Part shown: positions 1 through 46,035 of the stretch, piece by piece | How positions within the stretch are numbered: the stretch's first letter is position 1 | Layout: each line of letters begins with the position of its first letter | NCBI RefSeq assembly: GCF_001904615.1 | Contig: NZ_MRBY01000031.1 | Span: 1 to 46,035, forward strand | Reading direction: 5' to 3' | Origin: [Limnothrix rosea] IAM M-220 | Lineage (GTDB): Bacteria > Cyanobacteriota > Cyanobacteriia > Cyanobacteriales > MRBY01 | DNA length: 46,035 nt | Notes under the pieces: generated by a model | The model's database searches: none | What the model was told of the DNA's origin: nothing | The model's input: the letters and a program-made list of their open reading frames with translations, nothing else | Made by a program: the position numbers and the translations under genes

Positions 1-455
1 TTCCTCTTTTCCTTGTCCTCTATTCGACCCTGTTCAACTTTTGTCCTGTACTTAGACCAGACTTACACCATGGAAAAAATCTGTCTCCATCGTTTCAGAT
101 AATTTGCAATCTATGCATATCAGAGTATTACTTTATTCTGAAACCGCATAACTTCTTGAAAAAAAGTAGCGAATAATACGAATTTTCCAAGTAAAGAGTG
201 TGATTCTGTTGCCAACTTCTGAAAGCAATTGAAAAAAAAATTTACTAAAACATACAAATTTTGGAAATAGTTCTGCCGACATTTGTTCATGTTAATGCGT
301 AAATTAATTAATCATTTACTTTCATGGCCACAAAGATTTTTAATTGTCTTCAATCCCTGAAAAAAAACAAACAATTAGACATATTGAATACAACAAAATC
401 TTTTTCTTGTGGTTAGGTCTTAAACATCAGAACAGTTCTTTTTGGAAAATAAAAA
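1..455. other. Non-coding region upstream of the nrtP remnant
   Basis: This AT-rich stretch has no credible ORF on either strand. It holds one recognisable regulatory motif, an NtcA-type box at 166-179 (listed separately). HIP1 octamers are absent. If transcription starts soon after the box, the leader before the nrtP start codon would be about 250 nt. I see no rho-independent terminator for a gene upstream of the window. Confidence 0.6.
166..179 (+). promoter_or_regulatory. Putative NtcA-binding box, GTA-N8-TAC
   Basis: The sequence GTAGCGAATAATAC fits the NtcA consensus GTA-N8-TAC exactly. NtcA is the cyanobacterial global nitrogen regulator and activates nitrate-assimilation genes when ammonium is scarce. 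A matching TAN3T -10 box about 22 bp downstream is not clear; the nearest candidate around 201-206 is weak. No perfect GTA-N8-TAC occurs between nrtP and narB, so this box may drive both genes. The placement fits the family; function is inferred. Confidence 0.5.
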
Positions 456-1371
456 ATGCTCGAAGCAATGTGGTCATTTAATGGGAGATATAAAATCCTT
501 CCTATGACGTGGTTTGCATTTTTTTTGACTTTCATGGTGTGGTTCAACTTTCCTCCCTTTGCCATCACCATCGGTCAAGAATTTGGCTTGACATGTCCTC
601 AGCTCGGTACAATTGGCCTTTGTAATGTTGCGTTGACCGTTTTTGTTCGCGCTATTATCGGCTCGCGTCATTATCGGCATGTTGCTTGATCAGTATGGTC
701 TGAGGCTGACCTACTCTATCCTGCCCATCGATGCATTGATGTCCTGTCTCATTTTTGCAACAGCGCAAAGCTTTAATCAGCTGGTGATTGGCCGTTTTTT
801 GGTGGGTCTTGTTGGTGCAGGATTTGTTGTCGGTATTCGGATGGTTGTGGAGTGGTTCCCTCCTCAGGATGTCGGTACTGCTCAAGGTATTTACGGTGAC
901 TGGGGTAATTTTGGTTCTGCATTTGCTGCGTTTACCATGGTGATCTTCGGTATTGCACTATTTTTGATACCTGGCGCATTCAGTTTCGGTGAGCCTGAGA
1001 CGTTTAAGCTTCTTTTCTTCCCTGCCTTTGATACTTCTATGTTTAACTGGCGTGCGGCGATCGCCGGTTCTGGTATTGTGGCAGCCCTCTGCGGTTGTCT
1101 TTACTCTGTGAGCGTTTCCGATACGCCTCCCGGAAAGGAATACAAGCGCCTCGAAAAAGCCCGTGGCATCGAGGTTTCAACCAAATGTGATTTTGGGTGC
1201 TTGGTGGCGAATGTTAATGCTACTTTCTTTCAGGTACTCGGTGTTGGTGGCTTAATCGTTGCATTCCTCTGTCTCTTTTCCTTGAAGGAGCCTAGGGGGG
1301 CCTTCGCAGAATTCCATGAAGGTGAGGATGAATTGTCCAATGTTCCTGTCGCAAATGAAGTGAGTTACTAA
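456..1371 (+). pseudogene. nrtP: Degraded nitrate/nitrite permease (NrtP-type MFS transporter)
   Basis: The N-terminal part (456-689) reads like NrtP, the single-polypeptide MFS nitrate/nitrite transporter of marine cyanobacteria (motifs WFAFFLTF, WFNFPPFA, QLGTIGLCNVALTV). At 647-678 a 16-bp unit is present twice in tandem with two mismatches, which shifts the frame; the first frame stops at 689. Removing one copy restores ...VRAIIGMLLDQYG. The second frame then continues with typical NrtP sequence (QSFNQLVIGRFL, GIRMVVEWFPPQDVGTA, SDTPPGKEY). After DFGCLVAN it jumps to the family's C-terminal VNATFFQVLG...KEPRGAFAEFHEGE, so roughly 240 residues with several membrane helices are missing. Intact NrtP is about 500 residues. 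With two independent lesions, transport activity is very unlikely. The adjacent intact narB supports the identification. Confidence 0.88.
647..678 (+). repeat. 16-bp tandem duplication that frameshifts nrtP
   Basis: Copies lie at 647-662 (TCGCGCTATTATCGGC) and 663-678 (TCGCGTCATTATCGGC). They differ by a CT/TC swap. Sixteen bases is 5 codons plus 1, so the duplication alone moves the reading frame. Deleting either copy joins the two NrtP-like frames without a break. Confidence 0.9.
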
Positions 1372-1706
1372 ACTTTGTTTGGGTATTTTTTAGGTGTTTT
1401 TATCTTCAAAAAAGCGATGCCAAAAAAAAGTTATATTTACCTTTGATTTTAGGTGAGAACGATGGTCTAAATAATCAAAAATTTTCTTTGTAAGGCGATC
1501 GCCTCCGTATAATTTAGAGTTGAAATACTCATAGTAATAGATACTCATTTAAGATAAAGAGTATGCCCTATGATGATAATAAAAGTTTAAGGAAGATCAA
1601 ATCCTAAAGACATTTGTTTGGTACATAGACTAATAGTAATGGGCGAGTTGATCGCAAACTTAATTACTTCAAAACTTTCTTTGATCTCTTAGTAGAGCTT
1701 CTAGCA
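1372..1706. other. Non-coding spacer between the nrtP remnant and narB
   Basis: This 335-bp AT-rich spacer has no ORF of note. It contains one HIP1 site (about 1493-1502) and a TATAAT hexamer at 1508-1513 that could be a -10 element for narB. I scanned every GTA in it and found no GTA-N8-TAC, so NtcA control of narB, if present, probably comes from the box upstream of nrtP or from a degenerate site. Confidence 0.45.
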
Positions 1707-3947
1707 ATGGATCAGCAAAAAACAAAAACCCTTTGTCCGTACTGTGGTGTTGGTTGTGGATTGGAGGTTTCTCCCGTTGATAAGCCCGGCCGTACTCCCC
1801 TAAAGGTAATGGGCGATCGCTCCCATCCTTCCAGCCTTGGTAAGGTTTGTGTCAAAGGTGCAACTATTGCTGAATCCCTTGATAAGGATCGTCTGCTTTA
1901 CCCGATGTATCGGCGATCGCTAGAGGATCCCTTTGAGCGAGTGAGCTGGGATACAGCCTTTAACCTCATTACAGACCGCATTCAAACAGTTAAAGCCCAG
2001 ATTGGTGTAGACGGCATTGCTATGTATGGTTCTGGTCAGTTACAGACCGAGGATTATTACACCGCACAAAAATTACTCAAGGGCTGCCTTGGTACAAACA
2101 ACTTTGATGCCAATTCACGACTTTGCATGTCCTCAGCCGTGGCTGGCTATATCCAAAGCTTCGGTGCCGATGGCCCCCCACCCTGTTACGAAGATTTAGA
2201 ATTGACAGATTGTGCTTTTATCATTGGTAGCAATACCGCAGACTGTCACCCCATTGTTTTTAATCGTTTAAATCAACATATTAAGCATTCCAGCGCGAAA
2301 TTAGTCGTTGTTGATCCCCGCCTCACAAAAACCGCCGAAGCTGCTGATTTACACCTTGCGATCAAGCCGGGCACGGACATCGATTTGCTTAATGGTATTG
2401 CCCACTTGCTTTTGAAATGGGAGCATATTGATACCTTTTTTATTGATGAATGTACACGTGACTTTTCGAAATTTGCCACTTTAGTCCAGAGCTATACGCC
2501 CGAAACGGTGGCGCGACGCTGCGGTATTCGCATTGATCATTTAGAAAAGGCGGCGAAATATTGGGCAAAAGCGAGTAGCGTTCTGTCCCTGTGGTCAATG
2601 GGGATTAACCAATCCTCGGAAGGGACGGCAAAGGTGCGCACCTTGATCAATTTGCACCTCATGACTGGGGAAATTGGGAAACCCGGCTCTGGGCCCTTCT
2701 CGTTAACAGGCCAGCCTAATGCCATGGGGGGACGGGAAGCGGGTGGCTTAGCTCATTTGTTGCCGGGCTATCGTCTGGTTAAAAATCCTGAACATCGTCA
2801 AACCTTGGAAAAGGCTTGGGGTTTACCGGAAAAGGCGATTTCGCCAGTGCCGGGTAGAGATGCTTGGTCGATGATTACGGGTCTAGAAACGGGAGATGTT
2901 GGTTTGCTGTGGGTCGTCGCCACAAATCCGGCGGTGAGTATGCCGGATCTTGAACGAACAAAGGCTGCTTTACGCAAGTCTGAATTTACGATTTGCCAAG
3001 ATGCTTACTACCCGACGGAAACGGCGGAGTATGCCCACTTACTTTTGCCAGCGCTGCAATGGGGCGAAAAAACGGGCACAATGACTAATTCTGAGCGGGT
3101 GGTTACTTATTGTCCGCAGTTTCGCGATCGCCCTGGTGAGGCGTGGGCGGACTGGGAAATTTTTGCGGAGGTGGGTCGCCGTTTGGGCTATCGGAAGCAG
3201 TTTCAAGCGGTTTCTTCAGCGGAGGTTTATGGTGAGTTTATTCGGCTCACGGGCGATCGCCCCTGTGACATGACGGCCCTAAGCCACGAATATTTAGCGA
3301 CACAAGGCCCGACCCAATGGCCTTTCCCCAAGGCGGAGTTGGAGGAGACTGACAAGGAAAAAGAAAAAGATAATCGCGGTTTACTGAAGAAAATTTTGGG
3401 TCAAGATGCGCCCCTTAAAGGGAAGCGTTTGTATGAAGATGGTCGTTTCCATACGCCTGATGGACGGGCGAGATTTGCAGCCTATCATTCCCGTGGTTTA
3501 GCCGAGCCGCCGGATACGGATTTTCCTTTTGTGCTAACGATTGGTCGTCTCTATGGCCATTGGCATACCATGACCCGCACGGGCAGAATTCCCAAAATCC
3601 AAAAAATGCACCCAGCGCCTTTCCTCGAAATTCACCCTAGGGATGCCCAACGCATCGGTATTCAAGATGGGGATTTGCTAGAGGTGCGATCGCGGCGAGG
3701 TTCAGCGAAGTTTCCGGCGCTCGTTACGAAAAATATTACTCCGGGCACTGTCTTTGCACCCATGCATTGGGGCGCACTTTGGGGTGAGGATACGGAAGCG
3801 AATGTTTTGACCCACCCGGAAGCTTGTCCGGTTTCTCTCCAACCAGAGCTGAAAGCTTGTGCGGTGCAGGTCTCTAAGGTGCGATCGCCATTAACGAAGT
3901 CCACGGAAAACCAACAGACACCGACGGAAGTGCTCCAAGGCGTTTAG
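1707..3947 (+). CDS. narB: Ferredoxin-dependent assimilatory nitrate reductase
   Basis: NarB reduces nitrate to nitrite in the cytoplasm using reduced ferredoxin, a [4Fe-4S] cluster and a bis-MGD molybdenum cofactor. The N-terminus has the cluster-binding cysteines at 10, 13 and 17 (CPYCGVGCG) and 48 (GKVCVKG). The likely Mo-ligating Cys140 lies in [12 protein letters not shown]-binding and C-terminal molybdopterin dinucleotide-binding segments follow, e.g. [39 protein letters not shown] and MHWGALWGE. At 746 residues it is full length. It lies behind the broken nrtP in the order seen in Synechococcus sp. PCC 7002-type genomes. No nirA is visible here, so nitrite reductase must be encoded elsewhere. 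The TAG stop falls inside the first unit of a 17-bp tandem repeat. Confidence 0.96.
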
Positions 3948-3994
3948 GTGGCATCAATTTTTAGGTGGCATCAATTTTTAGGTGGCATCAATTT
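3944..3994. repeat. Three perfect 17-bp tandem repeats at the 3' ends of two convergent genes
   Basis: The unit TTAGGTGGCATCAATTT occurs at 3944-3960, 3961-3977 and 3978-3994 without a mismatch. The first copy contains the narB stop codon (3945-3947). The third contains the stop of the convergent minus-strand gene (3988-3990). The intergenic space is therefore made almost entirely of the repeat, consistent with recent replication slippage. Confidence 0.95.
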
Positions 3995-6147
3995 ACTGTG
4001 TCGATCATTCGCTCTTGGGTGCTTTGCAATAGGGGCATTAAGGGGCCGATTTGCTCGTTGCCATTCACGCTGAGATCGCTGTGACATAGATAAATTTTGT
4101 CGCCACAACGCCCCACCAAATCTTGCACAATATGCTGGAGTCTTTGTTGATTTTGGCGGGTTTCTGCTGCCATGGACCAGGGTTCTCCATCCCAATCCCT
4201 TTGAAAGACCCCATAGCCAAAGAGTGTGGCAGCCCCCCCTTGTTCCCAGAGTCTTGAGCCGGCATCCAGCCAAAATTGATAACGGTGGTGGAGTTTTGCA
4301 GCGCGATATTGAAAGATTGTCGCGAGGGTCACGGTGGGTTTTTGAGCTCGGTTAAAGGTAAATTGTGGGCGGGGATTGGTGGAAATTAAATCCCGTTGGA
4401 GCAGTGCAATGAGTTCTGGTAAACGCGATGCTGGAGAAATTTGGGTCCCGTCGTGTGTCTGTAAGCGGCGATCGCCGGCGTAGAAATGCTGACAAGTTTC
4501 GGTAAGTTCCCGGAGTGTGGCCAGTTGCTCATAGCTGAGGGACAAATTGTTCAAGAAAAAATAGCGAATTGCTTCGTCTAAGGTCGTTAAAACACCGAGG
4601 GGAGAAGGATCGAGTTGTGATTTTTGCCCATTGAGCCATTGGCGAATGTCTTCATAGGCTGTGGTGACCTGATATCCGAGGCGATCGCCCCGTGGCATAG
4701 TGTTTGCGGGTAAAAGTTGGGGATTGTCAGGGTCCGGCTGATAGCAATAGTCCACCAATAATCCCGCCCGCACGGGGTCAATGCGATATTCTCCCGCCAC
4801 CGTTTGCGAAAGCATAATTAACAATTCCGCTACTTCGCTGGTTTGAATTAGTCGGCCGCAGTGGGGATAAAGTAATGCGAGCAGAGTAATCGGCGATCGC
4901 CCCCAAGGAGAACTATAAATTGGTCGCTGTTCACTGAGGGGTTCAACAGCAATACCAGATGCACCGAGGCTCCGCATCAAGGTATAACGGGCAACCTCAT
5001 CGAGACCGGGCGCGATAATGGCAATATCTTCTGGCTGTACCCATTCGTCTTTAATCAAGCGCTGAATTTCAATGATCACTTTTTCTAAAAGGCTGGCACG
5101 GGAAAGACTTTGGATGGACTGAATGGTGGTGGGGAGGCTGTTGCTAAATTGCGGTTGTGTTAATTGCTCTGCCAAAATTTCGCCTAGGGTTGTCGCCAAA
5201 CCACCAGTGGTTTCTAGTTCAAGCTGTTGGCATTTTGTCGCTAATGTCCCTAGATAATTCGGATCAGCATTGAGCCCCAAACGCGTATGCCCGTCGGGGT
5301 TGGCCGTAAACATGGCGGGTAAATGGGCATCGAGAAATAACTCACATAAATCCTTGGCGATCGCCGGATAATCATGGACATCATCCGCCCAAATCGAATC
5401 AAAGTGTTGAAACAGATGCTTTTGGTAGCCAGCGTTTGGCAACAAATAACGCCAATAAAGCTCATAAATAATGCCATAGGTGAGAAAGCCCCGCTCTAAA
5501 CACCAATGACGCCAAGCCAATAAAAGTTCCGTCGCCTCTTCCGTCAGCGTGGCCAATAGATCATCCTGACCATAGATAATCGTGCCGCTGAGCAATGATA
5601 ATTGACCCCCCGTTAAACGTGTCCCAATGTCTTCCGGTGCAACACCTGCCGCCCCCGCTAATTGCAATAAATCTAATAAACGCCGAATTAAACGAGACAG
5701 CGATCGCCCACTGAGACCCAGCTCCCAACTTTCGAGCGTTGCAGCCCACAGTTCTGTCGCATATTTTTGTTCTAGCTCCGGACGCAGGCGTAATGGAAAC
5801 TCGGACCGGAGATTGAGGACATCACAAACGAGTGGAAAAAATAACACCACTTCATCCGCCATAAAACCAAGGGGCGTTTTACTCACAAAATTCCCTGTAC
5901 CCTGCAAAGCCTCTTGAATTGCATCGGCTAATTCTCGCTGATTGCGATTATTTGCAGCCAGCACCAACATGGATTGTTGCGCCGATTGTGGCGCTTGAAA
6001 TACAACCGGTGTTTGACCTAAAACCCGGCGATCGCCCCGGGCTGCGTGATGTCGCTGGATCTGCTGAACCAGATATGTCGTTTTACCACTGCAAGACTTG
6101 CCGCTCAACCAAAGCTGTTGCCCCTGTGAATCCTGTAACTTTGCCAT
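3988..6147 (-). CDS. UvrD/AddB-like P-loop ATPase, helicase-related, unknown role
   Basis: A 719-residue protein with a Walker A motif close to the N-terminus (SGKSCSGKTTYL, about residues 16-27). A possible helicase motif II (FDSIWADDVHDYP) is followed by a stretch (MFTANPDGHTRLGLNADP) resembling motif III of superfamily I helicases. Farther on, EDIAIIAPGLDEVARYTL resembles the motif IV region of UvrD/AddB proteins. I infer a DNA-repair or recombination ATPase. I see neither a clear C-terminal helicase motif VI nor a nuclease motif, so catalytic competence is open. It is convergent with narB and divergent from pcxA. The ATG start immediately precedes the Walker region, leaving little room for a different start. 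Confidence 0.7.
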   Translation of the reverse strand: MAKLQDSQGQQLWLSGKSCSGKTTYLVQQIQRHHAARGDRRVLGQTPVVFQAPQSAQQSMLVLAANNRNQRELADAIQEALQGTGNFVSKTPLGFMADEVVLFFPLVCDVLNLRSEFPLRLRPELEQKYATELWAATLESWELGLSGRSLSRLIRRLLDLLQLAGAAGVAPEDIGTRLTGGQLSLLSGTIIYGQDDLLATLTEEATELLLAWRHWCLERGFLTYGIIYELYWRYLLPNAGYQKHLFQHFDSIWADDVHDYPAIAKDLCELFLDAHLPAMFTANPDGHTRLGLNADPNYLGTLATKCQQLELETTGGLATTLGEILAEQLTQPQFSNSLPTTIQSIQSLSRASLLEKVIIEIQRLIKDEWVQPEDIAIIAPGLDEVARYTLMRSLGASGIAVEPLSEQRPIYSSPWGRSPITLLALLYPHCGRLIQTSEVAELLIMLSQTVAGEYRIDPVRAGLLVDYCYQPDPDNPQLLPANTMPRGDRLGYQVTTAYEDIRQWLNGQKSQLDPSPLGVLTTLDEAIRYFFLNNLSLSYEQLATLRELTETCQHFYAGDRRLQTHDGTQISPASRLPELIALLQRDLISTNPRPQFTFNRAQKPTVTLATIFQYRAAKLHHRYQFWLDAGSRLWEQGGAATLFGYGVFQRDWDGEPWSMAAETRQNQQRLQHIVQDLVGRCGDKIYLCHSDLSVNGNEQIGPLMPLLQSTQERMIDTVN

Positions 6148-6258
6148 AACAACGACGATGAAAAACTAAATTGTGACTGCTCAACTCAAACCATTGCCAA
6201 CAAAACAAATCGCTACAATAATGAACCAATATTGCCTAGGCTCCACTGATGGTATCCC

Positions 6259-7566
6259 ATGAAATTTAATGACCTTGTCAACAAAGCCCGCAACTGGTTT
6301 TATGACACACCAGACCGCGCTTTAGAGCAAGCATATCGCGCTGCCCTTACCATCAAGGCAATGGAAGACGAACACTTTGGCGGTAAACCCGTTGCCAGCC
6401 GTAATGCTGAGTATAGCGATAGTGTCATTGATTATTTCCAAGGGGAAGTGCGCAAACAGCTCAAAATTGCCCAGGTACGTCTACGGGAATTTCGGTCATT
6501 TAAAACAGTCATAGCTGTTTCTGAAGAAACCATTAATCGCAAATCGAGCAATTCTTTCTATCCCGATGCCGCCGAAAAAGAAACAATCATTATCGAGAAA
6601 TTACGGTTTATCGACGAAATTACAGCACATTACGGTCGCCCTCTGTCGAAACAGTCTGTTGCTTTAATCAAAGTCGATCGCCCATCAACAGCTCCTTTAG
6701 AAAATGGCGAATTATCTAATCCCGATGCACCCCGGCCACGCCGCAAAGCCGACACCGCGATGAATAAAACGGGGTTAGTACCGCGCTCGATCCTAAGCAC
6801 CTTTAGTCGCATTCAGCAGGAAATTGACCCAAAATCCCAAGCAGCAGAAGAAGAAGTCGTTACAAAGTTTCGGCGATCGCGCAACAAAACAGCCGTATCA
6901 ATTAAGTTTTTGTTGATGCTCGTGATCATTCCGCTGCTGGTACACCAACTTTCAAAAATCGCCATTACGCCCTTCGTGGAAGAACATTTTTTTACCGAAG
7001 CGAGTCCTGCTCTATTTGCCAACAACGACCTTGAAGACGAGGCATTTGCAGAGCTAGAACATTATCGTGCCAGCTTAGAAATGCGTCGCATTGTTGGTTT
7101 TGCCCCTGCCCTAGACGAAGCAGAAATGCAGGACAAAATTCGGGAAAGAGCCACAGAAATTGCCCTTGAATATCGCGATCGCAGCTATAACGCCTATGAA
7201 AATATTTTTGCGGACATTTGTTCCTTTTTTGCGTTTGTGGTGGTTCTTCTTGCTAGCAAACGGGAAATTGCTGTGCTCAAAAGTTTTCTAGACGAAGTGG
7301 TATACGGGCTGAGTGATTCGGCAAAAGCTTTTTTGATTATTCTGTTTACCGATATTTTTGTCGGTTACCACTCGCCCCACGGCTGGGAAATTGTCCTAGA
7401 AAGCGTCGCCAAGCATTTTGGTCTTGCCGAAAGCCGCGATTTTAATTTTCTGTTTATCGCCACCTTCCCCGTCATTCTCGACACGGTACTGAAATATTCG
7501 ATTTTCCGTTATCTCAACCGTATTTCCCCCTCTGCTGTGGCCACCTACCGCAACATGAACGAATAA
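6259..7566 (+). CDS. pcxA: Proton extrusion protein PxcA/PcxA (CemA family)
   Basis: PcxA is a membrane protein needed for light-induced proton extrusion in cyanobacteria and is related to chloroplast CemA. The 435-residue product has a soluble N-terminal half (residues 1-205) with the typical start KFNDLVNKARNWFYDTPDRA. A CemA-type membrane domain follows, with helices near 215-235 (IKFLLMLVIIPLLVHQL), 315-335 (ICSFFAFVVVLLAS), 355-375 (AKAFLIILFTDIFVGYHSPHG) and 395-420 (FLFIATFPVILDTVLKYSIF). Length matches the cyanobacterial family. It is divergent from the helicase-like gene, so the 110-bp gap at 6148-6258 should hold both promoters. Confidence 0.93.
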   Translation: MKFNDLVNKARNWFYDTPDRALEQAYRAALTIKAMEDEHFGGKPVASRNAEYSDSVIDYFQGEVRKQLKIAQVRLREFRSFKTVIAVSEETINRKSSNSFYPDAAEKETIIIEKLRFIDEITAHYGRPLSKQSVALIKVDRPSTAPLENGELSNPDAPRPRRKADTAMNKTGLVPRSILSTFSRIQQEIDPKSQAAEEEVVTKFRRSRNKTAVSIKFLLMLVIIPLLVHQLSKIAITPFVEEHFFTEASPALFANNDLEDEAFAELEHYRASLEMRRIVGFAPALDEAEMQDKIRERATEIALEYRDRSYNAYENIFADICSFFAFVVVLLASKREIAVLKSFLDEVVYGLSDSAKAFLIILFTDIFVGYHSPHGWEIVLESVAKHFGLAESRDFNFLFIATFPVILDTVLKYSIFRYLNRISPSAVATYRNMNE

Positions 7567-7580
7567 GCCAATAAAGTAGA

Positions 7581-7604
7581 GTGTGTTAGCGAAGCGTAAC
7601 GCAC
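7581..7604. repeat. Palindromic intergenic element of the GTGCGTTACGC...GCAC type
   Basis: An 8-bp stem (GTGTGTTA with TAACGCAC, one G-T pair) encloses the loop GCGAAGCG. Elements of this form are common between genes in many cyanobacteria. It sits between the convergent ends of pcxA and arsC and could act as a two-way terminator or a REP-like element. Confidence 0.6.
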
Positions 7605-7611
7605 ATCAACA

Positions 7612-8013
7612 CTAAATCTCTCCAAGTTTCCCTATTAAACTTGATACTCGCCCTTTAATTTGGTCGCGAACTCGGTGAAAGATTTCAATCGACTTACCAT
7701 CGGGATCTTCTAAATCCCAATCTTCAAAAACTTCGCGAGTAACCCATGCTTCGGGAAGGCTCACACCGCAGCCACACATGGAAATTACGGCATCAAAATC
7801 TTCAGCCTGAAAATCACTCAACGCATCAGAAGTTTGTGTTTTTACATCAATGCCAATTTCTGCCATCACTTCAATGGCCGTGGGATGAACGCGGCTGGCT
7901 TCTAAACCCGATGACACAACCTCAATTTTTCCAGCTCCTAGAGTTTTCGCAAAACCTTCCGCCATCTGGGAGCGACAGGAATTGCGACGGCAGACAAACA
8001 TTACTTTTTTCAT
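7612..8013 (-). CDS. arsC: Arsenate reductase, LMW-phosphatase fold (cyanobacterial ArsC)
   Basis: This enzyme reduces arsenate to arsenite. The 133-residue protein starts with the phosphatase-loop signature VCRRNSCRSQMAEG (C-X5-R), giving nucleophilic Cys8. Cys80 and Cys82 in SMCGCGVSLP complete the three-cysteine relay. These positions match Synechocystis ArsC, which has a low-molecular-weight phosphatase fold but uses glutathione and glutaredoxin. Aspartate in EDPDGKS is the likely general acid. It lies 92 bp downstream of arsR on the same strand, so arsenic-dependent derepression is likely. No arsenite efflux gene is present here. Confidence 0.93.
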   Translation of the reverse strand: MKKVMFVCRRNSCRSQMAEGFAKTLGAGKIEVVSSGLEASRVHPTAIEVMAEIGIDVKTQTSDALSDFQAEDFDAVISMCGCGVSLPEAWVTREVFEDWDLEDPDGKSIEIFHRVRDQIKGRVSSLIGKLGEI

Positions 8014-8105
8014 GATTTTTCTGGCGCTGAACCTTGAAATTCACGACCCAAGATTGCCATAACGATTTTTCTGAATTTAATAATTGACGAGAAATCTGAA
8101 ACCAT

Positions 8106-8423
8106 TTACTCACAGCAAGGCTTCGCCGGATTGAACTGACTCTTTTTATACCCAGCCAGATAAGACTCCAACTCCGCAAATTGCGACACATTCAGGCGGT
8201 AGTACATCCAACGCCCCTGTTGGCGAGCGATCACCAAATTCGCGTCCTTCAGGTTTTTTAGGTGAAAAGATAATTTCGATTGGCTCGTGTCCAGCTCGTC
8301 ACATAGCTCACACACACACAATTCCTGCGATCGCAGTAGCTCGACAATGCGGATACGTAACGGATCCGATAAAGCACGAAACCCTTGCCAAACTTCAACA
8401 GGACTTTGAACAGATGAGGACAT
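8106..8423 (-). CDS. arsR: ArsR/SmtB-family metalloregulatory repressor
   Basis: A 105-residue winged-helix protein. The DNA-recognition helix is visible around DTSQSKLSFHLKNLKDANLV. The metal-binding ELCVCELCDEL sequence at about residues 34-44 is the classic ArsR Cys-x-Cys-x2-Cys site, and a Cys-Cys pair sits at the C-terminus (KPCCE). I chose the ATG at 8423 rather than the upstream in-frame TTG at 8429. It directly precedes arsC on the same strand. Sensing of As(III) or Sb(III) is inferred from the cysteine motif and the neighbour. Confidence 0.92.
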   Translation of the reverse strand: MSSSVQSPVEVWQGFRALSDPLRIRIVELLRSQELCVCELCDELDTSQSKLSFHLKNLKDANLVIARQQGRWMYYRLNVSQFAELESYLAGYKKSQFNPAKPCCE

Positions 8424-8490
8424 AATCAAACAATGAAAAAGGATCGTCGGTAAATCACAAAAACTTGAGTAACGCAGATAAATTCACACC

Positions 8491-8506
8491 ATTAATATGT
8501 ATGAAT
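8491..8506. promoter_or_regulatory. AT-rich imperfect dyad upstream of arsR, possible operator
   Basis: ATTAATATGTATGAAT is an imperfect inverted repeat about 70 bp upstream of the arsR start. ArsR/SmtB proteins bind short AT-rich dyads of this general kind, often near their own promoter. The match is weak and the call rests largely on position. Confidence 0.25.
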
Positions 8507-8585
8507 AATGAGCTAACGCCTCCCATGACGAAAAGCTGGTTTACACGATCAAGGGAGGCGATCGCCCAATGAACCCAATGTGAAA

Positions 8586-9014
8586 TTAATCTTCGCCGGG
8601 TTCTAAGACCTGAACATCAACCACCCGAACATCAGCCGGTTTAGCCTCCACCTCAACAGCATCAACCGCAGAAATATCCACCGTACCAGCAGGAGTTTGC
8701 CGTTGAAAGGCCTTATCCACCACTTGGACAACTTCACCACAATTAGGACAGCGGGCAATAGAGTTATTTAAACCCGTAAAAGTTTGACTACAAACTGGAC
8801 AATCATCCTCAATAATGTTGCGTTTGAGCCACCATTGAAAACCCAAAACCCCAAGAATAATCGTCACTGGAATCAATAAAATTAAAATGATAAAGCCATT
8901 GACGATCCAGCCTAGTCCCACCGACGTCAACAGCGCCGCTATCAGGATAAAGGTCAAAAAACAACCCAAGCCGGAAGAATTGAATTGAATATTACGAGAA
9001 GAAGGATCGTTCAC
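8586..9014 (-). CDS. Membrane protein with C-terminal zinc ribbon, unknown function
   Basis: A 142-residue protein with two closely spaced hydrophobic helices at about residues 17-58 (CFLTFILIAALLTSVGLGW and FIILILLIPVTIILGVLG). A four-cysteine zinc ribbon follows (CPVC at about 73 and CPNCG at about 90), then an acidic, Val-rich tail. Translation probably starts at GTG 9014; no better start is nearby. It is divergent from hemE and separated from arsR by 160 bp. I do not recognise a named family. The layout suggests a membrane-anchored small metal-binding protein. Confidence 0.7.
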   Translation of the reverse strand: MNDPSSRNIQFNSSGLGCFLTFILIAALLTSVGLGWIVNGFIILILLIPVTIILGVLGFQWWLKRNIIEDDCPVCSQTFTGLNNSIARCPNCGEVVQVVDKAFQRQTPAGTVDISAVDAVEVEAKPADVRVVDVQVLEPGED

Positions 9015-9055
9015 AATATTTCTTAATAATTGTTAACTGCTTACTCTAATGTCTC

Positions 9056-9087
9056 AAGCTTATTTCATAAACCGAGATGATAAGCTT
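9056..9087. promoter_or_regulatory. Inverted repeat upstream of hemE
   Basis: AAGCTTAT (9056-9063) and ATAAGCTT (9080-9087) are perfect 8-bp arms; a further CAT/ATG pairing lies just inside them. The element sits 30 bp before the hemE start codon and in the spacer shared with the divergent zinc-ribbon gene. It could be an operator or a leader hairpin. Confidence 0.35.
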
Positions 9088-9117
9088 ACAAAGGCACAAA
9101 AATTATTTTAATAAATC

Positions 9118-10170
9118 ATGTCGGAAAGCAATAATACACCTCTGTTATTGAGGGCTGCACGGGGGGAGAAAGTCGAGCGGACTCCGGTGTGGATGATGCG
9201 CCAAGCAGGGCGTTATATGAAAATCTATCGCGATCTACGGGAGAAGTATCCGAGCTTCCGTGACCGTTCTGAAAACCCAGATCTCGCGATCGAAATTTCT
9301 CTGCAACCTTGGCATGCTTTCAAGCCCGACGGTGTGATCATGTTCTCTGACATTTTGACGCCGCTCCCTGGCATGGGCATTGATTTTGACATTGTAGAAA
9401 GCAAAGGCCCCCAAATTACTGATCCGATTCGGACTCAGGCACAGGTTAATGCAATGACACCGTTTGAGCCGGAGGAATGTCTACCTTTTATTAAAACTAT
9501 CCTCAACACTCTCCGTGATGAAGTGAAAAATGAGGGTACTGTGCTTGGTTTTGTGGGTGCGCCTTGGACCTTGGCAGCCTATGCAATCGAGGGTAAAAGT
9601 TCTAAGAACTACGCGATTATTAAAAATATGGCGTTTTCTCAGCCTGCGATTCTCCACAGTTTCCTGAGTAATATCGCCGATGCGATCGCCAAATATGTCT
9701 GTTACCAGATCGAGTGTGGCGCGCAGATTATCCAGATGTTTGACTCTTGGGCCGGTCAGCTTAGCCCCCAAGACTACGACATTTTCGCGTTGCCTTACCA
9801 GAAACGGGTAATTGATCAGGTCAAAGAAAAATACCCTGATTTTCCTTTGATTCTTTACATTAGCGGCAGTGCTGGTGTGTTAGAGCGCATGGGTAAAACA
9901 GGCGTTGACATCGTTAGTGTTGACTGGTCTGTGGATATGCTCGATGCGAAAAAGCGTCTCGGTAAGGACATTATCCTTCAGGGTAATATCGATCCCGGTG
10001 TGCTATTTGGCTCCCACGATTTTATTAAGAGCCGCATTATTGACACGGTGAAAAAGGTTGGCGACCAAGGTCATATTCTCAATCTCGGTCATGGTGTGCT
10101 CGTCGGTACTCCAGAAGATAATGTGCGCTTCTTCTTCGAGACTTGCAAAAACGTTAAGAGCTTTCTTTAA
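9118..10170 (+). CDS. hemE: Uroporphyrinogen decarboxylase
   Basis: HemE converts uroporphyrinogen III to coproporphyrinogen III, a cytoplasmic step shared by haem, chlorophyll and bilin synthesis. The 350-residue protein carries the family signatures [12 protein letters not shown] near the N-terminus and [16 protein letters not shown] near residue 145. The catalytic Asp lies in [12 protein letters not shown]. Downstream [10 protein letters not shown] and [10 protein letters not shown] complete the TIM-barrel active site. Length is normal and the ATG start is unambiguous. It stands alone, with a hairpin terminator after it. Confidence 0.97.
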
Positions 10171-10260
10171 GGCGATCGCCCTAAAGGAAACCCAATTACC
10201 ATGTCTTAACGCTGCATAACTACGCCAACTGTTTTGGCAATATTGCTTTTCTAAACGAAA

Positions 10261-10303
10261 AAAAGTGCCTTGGGGAAAATAATTCCTTGGGGCACTTTTC
10301 TAT
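10261..10303. terminator. Bidirectional terminator between hemE and gpsA
   Basis: AAAAGTGCC (10261-10269) pairs with GGCACTTTT (10291-10299), giving a 9-bp stem with A-run and T-run flanks on opposite sides. An inner GGAA/TTCC pairing strengthens the fold. The two flanking genes converge on it, so it can end both transcripts. Confidence 0.75.
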
Positions 10304-10338
10304 TTTATTTAGTTGGGAAAAACGAAGAAAATTAGAGC

Positions 10339-11403
10339 TTATTCTTCTTCGTCAGAATTTTCAAAAAGTTCGCAGGACTCTGCTTTGAGTTCCCGCTCCA
10401 TTAGCGCTTCCACCGCTGCCATTGGGGTAACTGTACCTTTAAGTAAACGGTAAATTTGGCGGGAAATGGAAATGGGAATACCTTCACGATTTGCGAGGTT
10501 AATCAACACTTTGGTGGTGTTTACGCCTTCGGCAGTACTGCCCAGCTCTTCAAGGATTTGTTTGAGATCCTTGCCCTGTGCCAAGCCATAACCGACGCGG
10601 TGATTGCGGCTTAAAGGACTCATGCAGGTGGCGAGCATATCTCCCAATCCTGCTAAACCGAGGAATGTTTCTGGCTGAGCGCCGAAGTGCGTGCCGATGC
10701 GAATAATTTCGGGGAGGGCGCGGGTAATTAGGGCTGATTTCGCGTTTGTCCCCAGATTCAGACCTTCACAAATGCCGACACCAATGGCAATCACATTTTT
10801 TAAGGTGCCGCCTAGCTCTGTACCAACGGGATCTGTATTGGTATAGACCCTAAAGCAGTTGGAAGAAAATAATTCTTGGACGGCGATCGCCGCATTTTCA
10901 TCAGCACTAGCGACAACCGTTGCTGCAGGCAAACCAGCTTCAATTTCCTTAGAAAGATTCGGGCCAGAAAGCACAACAACAGGATGATCAGGAAAAGTCT
11001 CTTGCCAAATTTGAGAAGGGGTGAGGGTTGTTTTCGGCTCTAAACCCTTTGTTGCGGTGACAATAATGGCATCCTTGGGAATGGACAACTCTTTCAGCTG
11101 AGCGGCGACACTACGCACACCCTTCATGGAAATCGCCGAAATAATGACATCTGCATCGGCGATCGCCTCTTCAAGACTGAGTTCCCCCCTGCGTGACCAG
11201 ACGCGCAGCTCATGGTCATTGACCGAAGCCAAGGTCGCGAGAGCAGAACCCCAAGCCCCTGCACCAAGCATCGCAATGGTTTTACGATTAGCATTTACTG
11301 TCTTAGGACATGTTTGGGGAATGACAGTATTGGTGACAGGGGCTGGACTATTACCTGTATTATGTTGTTCTTCAGTTGTGACAGTGGAAGTAAAAGGAGA
11401 CAT
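10339..11403 (-). CDS. gpsA: Glycerol-3-phosphate dehydrogenase [NAD(P)+]
   Basis: GpsA reduces dihydroxyacetone phosphate to sn-glycerol 3-phosphate, the precursor of phospholipids and of glucosylglycerol. The nucleotide-binding motif AMLGAGAWGSALA begins near residue 44. The substrate region contains GTLKNVIAIGVGICEGLNLG, and a C-terminal GLAGLGDMLATC is typical. I chose the ATG at 11403 over an in-frame TTG at 11421. The resulting 354 residues include about 40 low-complexity residues before the dinucleotide fold, longer than most homologues. It lies downstream of glpD and ggpS on the same strand, placing substrate supply beside GG synthesis. Confidence 0.95.
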   Translation of the reverse strand: MSPFTSTVTTEEQHNTGNSPAPVTNTVIPQTCPKTVNANRKTIAMLGAGAWGSALATLASVNDHELRVWSRRGELSLEEAIADADVIISAISMKGVRSVAAQLKELSIPKDAIIVTATKGLEPKTTLTPSQIWQETFPDHPVVVLSGPNLSKEIEAGLPAATVVASADENAAIAVQELFSSNCFRVYTNTDPVGTELGGTLKNVIAIGVGICEGLNLGTNAKSALITRALPEIIRIGTHFGAQPETFLGLAGLGDMLATCMSPLSRNHRVGYGLAQGKDLKQILEELGSTAEGVNTTKVLINLANREGIPISISRQIYRLLKGTVTPMAAVEALMERELKAESCELFENSDEEE

Positions 11404-11563
11404 TGTTTTTTGTTTTAACAAGCTTGAGTAATGGTGATCTACGGAAAAAATAACTGTAGGAAGCCTAGCGGTTCCGTAAAATCGCTAAATATTCGCTGTT
11501 TAAAAGGTGTTTTTAAATATGCGTAATAAAATGCTGTCCTACAACAAAAACGAGGCAAACTTT

Positions 11564-13276
11564 CTATGAGTACACTTCTGCTTTGGGAGCAGCGGAATTG
11601 CGCTCTGCTGGATCAGCAATGGCAAAATCTGGTAAACAGTTACGTTCGATAAAGCGCTTATAGGCGGCAACTTGGCGATCGCACTCTGCTTGGTCTAAAC
11701 CGCAATGTTTCTGTAGGGCATCAACAATGGCGGGTAGCGCATCGTAACCATAATTTGCAACCATCGAAAAAGTCGTTCTGCGCCGACAAATATCCTCAAT
11801 ATTGTGGGCAAGCTCTGCGCGCATGGCATAAACAGCTTGGGCTTTGATGTCCGGCAAATAGGGGACAATTCGTTCACCGAGGTCGGCAGCCTCATCTACT
11901 AATGCTAAAACATTGGAGGCTTTAGAACCGTACATCCTGAACAAATGTTGGATAGAGATACGATCAACGGTGTTGCCATAACGCTTGATCATCATTTCGA
12001 TCTGGCTAGAATCGGCGGCGATCGCCCCCGGTAATGGACGCTTGCGGGTAGAACAAGGGGGAACCGTACGCTTGAGTTTTTTATAAACCAAATCCACCAT
12101 CTCTTCACCCACTTGCCGATAGGTCGTTAATTTACCGCCAATGAGGGAAATGAGATTTTTAACCCCCTCAGGACTGTGGTCAAACAAAATATGGCTGCGG
12201 GTAATGCTAGCCGGATTTTTGTCGCCGACATAGGGCAATGGACGTACGCCGGAATAGGTAAATTTCACGTCGTCACGGGTGAGCTGAGCCGAAGGTAGCA
12301 CCCGATTCGTTTCCGAGAGGAGATAATCAATTTCCGCATCACTCGCCTTAACTTTATCGAGATTACCGTCGTATTTAATATCCGTTGTCCCGATAAGATA
12401 TTTGCCGAGCCACGGAATAATGAAGTACGGACGGTTGTCGCTAGCGGCTTCCACATAGAGCGCGCCACTGGGTGCGCCGGGAAAAGGATCAACGACAATG
12501 TGGCTACCCTTTGTCCCGCCCATTTTGGGCTCTTTACCTAGGGGTTTTGGTTCTTCGCCAACCTTGGCGCGACTACAAACTTGGTCTACCCAAGGTCCCG
12601 ACGTATTAACGACAACACTACCTTTCGCATTGACCGTAAAGCTTTCACCTGTCAGCTGATCTTTACAAGTTATTGAGGTGATTTCAGTGGGGCGATCGCC
12701 GATTTGCAGTTCCGTCACAGTCGCATAATTTAAAACCGTTGCCCCAGCCGCTTGGGCATCAAGGACATTTTCTAAGGCCAGTCTTTCTGCATACTCCGCC
12801 TGACCATCGTAATATTGCGCTGCGCCGATAATATCTTGGGAGCGCACCGTACGGAAAAGCTGTTTAAACTTTTGCGCATTTAGCATCCGGTGAGCAGGCA
12901 CAGTCTTATCAAAACTGAGAATATCGTAAAGGAGCATCCCTGCCTGGATCAGCCAATAACCACGGGCAGCCCCTTTATAAAGGGGAATCGTCATTTGCAA
13001 AGGCTGCACAAGATGAGGCGCATTCCTTAATAAAATTTCCCGTTCATGCAAGGATTCACGCACAAGGGGAAATTCTAAATATTCGAGATACCGTAGGCCA
13101 CCGTGGATGAGGCGGGTAGACCAACAGGTTGATCCACTGGCAAAATCATTCTTTTCTAAAAGTAATGTCTTAAGACCCCGTAACGCTGCATCGCGGGCAA
13201 TGCCAACACCGTTGATTCCCCCACCGATAATAATCAGGTCATAAGTCGAGTTTTGGACAGTTTGTAAATCTCGCAT
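11564..13276 (-). CDS. glpD: FAD-dependent glycerol-3-phosphate dehydrogenase
   Basis: GlpD oxidises glycerol 3-phosphate to dihydroxyacetone phosphate at the membrane, passing electrons to quinone. The FAD-binding fold is at the N-terminus (GGGINGVGIARDAALRG), followed by SGSTCWSTRLIHGGLRYLE, a glycerol-phosphate dehydrogenase signature. Conserved ISLIGGKLTTYRQ lies near residue 365. A C-terminal helical domain contains CRRRTTF. I prefer the ATG at 13276 (570 residues, starting just before the FAD fold). An in-frame TTG at 13345 would add 23 residues without family character. It lies downstream of ggpS on the same strand, probably co-transcribed, and can return glycerol from GG breakdown to central metabolism. 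Confidence 0.95.
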   Translation of the reverse strand: MRDLQTVQNSTYDLIIIGGGINGVGIARDAALRGLKTLLLEKNDFASGSTCWSTRLIHGGLRYLEYLEFPLVRESLHEREILLRNAPHLVQPLQMTIPLYKGAARGYWLIQAGMLLYDILSFDKTVPAHRMLNAQKFKQLFRTVRSQDIIGAAQYYDGQAEYAERLALENVLDAQAAGATVLNYATVTELQIGDRPTEITSITCKDQLTGESFTVNAKGSVVVNTSGPWVDQVCSRAKVGEEPKPLGKEPKMGGTKGSHIVVDPFPGAPSGALYVEAASDNRPYFIIPWLGKYLIGTTDIKYDGNLDKVKASDAEIDYLLSETNRVLPSAQLTRDDVKFTYSGVRPLPYVGDKNPASITRSHILFDHSPEGVKNLISLIGGKLTTYRQVGEEMVDLVYKKLKRTVPPCSTRKRPLPGAIAADSSQIEMMIKRYGNTVDRISIQHLFRMYGSKASNVLALVDEAADLGERIVPYLPDIKAQAVYAMRAELAHNIEDICRRRTTFSMVANYGYDALPAIVDALQKHCGLDQAECDRQVAAYKRFIERNCLPDFAIADPAERNSAAPKAEVYS

Positions 13277-13387
13277 AAATCCTTGGATTAGTTTACTAGA
13301 GGGGTCTCTGGGAAAGATTCCCCTCCATATCTTTTGGGTTGTCAAGCGGGGCGATCGCCCCCAGTACTGAGTGAGAAATTTATCCCC

Positions 13388-14890
13388 TTAAACAAGGGCT
13401 GGTTCCTTACCCAATTCCGGCGAAGCTTGAGCCTCACGGAACATATGATTTGCCCATTGCTGCACGTCATAGCGCTGAATAGATGCGTACATATTTTTCA
13501 TACGGCGTTGCTGCTCTTCCACAGGCATTGCTAACGCTTCATCAATGGACTCATCCATCCGTTTAGCAGCGTAGGGGTTCGTTAAAACCGCATCAGGTAG
13601 CTCCACCGCCGAGCCCGCAAACTCAGACAAAACCAAAACACCGTCCTGCGTACCATGGGCGACAACATACTCCTTCGCAACAAGGTTTAGGCCATCCCGC
13701 AGGGGCGTAATCCACGCAATATCCGCCGCGCCAAACAGTGCCAGTAGTTCGGCATAGGACAAAGCACTGGTAAATAGACGGATCGGTGTCCAATTTAGCT
13801 TGGCGAAGCGACCATTAATTTTGCCCACCAAACGCTCAATTTCACTCTGGGCATTCTTATAAACGCGCATACCCGTTGCGGGTTTCGCCGCTGCTACAAC
13901 CAAATTAACCTTAGAAATCAGTTCGGGACGGCGCTCTAAGAGACGCTCATAACAAACAAGCAACTCTTTGGTTCCTTTAACGTAATCGATACGTCCAGCG
14001 GAAAGAATGAGTTTATTACCACCAAGTTCTTCACGAATTTCTTTGATACGTTGCTGTGTCGCTTCTTGCTCGACCTGGGAGCGGATCAAACTCGGATTTG
14101 TCCCCACAGGAAAGGCATCTAGGTTTACGAGGCGATCGCCAACCTTGAGCTGCGTCGTAATAACAGGCTCAGCGAGGGCAGTGCCCACAGGCGTAAAAGA
14201 ATTCTCATCGACAGGCACTTGGCGCGTAATCTCCACTTTCCGCAGACTCCTAGCCACTGCCACAAAATTCTGCACATATCGCGGCAGATGAAAACCACAG
14301 AGATCACAGCACAGGAGACTATCAACAATAGCCTCACGCCACGGCAAAATATTGAAAATATCCACACTCGGAAACGGCGTATGGTGGAAAAACGCAATCT
14401 TGGCATTGGGCTTAATCTGGCGAATGAAATAAGGCGCAAGCCAGAGATTATAATCATGCACCCAAAACAGAGCATCATCTTCCGCCTCAGCACAGGCCGC
14501 CTCAGCAAACATCTCATTAATGTGCTTAAAATTATCCCAATCCGAAGAATCGTAGGTAAACTGCCATGGGAAAGAGTGCAAAATAGGCCAAAAAGCTTCC
14601 TTCGACGTAACGTGATAAAAGTTTTTGACCTGCTCAGCCGACAAGGGAATACGATGTACCACACTATTCTCTTGGCCGGGATACGCCATTTTATCTTGAA
14701 AGGACTCCCGCTGCTTTGGTGTTACTTGCTTCCACGCGACCCAAGTACTTTGTTCAGCATTGGCAAAAAAGCTCTTAAGGGTTGGCATAATGCCGTTAGG
14801 GCTTTTCTTATCACGGTAGAAAGTTTTACCGTTTTCGCGCACCTCATCATAGGGTTCCCTATGGTAGAGAATGACGAGAGAAGATTTCAT
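13388..14890 (-). CDS. ggpS: Glucosylglycerol-phosphate synthase
   Basis: GgpS transfers glucose from a nucleotide sugar (ADP-glucose in Synechocystis) to glycerol 3-phosphate, the first step in making the osmolyte glucosylglycerol. The 500-residue protein is a GT20 (trehalose-phosphate-synthase-like) enzyme. It shows VHDYNLWLAPYFIR, FFHHTPFPS, the nucleotide-binding GRIDYVKGTKELL and the C-terminal PLRDGLNLVAKEYV. The N-terminal LYHREPYDE distinguishes GgpS from OtsA. A Shine-Dalgarno GGAGG (complement of 14897-14901) precedes the ATG, and a TATAAA hexamer lies at 14914-14919 on the minus strand. Salt induction is known for the family. Confidence 0.95.
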   Translation of the reverse strand: MKSSLVILYHREPYDEVRENGKTFYRDKKSPNGIMPTLKSFFANAEQSTWVAWKQVTPKQRESFQDKMAYPGQENSVVHRIPLSAEQVKNFYHVTSKEAFWPILHSFPWQFTYDSSDWDNFKHINEMFAEAACAEAEDDALFWVHDYNLWLAPYFIRQIKPNAKIAFFHHTPFPSVDIFNILPWREAIVDSLLCCDLCGFHLPRYVQNFVAVARSLRKVEITRQVPVDENSFTPVGTALAEPVITTQLKVGDRLVNLDAFPVGTNPSLIRSQVEQEATQQRIKEIREELGGNKLILSAGRIDYVKGTKELLVCYERLLERRPELISKVNLVVAAAKPATGMRVYKNAQSEIERLVGKINGRFAKLNWTPIRLFTSALSYAELLALFGAADIAWITPLRDGLNLVAKEYVVAHGTQDGVLVLSEFAGSAVELPDAVLTNPYAAKRMDESIDEALAMPVEEQQRRMKNMYASIQRYDVQQWANHMFREAQASPELGKEPALV

Positions 14891-14923
14891 TGAAGACCTC
14901 CAAGGGTTCGAATTTTATACATT

Positions 14924-14936
14924 GTTGATTCTCAAC
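14924..14936. promoter_or_regulatory. Short inverted repeat in the ggpS leader/promoter
   Basis: GTTGATTCTCAAC has perfect 5-bp arms around TCT. It lies 34 bp upstream of the ggpS start, next to a minus-strand TATAAA. It could be an operator for a salt-responsive regulator or a leader hairpin. There is no direct evidence for either. Confidence 0.25.
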
Positions 14937-15362
14937 TTACTTTTTTAAGGGGATATTTCTAGAAAAAGTAACTGCATCTATTATGCTACCGAGAACAAAC
15001 GTTATGACTGCCAACAAATAGACAAAATATTGCAAACTGCAAACTCGTTATGGCATCAAAACCGCAGGGATAAATCTGTGAACAGGGAAGTTTTGTTCAA
15101 GGTCGTGATCCATTGGGTAATTTCAAACTACTAAAATTTAGGCGTTTTAAGTATCGAGTTGTGCAAATCGCTTTGTCTGAGCTTCTCCCTCATGGTTTAT
15201 ATTCAGGCTACAAAGCAACAGTGGAATTTATGCTAGTAACGCTGAGCGCTCAATTTGACCAATAACAGACTTGAGTGGTCACACTTTGTATGATGTATCA
15301 AAAATGATGCTGAAGCCTTGGTTCGCATTCGGTATTTTTGGTCAGTAAAGTGTACATAATTG

Positions 15363-15382
15363 CTTTAACAATATTGCTAAAG
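15363..15382. promoter_or_regulatory. Imperfect 20-bp palindrome in the ggpS-gghA1 spacer
   Basis: CTTTAACAATATTGCTAAAG is its own reverse complement except for one mismatched pair (positions 6 and 15 of the element). The element is long enough for a dimeric regulator and lies between divergent osmolyte genes. Function is a guess from position. Confidence 0.3.
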
Positions 15383-15957
15383 TCGAATGCAAGGAGCTAA
15401 GTGAGCTCTCGGTAGTTGATCAAATATATTCATGATTATATGGAGCAATAACTACAACTCTATTGGTCATGCTAGAAGCATAACACTATCGCCTTGGTGA
15501 GATCATTTACCTAGCGAAACATAAATAAATAGACCTAGAGAGTGATAATTTTTTTTGTATAAAAAGTGTGGGAATATTTTTCTTCTTAATATATTTTTTA
15601 TGATTCGTTTCTCTACTACTTTTGTTTGTATGTGGTTGTTTTTTTCTTGGAATGCTTGATATGACAGGCTTTTTGGGATTGGTTTCTGTTGGTAAGTTGT
15701 TTTTTATTGAGTTTTTTTTGGTTGATTTATCTTTTATTTCTGGGATTGAATGTATTGGAGAATTCTGGCGGTCAAGGTGTTTATTGGATGAAGGTAGCTG
15801 CATCGCTTATGTGTCGCTATGTTGCTTTGGGTCTCTGGGTATATGTCTATAGGTAGAGAAACGTGTTTTTTGTTTATTGTTCGTGATGAAGGCTTTTTTG
15901 AATCGTTTAGTATTTGAAGTAATTATCGAATAGTTGTTGTTGCGGTCATTGGAACAA

Positions 15958-18522
15958 GTGCATATTTCATCACAGATTTCACTCGAACAAAAGGAGACTC
16001 AAAAATTACTGGACTGGGCAGCGGCGATCGCCGATTCTGACGAAAGTATTTTTCATAAAGGCCAACGACTTGCAATGCGGTTGGGGACATATTACCGGGA
16101 AGATGGTTTAACGGAAGTTGGTTTTTGGACACCAGAGCTGGCGGGGGAAGTGATTCAAACGAACCGGGATATTTTCCTTGAGGTTTTTACGCCATTGGAA
16201 CCCCTTGACTATCGCGCAACACAGCAAAAAATCACCTGCCGCCGAGATTGTGTTGAGCTGTGCCAACAGGGGGAGTTTTTCTGGGGGGTGGTTGCAGGGA
16301 TGCGCCCCGGCACTCGTGAAGAAATGGGTTCTTTATATTGGCTCCGGTACTGCGATCGCCTCCAAGGTCAAATATCCATCATTCGAGATGTCTTAGCTGT
16401 TTCAATGCCCTATGGTGTTTTTGGGCCAGCGGAGCTCTACGATGTGGATCGACTACAGCGTGAACGGAAAGACCTTGCGTATTTTGAGGCCAACTCCGTT
16501 GCTGTTGGCACTGCTGTGAAGCCAGAAAATCGCCTAATTTTAGCTGAGCCTGATAGTGAGCTGCCCCGTGTGCCTGCGCCACTAAATATTCTACAAATTC
16601 ACATTAAAACGGCTTCTCCTGAAGGAACTCTGGCGGGTTTGGCGAAGGTGTACCAGGGTATTTCTGACAAGCTGGAGGCTGGCGAAGGGTTGACCCCCGC
16701 TGAGCAAAACTATGTGGGCTATGACGCGCTGCAATTGCTGCCCATTGAGCCAACTATTGAATACCGCCTTGAGGGGGATAATCGTCACCATGAATTTTTT
16801 GCGATTGAACCGAGTGAGAGTATTGAAACGGGCAAGATTGAGTCGGGTTTAGAAGTCGATATTGTGCTGCGGAAAGCGAAAACCCAAAACTGGGGTTATG
16901 ATGTGCCGATTCTTGGGTCGGCGGCGACAAATCCGACCATTCTGGAAACCCTGCGACCGGATGAGCTGATTGATTTTATCGCTACGCTCCACAATTTTTC
17001 GGGGGGAGCGATTCAGGTAATTTATGATCTTGTTTATGGCCATGCGGATAATCAGGCGTTGGAGCTGATCAATAATCAGTATGTCAAGGGGCCTAATATG
17101 TATGGGCAGGATCTAAACCACCAGTTGCCGCAGGTACGGGCGATTTTGCTGGAGTTGCAACGGCGACGCATTAATAGTGGTGCGGACGGGATTCGTATTG
17201 ATGGGGGTCAAGATTTTCGCTTTTTTAACCCGTTATCGGGACGGGTAGAGCAGGATGATAATTATTTGTTGGCGATGAGTGATGTGATCCAAGAGATTGG
17301 CGATCGCCAACGGTTACTCTTTACGATCTTTGAAGATGGGCGACCTTGGCCAGAGGAGGGCTGGGAGATGTCTTCAACCTATCGCGATCTGATTGAGCTA
17401 CGCCCGGAGTCCTACCAGTGGGGTCCCTTGATTTTTGCCCATAATACTCCTGCCCTTAAAGGTTTTTGGGATTATAAATGGAACCGCATTACTGAGGTGA
17501 TGTTTAAAGGCGATCGCTGGATTACGGGTTGTGCGAACCACGACACCGTGCGCCGGGGCAATCAGATCGATCCAGAAACGAGCGATATTAATTGGTTCCT
17601 TGGGGAAAATCTCACAGAGGTTATCCAAAATGCCTACGATAATCCGGCCACAACGATGTGGGTATATTGCTTTATGCCCGGCTTGCCGATGGACTTTATC
17701 AATGCTTTGGTGCGAGCGCCATGGGGTTTTTTCCGTAATACCGATGAGCTTTATGGCGTTAAGGTGGCGGCAGAGGAAGTGGGTTTTCTCGATTGGCAAA
17801 TTACTCCGGCACTTTACGCTGAGCCTTGGGCTTTTAAGCAACTAAAGGCTCTGGGTTTTGATGATTTGGATGAGCTGAAACGCTTTATGAAAGCCTTGAA
17901 TGAGGCGTTGATTTTTACCGATTATGATTTGGCGAAAACGGCTGATATTTGCCAAAAATGTATTGATAAAGATGGTGTTTGTCCCGTAGAACCCCTCGAA
18001 AAAATTGGTGAGAATGAGCATCAAAAGTTTTTAGATGCACTCACTGTGTCGAAGCTAAAAACGATTGCCATGGCATTTATGGAGGATGGCCATGAAGCCT
18101 GTCGGGTGTCCCACTATGAAGGGCGGGTTAGTGCCCAGCTAAGTAACTTTAATCTTTTGTTGCGGCAATATCGTCGGGAACATTCTTGGTTACGGGAAAA
18201 TCTGCAGGAGCGGGATCGTTTTAATCGCATTAGTGAGTTTGATATCACTGTTTTTTATGGTTTGCGCACAGAGCTTGTGGATCCTGAATCCGACAAAATT
18301 CCGGAGCAAATTGTGATGGTTGCCCATATGGGTGGCGAACCGACAACGGTGACCCTTGCTGACTGGCTCCAGTTGGATCTGAGTCAATGGCGCGTGGCGA
18401 TCGCCACACCCGGCCTAGAGCTGGAGAGTACGGCTGAAGCTTTGCGAGTATTTGAGCTGAGGGATGGTCAAGGTGTGATTCTTGAAGCCATGCCCCAAGG
18501 GGCGGATAGTCCGACGGATTAA
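15958..18522 (+). CDS. gghA: Glucosylglycerol hydrolase (Slr1670-like, GH13-type), paralogue 1
   Basis: The family hydrolyses glucosylglycerol to glucose and glycerol and prevents over-accumulation when salt falls. The 854-residue product carries GH13-type active-site regions: nucleophile Asp415 in GIRIDGG, acid/base Glu459 in FEDGRPW, and Asp529 in ANHDTVR. The N-terminal 240 residues are a family-specific segment (GLTEVGFW, FLEVFTPLEPLDYR). No ATG is available. GTG 15958 is chosen because it aligns exactly with the GTG start of the second paralogue and has GGAA just upstream; TTG 15934 is an alternative. It is followed after 129 bp by gghA2. A C-terminal beta domain ends near the stop. Confidence 0.85.
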   Translation: MHISSQISLEQKETQKLLDWAAAIADSDESIFHKGQRLAMRLGTYYREDGLTEVGFWTPELAGEVIQTNRDIFLEVFTPLEPLDYRATQQKITCRRDCVELCQQGEFFWGVVAGMRPGTREEMGSLYWLRYCDRLQGQISIIRDVLAVSMPYGVFGPAELYDVDRLQRERKDLAYFEANSVAVGTAVKPENRLILAEPDSELPRVPAPLNILQIHIKTASPEGTLAGLAKVYQGISDKLEAGEGLTPAEQNYVGYDALQLLPIEPTIEYRLEGDNRHHEFFAIEPSESIETGKIESGLEVDIVLRKAKTQNWGYDVPILGSAATNPTILETLRPDELIDFIATLHNFSGGAIQVIYDLVYGHADNQALELINNQYVKGPNMYGQDLNHQLPQVRAILLELQRRRINSGADGIRIDGGQDFRFFNPLSGRVEQDDNYLLAMSDVIQEIGDRQRLLFTIFEDGRPWPEEGWEMSSTYRDLIELRPESYQWGPLIFAHNTPALKGFWDYKWNRITEVMFKGDRWITGCANHDTVRRGNQIDPETSDINWFLGENLTEVIQNAYDNPATTMWVYCFMPGLPMDFINALVRAPWGFFRNTDELYGVKVAAEEVGFLDWQITPALYAEPWAFKQLKALGFDDLDELKRFMKALNEALIFTDYDLAKTADICQKCIDKDGVCPVEPLEKIGENEHQKFLDALTVSKLKTIAMAFMEDGHEACRVSHYEGRVSAQLSNFNLLLRQYRREHSWLRENLQERDRFNRISEFDITVFYGLRTELVDPESDKIPEQIVMVAHMGGEPTTVTLADWLQLDLSQWRVAIATPGLELESTAEALRVFELRDGQGVILEAMPQGADSPTD

Positions 18523-18651
18523 GGCAAGATCAGGCAAGATAGCCGCAACCTAGCGGTGGTTGACCCAGGGCAATTTTTTTGTGAGTGAGGCGATCGCCCT
18601 AGATTTTCTGGGCATATTTTATCGACCATTGTTGTTACCCCAACGAACTGA

Positions 18652-21012
18652 GTGACTATTTCCCCCCAACTTAAATTAATTATCGACCAAACCCAACAGC
18701 TATTAACTTGGGCAAAAAACATTGAGGACAACAGTACTGATGTGTTTGCAGTGGCGCAGCACCTTACCCGTAAATTAGGGGCTCACTATCGGGCTGACGG
18801 GCTAACGGAGTTTGGTTTTTGGGTGCCTGATGCGAGTCGGGAGCCATTTTATCTGGAGGTTTTTACACCGCTGAATGCCATTGATTTTCGCCTTGCAAAT
18901 CAAGAGATCCAATGTCGTTTAGATCGGGTAAATCTTCCTCGCCAAGGGGAGTTTGTCTGGGGTGTTGTGGCGGGTTTACAGGCAGGCGATCGCCACCAAT
19001 CAGGTGCTTTCTATTGGCTACGACAGGGAGAAGATGATACTCCTGAAAACATTGTGCGCGATATTTTTGCCGATTCATTACCCTACGGAATTTTTGCGCC
19101 AGCAGAACTTTACAATATGGCGAAATTGCAGGGCGATCGCCGTGACCTTGAATATTTTCAAACAAATGCCGTTGTAAAACCGCCGACAAATATTTTGCAA
19201 ATTCATGTGGGCACAGCATCGAAAGAAGGCACCTTTGAGGGGTTGACCCACATTTACCAAAAGCTTTCCCAAAAACTGGCCAACAAACAAGTTTTAACCA
19301 CCGCCGAAAAAAATTATGTGGGGTTTGACGCGATTGAACTATTGCCCATTGAGCCAACGGTGGAGTATTTGCCAGAAGGAGAACTGATCAATCAACGCTT
19401 TTGGCAGGTGATGTCGGCATCAAATCGCTATCTACACATTAAGCTCCGTAAGCCTGACGTTAAAAATTGGGGCTACGATGACCCCATTATCGGAGCCGCG
19501 GCGGTGAGTCCGTCCCAACTGGGTAGTTTGCGTCCGACAGAAATTGTCGATTTTATTGCCACTGTGCACAACTTTTCCCAAGGTGCTATTCAAGTCATTT
19601 TTGACCTCGTGTATGGCCATCTCCATAACCAGGCTCTACTTCTGATTAATGCGCGATTTTGCCGTGGCGATAATATGTATGGTCAGGATACCAATCAGCA
19701 GCATCCCATGGTGCGGGCTATTTTACTGGAATTGGAGCGCCGTAAAATTAATCTCGGTGCCGATGGGATTCGCGTGGATGGCGGGCAGGATTTTCAAATT
19801 AAAGATGAGCGAGGCCGTCTCGACTATGACTCTGGTTTTCTCCTCGCCATGGGTGATGTAAAGCAGGAAATCGGCGGACATTGCCGCAAAATTTTAGCGA
19901 TTTACGAAGACGGCCGACCTTGGCCTAACTCTGGTTGGGAATTGAAGGCAACCTATCGCGATCTAATCGAGCAAAAACCGGATTGCTTTCAGTGGAGTCC
20001 GCTAATTTTTGAACATAATACGCCGACATTACAGGGCTTTTGGATACAAAAATGGGGGGATGTTTCCCGCACGATGTGGCAAGGCGATCGCTGGATTACG
20101 GGCTATGCCAATCACGATACGGTGCGCAAGGGCAACCAAATTGATACGAGGGCGACGCGTATTAATGAGTATTTTGGGGAAACTTTACCGGAGATTTTAC
20201 GAAATGCCTATGACAATCCTGCGACCCAGTTGTGGATTTATGGCTTTAGTCCGGGTATTCCCATGGACTTTCTTAATGCCCTAATGCATGCGCCTTGGGG
20301 TTTTTTCCGTAATACGGATGATCACTATGGGGTGAAGGTGGCGGCGGAGGAAATTGGTTTTTTTTACTGGCAAGTGACACCGGAACTGTACCAGCAGCCC
20401 TGGGCGTTTCGTCATTTAAAAGAGTTTGGGTTTCGCACCCTGAAGCAAGCCCGCCACTTACTTAAAACCTTTGAAAAGGCGATCGCCACTTTAGACTACG
20501 ACCTCGAAAAAATTGCCGAGTTTTGTCGGGCGCAATTATCCCCGAATTACCCGCGCCTCAGTTATCTCGATGTGACGCAGCTAAAACTCATTGCCACAGC
20601 CTTTGTGGAGGATGGCCACGCTGTTTCCCAAGTGCACCATTATTTCAACAATTTACCCCGCGATCGCTGCAATTTTAACTACGCACTGCGGCAATATCGC
20701 AAAAATCAGCCTTGGCTACAGCAAAATCTCTGCTTTGAGCAGGGTGATCGCTTTCACCATATGTCCGATGATAAACGCACGGTTTTCTATGGAATGCGTA
20801 CAAATCCGGTGACCAAAGAGCGTTTGGCTATGGTTGTCCATATGGCTGGTGCACCCATGACTGTCACCCTAGGGTCGTGGCTCTGTCTTGATCTCGCCCA
20901 ATGGCACTTGGCGATCGCCACCCCGGGTTTGGATATTGTGGAGACTACCGAGCTAGAGCGCATCAAACTGCGTAATGGTGAAGGTTTTATCATTACGACG
21001 GAACCACCCTAG
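18652..21012 (+). CDS. gghA: Glucosylglycerol hydrolase (Slr1670-like, GH13-type), paralogue 2
   Basis: This 786-residue protein is clearly homologous along its whole length to the gene before it (shared NYVGFDAIELLPIEPTVEY, VYGH, GQD, WITGYANHDTVRKGNQ). The catalytic set is complete: Asp376 in GIRVDGG, Glu419 in YEDGRPW and Asp489 in NHD. It is about 70 residues shorter, mainly because of gaps before the barrel and near the C-terminus. Translation starts at GTG 18652. It lies 102 bp upstream of glpK, which would phosphorylate the glycerol released. Different substrate preference or salt range from paralogue 1 is possible but unseen. Confidence 0.85.
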   Translation: MTISPQLKLIIDQTQQLLTWAKNIEDNSTDVFAVAQHLTRKLGAHYRADGLTEFGFWVPDASREPFYLEVFTPLNAIDFRLANQEIQCRLDRVNLPRQGEFVWGVVAGLQAGDRHQSGAFYWLRQGEDDTPENIVRDIFADSLPYGIFAPAELYNMAKLQGDRRDLEYFQTNAVVKPPTNILQIHVGTASKEGTFEGLTHIYQKLSQKLANKQVLTTAEKNYVGFDAIELLPIEPTVEYLPEGELINQRFWQVMSASNRYLHIKLRKPDVKNWGYDDPIIGAAAVSPSQLGSLRPTEIVDFIATVHNFSQGAIQVIFDLVYGHLHNQALLLINARFCRGDNMYGQDTNQQHPMVRAILLELERRKINLGADGIRVDGGQDFQIKDERGRLDYDSGFLLAMGDVKQEIGGHCRKILAIYEDGRPWPNSGWELKATYRDLIEQKPDCFQWSPLIFEHNTPTLQGFWIQKWGDVSRTMWQGDRWITGYANHDTVRKGNQIDTRATRINEYFGETLPEILRNAYDNPATQLWIYGFSPGIPMDFLNALMHAPWGFFRNTDDHYGVKVAAEEIGFFYWQVTPELYQQPWAFRHLKEFGFRTLKQARHLLKTFEKAIATLDYDLEKIAEFCRAQLSPNYPRLSYLDVTQLKLIATAFVEDGHAVSQVHHYFNNLPRDRCNFNYALRQYRKNQPWLQQNLCFEQGDRFHHMSDDKRTVFYGMRTNPVTKERLAMVVHMAGAPMTVTLGSWLCLDLAQWHLAIATPGLDIVETTELERIKLRNGEGFIITTEPP

Positions 21013-21114
21013 AGGCGGCGATCGCCCATTGATAACCTAATTTTTCAATATCTAACTTTTTTATAAACCACTTTTTTTTAACATCACCTAAAAAACTTTG
21101 ATTTGGGAGAAATA

Positions 21115-22623
21115 ATGGCAAACTCAAAATATGTAATGGCGTTAGATCTCGGCACAACTGGTAACCGAGCCCTCATTTTTAACGCAGCCGGCGACATCGT
21201 TGCCCAAGCCTACAAAGAATTACCCCAGCATTATCCCCAGCCCGGTTGGGTTGAGCATGATGGGATGGATATTTGGCAAGATGCCCAAACCGTGATGCAG
21301 CAAGCGATGCGGGAAAATAATATTGCTCCCACCGAGATTGCTTCCATTGGGCTGACCGTACAGCGCGAGACCTGTTTACTCTGGGATAAAACCACCGGCA
21401 AACCCCTCCACAACGCCATTGTGTGGCAAGATCGCCGCACCGCAGATTTTTGTAGCAAACTCAGTGCAGCAGGCAAAGCCAGTGCAATTTACGACAAAAC
21501 GGGTTTAGTCTTAGACGCTTATTTCTCCGCGACAAAACTCAATTGGTTATTGGATTGGGCGAAAAAAAATAGTGACATCAATTTAGACCATGTTCTTGCT
21601 GGAACCGTTGACACTTGGGCTTTGTGGAATCTCACTGGCGGCAAAGTTCACGCCACGGATCACAGTAACGCCAGCCGGACAATGTTACTCAATCTCAACA
21701 CGCAAAATTGGGATGCGGAACTACTGGATTTATTTGGAATTCCCGCGTCAATGATGCCCAAGGTGCAATCGAGTTTAGGCGTTTTTGGTTACACCGATCC
21801 CGCTTTATTCGGTGCAGAAATTCCCATTGCCGCCATCTTTGGGGATCAACAGGCAGCCCTCTATGCCCATGGTTGCGATCGCCCCGGTTTGTTGAAATGT
21901 ACCTATGGCACGGGGGCGTTTTTAGTGGCTCACACGGGTGATCAAATTACGCGATCCCAGCACAAACTGTTAACTACCATTGCCTGCACCCAGCTCAATG
22001 CCGATCAGACGAAAACCGAGGTGGGTTATGCCCTTGAGGGGAGCATGTTTACCGCTGGAGCTTGTGTCCAATGGTTGCGGGATGGTCTAGAAATTATTAA
22101 ATCTGCCAGCGAAACGGAAGGACTTGCTTTGTCTGTGCCCGATAATGGCGGCGCATATTTTGTGCCTGCCCTGAGCGGTTTGGGTGCGCCCCACTGGGAT
22201 ATGGCGGCAAGGGGAGCATTTCTAGGGATTACCCGTGGCGTTGGGAAAGCCCATATGGTTCGCGCAGTACTGGAGGCGATCGCCTACCAAGCCAAGGAAG
22301 TAGTTGACGCGATTAATGAAGATTCCGGCACACCGATTAAAGAACTTAAGGTCGATGGCGGTGCTTGCCAAAACAATTTTTTGATGCAGTTCCAAGCCGA
22401 TGTGTTGGGGATTCCCGTGGAACGTCCCGCCGTGCTCGATGCCACCGCCCAAGGCGCAGCTTTTGCCGCAGGTTTAGCCGTGGGTTTCTGGGATAGTTAC
22501 GAAAAACTGGTGGGCGATCGCCAAATTGATCGCGTATTTACCCCCGGTAACGGAGCCGCCGCCGCCCAAGCAAACTTTGCGACATGGCAAAAAGCCGTGG
22601 AACGCGCCAAAGACTGGATTTAA
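21115..22623 (+). CDS. glpK: Glycerol kinase
   Basis: GlpK phosphorylates glycerol to glycerol 3-phosphate. The 502-residue FGGY-family protein shows the N-terminal ATPase phosphate motif ALDLGTTGNRALIF, the substrate region GLTVQRETCLLWDKTTGKP with IVWQDRRT, the core GDQQAALYAHGC and C-terminal LKVDGGACQNNFLMQFQADV. The ATG at 21115 has GGGAG spaced 8 bp ahead; an upstream in-frame TTG at 21103 is less likely. Its position between gghA2 and ggpP points to recycling of glycerol from glucosylglycerol turnover rather than growth on glycerol. Confidence 0.96.
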   Translation: MANSKYVMALDLGTTGNRALIFNAAGDIVAQAYKELPQHYPQPGWVEHDGMDIWQDAQTVMQQAMRENNIAPTEIASIGLTVQRETCLLWDKTTGKPLHNAIVWQDRRTADFCSKLSAAGKASAIYDKTGLVLDAYFSATKLNWLLDWAKKNSDINLDHVLAGTVDTWALWNLTGGKVHATDHSNASRTMLLNLNTQNWDAELLDLFGIPASMMPKVQSSLGVFGYTDPALFGAEIPIAAIFGDQQAALYAHGCDRPGLLKCTYGTGAFLVAHTGDQITRSQHKLLTTIACTQLNADQTKTEVGYALEGSMFTAGACVQWLRDGLEIIKSASETEGLALSVPDNGGAYFVPALSGLGAPHWDMAARGAFLGITRGVGKAHMVRAVLEAIAYQAKEVVDAINEDSGTPIKELKVDGGACQNNFLMQFQADVLGIPVERPAVLDATAQGAAFAAGLAVGFWDSYEKLVGDRQIDRVFTPGNGAAAAQANFATWQKAVERAKDWI

Positions 22624-22645
22624 CGTTTTTTTATTTAGCGAAAAG

Positions 22646-22665
22646 TCCCCCTGTGTTAAGGGGGA
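22646..22665. repeat. GC-rich hairpin between glpK and ggpP
   Basis: TCCCCCT (22646-22652) pairs with AGGGGGA (22659-22665) across GTGTTA. The arm sequence resembles the 'agggggattta' intergenic repeats common in cyanobacteria. No T run follows, so it is more likely an mRNA-stabilising or REP-like hairpin than a strong terminator. Confidence 0.5.
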
Positions 22666-22710
22666 TTTAGGGGGAGCTCCCCATCACAATTATTGATTAC
22701 ACAGAGGTTT

Positions 22711-23958
22711 ATGATTTTCTCGCCGCTCCATGAGCAATCCTACTCCCTTAACCATGAGGCGTTTATTAAAACCCTCGCCACCACCGAAAATTTACTAATC
22801 ATCCAAGACCTCGATGGCGTTTGTATGGGTTTAGTGAAAGATCCCCTCACCCGCAAAATTAGCCCCGACTATATCCGTGCGACCCAGCAATTTGACAGCC
22901 ATTTTTTCGTGCTAACCAATGGTGAACACGAAGGACGACGGGGCGTTAACCGTATCGTTGAAAAAGCTTTTAGTAATGGTGATCAAGTTTCCTATTTACC
23001 CGGTTTAGCGGCAGGTGGTGTCCAGTGGCAAACCCGTAACGGCGAAATTTCCCATCCCGGTGTCACCCAAGCCGAACTTACGTTTTTGGCTTCGGTGCCG
23101 ATGTTTATCGAGCAAAGTTTAGCCACTTTTTTTGAAGAGCATTCAGACTATTTCGCCGAGTCAAAACGCAAGATGCTCGTTCAGGCGGCAGTACTTGATA
23201 ACCTTGTTTCTCCCACGGCAAATCTCAATGTTTTAGCAGAACATTTGCAGGACAATCTCGATATTTACCTGCAACTCCAAAAGGCGATCGCCGCCCTGAT
23301 GGATGACCTTTTAGACAAAGCCAAAGCACAAGACTTAGACAATAGCTTTTTCGTCCATTACGCCCCAAACCTAGGGCGGGACGACAACGGCAAAGAAATT
23401 GTGCGGTTTGCCACAGCTAGCGATTCCGGTACAACAGATTTCCAGTTTATGTTGCGCGGCGCGGTCAAAGAAGCAGGTGTGCCAGTGTTGCTCAACCATT
23501 ATTATCATCAGCGTACGGGCAGCTATCCCCTCGGTGCCGAGTTTAACGCTCGCCAAGCCCCCCAAGAAAATAGCGCGTTATTGCAACTCATAAAAGATAA
23601 TTTCGACCCAGCTTTGATGCCCCTAATCATTGGCGTGGGCGATACCATCACCAGCCAAATCGAACTCGATACTATCCGTCGCGGCGGTAGCGATCGCCTA
23701 TTTTTGCAACTAATCCAAGACATAGGCGCATGGGCAAAGAGCAGTAATCTTGTCACATACATCGACAGTTCCCAAGGCGAACTAAAAAACCGAATCCCCC
23801 TGACCCTCGATGAAATTAACGGCGAAATGAAAGTCGTAACAGGCGTAACCGATCCCGCCGATCCCCTACAGATCAACATCGCATTCCCCGGTGGCTTCCA
23901 GCAATACACCGCCGCTTTCCAAGAAGCCGCTAATTTACGCACCCAAGCGAAGCACTGA
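22711..23958 (+). CDS. ggpP: Glucosylglycerol 3-phosphate phosphatase (GgpP/StpA)
   Basis: GgpP removes phosphate from glucosylglycerol phosphate, the second and final step of GG synthesis. The 415-residue protein has HAD-like catalytic motifs: QDLDGVCMGL (motif I, DxD) near residue 33, VLTNGEH (motif II) and GVGDTITS (motif IV) near 310. Distinctive family stretches are YLPGLAAGGVQWQ, FFVHYAPNLGRD and GDSGTTDFQF-like SDSGTTDFQF. The ATG at 22711 has AGAGG upstream; TTG 22693 would add six residues. ggtA follows within 31 bp, the same ggpP-ggtA adjacency as in Synechocystis sp. PCC 6803. Confidence 0.94.
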   Translation: MIFSPLHEQSYSLNHEAFIKTLATTENLLIIQDLDGVCMGLVKDPLTRKISPDYIRATQQFDSHFFVLTNGEHEGRRGVNRIVEKAFSNGDQVSYLPGLAAGGVQWQTRNGEISHPGVTQAELTFLASVPMFIEQSLATFFEEHSDYFAESKRKMLVQAAVLDNLVSPTANLNVLAEHLQDNLDIYLQLQKAIAALMDDLLDKAKAQDLDNSFFVHYAPNLGRDDNGKEIVRFATASDSGTTDFQFMLRGAVKEAGVPVLLNHYYHQRTGSYPLGAEFNARQAPQENSALLQLIKDNFDPALMPLIIGVGDTITSQIELDTIRRGGSDRLFLQLIQDIGAWAKSSNLVTYIDSSQGELKNRIPLTLDEINGEMKVVTGVTDPADPLQINIAFPGGFQQYTAAFQEAANLRTQAKH

Positions 23959-23986
23959 TACCTGATCACTGATAACTGTTAACTGA
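23956..23986. repeat. Short CTGATAAC-type repeats between ggpP and ggtA
   Basis: The ggpP-ggtA spacer is built of variants of ACTGATAACTG (CTGATAC, CTGATCACTGATAACTG, TTAACTG). Such runs are widespread between cyanobacterial genes. The repeat begins at the ggpP stop codon and takes up the usual ribosome-binding region of ggtA, which has no clear Shine-Dalgarno. Confidence 0.5.
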
Positions 23987-23988
23987 CT

Positions 23989-25077
23989 ATGGCAAGCGTA
24001 ACCTTCGAACAGGTAACCAAACAATTTGGCGACTACACCGCCGTTAATAACCTAAATTTAGAAATTGCCGATGGAGAATTTCTGGTGTTTGTGGGGCCAT
24101 CCGGCTGCGGTAAAACCACGTCATTGCGGCTATTAGCAGGCTTAGAAACCATTAGCTCCGGTAACATCTGGATCGGCGATCGCCCCGTAAATCAACTGTC
24201 CCCAAAAGATCGTGACATTGCGATGGTGTTCCAATCCTACGCCCTGTATCCCCACATGAGCGTCTTTGAAAATATGGCCTTTAGCTTGCAATTGCAGGGC
24301 AATTCCAAAGCCGACATCAAAAAACGAGTCCAAAGTGCCGCAGCGCAGCTTGGCATCGAAACATTATTGCACCGTAAACCCAAAGAATTATCCGGCGGCC
24401 AACGGCAACGAGTGGCAGTCGGGCGGGCGATCGTGCGGCAACCAGCGGTTTTTCTGATGGATGAACCCCTATCGAACCTCGACGCAAAATTGCGGGTACA
24501 GGCGCGGAAGGAAATTAGTAAATTGCAACATGATCTCAAAACAACTTTTATTTACGTCACCCACGACCAAGTAGAAGCCATGACCATGGGCGATCGCATT
24601 GCCGTGATGAAAGACGGCATTTTGCAGCAAGTCGATAGCCCCGCCAATCTCTATAACAATCCCGCTAATAAATTTGTGGCGAGTTTTATCGGGAGTCCAG
24701 CCATGAACTTTTTTGAAATTGAGCAGACCACCGCAGCCGGTAATCCTGTCCTCAAAATTGGCGATCAAACCCTTCCTCTGCCTAGCTCAGTAAATCTTGG
24801 TAATAATCCTGTCACCCTCGGTATCCGTCCCGAAAATATTTACCACCCCCAATATTTGCCGCCGGATATTCATAGCATCAAAATCTCGGCGATCGTTAAC
24901 CTAATCGAAATGATGGGCAACGAACTCATCGTCTATTTACAAACCTCTGACAACATCGAATTTGTCGCGCGCATCGATCCTCGTGCTGAGGTGGCGGAAG
25001 GACAAGAGCTATCTTGGCTATTCGATACAGAGCGGCTGTACTTTTTTGATCGCGATATGGAAACCGTTCTAGCCTAA
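23989..25077 (+). CDS. ggtA: Glucosylglycerol ABC transporter, ATP-binding subunit
   Basis: GgtA powers uptake of glucosylglycerol (also sucrose and trehalose in Synechocystis), mainly recovering solute that leaks out. The 362-residue protein is MalK-like: Walker A GPSGCGKTT, Q-loop MVFQSYALYPHM, signature LSGGQRQRVAVGRAI, Walker B VFLMDEPLSNLD and H-loop YVTHDQVEAM. A C-terminal OB/TOBE region (about 240-362) contains LGIRPENIY. It sits between ggpP and ggtB, so here all four transporter genes are clustered, whereas in Synechocystis ggtA is apart from ggtBCD. Confidence 0.93.
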   Translation: MASVTFEQVTKQFGDYTAVNNLNLEIADGEFLVFVGPSGCGKTTSLRLLAGLETISSGNIWIGDRPVNQLSPKDRDIAMVFQSYALYPHMSVFENMAFSLQLQGNSKADIKKRVQSAAAQLGIETLLHRKPKELSGGQRQRVAVGRAIVRQPAVFLMDEPLSNLDAKLRVQARKEISKLQHDLKTTFIYVTHDQVEAMTMGDRIAVMKDGILQQVDSPANLYNNPANKFVASFIGSPAMNFFEIEQTTAAGNPVLKIGDQTLPLPSSVNLGNNPVTLGIRPENIYHPQYLPPDIHSIKISAIVNLIEMMGNELIVYLQTSDNIEFVARIDPRAEVAEGQELSWLFDTERLYFFDRDMETVLA

Positions 25078-25168
25078 GTATTTACGCTTATCGTGTTAGA
25101 GAAATCTTTTTTTGAAACTTCCTTAAAAAACCTTATTTAAATTTTTAATTCCATAATTTAATCTCACA

Positions 25169-26482
25169 ATGAAAACTTTCTTCTCTCAATTTCAGCTCAA
25201 CTCCACAGCGAAATACCTTACGCCTCTTTTAGCTGGGTCAATGCTCCTCGCTAGTTGCCAACCCGCAGATCAAGCCGGTGGCGGTGGCGGAGAAAATGAT
25301 CAACCCCAAGTGACAATTCTCGGCGTGATGATCGGCGAACAACAAGAAAAAGTTGAAGCCGCCCTTGCCCCCTTTACCGAAGAAACGGGCATTGAAGTAG
25401 TTTATGAAGGCACAGATTCCTTCGCCACAACCCTACCGATCCGTGTGGATTCCGGTAGCCCACCAGACTTAGCCATGTTTCCCCAACCCGGTTTGATGGC
25501 AGATTTTGCCCGCGAAGGCATGATGATTCCCCTCACCGAATTTATGACCGAGGAAGAGCTAGCCGCCGCCTATGATCAGGCATGGATTGATTTGGGGACA
25601 GTGGACGGTGATGTCTACGGTGCTTGGTATCGTGCCTCTGTGAAAAGTTTGGTGTGGTACAACCCTGAGCAGTTCGACGCGAATGGTTATGAAGTGCCGA
25701 TGTCATGGGACGAAATGCTGGCATTGAGTGACCAAATCGTATCCGAAGGAAAAACCCCTTGGTGTCTGGGTATGGAAAGTGGCGATGCAACGGGTTGGGT
25801 TGGTACGGACTGGGTAGAGGAAATTATGCTGCGAACAGCTTCCCCGGAAACCTATGACCAATGGATTAGCCACGAAATTCCGTTTAATGATCCGGCGGTG
25901 AAAAATGCCGTGGATAAATTCGGTGAGATTGCCCGCAATGAGGAGTATATTTACGGCGGCATGGTGGGTGCTTTGAGTACGCCTTTTGGGGATTCGATTC
26001 GGGGTTTATTTGGCGAAGAACCGAATTGTTACCTCCACAAACAGGGCAATTTTATCGCCGCATTTTTGCCGGAAGACATCGACACCGCTAGCGAAGTGGG
26101 AATTTTTCCTCTGCCGAGTATTGACCCTGCATATGGCTTGCCTGTGTTGGTTGCTGGAGATGTGTTTGGCATGTTTAACGACACCCCCGAAGCGCGACAG
26201 TTGATGGAATACCTCACCACAAAAATTCCCCACGAAGTTGCCGCAGAGCTGGGTGGTTATATTTCTCCCCGCAAGGATATTGACCCAGCCCTTTACCCTG
26301 ATGATTTGACGCGGGTGCAGGCAGAAATTCTTGATAATGCCGATGTCATTCGGTTTGATGCGTCGGATATGATGCCCGGTGCGGTGGGAACTGGCACATT
26401 CTGGTCGGGCATGGTGGACTATGTCGGCGGCACGGATGCAGACACGGTTTTACAGAACATTGAAGACAGTTGGCCAGAGTAA
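25169..26482 (+). CDS. ggtB: Glucosylglycerol ABC transporter, substrate-binding lipoprotein
   Basis: A 437-residue periplasmic solute-binding protein of the carbohydrate type. The N-terminus is a lipoprotein signal with lipobox LLASC and lipidated Cys30, followed by a Gly-rich linker. The mature domain has the usual two-lobe sugar-binding features (LGVMIGEQQEKVEAALAPF, GSPPDLAMFPQPG, WDEMLALSDQIV, SWCLG-like PWCLGMESGDATGW, FLPEDIDTASEVGIFPLPS). It follows ggtA by 91 bp and precedes ggtC. The gap after it contains GC-rich hairpins that could reduce read-through into the permease genes, a common way to make the binding protein most abundant. Confidence 0.93.
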   Translation: MKTFFSQFQLNSTAKYLTPLLAGSMLLASCQPADQAGGGGGENDQPQVTILGVMIGEQQEKVEAALAPFTEETGIEVVYEGTDSFATTLPIRVDSGSPPDLAMFPQPGLMADFAREGMMIPLTEFMTEEELAAAYDQAWIDLGTVDGDVYGAWYRASVKSLVWYNPEQFDANGYEVPMSWDEMLALSDQIVSEGKTPWCLGMESGDATGWVGTDWVEEIMLRTASPETYDQWISHEIPFNDPAVKNAVDKFGEIARNEEYIYGGMVGALSTPFGDSIRGLFGEEPNCYLHKQGNFIAAFLPEDIDTASEVGIFPLPSIDPAYGLPVLVAGDVFGMFNDTPEARQLMEYLTTKIPHEVAAELGGYISPRKDIDPALYPDDLTRVQAEILDNADVIRFDASDMMPGAVGTGTFWSGMVDYVGGTDADTVLQNIEDSWPE

Positions 26483-26489
26483 ATCAATC

Positions 26490-26572
26490 CTTCCTTGGGG
26501 AAGGTGCCGAAGGCGGAAGGGGTTGCGATAGTCTACGGAAACCCACCCCTTAATCCCCTCCCAAGAGGGGAA
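26490..26572. repeat. GC-rich hairpin repeats between ggtB and ggtC
   Basis: This stretch has a CCTTCCTTGGGGAAGG hairpin and, at 26555-26570, CCCCTC-CCAA-GAGGGG. The surrounding 'ccccttaatcccctccc' wording is a familiar dispersed cyanobacterial intergenic element. It may stabilise ggtB mRNA or attenuate transcription before ggtC. No T-rich tail makes it a clear terminator. Confidence 0.5.
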
Positions 26573-26634
26573 TTTAGTTAAGGCGTTTTTATCCGAAATG
26601 GTTCATTTTATGAACAATTGAATTGGGGGGAATA

Positions 26635-27612
26635 ATGGAAATTTTGTATCGAATTGGCTCAGTGGTGTTGGCGATCGCCCTCGGATGTGGCGGCGTAATT
26701 GGGCTATTTTATGGCGCAAATTTAGCGATTAATGCGTTGCCGAAACCGTGGAATAATCGTCTGTTGCCTTGGGTCTATATTTCACCAGCGTTGGCATTGC
26801 TGTCGGGCTATTTGATTTTGCCCACCATTCAAACCATTTACCTAAGTTTTTTTGATGGGCGATCGCAGAATTTTGTCGGGCTAAAAAACTACATCTTTGC
26901 CTTTACCGATCAGTCGATGCGGGTGGCTTTCAGGAATAATTTGCTGTGGCTAGTGTTGGTGACGGGCATTAGCGTCAGTTTGGGCTTAATTATCGCGGTG
27001 CTCGTGGATAAGGTGAAGTACGAGGCGATCGCCAAATCTCTGATCTTTCTCCCCATGGCGATTTCCTTTGTGGGGGCAAGCGTCATCTGGAAATTTATCT
27101 ACGCCTACAAACCCGCCGGCGATGCCCAAATCGGTTTACTCAATGCCGTGGTGGTGAGTTTAGGCTTTGAGCCCGTGGGCTGGCTGGTGGAAAGGTCAGT
27201 CAACAATTTTGCCCTAATTGCCATCATGATTTGGCTGTACACCGGATTTTGTATGGTGATCCTCTCAGCAGCAGTGAAAGGCATTCCCGAAGATGTGATC
27301 GAAGCCGCAAAAATTGACGGGGCAAATAGTTGGCAAATTTTCTTTCGCATCACCATCCCGATGATTCGCTCCACCATTCTTGTGGTCAGTACCACGGTGG
27401 TGATTTTGGTATTAAAAGTTTTCGATATTGTCTTTGTGATGACAGGCGGTAACCAAGGCACAGAGGTGATTGCCAGTCGTATGATCAAAGAAATGTTTAA
27501 CTTCCGCAACTTTGGGCGTGGGTCGGCGATCGCCGTGATTTTATTAATCCTGATTATCCCCGTGATGATTGGTAATATTCGTCGGTTTCGTACCCAAGAA
27601 AAACTGCGTTAA
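26635..27612 (+). CDS. ggtC: Glucosylglycerol ABC transporter, permease subunit
   Basis: A 325-residue inner-membrane permease of the sugar ABC type. Hydrophobic helices are evident near 8-30, 45-70, 105-130, 140-160, 200-220, 245-265 and 300-320. The EAA loop that contacts GgtA reads EAAKIDGANSWQIFFRITIP at about residues 222-241. Start choice: ATG 26635 follows GGGGGGAATA; TTG 26623 is in frame but lies inside that ribosome-binding sequence. It pairs with GgtD, whose gene is displaced about 1.1 kb downstream by a toxin-antitoxin unit and a small ORF. Confidence 0.93.
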   Translation: MEILYRIGSVVLAIALGCGGVIGLFYGANLAINALPKPWNNRLLPWVYISPALALLSGYLILPTIQTIYLSFFDGRSQNFVGLKNYIFAFTDQSMRVAFRNNLLWLVLVTGISVSLGLIIAVLVDKVKYEAIAKSLIFLPMAISFVGASVIWKFIYAYKPAGDAQIGLLNAVVVSLGFEPVGWLVERSVNNFALIAIMIWLYTGFCMVILSAAVKGIPEDVIEAAKIDGANSWQIFFRITIPMIRSTILVVSTTVVILVLKVFDIVFVMTGGNQGTEVIASRMIKEMFNFRNFGRGSAIAVILLILIIPVMIGNIRRFRTQEKLR

Positions 27613-27687
27613 TGACGTTCACTGCTCAAATGAGTATGCCACTCTGAATTAGAAACATTGCCTAAAAAACGTGTTTGGAAAAGCGTA

Positions 27688-27948
27688 ATGACACTTAAAG
27701 AAAAACTCCATCAAATTATCGATAGTGCTGACGAAAATAGCCTTCAAGTTCTGTGGCAATTTTGGCAACAAAACCAGCACCAATCTTTAGAGCTTACTGC
27801 CGTCCCGCTTGACTCTGTTGACTTGAGTCCCTTCGAAGAGACCAATGGTTTACTCATCATTAAAGAAGCATACGATGTTAATTTAGACAAAACGGATTGG
27901 GTGGAAATTTCTAGAGAAGAACGTCTTCAGCAAATTATGGAGCTATGA
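27688..27948 (+). CDS. Putative antitoxin of a PIN-domain toxin-antitoxin pair
   Basis: An 86-residue small acidic protein directly upstream of a PIN-domain gene. Its TGA stop overlaps the toxin's ATG by 4 bp (ATGA at 27945-27948), the translational coupling typical of TA pairs. The C-terminus WVEISREERLQQIMEL resembles the R-D/E-E-R-I tail of cyanobacterial antitoxins that sit before VapC-like toxins. The N-terminal half (LKEKLHQIIDSADENSLQVL) is helical. ATG 27688 is preferred over an in-frame TTG at 27658. No classical ribbon-helix-helix or AbrB fold is evident by eye. Confidence 0.7.
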   Translation: MTLKEKLHQIIDSADENSLQVLWQFWQQNQHQSLELTAVPLDSVDLSPFEETNGLLIIKEAYDVNLDKTDWVEISREERLQQIMEL

Positions 27949-28376
27949 AGGTTTTATTTGATACCAATATCGTGGTTGCTTCGTTTCTCAAGCATCACTC
28001 TCATCACAAACTCGCTTTACCATGGCTCGAAAAAACAAAAAATAATGAGATTCAAGGTTATCTTTCCACGCATTCTCTGAGTGAAATTTATAGTGTTTTG
28101 ACTCGCATTCCTCTTCCTACTCCTATTTCCTCTAAACAAGCCCAATATCTAATCACAACTAATCTCCAGCAATTCACTTTTGTCTCTTTAGATAGCCCTG
28201 ATTACTTTCGGATTTTAGGACGAGTTGCTCAGTTAAATATTACTGGCGGCGGAATTTTCGACGCAATTATTGCCGAAGCTGCATTAAAGATAAAAGCCGA
28301 TGTACTTCTCACTCTTAATCTCAAACATTTTGTTCGTTTGGGCGACGATATTCAATCTATTGCGCGATCACCGTGA
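27945..28376 (+). CDS. PIN-domain ribonuclease toxin (VapC-like)
   Basis: A 143-residue PIN-domain protein. The acidic metal-binding residues are recognisable: Asp6 in KVLFDTNIV, Glu47 in SLSEIYSVL and Asp106 in GGGIFDAIIAEAAL. LLTLNLKHFVRL matches the 'T-N-x-x-HF' end of the fold. PIN toxins cleave RNA, often tRNA or rRNA, when the antitoxin is lost. The coupling to the upstream ORF supports a TA module. The pair has no HIP1 sites and interrupts the ggtC-ggtD order, suggesting later insertion. Confidence 0.85.
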   Translation: MKVLFDTNIVVASFLKHHSHHKLALPWLEKTKNNEIQGYLSTHSLSEIYSVLTRIPLPTPISSKQAQYLITTNLQQFTFVSLDSPDYFRILGRVAQLNITGGGIFDAIIAEAALKIKADVLLTLNLKHFVRLGDDIQSIARSP

Positions 28377-28422
28377 TTTTATTGATGTTGAATAAAATAA
28401 AACATTTCTACGAGGAGGAATA

Positions 28423-28632
28423 ATGAAGTTTGTTTTGTGCTTAAAAAACGAGAACTATGCAGCATCCCTTGAGCCACGGAAAATTTATCAAACTATTGAG
28501 GATGCTCAAGCTCAGACAAAAAACTTTCTCAGAATTATTGATGAGTCTGGCAAGGATTATCTTTATCCTGCAAATTATTTTGCACCGATTCAAGTCCCGG
28601 ACAGTGCTATTTCGCTTTTTGCAACTTCGTAA
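28423..28632 (+). CDS. Small conserved protein of unknown function
   Basis: A 69-residue protein with a strong ribosome-binding site (GAGGAGG, 6 bp before the ATG). Its pattern (LKNENYAASLEPRKIYQTI, then RIIDESGKDYLYPANYFAPIQVP) resembles a family of short bacterial proteins that occur as solo genes in many cyanobacteria. It lies between the PIN toxin and ggtD and may have arrived with the TA pair. No function is known to me. Confidence 0.7.
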   Translation: MKFVLCLKNENYAASLEPRKIYQTIEDAQAQTKNFLRIIDESGKDYLYPANYFAPIQVPDSAISLFATS

Positions 28633-28680
28633 TCATTTCCCAGCTAATCCATAAATTCAGCAATTTCAACCTTTATCGTC

Positions 28681-29547
28681 ATGGCAGCAGTTAAGCAAAA
28701 ACAAGCCTTTTGGCAGAAAATGCCCATTCATATCGCGATTGTGGCGATCGCCTTTTTGTGGACATTACCCAGTGTCGGTTTGCTGATCAGTTCCCTCCGC
28801 AAACGGGACGACATGCTGACGACGGGTTGGTGGACAGTCTTTCAACATCCCTTTGAACTGACGCAATATCACCTCGGCAACTACATCGACGTGATCAATT
28901 CCCAGGGGATGGGGCAGTCATTTTTAAATAGTCTGACTATCTCCATTCCCGCCACCATTATTCCCATTGCGATCGCCTGTTTTGCAGCCTATGCCTTTGC
29001 TTGGATGAAATTTCCGGGGCGACAATTGCTGTTTATTTTGGTGGTTTGTCTGCTGGTTGTGCCGCTCCAAACGACGCTGATTCCCGTATTGCGCGTGTAT
29101 CGAGATTGGGGATTGTCCAATAGTTTTCTGGGAATTTGGCTGGCGCACACCGGTTATGGTTTGCCCCTCGGCATTTATCTGTTGCGCAACTATATCGGCG
29201 CATTACCGAAGGATTTGATCGAAGCGGCTCAGGTGGATGGTGCATCCCATCTGAAGATTTTTACGAAATTAATTGTGCCCCTCTCGATGCCGGCGATCGC
29301 CTCCTTTGCGGTCTTTCAATTTCTCTGGGTGTGGAACGATTTGCTGATCGCATTGGTTTATCTCGGTGGTACGCCAGACGTTGCGCCAGTCACGATCCAG
29401 CTCACAAACCTCGTCGGTTCCCGTGGGCAAGATTGGCATCTTTTAACGGCAGGGGCGTTTATTTCAATGACTGTGCCGCTGATGGTTTTCTTTGGGCTGC
29501 AACGGTATTTTGTGCGCGGTATTTTGGCGGGTTCTGTGAAATCTTAA
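28681..29547 (+). CDS. ggtD: Glucosylglycerol ABC transporter, permease subunit
   Basis: A 288-residue permease of the MalG type, partner of GgtC. About six helices are visible, starting at 15-37 (IHIAIVAIAFLWTLPSVGLL). The EAA loop EAAQVDGASHLKIFTKLIVP lies near residue 180. The ATG has no obvious Shine-Dalgarno. Its stop overlaps the 3' end of the convergent PNPOx-like gene by 4 bp (29544-29547). Distance from ggtC is about 1.1 kb, so expression may need a promoter within the inserted segment or read-through. Confidence 0.93.
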   Translation: MAAVKQKQAFWQKMPIHIAIVAIAFLWTLPSVGLLISSLRKRDDMLTTGWWTVFQHPFELTQYHLGNYIDVINSQGMGQSFLNSLTISIPATIIPIAIACFAAYAFAWMKFPGRQLLFILVVCLLVVPLQTTLIPVLRVYRDWGLSNSFLGIWLAHTGYGLPLGIYLLRNYIGALPKDLIEAAQVDGASHLKIFTKLIVPLSMPAIASFAVFQFLWVWNDLLIALVYLGGTPDVAPVTIQLTNLVGSRGQDWHLLTAGAFISMTVPLMVFFGLQRYFVRGILAGSVKS

Positions 29548-30104
29548 GCCTTATGAAAAATTGCTTTGAGAGAATTGAGATTGAGCTGAATTTTCGTATC
29601 GACTAATTGCTCATCAACTGTGAGGCGATCGCCTGTCACCCAGACTTTTTCGGGAGTAAATTTATACATCCGGCGACAAGACTGCCCTAAATAATCTTTG
29701 GCGAGGCGAGGATTGGGACGTTTGGCGCGTTGGTCAAAAAGTTTGAGAATATTTTGTGCTGCCATTTCGCCATTTAATTCCGTCGCAAACCCCGAAAAAT
29801 ACACTGCTTTCACCTTTGCCACATCGTATAGAGTGATGAATGATCGCCCTTCATTTTGCGCTAAATTTTGGGAATGTTGGGCGGCGATCGCCGAAGACCA
29901 GTAAAGATTCAATTCCTGATCAAACACGTAAAACAGAGGTGTTGACCAAGGTATTCCGCCAATAGAAGCTGTCGCTAAAGTGCAATAAATTTGTTCAGAA
30001 ATTAAAGAAGCAGCAAGGGCGATCGCCCCAGTACTTTCCAAGCTTTCCGACTCAGCGGTATTCACCCACCCATTAGCTGCTGTCGCGATTTGCGGTTTCG
30101 ACAT
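29544..30104 (-). CDS. Pyridoxamine 5'-phosphate oxidase-like flavin-binding protein
   Basis: A 186-residue split-barrel protein. SEQIYCTLATASIGGIPWSTPLFYVFDQELNLYW read in pieces (CTLATAS, IPWSTPLFYV, LNLYWSSA) is the FMN-binding beta-barrel opening of the PNPOx-like family. VKAVYFSGFATEL and RMYKFTPEKVWVTG complete it. The ATG at 30104 is preferred; an in-frame TTG at 30113 adds three residues. Substrate is unknown; many such proteins bind FMN, F420 or haem. It is divergent from the DCC-family gene. Confidence 0.75.
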   Translation of the reverse strand: MSKPQIATAANGWVNTAESESLESTGAIALAASLISEQIYCTLATASIGGIPWSTPLFYVFDQELNLYWSSAIAAQHSQNLAQNEGRSFITLYDVAKVKAVYFSGFATELNGEMAAQNILKLFDQRAKRPNPRLAKDYLGQSCRRMYKFTPEKVWVTGDRLTVDEQLVDTKIQLNLNSLKAIFHKA

Positions 30105-30174
30105 GGAATTCAAACTAAAAAACTTTGTTACGATCCTGATTAATCTTTACTGTAGCGAGTTTGTAGCGAAATTT

Positions 30175-30612
30175 ATGGCCGTTTATCCCGCCCCAGCCGA
30201 AAGTATCATCGATGTCAAAATCGATAAACCCATTATTTTTTTCGATGGTGAATGCAATCTCTGCAATGGTTTTGTGGACTTTATGCTGAAGATTGACTAC
30301 GAGCAAAAATTCTATCTCGCTCCCCTCCAAGGTTCCACCGCCAAGCAATATTTACCACCTCTGCCCCCTCAACAAGAAGACTGGGCGATCGCCTATTTTG
30401 AGGGCAAGAAAACCTATTTCGCGTCCGAAGCCTGCATTGAAATCTGTAAAGAACTCGGCGGCATTTGGTCAATTTTTGCTTTAACGCAACCCTTACCTGT
30501 GAGCTTTCGAGATTTCGTCTACAGTATCGTTGCAACCAATCGTTATAACTGGTTTGGACAAACCGCTTGTCGCACCATGACCTTTGACGGGCGATCGCCA
30601 TTTCTTCCCTAA
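30175..30612 (+). CDS. DCC-family thiol-disulfide oxidoreductase-like protein (DUF393)
   Basis: A 145-residue protein with the family signature FFDGECNLCNGFVDFML near the N-terminus. The DGxCxLC motif gives the family its name and resembles a thioredoxin-type active site. Later conserved parts are FYLAPLQGSTAKQYL and FRDFVYSIVATNRYNWFG. ATG 30175 (MAVYPAP) is chosen because the longer frame from 30103 would run into the divergent gene's start region. Function is unproven; a redox role is inferred from the cysteines. Confidence 0.8.
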   Translation: MAVYPAPAESIIDVKIDKPIIFFDGECNLCNGFVDFMLKIDYEQKFYLAPLQGSTAKQYLPPLPPQQEDWAIAYFEGKKTYFASEACIEICKELGGIWSIFALTQPLPVSFRDFVYSIVATNRYNWFGQTACRTMTFDGRSPFLP

Positions 30613-30725
30613 AAATTCAACTATTAACAATTGCATAACTTTTTATTTTGTCAACGATAAATCAATAAGAGTTAAGTCTACTGACTTATTTACTCGTTTT
30701 TATTGACAACCTCAGGAGAAACATC

Positions 30726-30959
30726 ATGGGAAGACAAGCCCAAGAACTCATCAACAAATACGGTGGCGACTACAGCTGGGACGAATTACGTCAGGTTCAT
30801 AAAAAAGCCGATTTTTCCAAAATCCAATATGCATTTCCGAAAAGCGTTGGTGGAAATACATTTTCCCAACTCGAGTCTCTTGCGAAACAAGGAGATGCTG
30901 ATGCCAAGAAAGCAATTAAGCTGCCACTGCAAATTCGTCGATTAAATGAAAAACTGTAA
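30726..30959 (+). CDS. Small protein of unknown function
   Basis: A 77-residue protein with a good ribosome-binding site (AGGAGA, 8 bp before the ATG) and a hairpin terminator after it, so it looks like a genuine single-gene unit. It is lysine-rich and mostly polar (MGRQAQELINKYGGDYSWDE at the start). I do not recognise a domain. There are no membrane segments or cysteines. Confidence 0.65.
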   Translation: MGRQAQELINKYGGDYSWDELRQVHKKADFSKIQYAFPKSVGGNTFSQLESLAKQGDADAKKAIKLPLQIRRLNEKL

Positions 30960-31012
30960 TTAAACAGATCCATCACAATTGAGTCTTTCTTTAGAAGCAG
31001 AGAAGTATTTAG

Positions 31013-31045
31013 AACCCTTCACAACATATCTGAAGGGTTTCGTTA
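31013..31045 (+). terminator. Rho-independent-type terminator after the small ORF
   Basis: AACCCTTC (31013-31020) pairs with GAAGGGTT (31032-31039) around an 11-nt loop, followed by TTCGTT. The stem is 8 bp and lies 54 bp after the stop codon at 30959. Confidence 0.6.
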
Positions 31046-31156
31046 TGATAAATCGACTGAAATTCCCTTGGAGGAAAACTGACGGTCAATCATCCGATAC
31101 TATGATGTAGGCAAAAAATCTGCCCGGCAAATCAGCAAAAATTGGAGGCAACCAAG

Positions 31157-32494
31157 GTGGCAACTCGCGTCATTATCGTGCGTCACGGACAAAGTACTTA
31201 CAACGCTCTCAAAATGATCCAAGGACGTTGTGACGAATCAGTACTCACCGACAAAGGGATCGCCGATGCCACAACCGTAGGTAAAACCCTCAACGGCATC
31301 AACTTCGCCGCCATCTATTGCAGCCCCCTCCAACGCGCAACCCAAACCGCCCAAACAATTCATGCTCAACTTGGCGAGGGTAATCCCGCACCAGTCCCCG
31401 CCGAAGGATTACGGGAAATTGATTTGCCCAACTGGGAAAAAATGCCCAAAACTGAAGTTGCCGAAAAATTTCCAGAAGAATACCGTCTCTGGCACGAAAA
31501 GCCCGCTGAATTTTGCATGATTCTCCCCGACGGCACAGAGCATTACCCCGTGAGAAGTCTCTATGAACAAGCCAAGGGTTTCTGGCAAGAAATTCTAGCT
31601 AAACACAAAGACGAAACCATTCTCATCGTTGCCCACAATGGCATTAACCGTTGCCTAATCATGAGTGCCTCCGGCATTGACCCCAGCAAATATCAAGGCA
31701 TCCAACAATCCAACTGCTGCATTAACGTCATTAATTTCAAAGGCGGTCTAGGCGAAACAGTTCAATACGAATCCCTCAACCAAACCGAACATCTCGGCGT
31801 AAAAATTCCCTCTTTCCGTCCCGGCCATGAAGGTCTACGGATTTTGTTAGTGCGCCACGGCGAAACCAACTGGAATAAAGAAGGTCGTTTCCAAGGCTCT
31901 AAAGATATTCCCCTCAACGATAATGGTCGCGCCCAAGCCGCCAAGGCACAGGCATTTCTCAAAGATGTCGAGTTGCATTTTGCCATGAGTAGTTCTTTGA
32001 GCCGTCCGAAGGAAACCGCCGAAATTATCCTCCAAGCCCACGGTGATATTCCCCTTGACACCCATGATGAACTGATCGAAATTGGTCATGGTCTCTGGGA
32101 AGGCAAGCTAGAAGCAGAAATTGAAGCGGGTTTCCCCGGTATGCTCGAAGAATGGCAAACCACTCCCGAAACGGTGCAAATGCCTGAGGGGGAAAATATC
32201 CAAGGGGTTTGGGAGCGTGCCAATAGGGCTTGGGATGAAATTATCGAAAGATATGCGGCGAAGCCTAACCAAGTGGGCATTGTTGTTGCCCATGATGCGA
32301 TTAATAAGGTGATTCTTTGTCGTTTGATGGGTCTGCAACCTAAAGATATTTGGGCGATTAAACAGGGAAATTGTGCGGTGACGGTCATTGATTACCTCAA
32401 GGGTGCTGATAGTGAACCGATTGTGCAGGCGATGAATATTACTTCTCATCTAGGTTTTGGGGTCATCGATAAAACTGCTGCTGGTGCGCTGTAA
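31157..32494 (+). CDS. Two-domain histidine phosphatase (phosphoglycerate mutase-like)
   Basis: A 445-residue protein with two complete histidine-phosphatase domains. Domain 1 has IVRHGQSTYN near the N-terminus and IVAHNGINRCL near residue 165. Domain 2 has LVRHGETNWN near 232 and VVAHDAINKVIL near 380. The RHG motif and the second catalytic His are present in both, so both may be active. Related double-domain proteins in phototrophs are annotated as phosphoglycerate mutase-like or 2-carboxyarabinitol-1-phosphatase-like; the substrate cannot be told from sequence. I choose GTG 31157 because GGAGG lies 8 bp ahead; the longer frame from TTG 31142 starts inside that ribosome-binding site. The stop lies in a tandem repeat. 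Confidence 0.85.
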   Translation: MATRVIIVRHGQSTYNALKMIQGRCDESVLTDKGIADATTVGKTLNGINFAAIYCSPLQRATQTAQTIHAQLGEGNPAPVPAEGLREIDLPNWEKMPKTEVAEKFPEEYRLWHEKPAEFCMILPDGTEHYPVRSLYEQAKGFWQEILAKHKDETILIVAHNGINRCLIMSASGIDPSKYQGIQQSNCCINVINFKGGLGETVQYESLNQTEHLGVKIPSFRPGHEGLRILLVRHGETNWNKEGRFQGSKDIPLNDNGRAQAAKAQAFLKDVELHFAMSSSLSRPKETAEIILQAHGDIPLDTHDELIEIGHGLWEGKLEAEIEAGFPGMLEEWQTTPETVQMPEGENIQGVWERANRAWDEIIERYAAKPNQVGIVVAHDAINKVILCRLMGLQPKDIWAIKQGNCAVTVIDYLKGADSEPIVQAMNITSHLGFGVIDKTAAGAL

Positions 32495-32524
32495 GCTGGT
32501 GCGCTGTAAACTGGTGCGCTGTAA
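32480..32524 (+). repeat. Three 15-bp tandem repeats spanning the phosphatase stop codon
   Basis: GCTGGTGCGCTGTAA occurs at 32480-32494 and 32495-32509 and, with one change, at 32510-32524. Each copy ends in TAA in the same frame, so the stop codon has been copied twice beyond the functional one. It resembles the stop-codon repeat at narB but the sequence is unrelated. Confidence 0.92.
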
Positions 32525-32554
32525 AAATGAGTAGATAAAAAAAACAACAAATAA

Positions 32555-32570
32555 AGGGGCGATCGCCCCT
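32555..32570. repeat. HIP1-centred palindrome AGGGGCGATCGCCCCT
   Basis: A perfect 16-bp palindrome around the HIP1 octamer GCGATCGC. HIP1 is scattered through the window in dozens of copies, within genes (often encoding Ala-Ile-Ala, Gly-Asp-Arg or Arg-Ser-Pro) and between them. This copy is among the longest symmetric extensions. It may double as a weak terminator stem after the phosphatase gene. Confidence 0.8.
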
Positions 32571-32578
32571 AATGTGAA

Positions 32579-32688
32579 ATAAATATTTTTCCCATGGGAC
32601 TAGGGCGACAGTCATTAATTTGATTCTTCCAGCGTTCCTCACTGTGCCTGATAAATATTTTTCCCATGGGACTAGGGTGACAGTCATT
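32579..32688. repeat. Pair of 38-bp direct repeats
   Basis: Copies at 32579-32616 and 32651-32688 differ at one base (C/T in TAGGGCGACAG versus TAGGGTGACAG). Each contains TTTTTCCCATGGGACTAGGG, with the palindrome CCCATGGG inside. Start-to-start distance is 72 bp. They could be a duplicated regulatory site upstream of the coiled-coil gene or a remnant of a small mobile repeat. Confidence 0.9.
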
Positions 32689-32820
32689 GTCGGTGGTTTT
32701 TTCATAAACACTTTCTCAGAAATAATCCACCTCTGAGGCCAACCATGGGAGGATATTTGAGGTGTGAGGCTGATTCCCATATACCCCGACAAAATTATTA
32801 TTTAATATTGTTTTTGATTT

Positions 32821-33576
32821 ATGGAAAATATCTCTGACTTCAACAAAAATATTGCTGTTTTATATGAAAAAGATTCTAGTATCAATAAAACCGTTGCCAT
32901 CAAAGAACTTCTAGACTGTGACGAAATTGGATTAGAAATAGTCAAGCGTTTTGTTTTAGATAGAACGAATCGAGTCAGTGTTAGGTTGCTTGCCCTTGCT
33001 GAGCTATGGAATCACCAAGCTGACTACAAGGATTGGATTATTACGCTGATCGAAGCAGAACAGGAATATTTATTTTTACAGCAAGATTTTCTGGATTTTC
33101 TCTACAAAAATGGTGACGAACAATGGCTAGAAAGACTTTCTAAAAGTCAAAATCAAACCCTTAGGGTAAAGGCCTCGGAGGTGTTTTTACAAAAGCTCCA
33201 TAAACGGATTTCCCAGCTTAATGAATCTGTGATTCCCTATCAACAATCTCTAGAGATTGAAAATCAAAAATTGAGGGATTTATCTGCTCTGCTAGATGCG
33301 GAAAAACGTGAGGAAAGCCGACTCTATCAGGAAATAGAAAAAATTAAACGGGAAATTGGGCAGTTAGAGGAGCGCAAGCAAAAACTTAATTTAGAAATTT
33401 CTGTGCAAAGGGACAATGTGAATGCGTGCCAAACAGAGCTAAATGATATTCAGTCTGAAAAGGAGCGGGAAATCCATGCTCTACAACGACGAATCCAAGA
33501 GTTGTCTACTCTGTTTCAGCAGAAGGAAATGGCTCATTTAGCTGAAACGGATTTAGCGGCTAGCCGTTTTTCTTGA
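32821..33576 (+). CDS. Helical-repeat plus coiled-coil protein, unknown function
   Basis: A 251-residue protein. Residues 1-130 are helical and Leu-rich and resemble HEAT-like repeat packing (VSVRLLALAELWNHQ, LRVKASEVFLQKL). Residues 130-240 form a long coiled coil rich in Glu, Lys and Gln with heptad spacing of Leu and Ile. There is no signal peptide or membrane segment, so a cytoplasmic scaffold is plausible. The 38-bp direct repeats lie just upstream. I do not recognise the family. Confidence 0.6.
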   Translation: MENISDFNKNIAVLYEKDSSINKTVAIKELLDCDEIGLEIVKRFVLDRTNRVSVRLLALAELWNHQADYKDWIITLIEAEQEYLFLQQDFLDFLYKNGDEQWLERLSKSQNQTLRVKASEVFLQKLHKRISQLNESVIPYQQSLEIENQKLRDLSALLDAEKREESRLYQEIEKIKREIGQLEERKQKLNLEISVQRDNVNACQTELNDIQSEKEREIHALQRRIQELSTLFQQKEMAHLAETDLAASRFS

Positions 33577-33725
33577 TGGCTGTAGTGATTTTCAAGGGGT
33601 GATGCGGCGATCGCCAATTATTATGCCAACACTATGCTCTTCTACCAAACAAAGATCACAAACCCCATCAGAGATTCACGAAGCATCCTAAGATAAATAA
33701 GTCTGAACGGATTTTAAGTTAATCG

Positions 33726-34286
33726 ATGGAAGATTTGCTCAAAGGATTAAATATTTACCTCGTCGGCATGATGGGCACGGGGAAAAGTACCCTCGCCAAG
33801 ATTATTGCGGAGATTATGAACTACCGCGTTCTAGATTCTGACGACATTATTGAGCAGCTTGCAGGCGCTTCAATTAGTGACATTTTTGCTGAGATGGGCG
33901 AACCGGAATTCCGTAAACTTGAAACCCAAGTGCTGGGCAAAATTGCGGTACAAACCCGTACCGTTGTGGCGACGGGCGGCGGTATTATTTTGTCCAAGGA
34001 TAATTGGTATTATCTCCGCCAAGGTTTAACGATCTGGCTCGATGTGCCCATGCCATTACTTATGGATCGTTTACGCAGCGATACGAAACGGCCGCTATTG
34101 CGTAATGTCGACCTTGAAACCAAACTGAGTCAACTGCTCAATGAACGGCGATCGCTGTATCAAGAAGCCGATTTACATTTTTCGATTAGTACTGCTCGGC
34201 CACCCCGCGCTGTGGCAGAAGACATCATTGCCACCATTCCCTCTGTGCTGCGTAAACCACCGCAAATCATTGGTGAGAACAACTAG
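33726..34286 (+). CDS. aroK: Shikimate kinase
   Basis: AroK phosphorylates shikimate at the 3-OH, the fifth step of the shikimate pathway to aromatic amino acids. The 186-residue protein has Walker A GMMGTGKST, the Mg/shikimate-binding DSDDIIE, the glycine-rich ATGGGIIL and the lid region with SDTKRPLL. Length and layout are standard. It lies 141 bp upstream of argB on the same strand. Confidence 0.95.
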   Translation: MEDLLKGLNIYLVGMMGTGKSTLAKIIAEIMNYRVLDSDDIIEQLAGASISDIFAEMGEPEFRKLETQVLGKIAVQTRTVVATGGGIILSKDNWYYLRQGLTIWLDVPMPLLMDRLRSDTKRPLLRNVDLETKLSQLLNERRSLYQEADLHFSISTARPPRAVAEDIIATIPSVLRKPPQIIGENN

Positions 34287-34427
34287 GCACTCTTAATTTG
34301 ATTGCTGTGATGAATTTCATCAAAAATTGACGAGATTACACATCTTTAACAGATGGGGCGATCGCCCATCCCGTAAAATACCAAGCAGCTTATTTATTTT
34401 TTACCTAGTTAGTACAGCCAATCATTC

Positions 34428-35342
34428 ATGGAAAGCGAATATATCAGAGAAGCGGAAGCCACTCGAGTGCGGATTCTTAGTGAAGCCCTGCCCTACATGC
34501 AGCAATTTGCCGGACGTACCGTTGTGGTGAAATACGGCGGCGCGGCAATGAAAGATAGTACTCTCAAGGATAAAGTGATTCGTGATATCGTTTTTCTCGC
34601 TTGTATTGGTGTTCGCCCTGTGGTGGTTCATGGTGGTGGCCCCGAAATTAACACATGGCTAAGTAAACTTAATATTGAGCCTCAGTTTAAGGATGGTTTG
34701 CGGGTCACTGACGCTGACACCATGGATGTGGTGGAGATGGTGCTTGTTGGTCGTGTGAATAAAGAAATTGTTTCTTTAATTAATCAAGCCGGTGCTTCCG
34801 CCGTTGGTCTATGTGGTAAAGATGGCAAAATGATCCAAGCGCGCCCTGTGGGAAAGGAAGGGGTAGGTTTTGTCGGTGAGGTGACGAGCATTGATACTAA
34901 GCTAATCAAATCTCTTGTTGAGAATGGCTATGTTCCTGTGATCTCTAGTGTGGCAGCGGATGAAACAGGTCAAGCTCATAATATTAATGCTGATACTGTT
35001 GCCGGGGAATTAGCCGCAGCGCTCGGGGCTGAAAAATTAATTTTACTGACTGATACGGCGGGGATTCTTCGGGATTATCACGATCCGGCGACGCTCATTC
35101 CGAAGGTTAATCTCCAGGAGGCACGGGCACTCATTGATTCTGGTGTTGTGGGTGGTGGGATGATTCCGAAGGTTTCTTGCTGTGTGCGATCGCTGGCGCA
35201 AGGGGTAAAGGCGGCTCATATTATTGATGGGCGTATTCCCCATGCTTTATTGCTAGAGATTTTTACGAATGATGGTATTGGCACTATGATCGTTGCGTCG
35301 GATCATGTGTATGCCACGCCATTTTCGCCTTTCAAAGAATAG
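34428..35342 (+). CDS. argB: Acetylglutamate kinase
   Basis: ArgB phosphorylates N-acetylglutamate, the controlling step of arginine synthesis in cyanobacteria, where PII protein relieves arginine inhibition. The 304-residue protein begins with an N-terminal helix (about residues 1-25) of the kind found in arginine-sensitive hexameric forms. [23 protein letters not shown], the ATP-site LTDTAGIL and [15 protein letters not shown] follow. Ahead of it lies a HIP1-centred palindrome (about 34356-34372). Regulation by PII and arginine is known of the family, not seen here. Confidence 0.96.
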
Positions 35343-35429
35343 ATTAAAGCAACAAGCCGAAGCTCTATTTTTAATGATTTGAGGTGGTTGTCTACGGGGC
35401 GATCGCCTCTTTTTTTTAGCAAAATCAGC

Positions 35430-38400
35430 TTAATTCCAGTCACCTTGGAGAATAAAAGCCGCCCAATAAAAAGGATGTTGCCATTCAGTTTCGGTGCGCA
35501 TTTGCTGTTGGGTTTGTTGGAGAGCGGCGGCGGGGGTGAGATTTTCCCTGATTAAAAGGCGATAAAAACGGGTCATAAATTCGGCGGTCGCTGCATCGTC
35601 TACCTGCCAGAGACTCACAATAATTCTCGGCACGCCAGCGTACATAAATCCACGACTAAGTCCGACTAAACCTTCACCTTTCACTTGTTCGCCAAGTCCG
35701 GTTTGGCAAGCGCTGAGTACCACCAAGCTAGCGTTGAGCTTGAGGTTAAACACCTCGCTAAGTCGGAGAAAACCGTTTTGCGGTTCGGCATTTTCGTTAA
35801 CGAGGGAAAAAACAATGCCGGATAGTTCTGGCTCGACGGTATTGAGAAAGCCGTGGGTTGCCACATGAATCAGGTCATAGTCCTGGAGGCGATCGCCAGT
35901 CATGAGGTCTTTACTGGCCTCAAAACTTAGGGCATCAAAGGTTTTTTGGGATTTTTGATTGACAAGGTCTAAAATGCTTTTGGCTTCGGTGCGAGTGCCG
36001 AGGAGCCGATCCCAATTTACATCGTCAAAACCTTGGGCAGACCGTTTTAGCGCTAGATTATTGAGACTATTAGAAGCCAGAAAGGTGGGTGCTGGATCGG
36101 TAATTTGATTTTCGCAAGTATCTACATCACTTTCTAAACGGCAATCTTTTTCATTGAAAACGGGGTCGGCAATGATTGCTAGGGAAGCATCCGGCTGAAT
36201 TGGTTTAATGTTTTGGGCGCGTAGGCTGTCTAGGGTCGCAGCAGAAGGGACATTCACGATTTCGTGGCGATCGCCGATGGGGTTGTATTCCTGCCCACTG
36301 AGGCTGAGGGCACTAAAGGGAATAAAGTGTAAATCTTCGTCGGCTACAATCACCAACCGTTTTTTGTCTAGCTTCTCTATGGCTGGGCGGAGGATGAGAT
36401 CACTGAGGGTGGCAATGGCTGCAACCCGTTGTTGGGTTTGACGGCGCTCAAGGTGGGGCGGTAAACCAGTACGGATAGAGGTAATGCTTTGGCGTACAGC
36501 CTCGATCGCCTCCCGCAGGGTTTGGGCCCCGGCTAGCTCATAACTGACAAAATCATTTTGACTAATAGCCCATAGATAGCTTTTGTCGCGGTGGAGAGAA
36601 TATTGCAGCAGCACGGTTTCTTCGTCCAAAATATCCTGCTGTAATGTTTTTAGGGAGGTGGGTTCGGGATATTTAAGCTTGGCGTATTGGGGGCTAGAGC
36701 GGCGAATTTCGTCCTGCAATTCTTTATAGGCTGTGGTGGCGATCGCCAGTTTTTCATCGGCTTCCTGTTGCGCTGCGGCCGTACTATCTGGATTGCTAAA
36801 CACCAAAAATCTCGCCTGCTCCACTTGATCGAGTAGGGCTAATTGTTTTTTTTCTTGTTGGAGTAATGCTGGCTCAACCCCTGCGCGAATATCGGCATTT
36901 GCTTCGGCCAACAGATCTAGGAGGGTGCGGGCGCGGGACTGTTCACTGGCGAGAAAAGCTTTTTGGGCGTAACCTTCGTTGGGACTTTTGGCCTCCTGCT
37001 CCATCAGCAGCTCGATGTACAGCTCGTAATAAAATTGCACCGTTGCAAAATAAGACTGCCGTAACTCTGGGCTGGCCACAGTGACCCGTAAATCTTCAAT
37101 AATTTCAATGGCAGACTCGATGGCGACAATGGCTGGTTCTTGATTGTCCCGTTGCCGTTCGAGGTTGGCAATATTGTAAAACGTGAGAGCTTGACCAGAG
37201 CGATCGCCGATGGCCTGGGACAAACGCAGGGATGCTTCAAAATAAGCCAGAGCCTGTGCCACATCACCTTGTTTTTCATAGATGAGGCCAAGGTTATTGA
37301 GGGTCGTTGCTTCCCCACCACGATCGCCCGTTTCGCGGGTAATGGGTAACGCCTGTTCGTAATATTCCAAAGCCCGTTCAGGACGATTAACATTGGCAAA
37401 GACTAAACCCAAATTATTGAGGGTTGTCGCTTCTCCGCCGCGATCGCCAACAGCTTCTAACAGGGGCAATGCTGCGAGGTAATATTCCACAGCCTTTTCG
37501 TACTCACCCCGCTCCCCATGGATTACGCCAATATTGCTCAGGGTGCGGGCTTCACCGAGGCGATCGCCGACATTGCGAGAGAGGGGCACAGATGCGGCAT
37601 AAAATTCAAGGGCACGCTCATCCTCTCCGAGATCATCATAAACAATGCCAATATTATTCAGAGCTGTGGCTTTGCCGCCATCATCAGAAATCTCCTCAAA
37701 AATTGCCAAAGCCTGACCATAATAATCCAGAGCCTGTTGGCGCTCCCCCAAAACATCATAGATACTGCCCACATTACTAAGAGTGCGCGCTTCCCCCTGT
37801 CGATTACCGACTTCCCGCAACACAGGCAAAGATTCTTCGTAATATTTAAGCGCTTCTTCCTGCTCTCCTAACGCGCCATACACCGCACCGATATTGTTTA
37901 ACGTCGACCCTTCCCACTGGCGGTTTCCCACTTCCCGGAGCAGTACCAAGGATTTTTTGTAGAGTTCTAGAGCTTTTTGTTTATTGCCAGTCGTAGAGTA
38001 AACGTGACCTAAATTATTCGTGACGATCGCCTCACCATAGCGATTTTCTGAGGCCTGATGTAACGCCAATGACGCTTCATACCGTTCTAGGGCAATCTCT
38101 TTTTCGCCGAGGGAATCCGCAATAAACCCCAGACTACTGAGCACACTAGCCTGCTGTGCCCTATTCCCGACATTACGGTAGAGCGCTAACGCTTCTAGCC
38201 ATTTTTCCTCCGCCTGTCGCAGGGCGATCGCCGAACCCTCCTGGTAAAACTCATTCGCCGCATCAGCGAGACGATTAGCTGCGAGATTAATATTTTCCAG
38301 CTCAGAAGTTTCCCGCACCGTCAGAAAATAAGTCCCCAGTGTGTCCGGCTCATGGCTCGTCGGAACAATATGAATCAGACCACCATTAGGATTTTCTAGC

Positions 38401-38726
38401 ACTAAACCAGAATGACTGCCGCGAAAATCATCATTTTCCGCAATCTTGTTCCATTCCCCATCAAAAACAAAGAGATGACTATCAAAATCATCACTGCCCA
38501 GCAAAATCACTAAATTTTGATTAGCCTCGGTGACAAGTTCAAAAAAATCTACATAACGGCCATTGTCTAGCCGCTCATCTTCTTCCGTGAGCGCCCCCTG
38601 TTCGTTGAGGATAAAGTCACGCTCGGTATCTGCCAAACTCGGCATCCCTAACCACAAACCAGAAGCAAAACCCAAAGCCGCGAGGGATTTGCACGTAGCC
38701 GCGAAAAATGAGGGGCGCATCAACAT
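35430..38726 (-). CDS. Secreted PPC-TPR-CHAT protein (caspase-like protease domain)
   Basis: A 1098-residue protein. Residues 1-33 form a signal peptide ending near SLA. Residues about 40-130 look like a pre-peptidase C-terminal (PPC) beta domain. About nine 40-residue kinesin-light-chain-type TPR units follow (residues about 190-550; pattern GEATTLNNLG). The C-terminal third is a CHAT domain with predicted catalytic His958 (VATHGF) and Cys1007 (LSACQTG). CHAT proteins are separase/caspase-like proteases; TPRs usually bind partners. The signal peptide suggests a periplasmic site. ATG 38726 is preferred over TTG 38732; ATG 38720 is also possible. No substrate gene is adjacent. Confidence 0.88.
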   Translation of the reverse strand: MLMRPSFFAATCKSLAALGFASGLWLGMPSLADTERDFILNEQGALTEEDERLDNGRYVDFFELVTEANQNLVILLGSDDFDSHLFVFDGEWNKIAENDDFRGSHSGLVLENPNGGLIHIVPTSHEPDTLGTYFLTVRETSELENINLAANRLADAANEFYQEGSAIALRQAEEKWLEALALYRNVGNRAQQASVLSSLGFIADSLGEKEIALERYEASLALHQASENRYGEAIVTNNLGHVYSTTGNKQKALELYKKSLVLLREVGNRQWEGSTLNNIGAVYGALGEQEEALKYYEESLPVLREVGNRQGEARTLSNVGSIYDVLGERQQALDYYGQALAIFEEISDDGGKATALNNIGIVYDDLGEDERALEFYAASVPLSRNVGDRLGEARTLSNIGVIHGERGEYEKAVEYYLAALPLLEAVGDRGGEATTLNNLGLVFANVNRPERALEYYEQALPITRETGDRGGEATTLNNLGLIYEKQGDVAQALAYFEASLRLSQAIGDRSGQALTFYNIANLERQRDNQEPAIVAIESAIEIIEDLRVTVASPELRQSYFATVQFYYELYIELLMEQEAKSPNEGYAQKAFLASEQSRARTLLDLLAEANADIRAGVEPALLQQEKKQLALLDQVEQARFLVFSNPDSTAAAQQEADEKLAIATTAYKELQDEIRRSSPQYAKLKYPEPTSLKTLQQDILDEETVLLQYSLHRDKSYLWAISQNDFVSYELAGAQTLREAIEAVRQSITSIRTGLPPHLERRQTQQRVAAIATLSDLILRPAIEKLDKKRLVIVADEDLHFIPFSALSLSGQEYNPIGDRHEIVNVPSAATLDSLRAQNIKPIQPDASLAIIADPVFNEKDCRLESDVDTCENQITDPAPTFLASNSLNNLALKRSAQGFDDVNWDRLLGTRTEAKSILDLVNQKSQKTFDALSFEASKDLMTGDRLQDYDLIHVATHGFLNTVEPELSGIVFSLVNENAEPQNGFLRLSEVFNLKLNASLVVLSACQTGLGEQVKGEGLVGLSRGFMYAGVPRIIVSLWQVDDAATAEFMTRFYRLLIRENLTPAAALQQTQQQMRTETEWQHPFYWAAFILQGDWN

Positions 38727-38858
38727 AGCCAATGTAAAACTCCGAATAGCTCCGATCCTAAGAAGTTTGAAACAGTAAATGGCAACCCTGTACCAAAATT
38801 TATATCAAAATCTTCTATCGTTATTGATCGAGCATCATTTAGGAGACCTAAAGAAACC

Positions 38859-39101
38859 ATGGCAACAGATCAAAATTCCCAAGAGCTGAGTGTGTGGCAT
38901 TACAAACCTTGGTGGTGTCAACCTTGGTCGATTTTATTAACGGGTTGCGGGGCGATCGCCGGCAGTTGGTTGCTGTTCCACCGCTACTGGCTAACTGGAC
39001 TAGTGGGAGTGCCACTGACGGCATGGATGGTCTTTTTTGTTGGACTTTATCCCAAGCTTGCGCAGGAGTCGGGCTTACTCGACGAGATGAAAAATCACTA
39101 G
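38859..39101 (+). CDS. Small cyanobacterial membrane protein (DUF6737-like)
   Basis: An 80-residue protein with two hydrophobic helices at about 24-44 (WSILLTGCGAIAGSWLLF) and 48-68 (LVGVPLTAWMVFFVGLYP). A Trp-rich N-terminus (VWHYKPWWCQPWS) is its hallmark. AGGAGA lies upstream of the ATG. The form matches short conserved cyanobacterial membrane proteins I would place in DUF6737, with moderate certainty. Function is unknown. It is divergent from the TPR-CHAT gene. Confidence 0.7.
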   Translation: MATDQNSQELSVWHYKPWWCQPWSILLTGCGAIAGSWLLFHRYWLTGLVGVPLTAWMVFFVGLYPKLAQESGLLDEMKNH

Positions 39102-39270
39102 AAAAGACGTAGGAAATTTTCGCGCATATTATGCTAGTTTCCCCTAAGTCGATACCTTGTAAGTGATCTTAACCCGACGAACCAGTGATTTGGCGGTAGG
39201 AACGAAGTGCACTTTTCATCTACATTAGGGTATAAATTTTTATCCTTTCCTAAAAAATTAGTCAGAGCTC

Positions 39271-39609
39271 ATGGACTATAAGACTGCCTATCAATACCTT
39301 TCCTCCCAAAGTTCATTGAGCGATCGCCGATCTTTTTTAGCCTTACTAGAACAGCAAAAAGCACCGATTCCCGGACAAGTGACAAATATTCTGTTGACCC
39401 TTAAAACGGTTTATCAGCACGTAAAAGGCTTAGATTCTATTGATCGTGGTTTAGCACATATGTTATTTCGCTTGGCCTACGATAGCCGTCAATATTACGA
39501 AGCTGGCAAACAACAAGCCGTCAACTGGCCACCTTTACTAAACGAAGACCTCGCCCGCATTGCCCAGGGTGTCAATAATATTTTGTCGAACCAGTGGATC
39601 GATACCTAA
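39271..39609 (+). CDS. Conserved cyanobacterial protein of unknown function
   Basis: A 112-residue soluble, mainly helical protein (MDYKTAYQYLSSQSSLSDRR at the start; FRLAYDSRQYYEAGKQQAVNWPPLL later). Homologues in cyanobacteria have sometimes been labelled dethiobiotin-synthetase-like, but no P-loop is present, so that name should not be used. It lies 75 bp upstream of ndhL on the same strand. Confidence 0.7.
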   Translation: MDYKTAYQYLSSQSSLSDRRSFLALLEQQKAPIPGQVTNILLTLKTVYQHVKGLDSIDRGLAHMLFRLAYDSRQYYEAGKQQAVNWPPLLNEDLARIAQGVNNILSNQWIDT

Positions 39610-39684
39610 AAACCATTGCCGTAACCCTGAAGCTCTAGGCTAAAATAACTAAAATACAAAATTTCTGTTGAAGAAAGTACCGTT

Positions 39685-39921
39685 ATGCCACCCTTTGATT
39701 TACCTCTAGAAACTCTGCTGGTTGCTGTTTTATATCTGGGTTTAAGTGCCACTTACCTGCTTGTTTTGCCCGCGGGTCTTTACTACTACATTAATAAGCG
39801 CTCCCTCGTGGCAAGCTCCATTGAAAGATTATTTATGTACTTTCTGGTGTTTTTCCTATTCCCCGGCATGTTGCTCCTCAGCCCATTCCTTAACCTTCGT
39901 CCCCGTCGTCGCGAAGTCTAG
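39685..39921 (+). CDS. ndhL: NAD(P)H-quinone oxidoreductase subunit L
   Basis: NdhL (once IctA) is a small membrane subunit of the cyanobacterial NDH-1 complex, which serves respiration, cyclic electron flow and CO2 uptake. The 78-residue product has two helices (about 8-32 and 48-68) with the family wording VLYLGLSATYLLVLPAGLYY and a basic C-terminus RPRRREV. A TAAAAT hexamer lies 41 bp before the ATG. The order ndhL, DUF3007 gene, trpA is common in cyanobacteria. Confidence 0.92.
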   Translation: MPPFDLPLETLLVAVLYLGLSATYLLVLPAGLYYYINKRSLVASSIERLFMYFLVFFLFPGMLLLSPFLNLRPRRREV

Positions 39922-39974
39922 GTAAGAGCTGTGTTACAAGATTAAAATTACCCATTGTTTAGGTTGCTTTCACT

Positions 39975-40298
39975 ATGCGACGTCTTGATGTTTTTGCCAT
40001 CGGTTTCGGTATTTTTGTCGCCGGTGGCCTTTTGTACCTTGGTTTTAAGGTTGCAGGTCTCGACAGTATGGATGCAGGCATTTGGTCGCAGGCAGCCCTG
40101 GTTATTGTCGTCATCGGTTGGGTCAGTACTTACCTCTTTCGAGTGGGCACAAGGACCATGACTTTTCACAAGCAGCGTGAAGAATATGAAGAGGCGGCTC
40201 TCCAACGTCGCTTGGATGAAATGAGCCCCGAAGAGCTGGAAAAATTAACTGCTGAGCTGACAGCGGAAAAAACAAAATCTACTTCTGAGAAAAAATAA
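39975..40298 (+). CDS. DUF3007 membrane protein
   Basis: A 107-residue protein with two helices (about 5-25 and 40-58) and a charged, helical C-terminal tail (RREEYEE-like [18 protein letters not shown]). It matches the DUF3007 family, found in cyanobacteria and plastids next to ndhL. Co-location with ndhL suggests a role with thylakoid complexes, but this is unproven. It begins 54 bp after ndhL and is probably co-transcribed. Confidence 0.85.
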
Positions 40299-40369
40299 AC
40301 CCGCGGCGATCGCTACAGGGGGAGTTTGCGGCGTACAATAACCCCTTGTGTAATCATTCCGCTAAAGCT

Positions 40370-41164
40370 ATGACCTCCGTTTCCGAACATTTCCAATCTC
40401 TACGACAAGCCGGACAATGTGCTCTTATTCCCTTCATTACAGCGGGTGATCCGGATTTGGAAACCACAGAAAAGGCGATCAAGATTTTGGATGAATCCGG
40501 CGCAGATTTTATTGAATTGGGCGTGCCCTACTCGGATCCTCTCGCTGATGGCCCAACTATTCAGGCGGCTGCTACCCGTGCCCTTAGTCGTGGTGTGACC
40601 CTCGAAAATGTTTTAGGGATTGTGAAGCGTGTTAGCCCAACGATAACTGCGCCGATTATTCTTTTTACTTATTACAACCCCATTTTTTATCGTGGTGTGG
40701 CTGCGTTTATGCAGCAGGTTGCTGCTGCGGGCGTGAAGGGTTTGGTGATTCCAGATCTTCCCCTTGAGGAATCTGATGCTGTTTTGGCTGCGGCGACGGC
40801 GAATAGTCTGGAGTTAACGCTTTTGGTTGCACCCACTAGTCCTAATGAACGGATTGAGGCGATCGCCAAAGCATCTCAGGGTTTCATTTATCTCGTGAGT
40901 GTGACGGGGGTAACGGGGGCAAGGACTTCTGTGGCCAGCCGTGTGGAAGAGCTATTACCGAAGCTCCGTGCTGTCACTGATAAGCCTGTGGGTGTTGGTT
41001 TTGGTGTGTCTGATCCTGACCAAGCTAAGCTCCTGAGAGATTGGGGAGCTGACGGTGTGATTGTCGGGAGTGCCATTGTCAAACGTCTGGCTTCTGGTAC
41101 GCCCGCAGAAGGGTTGCAAGCCGTCAAAGAATTTTGTGAATCTCTCAAAGGGGCGATCGCCTAG
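40370..41164 (+). CDS. trpA: Tryptophan synthase alpha subunit
   Basis: TrpA cleaves indole-3-glycerol phosphate, passing indole to the beta subunit. The 264-residue TIM barrel has the catalytic Glu and Asp in [14 protein letters not shown], followed by [34 protein letters not shown] and [12 protein letters not shown] choose ATG 40370; an in-frame TTG at 40346 would add eight residues with no family character. No other trp genes are adjacent, as is usual in cyanobacteria. Confidence 0.97.
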
Positions 41165-41184
41165 AACATTGACGAGGGTTTAAA

Positions 41185-41231
41185 GTATGGGGAGGTTGAT
41201 TCATAGGAGTTGGCCTCTTTTCTATTTTTCT
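41185..41231 (+). terminator. Possible terminator after trpA
   Basis: A GAGG...CCTC pairing with an interrupted stem is followed by TTTTCTATTTTTC. The stem is short and the loop is long, so this is a weak call resting mainly on the T-rich tail and its position. The rest of the 298-bp spacer to clcA holds nothing I recognise. Confidence 0.35.
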
Positions 41232-41462
41232 TTAATCCGTGGTTGGGCAAGAACAATGTAGGCTGTGTGGAGATGGCAAAAACGCTTTAAATCAACCGAT
41301 AATTTCTTGTCTGTCGTAATGCATCATTTTGGGTGTATTGAATACTAAAAAAATGGGTATTGGTGGGTCTTAAAAATGCTCAAAAGTTCAATAAATTATT
41401 TGCCACCGCCACTTTATCTTGACCATGGTGTAATCTCACTAAAATTTCTTCAACCATAAAGC

Positions 41463-44117
41463 TCAAAAAGATAAATCTTTTTCGAATTTGCCGCGCACAA
41501 TAATCACTGTTCTGTTTGTCCCTTTGGCGATCGCCTCTGGGATATTACCGTGGAGGGCTTGCTGGAGGAGACTGTCGCTGCTTGCTCCCATGACAACGAC
41601 ATCATAGGTTTCTTCCTTAATGACTCGAATAAGACTATCTATGATCACTCGTGAGCGGATAGGTAAAGGAATCACCGGAATTTCGACATACTCTTTCAAT
41701 TTAGTTTGAGCGGAACTGAGAACGGGAAAGTGACGCATTTGATGTTTAGGGCGATACACCTGACATAGACAAATTTGTGAGGGTAGCGAATAACGGCGGA
41801 CATCCGGGGTAAGGCGCAACAGAGCCGGGACAAACTCCAAAGCTCGTTGGGCATTATGGCCACCAGAAATAGGACACAAAGTACGTAGGCGAGGTATGGA
41901 GGGTGATGGGGCTAGCTTTAGGGGATGAGCATGGCTGGTTTTTGCTAAAAGGACATCGCAGGGAGCCTCTTTGACTAATACTTCAATGACATTACCGAAG
42001 AGCTGTCCCGCAGGGTTGCGATCGCCCTGCCAACCAAGGATTAGTCCAATATCATCGGTGGACAGTTGCTGTAACATCACTGCTGCAACGTCATGCGCCA
42101 AAATAATTTGGGTATGAATAGCGACTCCCCATTGGTGACCTAGCTTTTCGAGGCGTTGTAAGAGCTGACGTTCGGGGATAGTATTGATCGCCGTTTCTGG
42201 TAAGGGACAGGGTGCAGATACTTCGATAATGTGTAAACAGCAAATGATGGCATTTTTATCTTTGGCGATCGCGTAGGCAATTTTTAGTAAGGCTTCGGCG
42301 GTGTTGGGGTTGGCGATCGCCACCCAGAGTTTCGGTTGATGGCGGTCAATATCTTGGGTGCGATAAACACAGTAGCTCGGTTCCCGCAGCTTAATCGCGT
42401 GCTCACTGTCTCCCAAGAGCTTTTGGGCTTCGGCGCGAATGATATCAGAGCGGGTAATAATACCTCGTAACTGATTTTGCTCGACCACAGGTAATCGCGA
42501 AATTTGATAGCGATTAAGCAAATACAACACATCACTGAGGGAGGCTTGCGGTGCAACAGTAATAATCTTGCGCTGCATTAATTCCCCAACAGTAATATCC
42601 CTTTGATTCGGCGATGCCTGCCCTAAATCCCCCTGGGTTAACACCCCCACTAATTTGCCACGCTCCAAAACTGGAAACCCCCTGTGGGGTGACTGGGACA
42701 AAATCGGTAAAAGTTCATCAATGGTCAGGTGACTTTCAATGGTTTCAACATCGGGTTGCATCACCTGCGCTGCCGTTAAATCCATGAGCACCCGGGAGTT
42801 ATTTTGCTCCTTAAGATGAATGCCACTCGCTTCAAGGAGATGCTCGTAAATGGAACCTTTAAACATGCCTTCGCCCACAATAAACGCCGTCACCGATGCC
42901 AGCATTAAGGGCAAAACTAAATTGAAATCTGTAGTGAGTTCGAAGACAATCACGATCGCCGTCACGGGAACGCGTACCACCCCCGTAAAAAACGCCCCCA
43001 TTCCCGCAAGGGCATAGGTATATTGGGAGGCTTCGGGAATTAGGGCTTCCGCGCAAAAACCCACCAGATATCCCAATGCTGTTCCGAGGACTAAAGTCGG
43101 CGCGAACAACCCTCCCGGCGCACCGGAGCCATAGGCCAAGAGACTAAGACCAAAGTGGGCAACGAAGGCGATCGCAATCACTTCCCAACCGGCATCCCCC
43201 GTTAAAAGAAAATCCCGTAGCCCAGCGTTATCCCGGAAAAAGGACGGTAAAAACGAAATGACAATACCCGAAATCATGCCGGCGATCGCCATACGCGTGG
43301 CAAGGTTTAGGCGCATGCGCCGATTGAAATGCAAGACCGTCAAAATACCACGATTAAAAAAAGCACCCAGACCCCCAGCCAAAGCGCCCAAGATTAAATA
43401 CAGCGGAATTTCCTTGACCGAAAAATAACTTTGATTCGCCGCAATCAGTAGCTCACTGGGCAAATTTAAATCCGACGTGCCAAACCACCGCGATACCACC
43501 GACCCCGTAAAGGAAGCAACGATCGCCGTCTCTAAGGTGAGGCCGGACACATCCCGCATCAACTCCTCCACCACAAAGAGCACCCCCGCAATGGGCGTAT
43601 TAAAACCAGCCGCCAACCCCGCCGCTGCTCCCGCCGCAATCATTTGCCGACGATGATCCGGCGTAATGGGTAACCACTGACTGAGCTGCGCTGCCAATGC
43701 CGCCCCAATATGCACCGTCGGGCCACGCCGTCCAAGGGTTAAACCGCCCCCTAAAACTAAAATTGTCCCGATCGATTTGGCGATCGCCACCTTCCAAGAC
43801 AAAGGCAGCGGAAACTGAGCCAAAACCGCCTTAACTTGGGGAACCCCACCCCCCTTAGCCTCAGACGCAAACGTCTGCAACGTAAAACCAGCCAAGCCAC
43901 CACAGACCAAACCAAAGAGCGGCAAAATTAGCCATGCCCCATATTGATGGCTGAGAGCAACACGATAACTCCCAAGACTGCCAATGCCCGCTTTCAGAAA
44001 TAAAGCCGAGAGACCTGAAATTATGCCGATAATACAGGCTTCAACAATTAAATAATTGCGATTGAGACTAAGCTGCCCAAATCGACGAGATATTCCCCAA
44101 TTTCGCACGGGAATCAT
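41463..44117 (-). CDS. CLC-family chloride channel/transporter with CBS pair and two USP-like domains
   Basis: An 884-residue multidomain protein. Residues 1-430 form the CLC membrane domain: GGGVPQV (89-95, chloride-loop counterpart of GSGIP), GRRGPTVHIG (129-138), AGFNTPIAGVLFVVEEL (170-186, with the inner glutamates) and APGGLFAPTLVLG. Two CBS domains follow (about 450-570; VMQPDVETIE, RLPVVEQNQLRGIITRSDI). The C-terminal 300 residues hold two universal-stress-protein-like folds (VAIANPNTAEALLKIAYAIA; YDVVVMGASSDSLLQQALHG). The gating Glu of GREGP is Arg131 here. Selectivity for chloride and channel versus exchanger mode cannot be decided from sequence. ATG 44117. Confidence 0.9.
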   Translation of the reverse strand: MIPVRNWGISRRFGQLSLNRNYLIVEACIIGIISGLSALFLKAGIGSLGSYRVALSHQYGAWLILPLFGLVCGGLAGFTLQTFASEAKGGGVPQVKAVLAQFPLPLSWKVAIAKSIGTILVLGGGLTLGRRGPTVHIGAALAAQLSQWLPITPDHRRQMIAAGAAAGLAAGFNTPIAGVLFVVEELMRDVSGLTLETAIVASFTGSVVSRWFGTSDLNLPSELLIAANQSYFSVKEIPLYLILGALAGGLGAFFNRGILTVLHFNRRMRLNLATRMAIAGMISGIVISFLPSFFRDNAGLRDFLLTGDAGWEVIAIAFVAHFGLSLLAYGSGAPGGLFAPTLVLGTALGYLVGFCAEALIPEASQYTYALAGMGAFFTGVVRVPVTAIVIVFELTTDFNLVLPLMLASVTAFIVGEGMFKGSIYEHLLEASGIHLKEQNNSRVLMDLTAAQVMQPDVETIESHLTIDELLPILSQSPHRGFPVLERGKLVGVLTQGDLGQASPNQRDITVGELMQRKIITVAPQASLSDVLYLLNRYQISRLPVVEQNQLRGIITRSDIIRAEAQKLLGDSEHAIKLREPSYCVYRTQDIDRHQPKLWVAIANPNTAEALLKIAYAIAKDKNAIICCLHIIEVSAPCPLPETAINTIPERQLLQRLEKLGHQWGVAIHTQIILAHDVAAVMLQQLSTDDIGLILGWQGDRNPAGQLFGNVIEVLVKEAPCDVLLAKTSHAHPLKLAPSPSIPRLRTLCPISGGHNAQRALEFVPALLRLTPDVRRYSLPSQICLCQVYRPKHQMRHFPVLSSAQTKLKEYVEIPVIPLPIRSRVIIDSLIRVIKEETYDVVVMGASSDSLLQQALHGNIPEAIAKGTNRTVIIVRGKFEKDLSF

Positions 44118-44175
44118 GATGGTTTCCTAGTCGTGGAATCTCGAACATGAATTGATCTGCTCTTAAGCTATCAGA

Positions 44176-44307
44176 TTATTTGCCCGTTCCCCGCCGTAAA
44201 TTCAAGCTTGCTCCAAGATACTGTGCAACAAAGACCTCTATTTGTGGCTCAGTGAGATTTTGTTCTGCTGCGATTTCCCGTAAAAAATTTTCTGGCAAGG
44301 CTTTCAT
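44176..44307 (-). CDS. 43-residue ORF, possible truncated effector-type N-terminus
   Basis: The ORF reads MKALPENFLREIAAEQNL, then TEPQIEVFVAQYL, and ends soon after. This opening resembles the short helical N-terminal domain (LREIA...L...Q.EVF) found on several cyanobacterial signalling/NTPase proteins, so it may be the start of a gene that was truncated. Its ATG overlaps the TGA of the upstream minus-strand ORF (ATGA), which would couple translation. Possibly real as a small protein, possibly a remnant. Confidence 0.35.
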   Translation of the reverse strand: MKALPENFLREIAAEQNLTEPQIEVFVAQYLGASLNLRRGTGK

Positions 44308-44708
44308 TTCGCTGCAACATCCCCAAAAAATTCTCTTAGTAAGGCAATGGTAGCAATAGTCAGATAAAAGTCAGGCAAAGTCCGAAGAAGTTGGGGACGA
44401 CGAACACCATAACCCCTCAATATCGTGAAATTGTTCACTTCTACAGAGCAATTCACATGAACATTAATTTCGTTGGTTTCGCCTTTCTCTTCATCGCTCT
44501 CAAAATCTCTGACGCATTTTGGGAAGTCGTTTTTACCCGGATGTGGGAATGGGTTTTCGCGCAGATCGATTGGCAATAGTTCACCCGCAAAGTCAAACTC
44601 AATTTGCTGTTGCGTTAGGGCACTTAGATCTTCAACTTCTCTGAGAAGTTGAAGATCTAGAAAGAAAAAGACAATATTTACAAGAAAGGGCGATCGCCAT
44701 CTCTTCAT
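44304..44708 (-). CDS. Hypothetical ORF of doubtful status
   Basis: A 134-residue open frame with a hydrophobic N-terminus (SPFLVNIVFFFLDLQLL) and an acidic middle. A perfect 35-bp palindrome lies inside its 5' part, encoding a stretch around LDLQLLREVEDLS. No family is recognised and codon use does not look strongly coding. It could be a decayed gene upstream of the 43-residue ORF with which its stop overlaps. Confidence 0.3.
   Translation of the reverse strand: MKRWRSPFLVNIVFFFLDLQLLREVEDLSALTQQQIEFDFAGELLPIDLRENPFPHPGKNDFPKCVRDFESDEEKGETNEINVHVNCSVEVNNFTILRGYGVRRPQLLRTLPDFYLTIATIALLREFFGDVAAK
44625..44659. repeat. Perfect 35-bp palindrome (17-bp arms, 1-nt centre)
   Basis: The arm 44625-44641 (TAGATCTTCAACTTCTC) is exactly complementary to 44643-44659, with T44642 in the centre. 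Transcripts from either strand would fold into a very stable hairpin. There is no T run on either side, so it is not a typical terminator. Confidence 0.95.
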
Positions 44709-44724
44709 ATGAGGAAAGATCCTG

Positions 44725-44743
44725 TATCAGTCCCAAACTGATA
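44725..44743. promoter_or_regulatory. Inverted repeat TATCAGT-CCCAA-ACTGATA upstream of sat
   Basis: Perfect 7-bp arms around a 5-nt centre lie 47 bp before the sat start codon. The size and symmetry fit an operator for a dimeric regulator, for example a LysR-type sulfur or carbon regulator, or a leader hairpin. The regulator is unknown. Confidence 0.4.
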
Positions 44744-44790
44744 GTATGTGTGCTTGAAGGTCAACTTGCTTTTATTCCTAAAAATTTATT

Positions 44791-45957
44791 ATGAGTACCG
44801 AATCAGGTCTAATTGCTCCCCACGGCGGACAATTAATTAACCGAATCGCCTCCGAAGCCGAAAAGAAAGAATTTTTGGCACAGGCCGATACCCTCCCCCG
44901 CGTTACCCTCGACAAACGCGCCCAGTCCGACCTCGAAATGATTGCCATTGGTGGTTTTAGTCCCCTAAAAGGCTTCATGGAGCAGTCTGACTATGATTCC
45001 GTCGTAGACACCATGCACCTCAGCAACGGTCTACCTTGGTCTATTCCGGTGACCTTGCCCGTAACCGAAGAGATTGCAGCACCCCTCAAAGAAGGCAACT
45101 GGGTACGCCTTGACGATGCGAATGGTCGCTTTATTGGTGTCCTCGAACTCACCCAAAAGTTCCACTACAACAAAGCCCACGAAGCAGTTAACGTCTACAA
45201 AACAGACGAAGAAAAGCATCCCGGCGTAAAAGTAATTTACGACCAAGGCGAAGTAAACCTTGCTGGCCCTGTTTGGTTGCTAGAGCGTGACCCTCATCCT
45301 CTTTTCCCCGCCTACCAAATTGACCCCGCCGCTTCCCGTGCAGCATTTGCAGAGCGTGGCTGGAAAACAGTTGTCGGCTTCCAAACCCGTAACCCCATCC
45401 ACCGTGCCCACGAGTACATCCAGAAGTGTGCCCTCGAAACCGTTGATGGTCTGTTCCTTCACCCCCTCGTTGGTGCAACCAAGAGCGACGATATCCCCGC
45501 CGATGTGCGGATGCGTTGCTACGAGATCATGATGGAAAACTACTTTCCTCAAGATCGCGTCATTTTGGCGATTAACCCCTCTGCCATGCGTTATGCAGGT
45601 CCCCGCGAGGCGATTTTCCACGCCCTCATTCGTAAGAACTACGGTTGTACGCACTTCATCGTTGGTCGTGACCACGCTGGTGTAGGTGACTATTACGGTA
45701 CGTACGAAGCTCAAGAAATGTTCGACAAGTTCGACCCTGCGGCTCTCGGCATTACACCCATGAAGTTTGAGCATGCCTTCTACTGTAAGAAGACTGAGCA
45801 AATGGCGACTGCGAAGACTAGCCCCAGTGGCCCCGAAGATCGCGTCCACCTCTCTGGTACTAAGGTGCGTGAAATGCTTCGCCGTGGTGAGCTTCCCCCG
45901 CCACAATTCTCTCGCCCCCTTGTTGCAGCTGAGTTAGCTCGCGCTATGCACAAGTAA
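44791..45957 (+). CDS. sat: Sulfate adenylyltransferase (ATP sulfurylase)
   Basis: Sat activates sulfate with ATP to adenosine 5'-phosphosulfate, the first step of sulfate assimilation. The 388-residue protein is the single-polypeptide type. It has the PUA-like N-terminal domain ([16 protein letters not shown]), the catalytic [11 protein letters not shown] (two His of the HxxH motif) near residue 200, and [12 protein letters not shown] near 290. It lacks a C-terminal APS-kinase domain, as expected for this length. The ATG is preceded by an A/T-rich leader and an inverted repeat at 44725-44743. Confidence 0.97.
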
Positions 45958-46035
45958 TTTGATTTAAATTACATCGATTTTTAAATAACGTCAGTTATGG
46001 ATAAGAATGTAGCCAAAATTCTTTAGAGAAAAGGA

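Follow-up and report, generated by a model that had tools for sequence, protein, structure and literature searches.

We present a toxin-antitoxin (TA) cassette that separates ggtC and ggtD, the two permease genes of a transport operon of the glucosylglycerol (GG) type, which serves salt protection, in [Limnothrix rosea] IAM M-220. The cassette lies in a contig of 46,035 nucleotides, the whole of which was analyzed and is hereafter called the window. It is an insertion of 1,066 bp, absent from all five other genomes of the genus, and was probably acquired. We propose that it entered at the stop/start overlap of ggtC and ggtD after the split from the nearest relative compared (genome G072), that the translational coupling of the two genes was ended by it, and that it has since been tolerated as a selfish module; for this account as a whole we set a probability of about 0.75.

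The transporter genes and their neighborhood

Positions 10342-29547 of the window form a GG neighborhood with gpsA-like, glpD-like, ggpS, glpK, ggpP and ggtABCD genes. GG-phosphate synthase is encoded here (TIGR02398, 3.4e-263), and the gene directly upstream of ggtA codes for glucosylglycerol 3-phosphatase (TIGR02399, 1.4e-154). The transporter genes are:

23989-25077, + strand: ggtA, ATPase of the UgpC/MalK type, belonging to the same transporter as ggtB, ggtC and ggtD
25169-26482, + strand: ggtB, solute-binding protein
26635-27612, + strand: ggtC, permease of 325 residues counted from ATG; BPD_transp_1 at 3.7e-15; 95% identical to the G072 protein
28681-29547, + strand: ggtD, permease of 288 residues, intact; BPD_transp_1 at 2.9e-17; 97% identical to the G072 protein

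No Ggt-subunit-specific NCBIfam model was found for these proteins. We nevertheless assign them as a predicted GgtABCD, a GG-type ABC transporter, on the basis of the solute-binding protein, the two BPD_transp_1 permeases, the UgpC/MalK-type ATPase, the GG genes nearby and the gene order published for GgtABCD of Synechocystis (PMC6753628 and PMC2874817).

The insert, its ends and its composition

The window reads ggtC stop, ATG, 1,066 bp and then the ATG of ggtD, and both permease genes flanking the insert are intact to the codon:

27612-27614, + strand: left ATG of a 3-bp direct repeat, at which ggtD formerly began, overlapping with the ggtC stop codon; an 11-codon remnant ORF now starts here
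27615-28680, + strand: insert of 1,066 bp, 37.8% G+C, no HIP1 site, splitting the ggtC-ggtD junction
27688-27945, + strand: putative antitoxin, 86 residues, with a conserved C-terminal REER-type toxin-side motif
27945-28376, + strand: putative PIN (VapC-type) toxin, 143 residues; its start overlaps the antitoxin stop (ATGA)
28423-28632, + strand: small ORF coding for a conserved protein of 69 residues, with AGGAGG upstream of its start
28681-28683, + strand: right ATG of the direct repeat, where ggtD starts today; no Shine-Dalgarno-like sequence (-0.3 kcal/mol)

A sequence-only reading of this DNA had recognized three ORFs between ggtC and ggtD, a coupled TA pair followed by a small ORF, and they lie where it placed them; its insert was correctly located and drawn too narrowly, at 27688-28632 instead of 27615-28680. 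The same reading took the missing HIP1 sites as pointing to insertion, an argument that proves weak, because the 6,626 sites in the 4.07-Mb genome amount to an expectation of 1.74 in 1,066 bp, and at that rate a stretch without any site has a probability of 0.18. Moreover, HIP1 is likewise missing from 71 of 900 stretches of this length taken from the window, some of which overlap the insert. The low G+C content is a better sign of insertion: it stands at 37.8% versus 48.2% for ggtC and ggtD together, and values as low occur in 12 of the 900 equal stretches, which fall in three places, the insert itself included. Two further stretches of the window, at about 14550-16250 and 32300-33800, are as G+C-poor as the insert or nearly so; the former is in part a non-coding gap between ggpS and an ORF of 815 residues.

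The ends of the insert, read by eye, bear only the 3-bp ATG repeat, which can be a product of chance or of microhomology, and a 6-bp inverted pair, ATGACG/CGTCAT. Pfam detects no recombinase among the three inserted ORFs, and the insert hence does not class as an insertion sequence, an integron cassette or a self-mobile element. Within it there are many weak inverted-repeat pairs, none of them convincing, and a search of its own genome for a second DNA copy returned short weak matches alone. One promoter-like site is found in the insert against 3.5 expected; both terminator-like sites detected fall within ggtD, with none in the insert, and positions 26400-29700 have no Rfam match. We also considered and rejected the insert as a piece of a phage, the PIN protein and the small ORF having no relative in viral_contigs and the small ORF no match in phage records, and as a piece of a plasmid, given that on plasmids the PIN protein has five distant relatives (31-47% identity) and the small ORF one.

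Empty sites in related genomes

A search with GgtD (E<=1e-80) gave a match in 33 of the 291 genomes of the order, that of our organism included. Without exception, the five other genomes of the genus have ggtC directly followed by ggtD, and in four of these the stop and start codons share a base, as TAATG (G072, G106 and G029) or TGATG (G053); at the junction of the fifth (G089) there is an earlier in-frame TGA, with ggtD start codons within a few bases. Gene order around the site agrees with that of G072 over ten genes; in the latter genome the three inserted genes have no match at 1e-8. None of the five congeners yields a match to the PIN protein (E<=1e-10) or to the antitoxin and the small ORF (E<=0.001). 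The comparison with relatives, which the sequence-only reading had recommended, therefore bears out its insertion; the observation that it named as telling against one, the same arrangement throughout the clade, is not what the genus displays.

Across the order the distribution is patchy, with matches to the PIN protein in 43 of 291 genomes (E<=1e-10), to the antitoxin in 8 and to the small ORF in 88 (both E<=0.001), our organism being counted each time. Such a distribution coupled with an empty site in relatives is the mark of a mobile TA cassette, and TA modules are treated as mobile two-gene units in the literature (PMC2701414). At the DNA level ggtD is 84.2% identical between the window and G072, with 113 of 289 third positions different, which places the time of insertion somewhere in a long interval.

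Probable translational coupling of the permease genes and its loss

We compared 35 ggtC-ggtD junctions, the window included, and took those with a gap of -10 to +5 nt as directly joined (22) and the remainder as spaced (13). Left out were L009, L022, L025, L029 and L034 (the same as L108), where no ggtC was found beside ggtD in the stretch; L105, a copy of L015; L027, L028 and L032, replaced by the longer L201, L199 and L200; the partial matches G216 and G283; and the 70 loci L114-L183. A ggtD gene without an adjoining ggtC in the stretch examined was seen in G246, G214 and G172 (L194-L196), G161 (L197) and G279 (L198), where either the pair is split or the contig ends.

The tail of ggtC binds the anti-Shine-Dalgarno sequence at -4.3 kcal/mol or lower in 22 of the 22 directly joined loci, a cut-off that was set after the values had been seen and a sample of related, hence not independent, loci. 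The five congeners write the Gln-Glu of this tail as CAG GAG, with values of -7.4 to -8.4 kcal/mol. The corresponding feature of the window is:

27594-27612, + strand: last ggtC codons, with Gln-Glu written as CAA GAA and no Shine-Dalgarno-like sequence; duplex of -0.5 kcal/mol

Among the spaced loci the tail is weaker than -4.3 kcal/mol in seven (the window, three of one family, L104, L110 and L113) and remains strong in six (five Moorena-like ones and L031), so that loss of the Shine-Dalgarno-like sequence does not always follow from spacing. The present ggtD start is weaker than the cut-off in 12 of these 13, at -0.3 kcal/mol in the window, the exception being L201 at -4.6. When synonymous codons were drawn at random for four tails, 39-71% of the draws attained -4.3 kcal/mol, and under the codon usage of this organism 21% gave a tail as feeble as that of the window; hence the window by itself proves nothing, and the signal resides in the pattern of 22 out of 22. 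Spacers of other kinds also occur between ggtC and ggtD: those of L016, L017 and L020, which belong to one family, measure 98-277 nt and contain short repeated CCCATTGCC-like tracts, and those of the Moorena-like L199-L201 measure 296-504 nt.

These comparisons support a consequence to which the sequence-only reading did not extend, namely that both the stop/start junction and a Shine-Dalgarno-like sequence inside ggtC appear to have been lost. For six gene pairs taken from H. volcanii and E. coli, a distance of about 20 nt between the genes is reported to leave almost no termination-reinitiation, and short overlaps are enriched among genes for subunits of heteromeric complexes (PMC10666635). 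Given that all the directly joined loci carry a Shine-Dalgarno-like tail that the window lacks, the cassette most likely ended the translational coupling of ggtD to ggtC. As to the order of events, we infer that the insertion came first and the loss of the Shine-Dalgarno-like sequence afterwards.

The toxin-antitoxin pair and the small ORF

The PIN protein is recovered by the Pfam models PIN (4.6e-13) and PIN_3 (4.5e-10); TIGR00028, a model of the VapC subfamily, has a cut-off of 73.6 bits, of which the protein reaches 30.8. Its best relative in the order is 50% identical. Of the 49 places matched by it, 30 were examined, the window included, and in every one of the 30 a small partner ORF lies directly upstream of the PIN gene. 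D6 is conserved in 29 of the 30 proteins and E47, D106 and N125 in all; the window protein has all four, which we take to be the catalytic positions. The upstream partners differ at their N-termini, with a MazE match in 9 of 30 and DUF2281 in 5 of 30; at the C-terminus they have one motif in common, in which an Arg is invariant and a Glu-Arg nearly so (REER in the window). As to a known N-terminal DNA-binding domain, the window antitoxin itself matches no Pfam family, and its relatives match DUF2281 weakly. The PIN match, the upstream partner ORF, the shared C-terminal motif and the conserved residues together mark the pair, by sequence, as a type II TA module of the VapBC type, comprising a putative RNA-cutting toxin and its putative antidote. 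The PIN protein has no match among PDB sequences at E<=0.01 and none in PADLOC, where the antitoxin has only a weak match to a desaturase-named model (E 0.0029); single-sequence AlphaFold models were unusable, with mean pLDDT of 37.5 for the PIN protein and 47.8 for the small ORF. The antitoxin has a second, partial match in its own genome, on contig 40 (36% over 73 residues); at this locus (L205, positions 2546-3174 of that contig) an antitoxin with a similar N-terminus precedes a PIN gene that falls into two pieces and has perhaps decayed.

The small ORF belongs to a family with 18 invariant columns in an alignment of 16 sequences and the core KIYQ...IRVIDESGEDYLYP..YF, for which no Pfam family was matched; searches with it returned one chance-level match among PDB sequences (E 0.6) and a weak match in PADLOC (E 0.048). 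Some genomes have it in tandem copies, as on contig 22 of G006. A TA-type gene is adjacent or one gene away in 10 of 19 other loci of this family (L075-L093). Of these neighbors, two PIN, two PemK, one HicB-like and one DUF5615 lie above the Pfam cut-off and four MqsA-like ones below it; at L082 the small ORF directly follows a different PIN gene. As seven of the ten loci come from one family (f2) and the count is uncontrolled, the apparent tie between the small ORF and TA genes is suggestive only.

Proposed history and alternatives

We posit that a VapBC-type cassette with a TA-associated small gene entered this lineage after its split from G072. Its point of entry was the very TAATG at which ggtC stops and ggtD starts; an ATG remained on either side, so that both permease genes stayed intact. 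Before this event ggtD would have been translated by termination-reinitiation on ggtC, and it would now be started independently. The cassette is probably read as part of the ggt transcript and might be tolerated because neither gene was broken; the pair, judged by its sequence, may form a working toxin with RNase activity and the matching antidote, and the module may persist mainly as a selfish, hard-to-lose unit.

The insertion itself could be questioned in two ways. That a foreign stretch was joined into the contig by an error of assembly or binning might be entertained given the draft state of the assembly (92 contigs) and the departure of the insert from its flanks in G+C and HIP1. This is highly improbable in light of its position in the interior of a 46-kb contig with both flanks collinear with G072, the lack of any repeat of it elsewhere in the genome, and neighboring genes that are intact to the codon. 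An ancestral cassette at this junction, precisely deleted by the congeners, is a formal possibility and barely credible: direct ggtC-ggtD junctions are found in 22 of 35 loci from several families, those of the five congeners among them, cassette genes lie between ggtC and ggtD in none of the other 34, and several precise deletions would be needed, each recreating TAATG.

Other alternatives concern what the cassette does. One is that it was kept because it makes the ggt locus more stable or couples expression of the transporter to stress, in line with the sequence-only reading, in which TA activity could link the stability or expression of the transporter to stress or just make the locus hard to lose. 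A locus-stabilizing role has been argued in print for a TA module between hox genes (PMC4963859), and the module of the window likewise sits inside a multi-subunit operon with its toxin residues intact. Yet it is present in one of six genomes of the genus, the remaining five have ggtABCD, or ggtCD at the minimum, and do without it, and promoter-like sites are not enriched in the insert, all of which make this role unlikely. We consider it likewise unlikely that TA control has replaced the coupling, with the GgtC:GgtD permease ratio following antitoxin autoregulation and toxin-mediated mRNA cleavage under stress, ggtD lying in that case downstream of VapB, VapC and the small protein on one transcript; were this so, osmolyte uptake would have come under a stress switch derived from a selfish module. 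Finally, it is doubtful that the small ORF is a functional third TA component as opposed to a hitchhiker. Its conservation in a family with so many invariant columns, the TA-type genes near 10 of its 19 other loci (six above the Pfam cut-off) and the different PIN gene preceding it at L082 speak for such a role; against it, the partners vary among PIN, MazEF, HicB, MqsA-like and DUF5615, seven of the ten TA-neighbored loci stem from one family, and nine of the 19 have no confirmed TA gene.

Significance and comparison with known systems

In the window, a TA module has interrupted two overlapping genes whose products are subunits of one complex; the event is dated and exact to the base, and five congeners supply the empty site. 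The most useful feature of the case is the broken overlap that bore a Shine-Dalgarno sequence, which sets up a natural experiment on two questions: does ending a stop/start overlap alter the ratio and assembly of the two permease subunits, and is a Shine-Dalgarno sequence that lies within the upstream gene subsequently eroded? Attention is drawn as well to a conserved small protein of cyanobacteria that occurs close to TA genes of several kinds. Our literature search, outside whose coverage many subscription journals lie, found no publication on a TA module in ggt genes. Nevertheless, the kind of event is already known in cyanobacteria, since TA modules inside cyanobacterial operons are in print, as for the hox operon (PMC4963859), and the window is a clean new example of it.

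GgtABCD of Synechocystis (PMC6753628 and PMC2874817) likewise comprises a solute-binding protein, two permeases and an ATPase; the set in the window adjoins the glucosylglycerol 3-phosphatase gene and differs in having ggtC and ggtD parted by the TA cassette. The remaining parallels are drawn from PMC4963859. There, a TA module among the hox genes is described and it is asked whether the operon is thereby stabilized: Sll1225-Ssl2420 in hoxEFUYH of Synechocystis PCC 6803 is likewise a type II TA system with a TA-associated gene among genes for subunits of one complex. That operon is a different one, and TA or DUF820 genes recur near hox in several strains, whereas the insertion in the window is found in one of six genomes of its genus. 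Similarly, vapBC10 (slr1767-ssr2962) in the sll1639-sll1641 unit is a VapBC pair within an operon, missing from the close relative PCC 6714; however, it runs antisense to its operon and has a COG2442-type antitoxin, whereas the pair in the window is in sense orientation and splits a stop/start overlap. Cyanobacterial VapBC systems with DUF2281 or AbrB antitoxins also have a PIN toxin downstream of a small antitoxin, and the putative antitoxin of the window departs from them in that it has no Pfam match itself.
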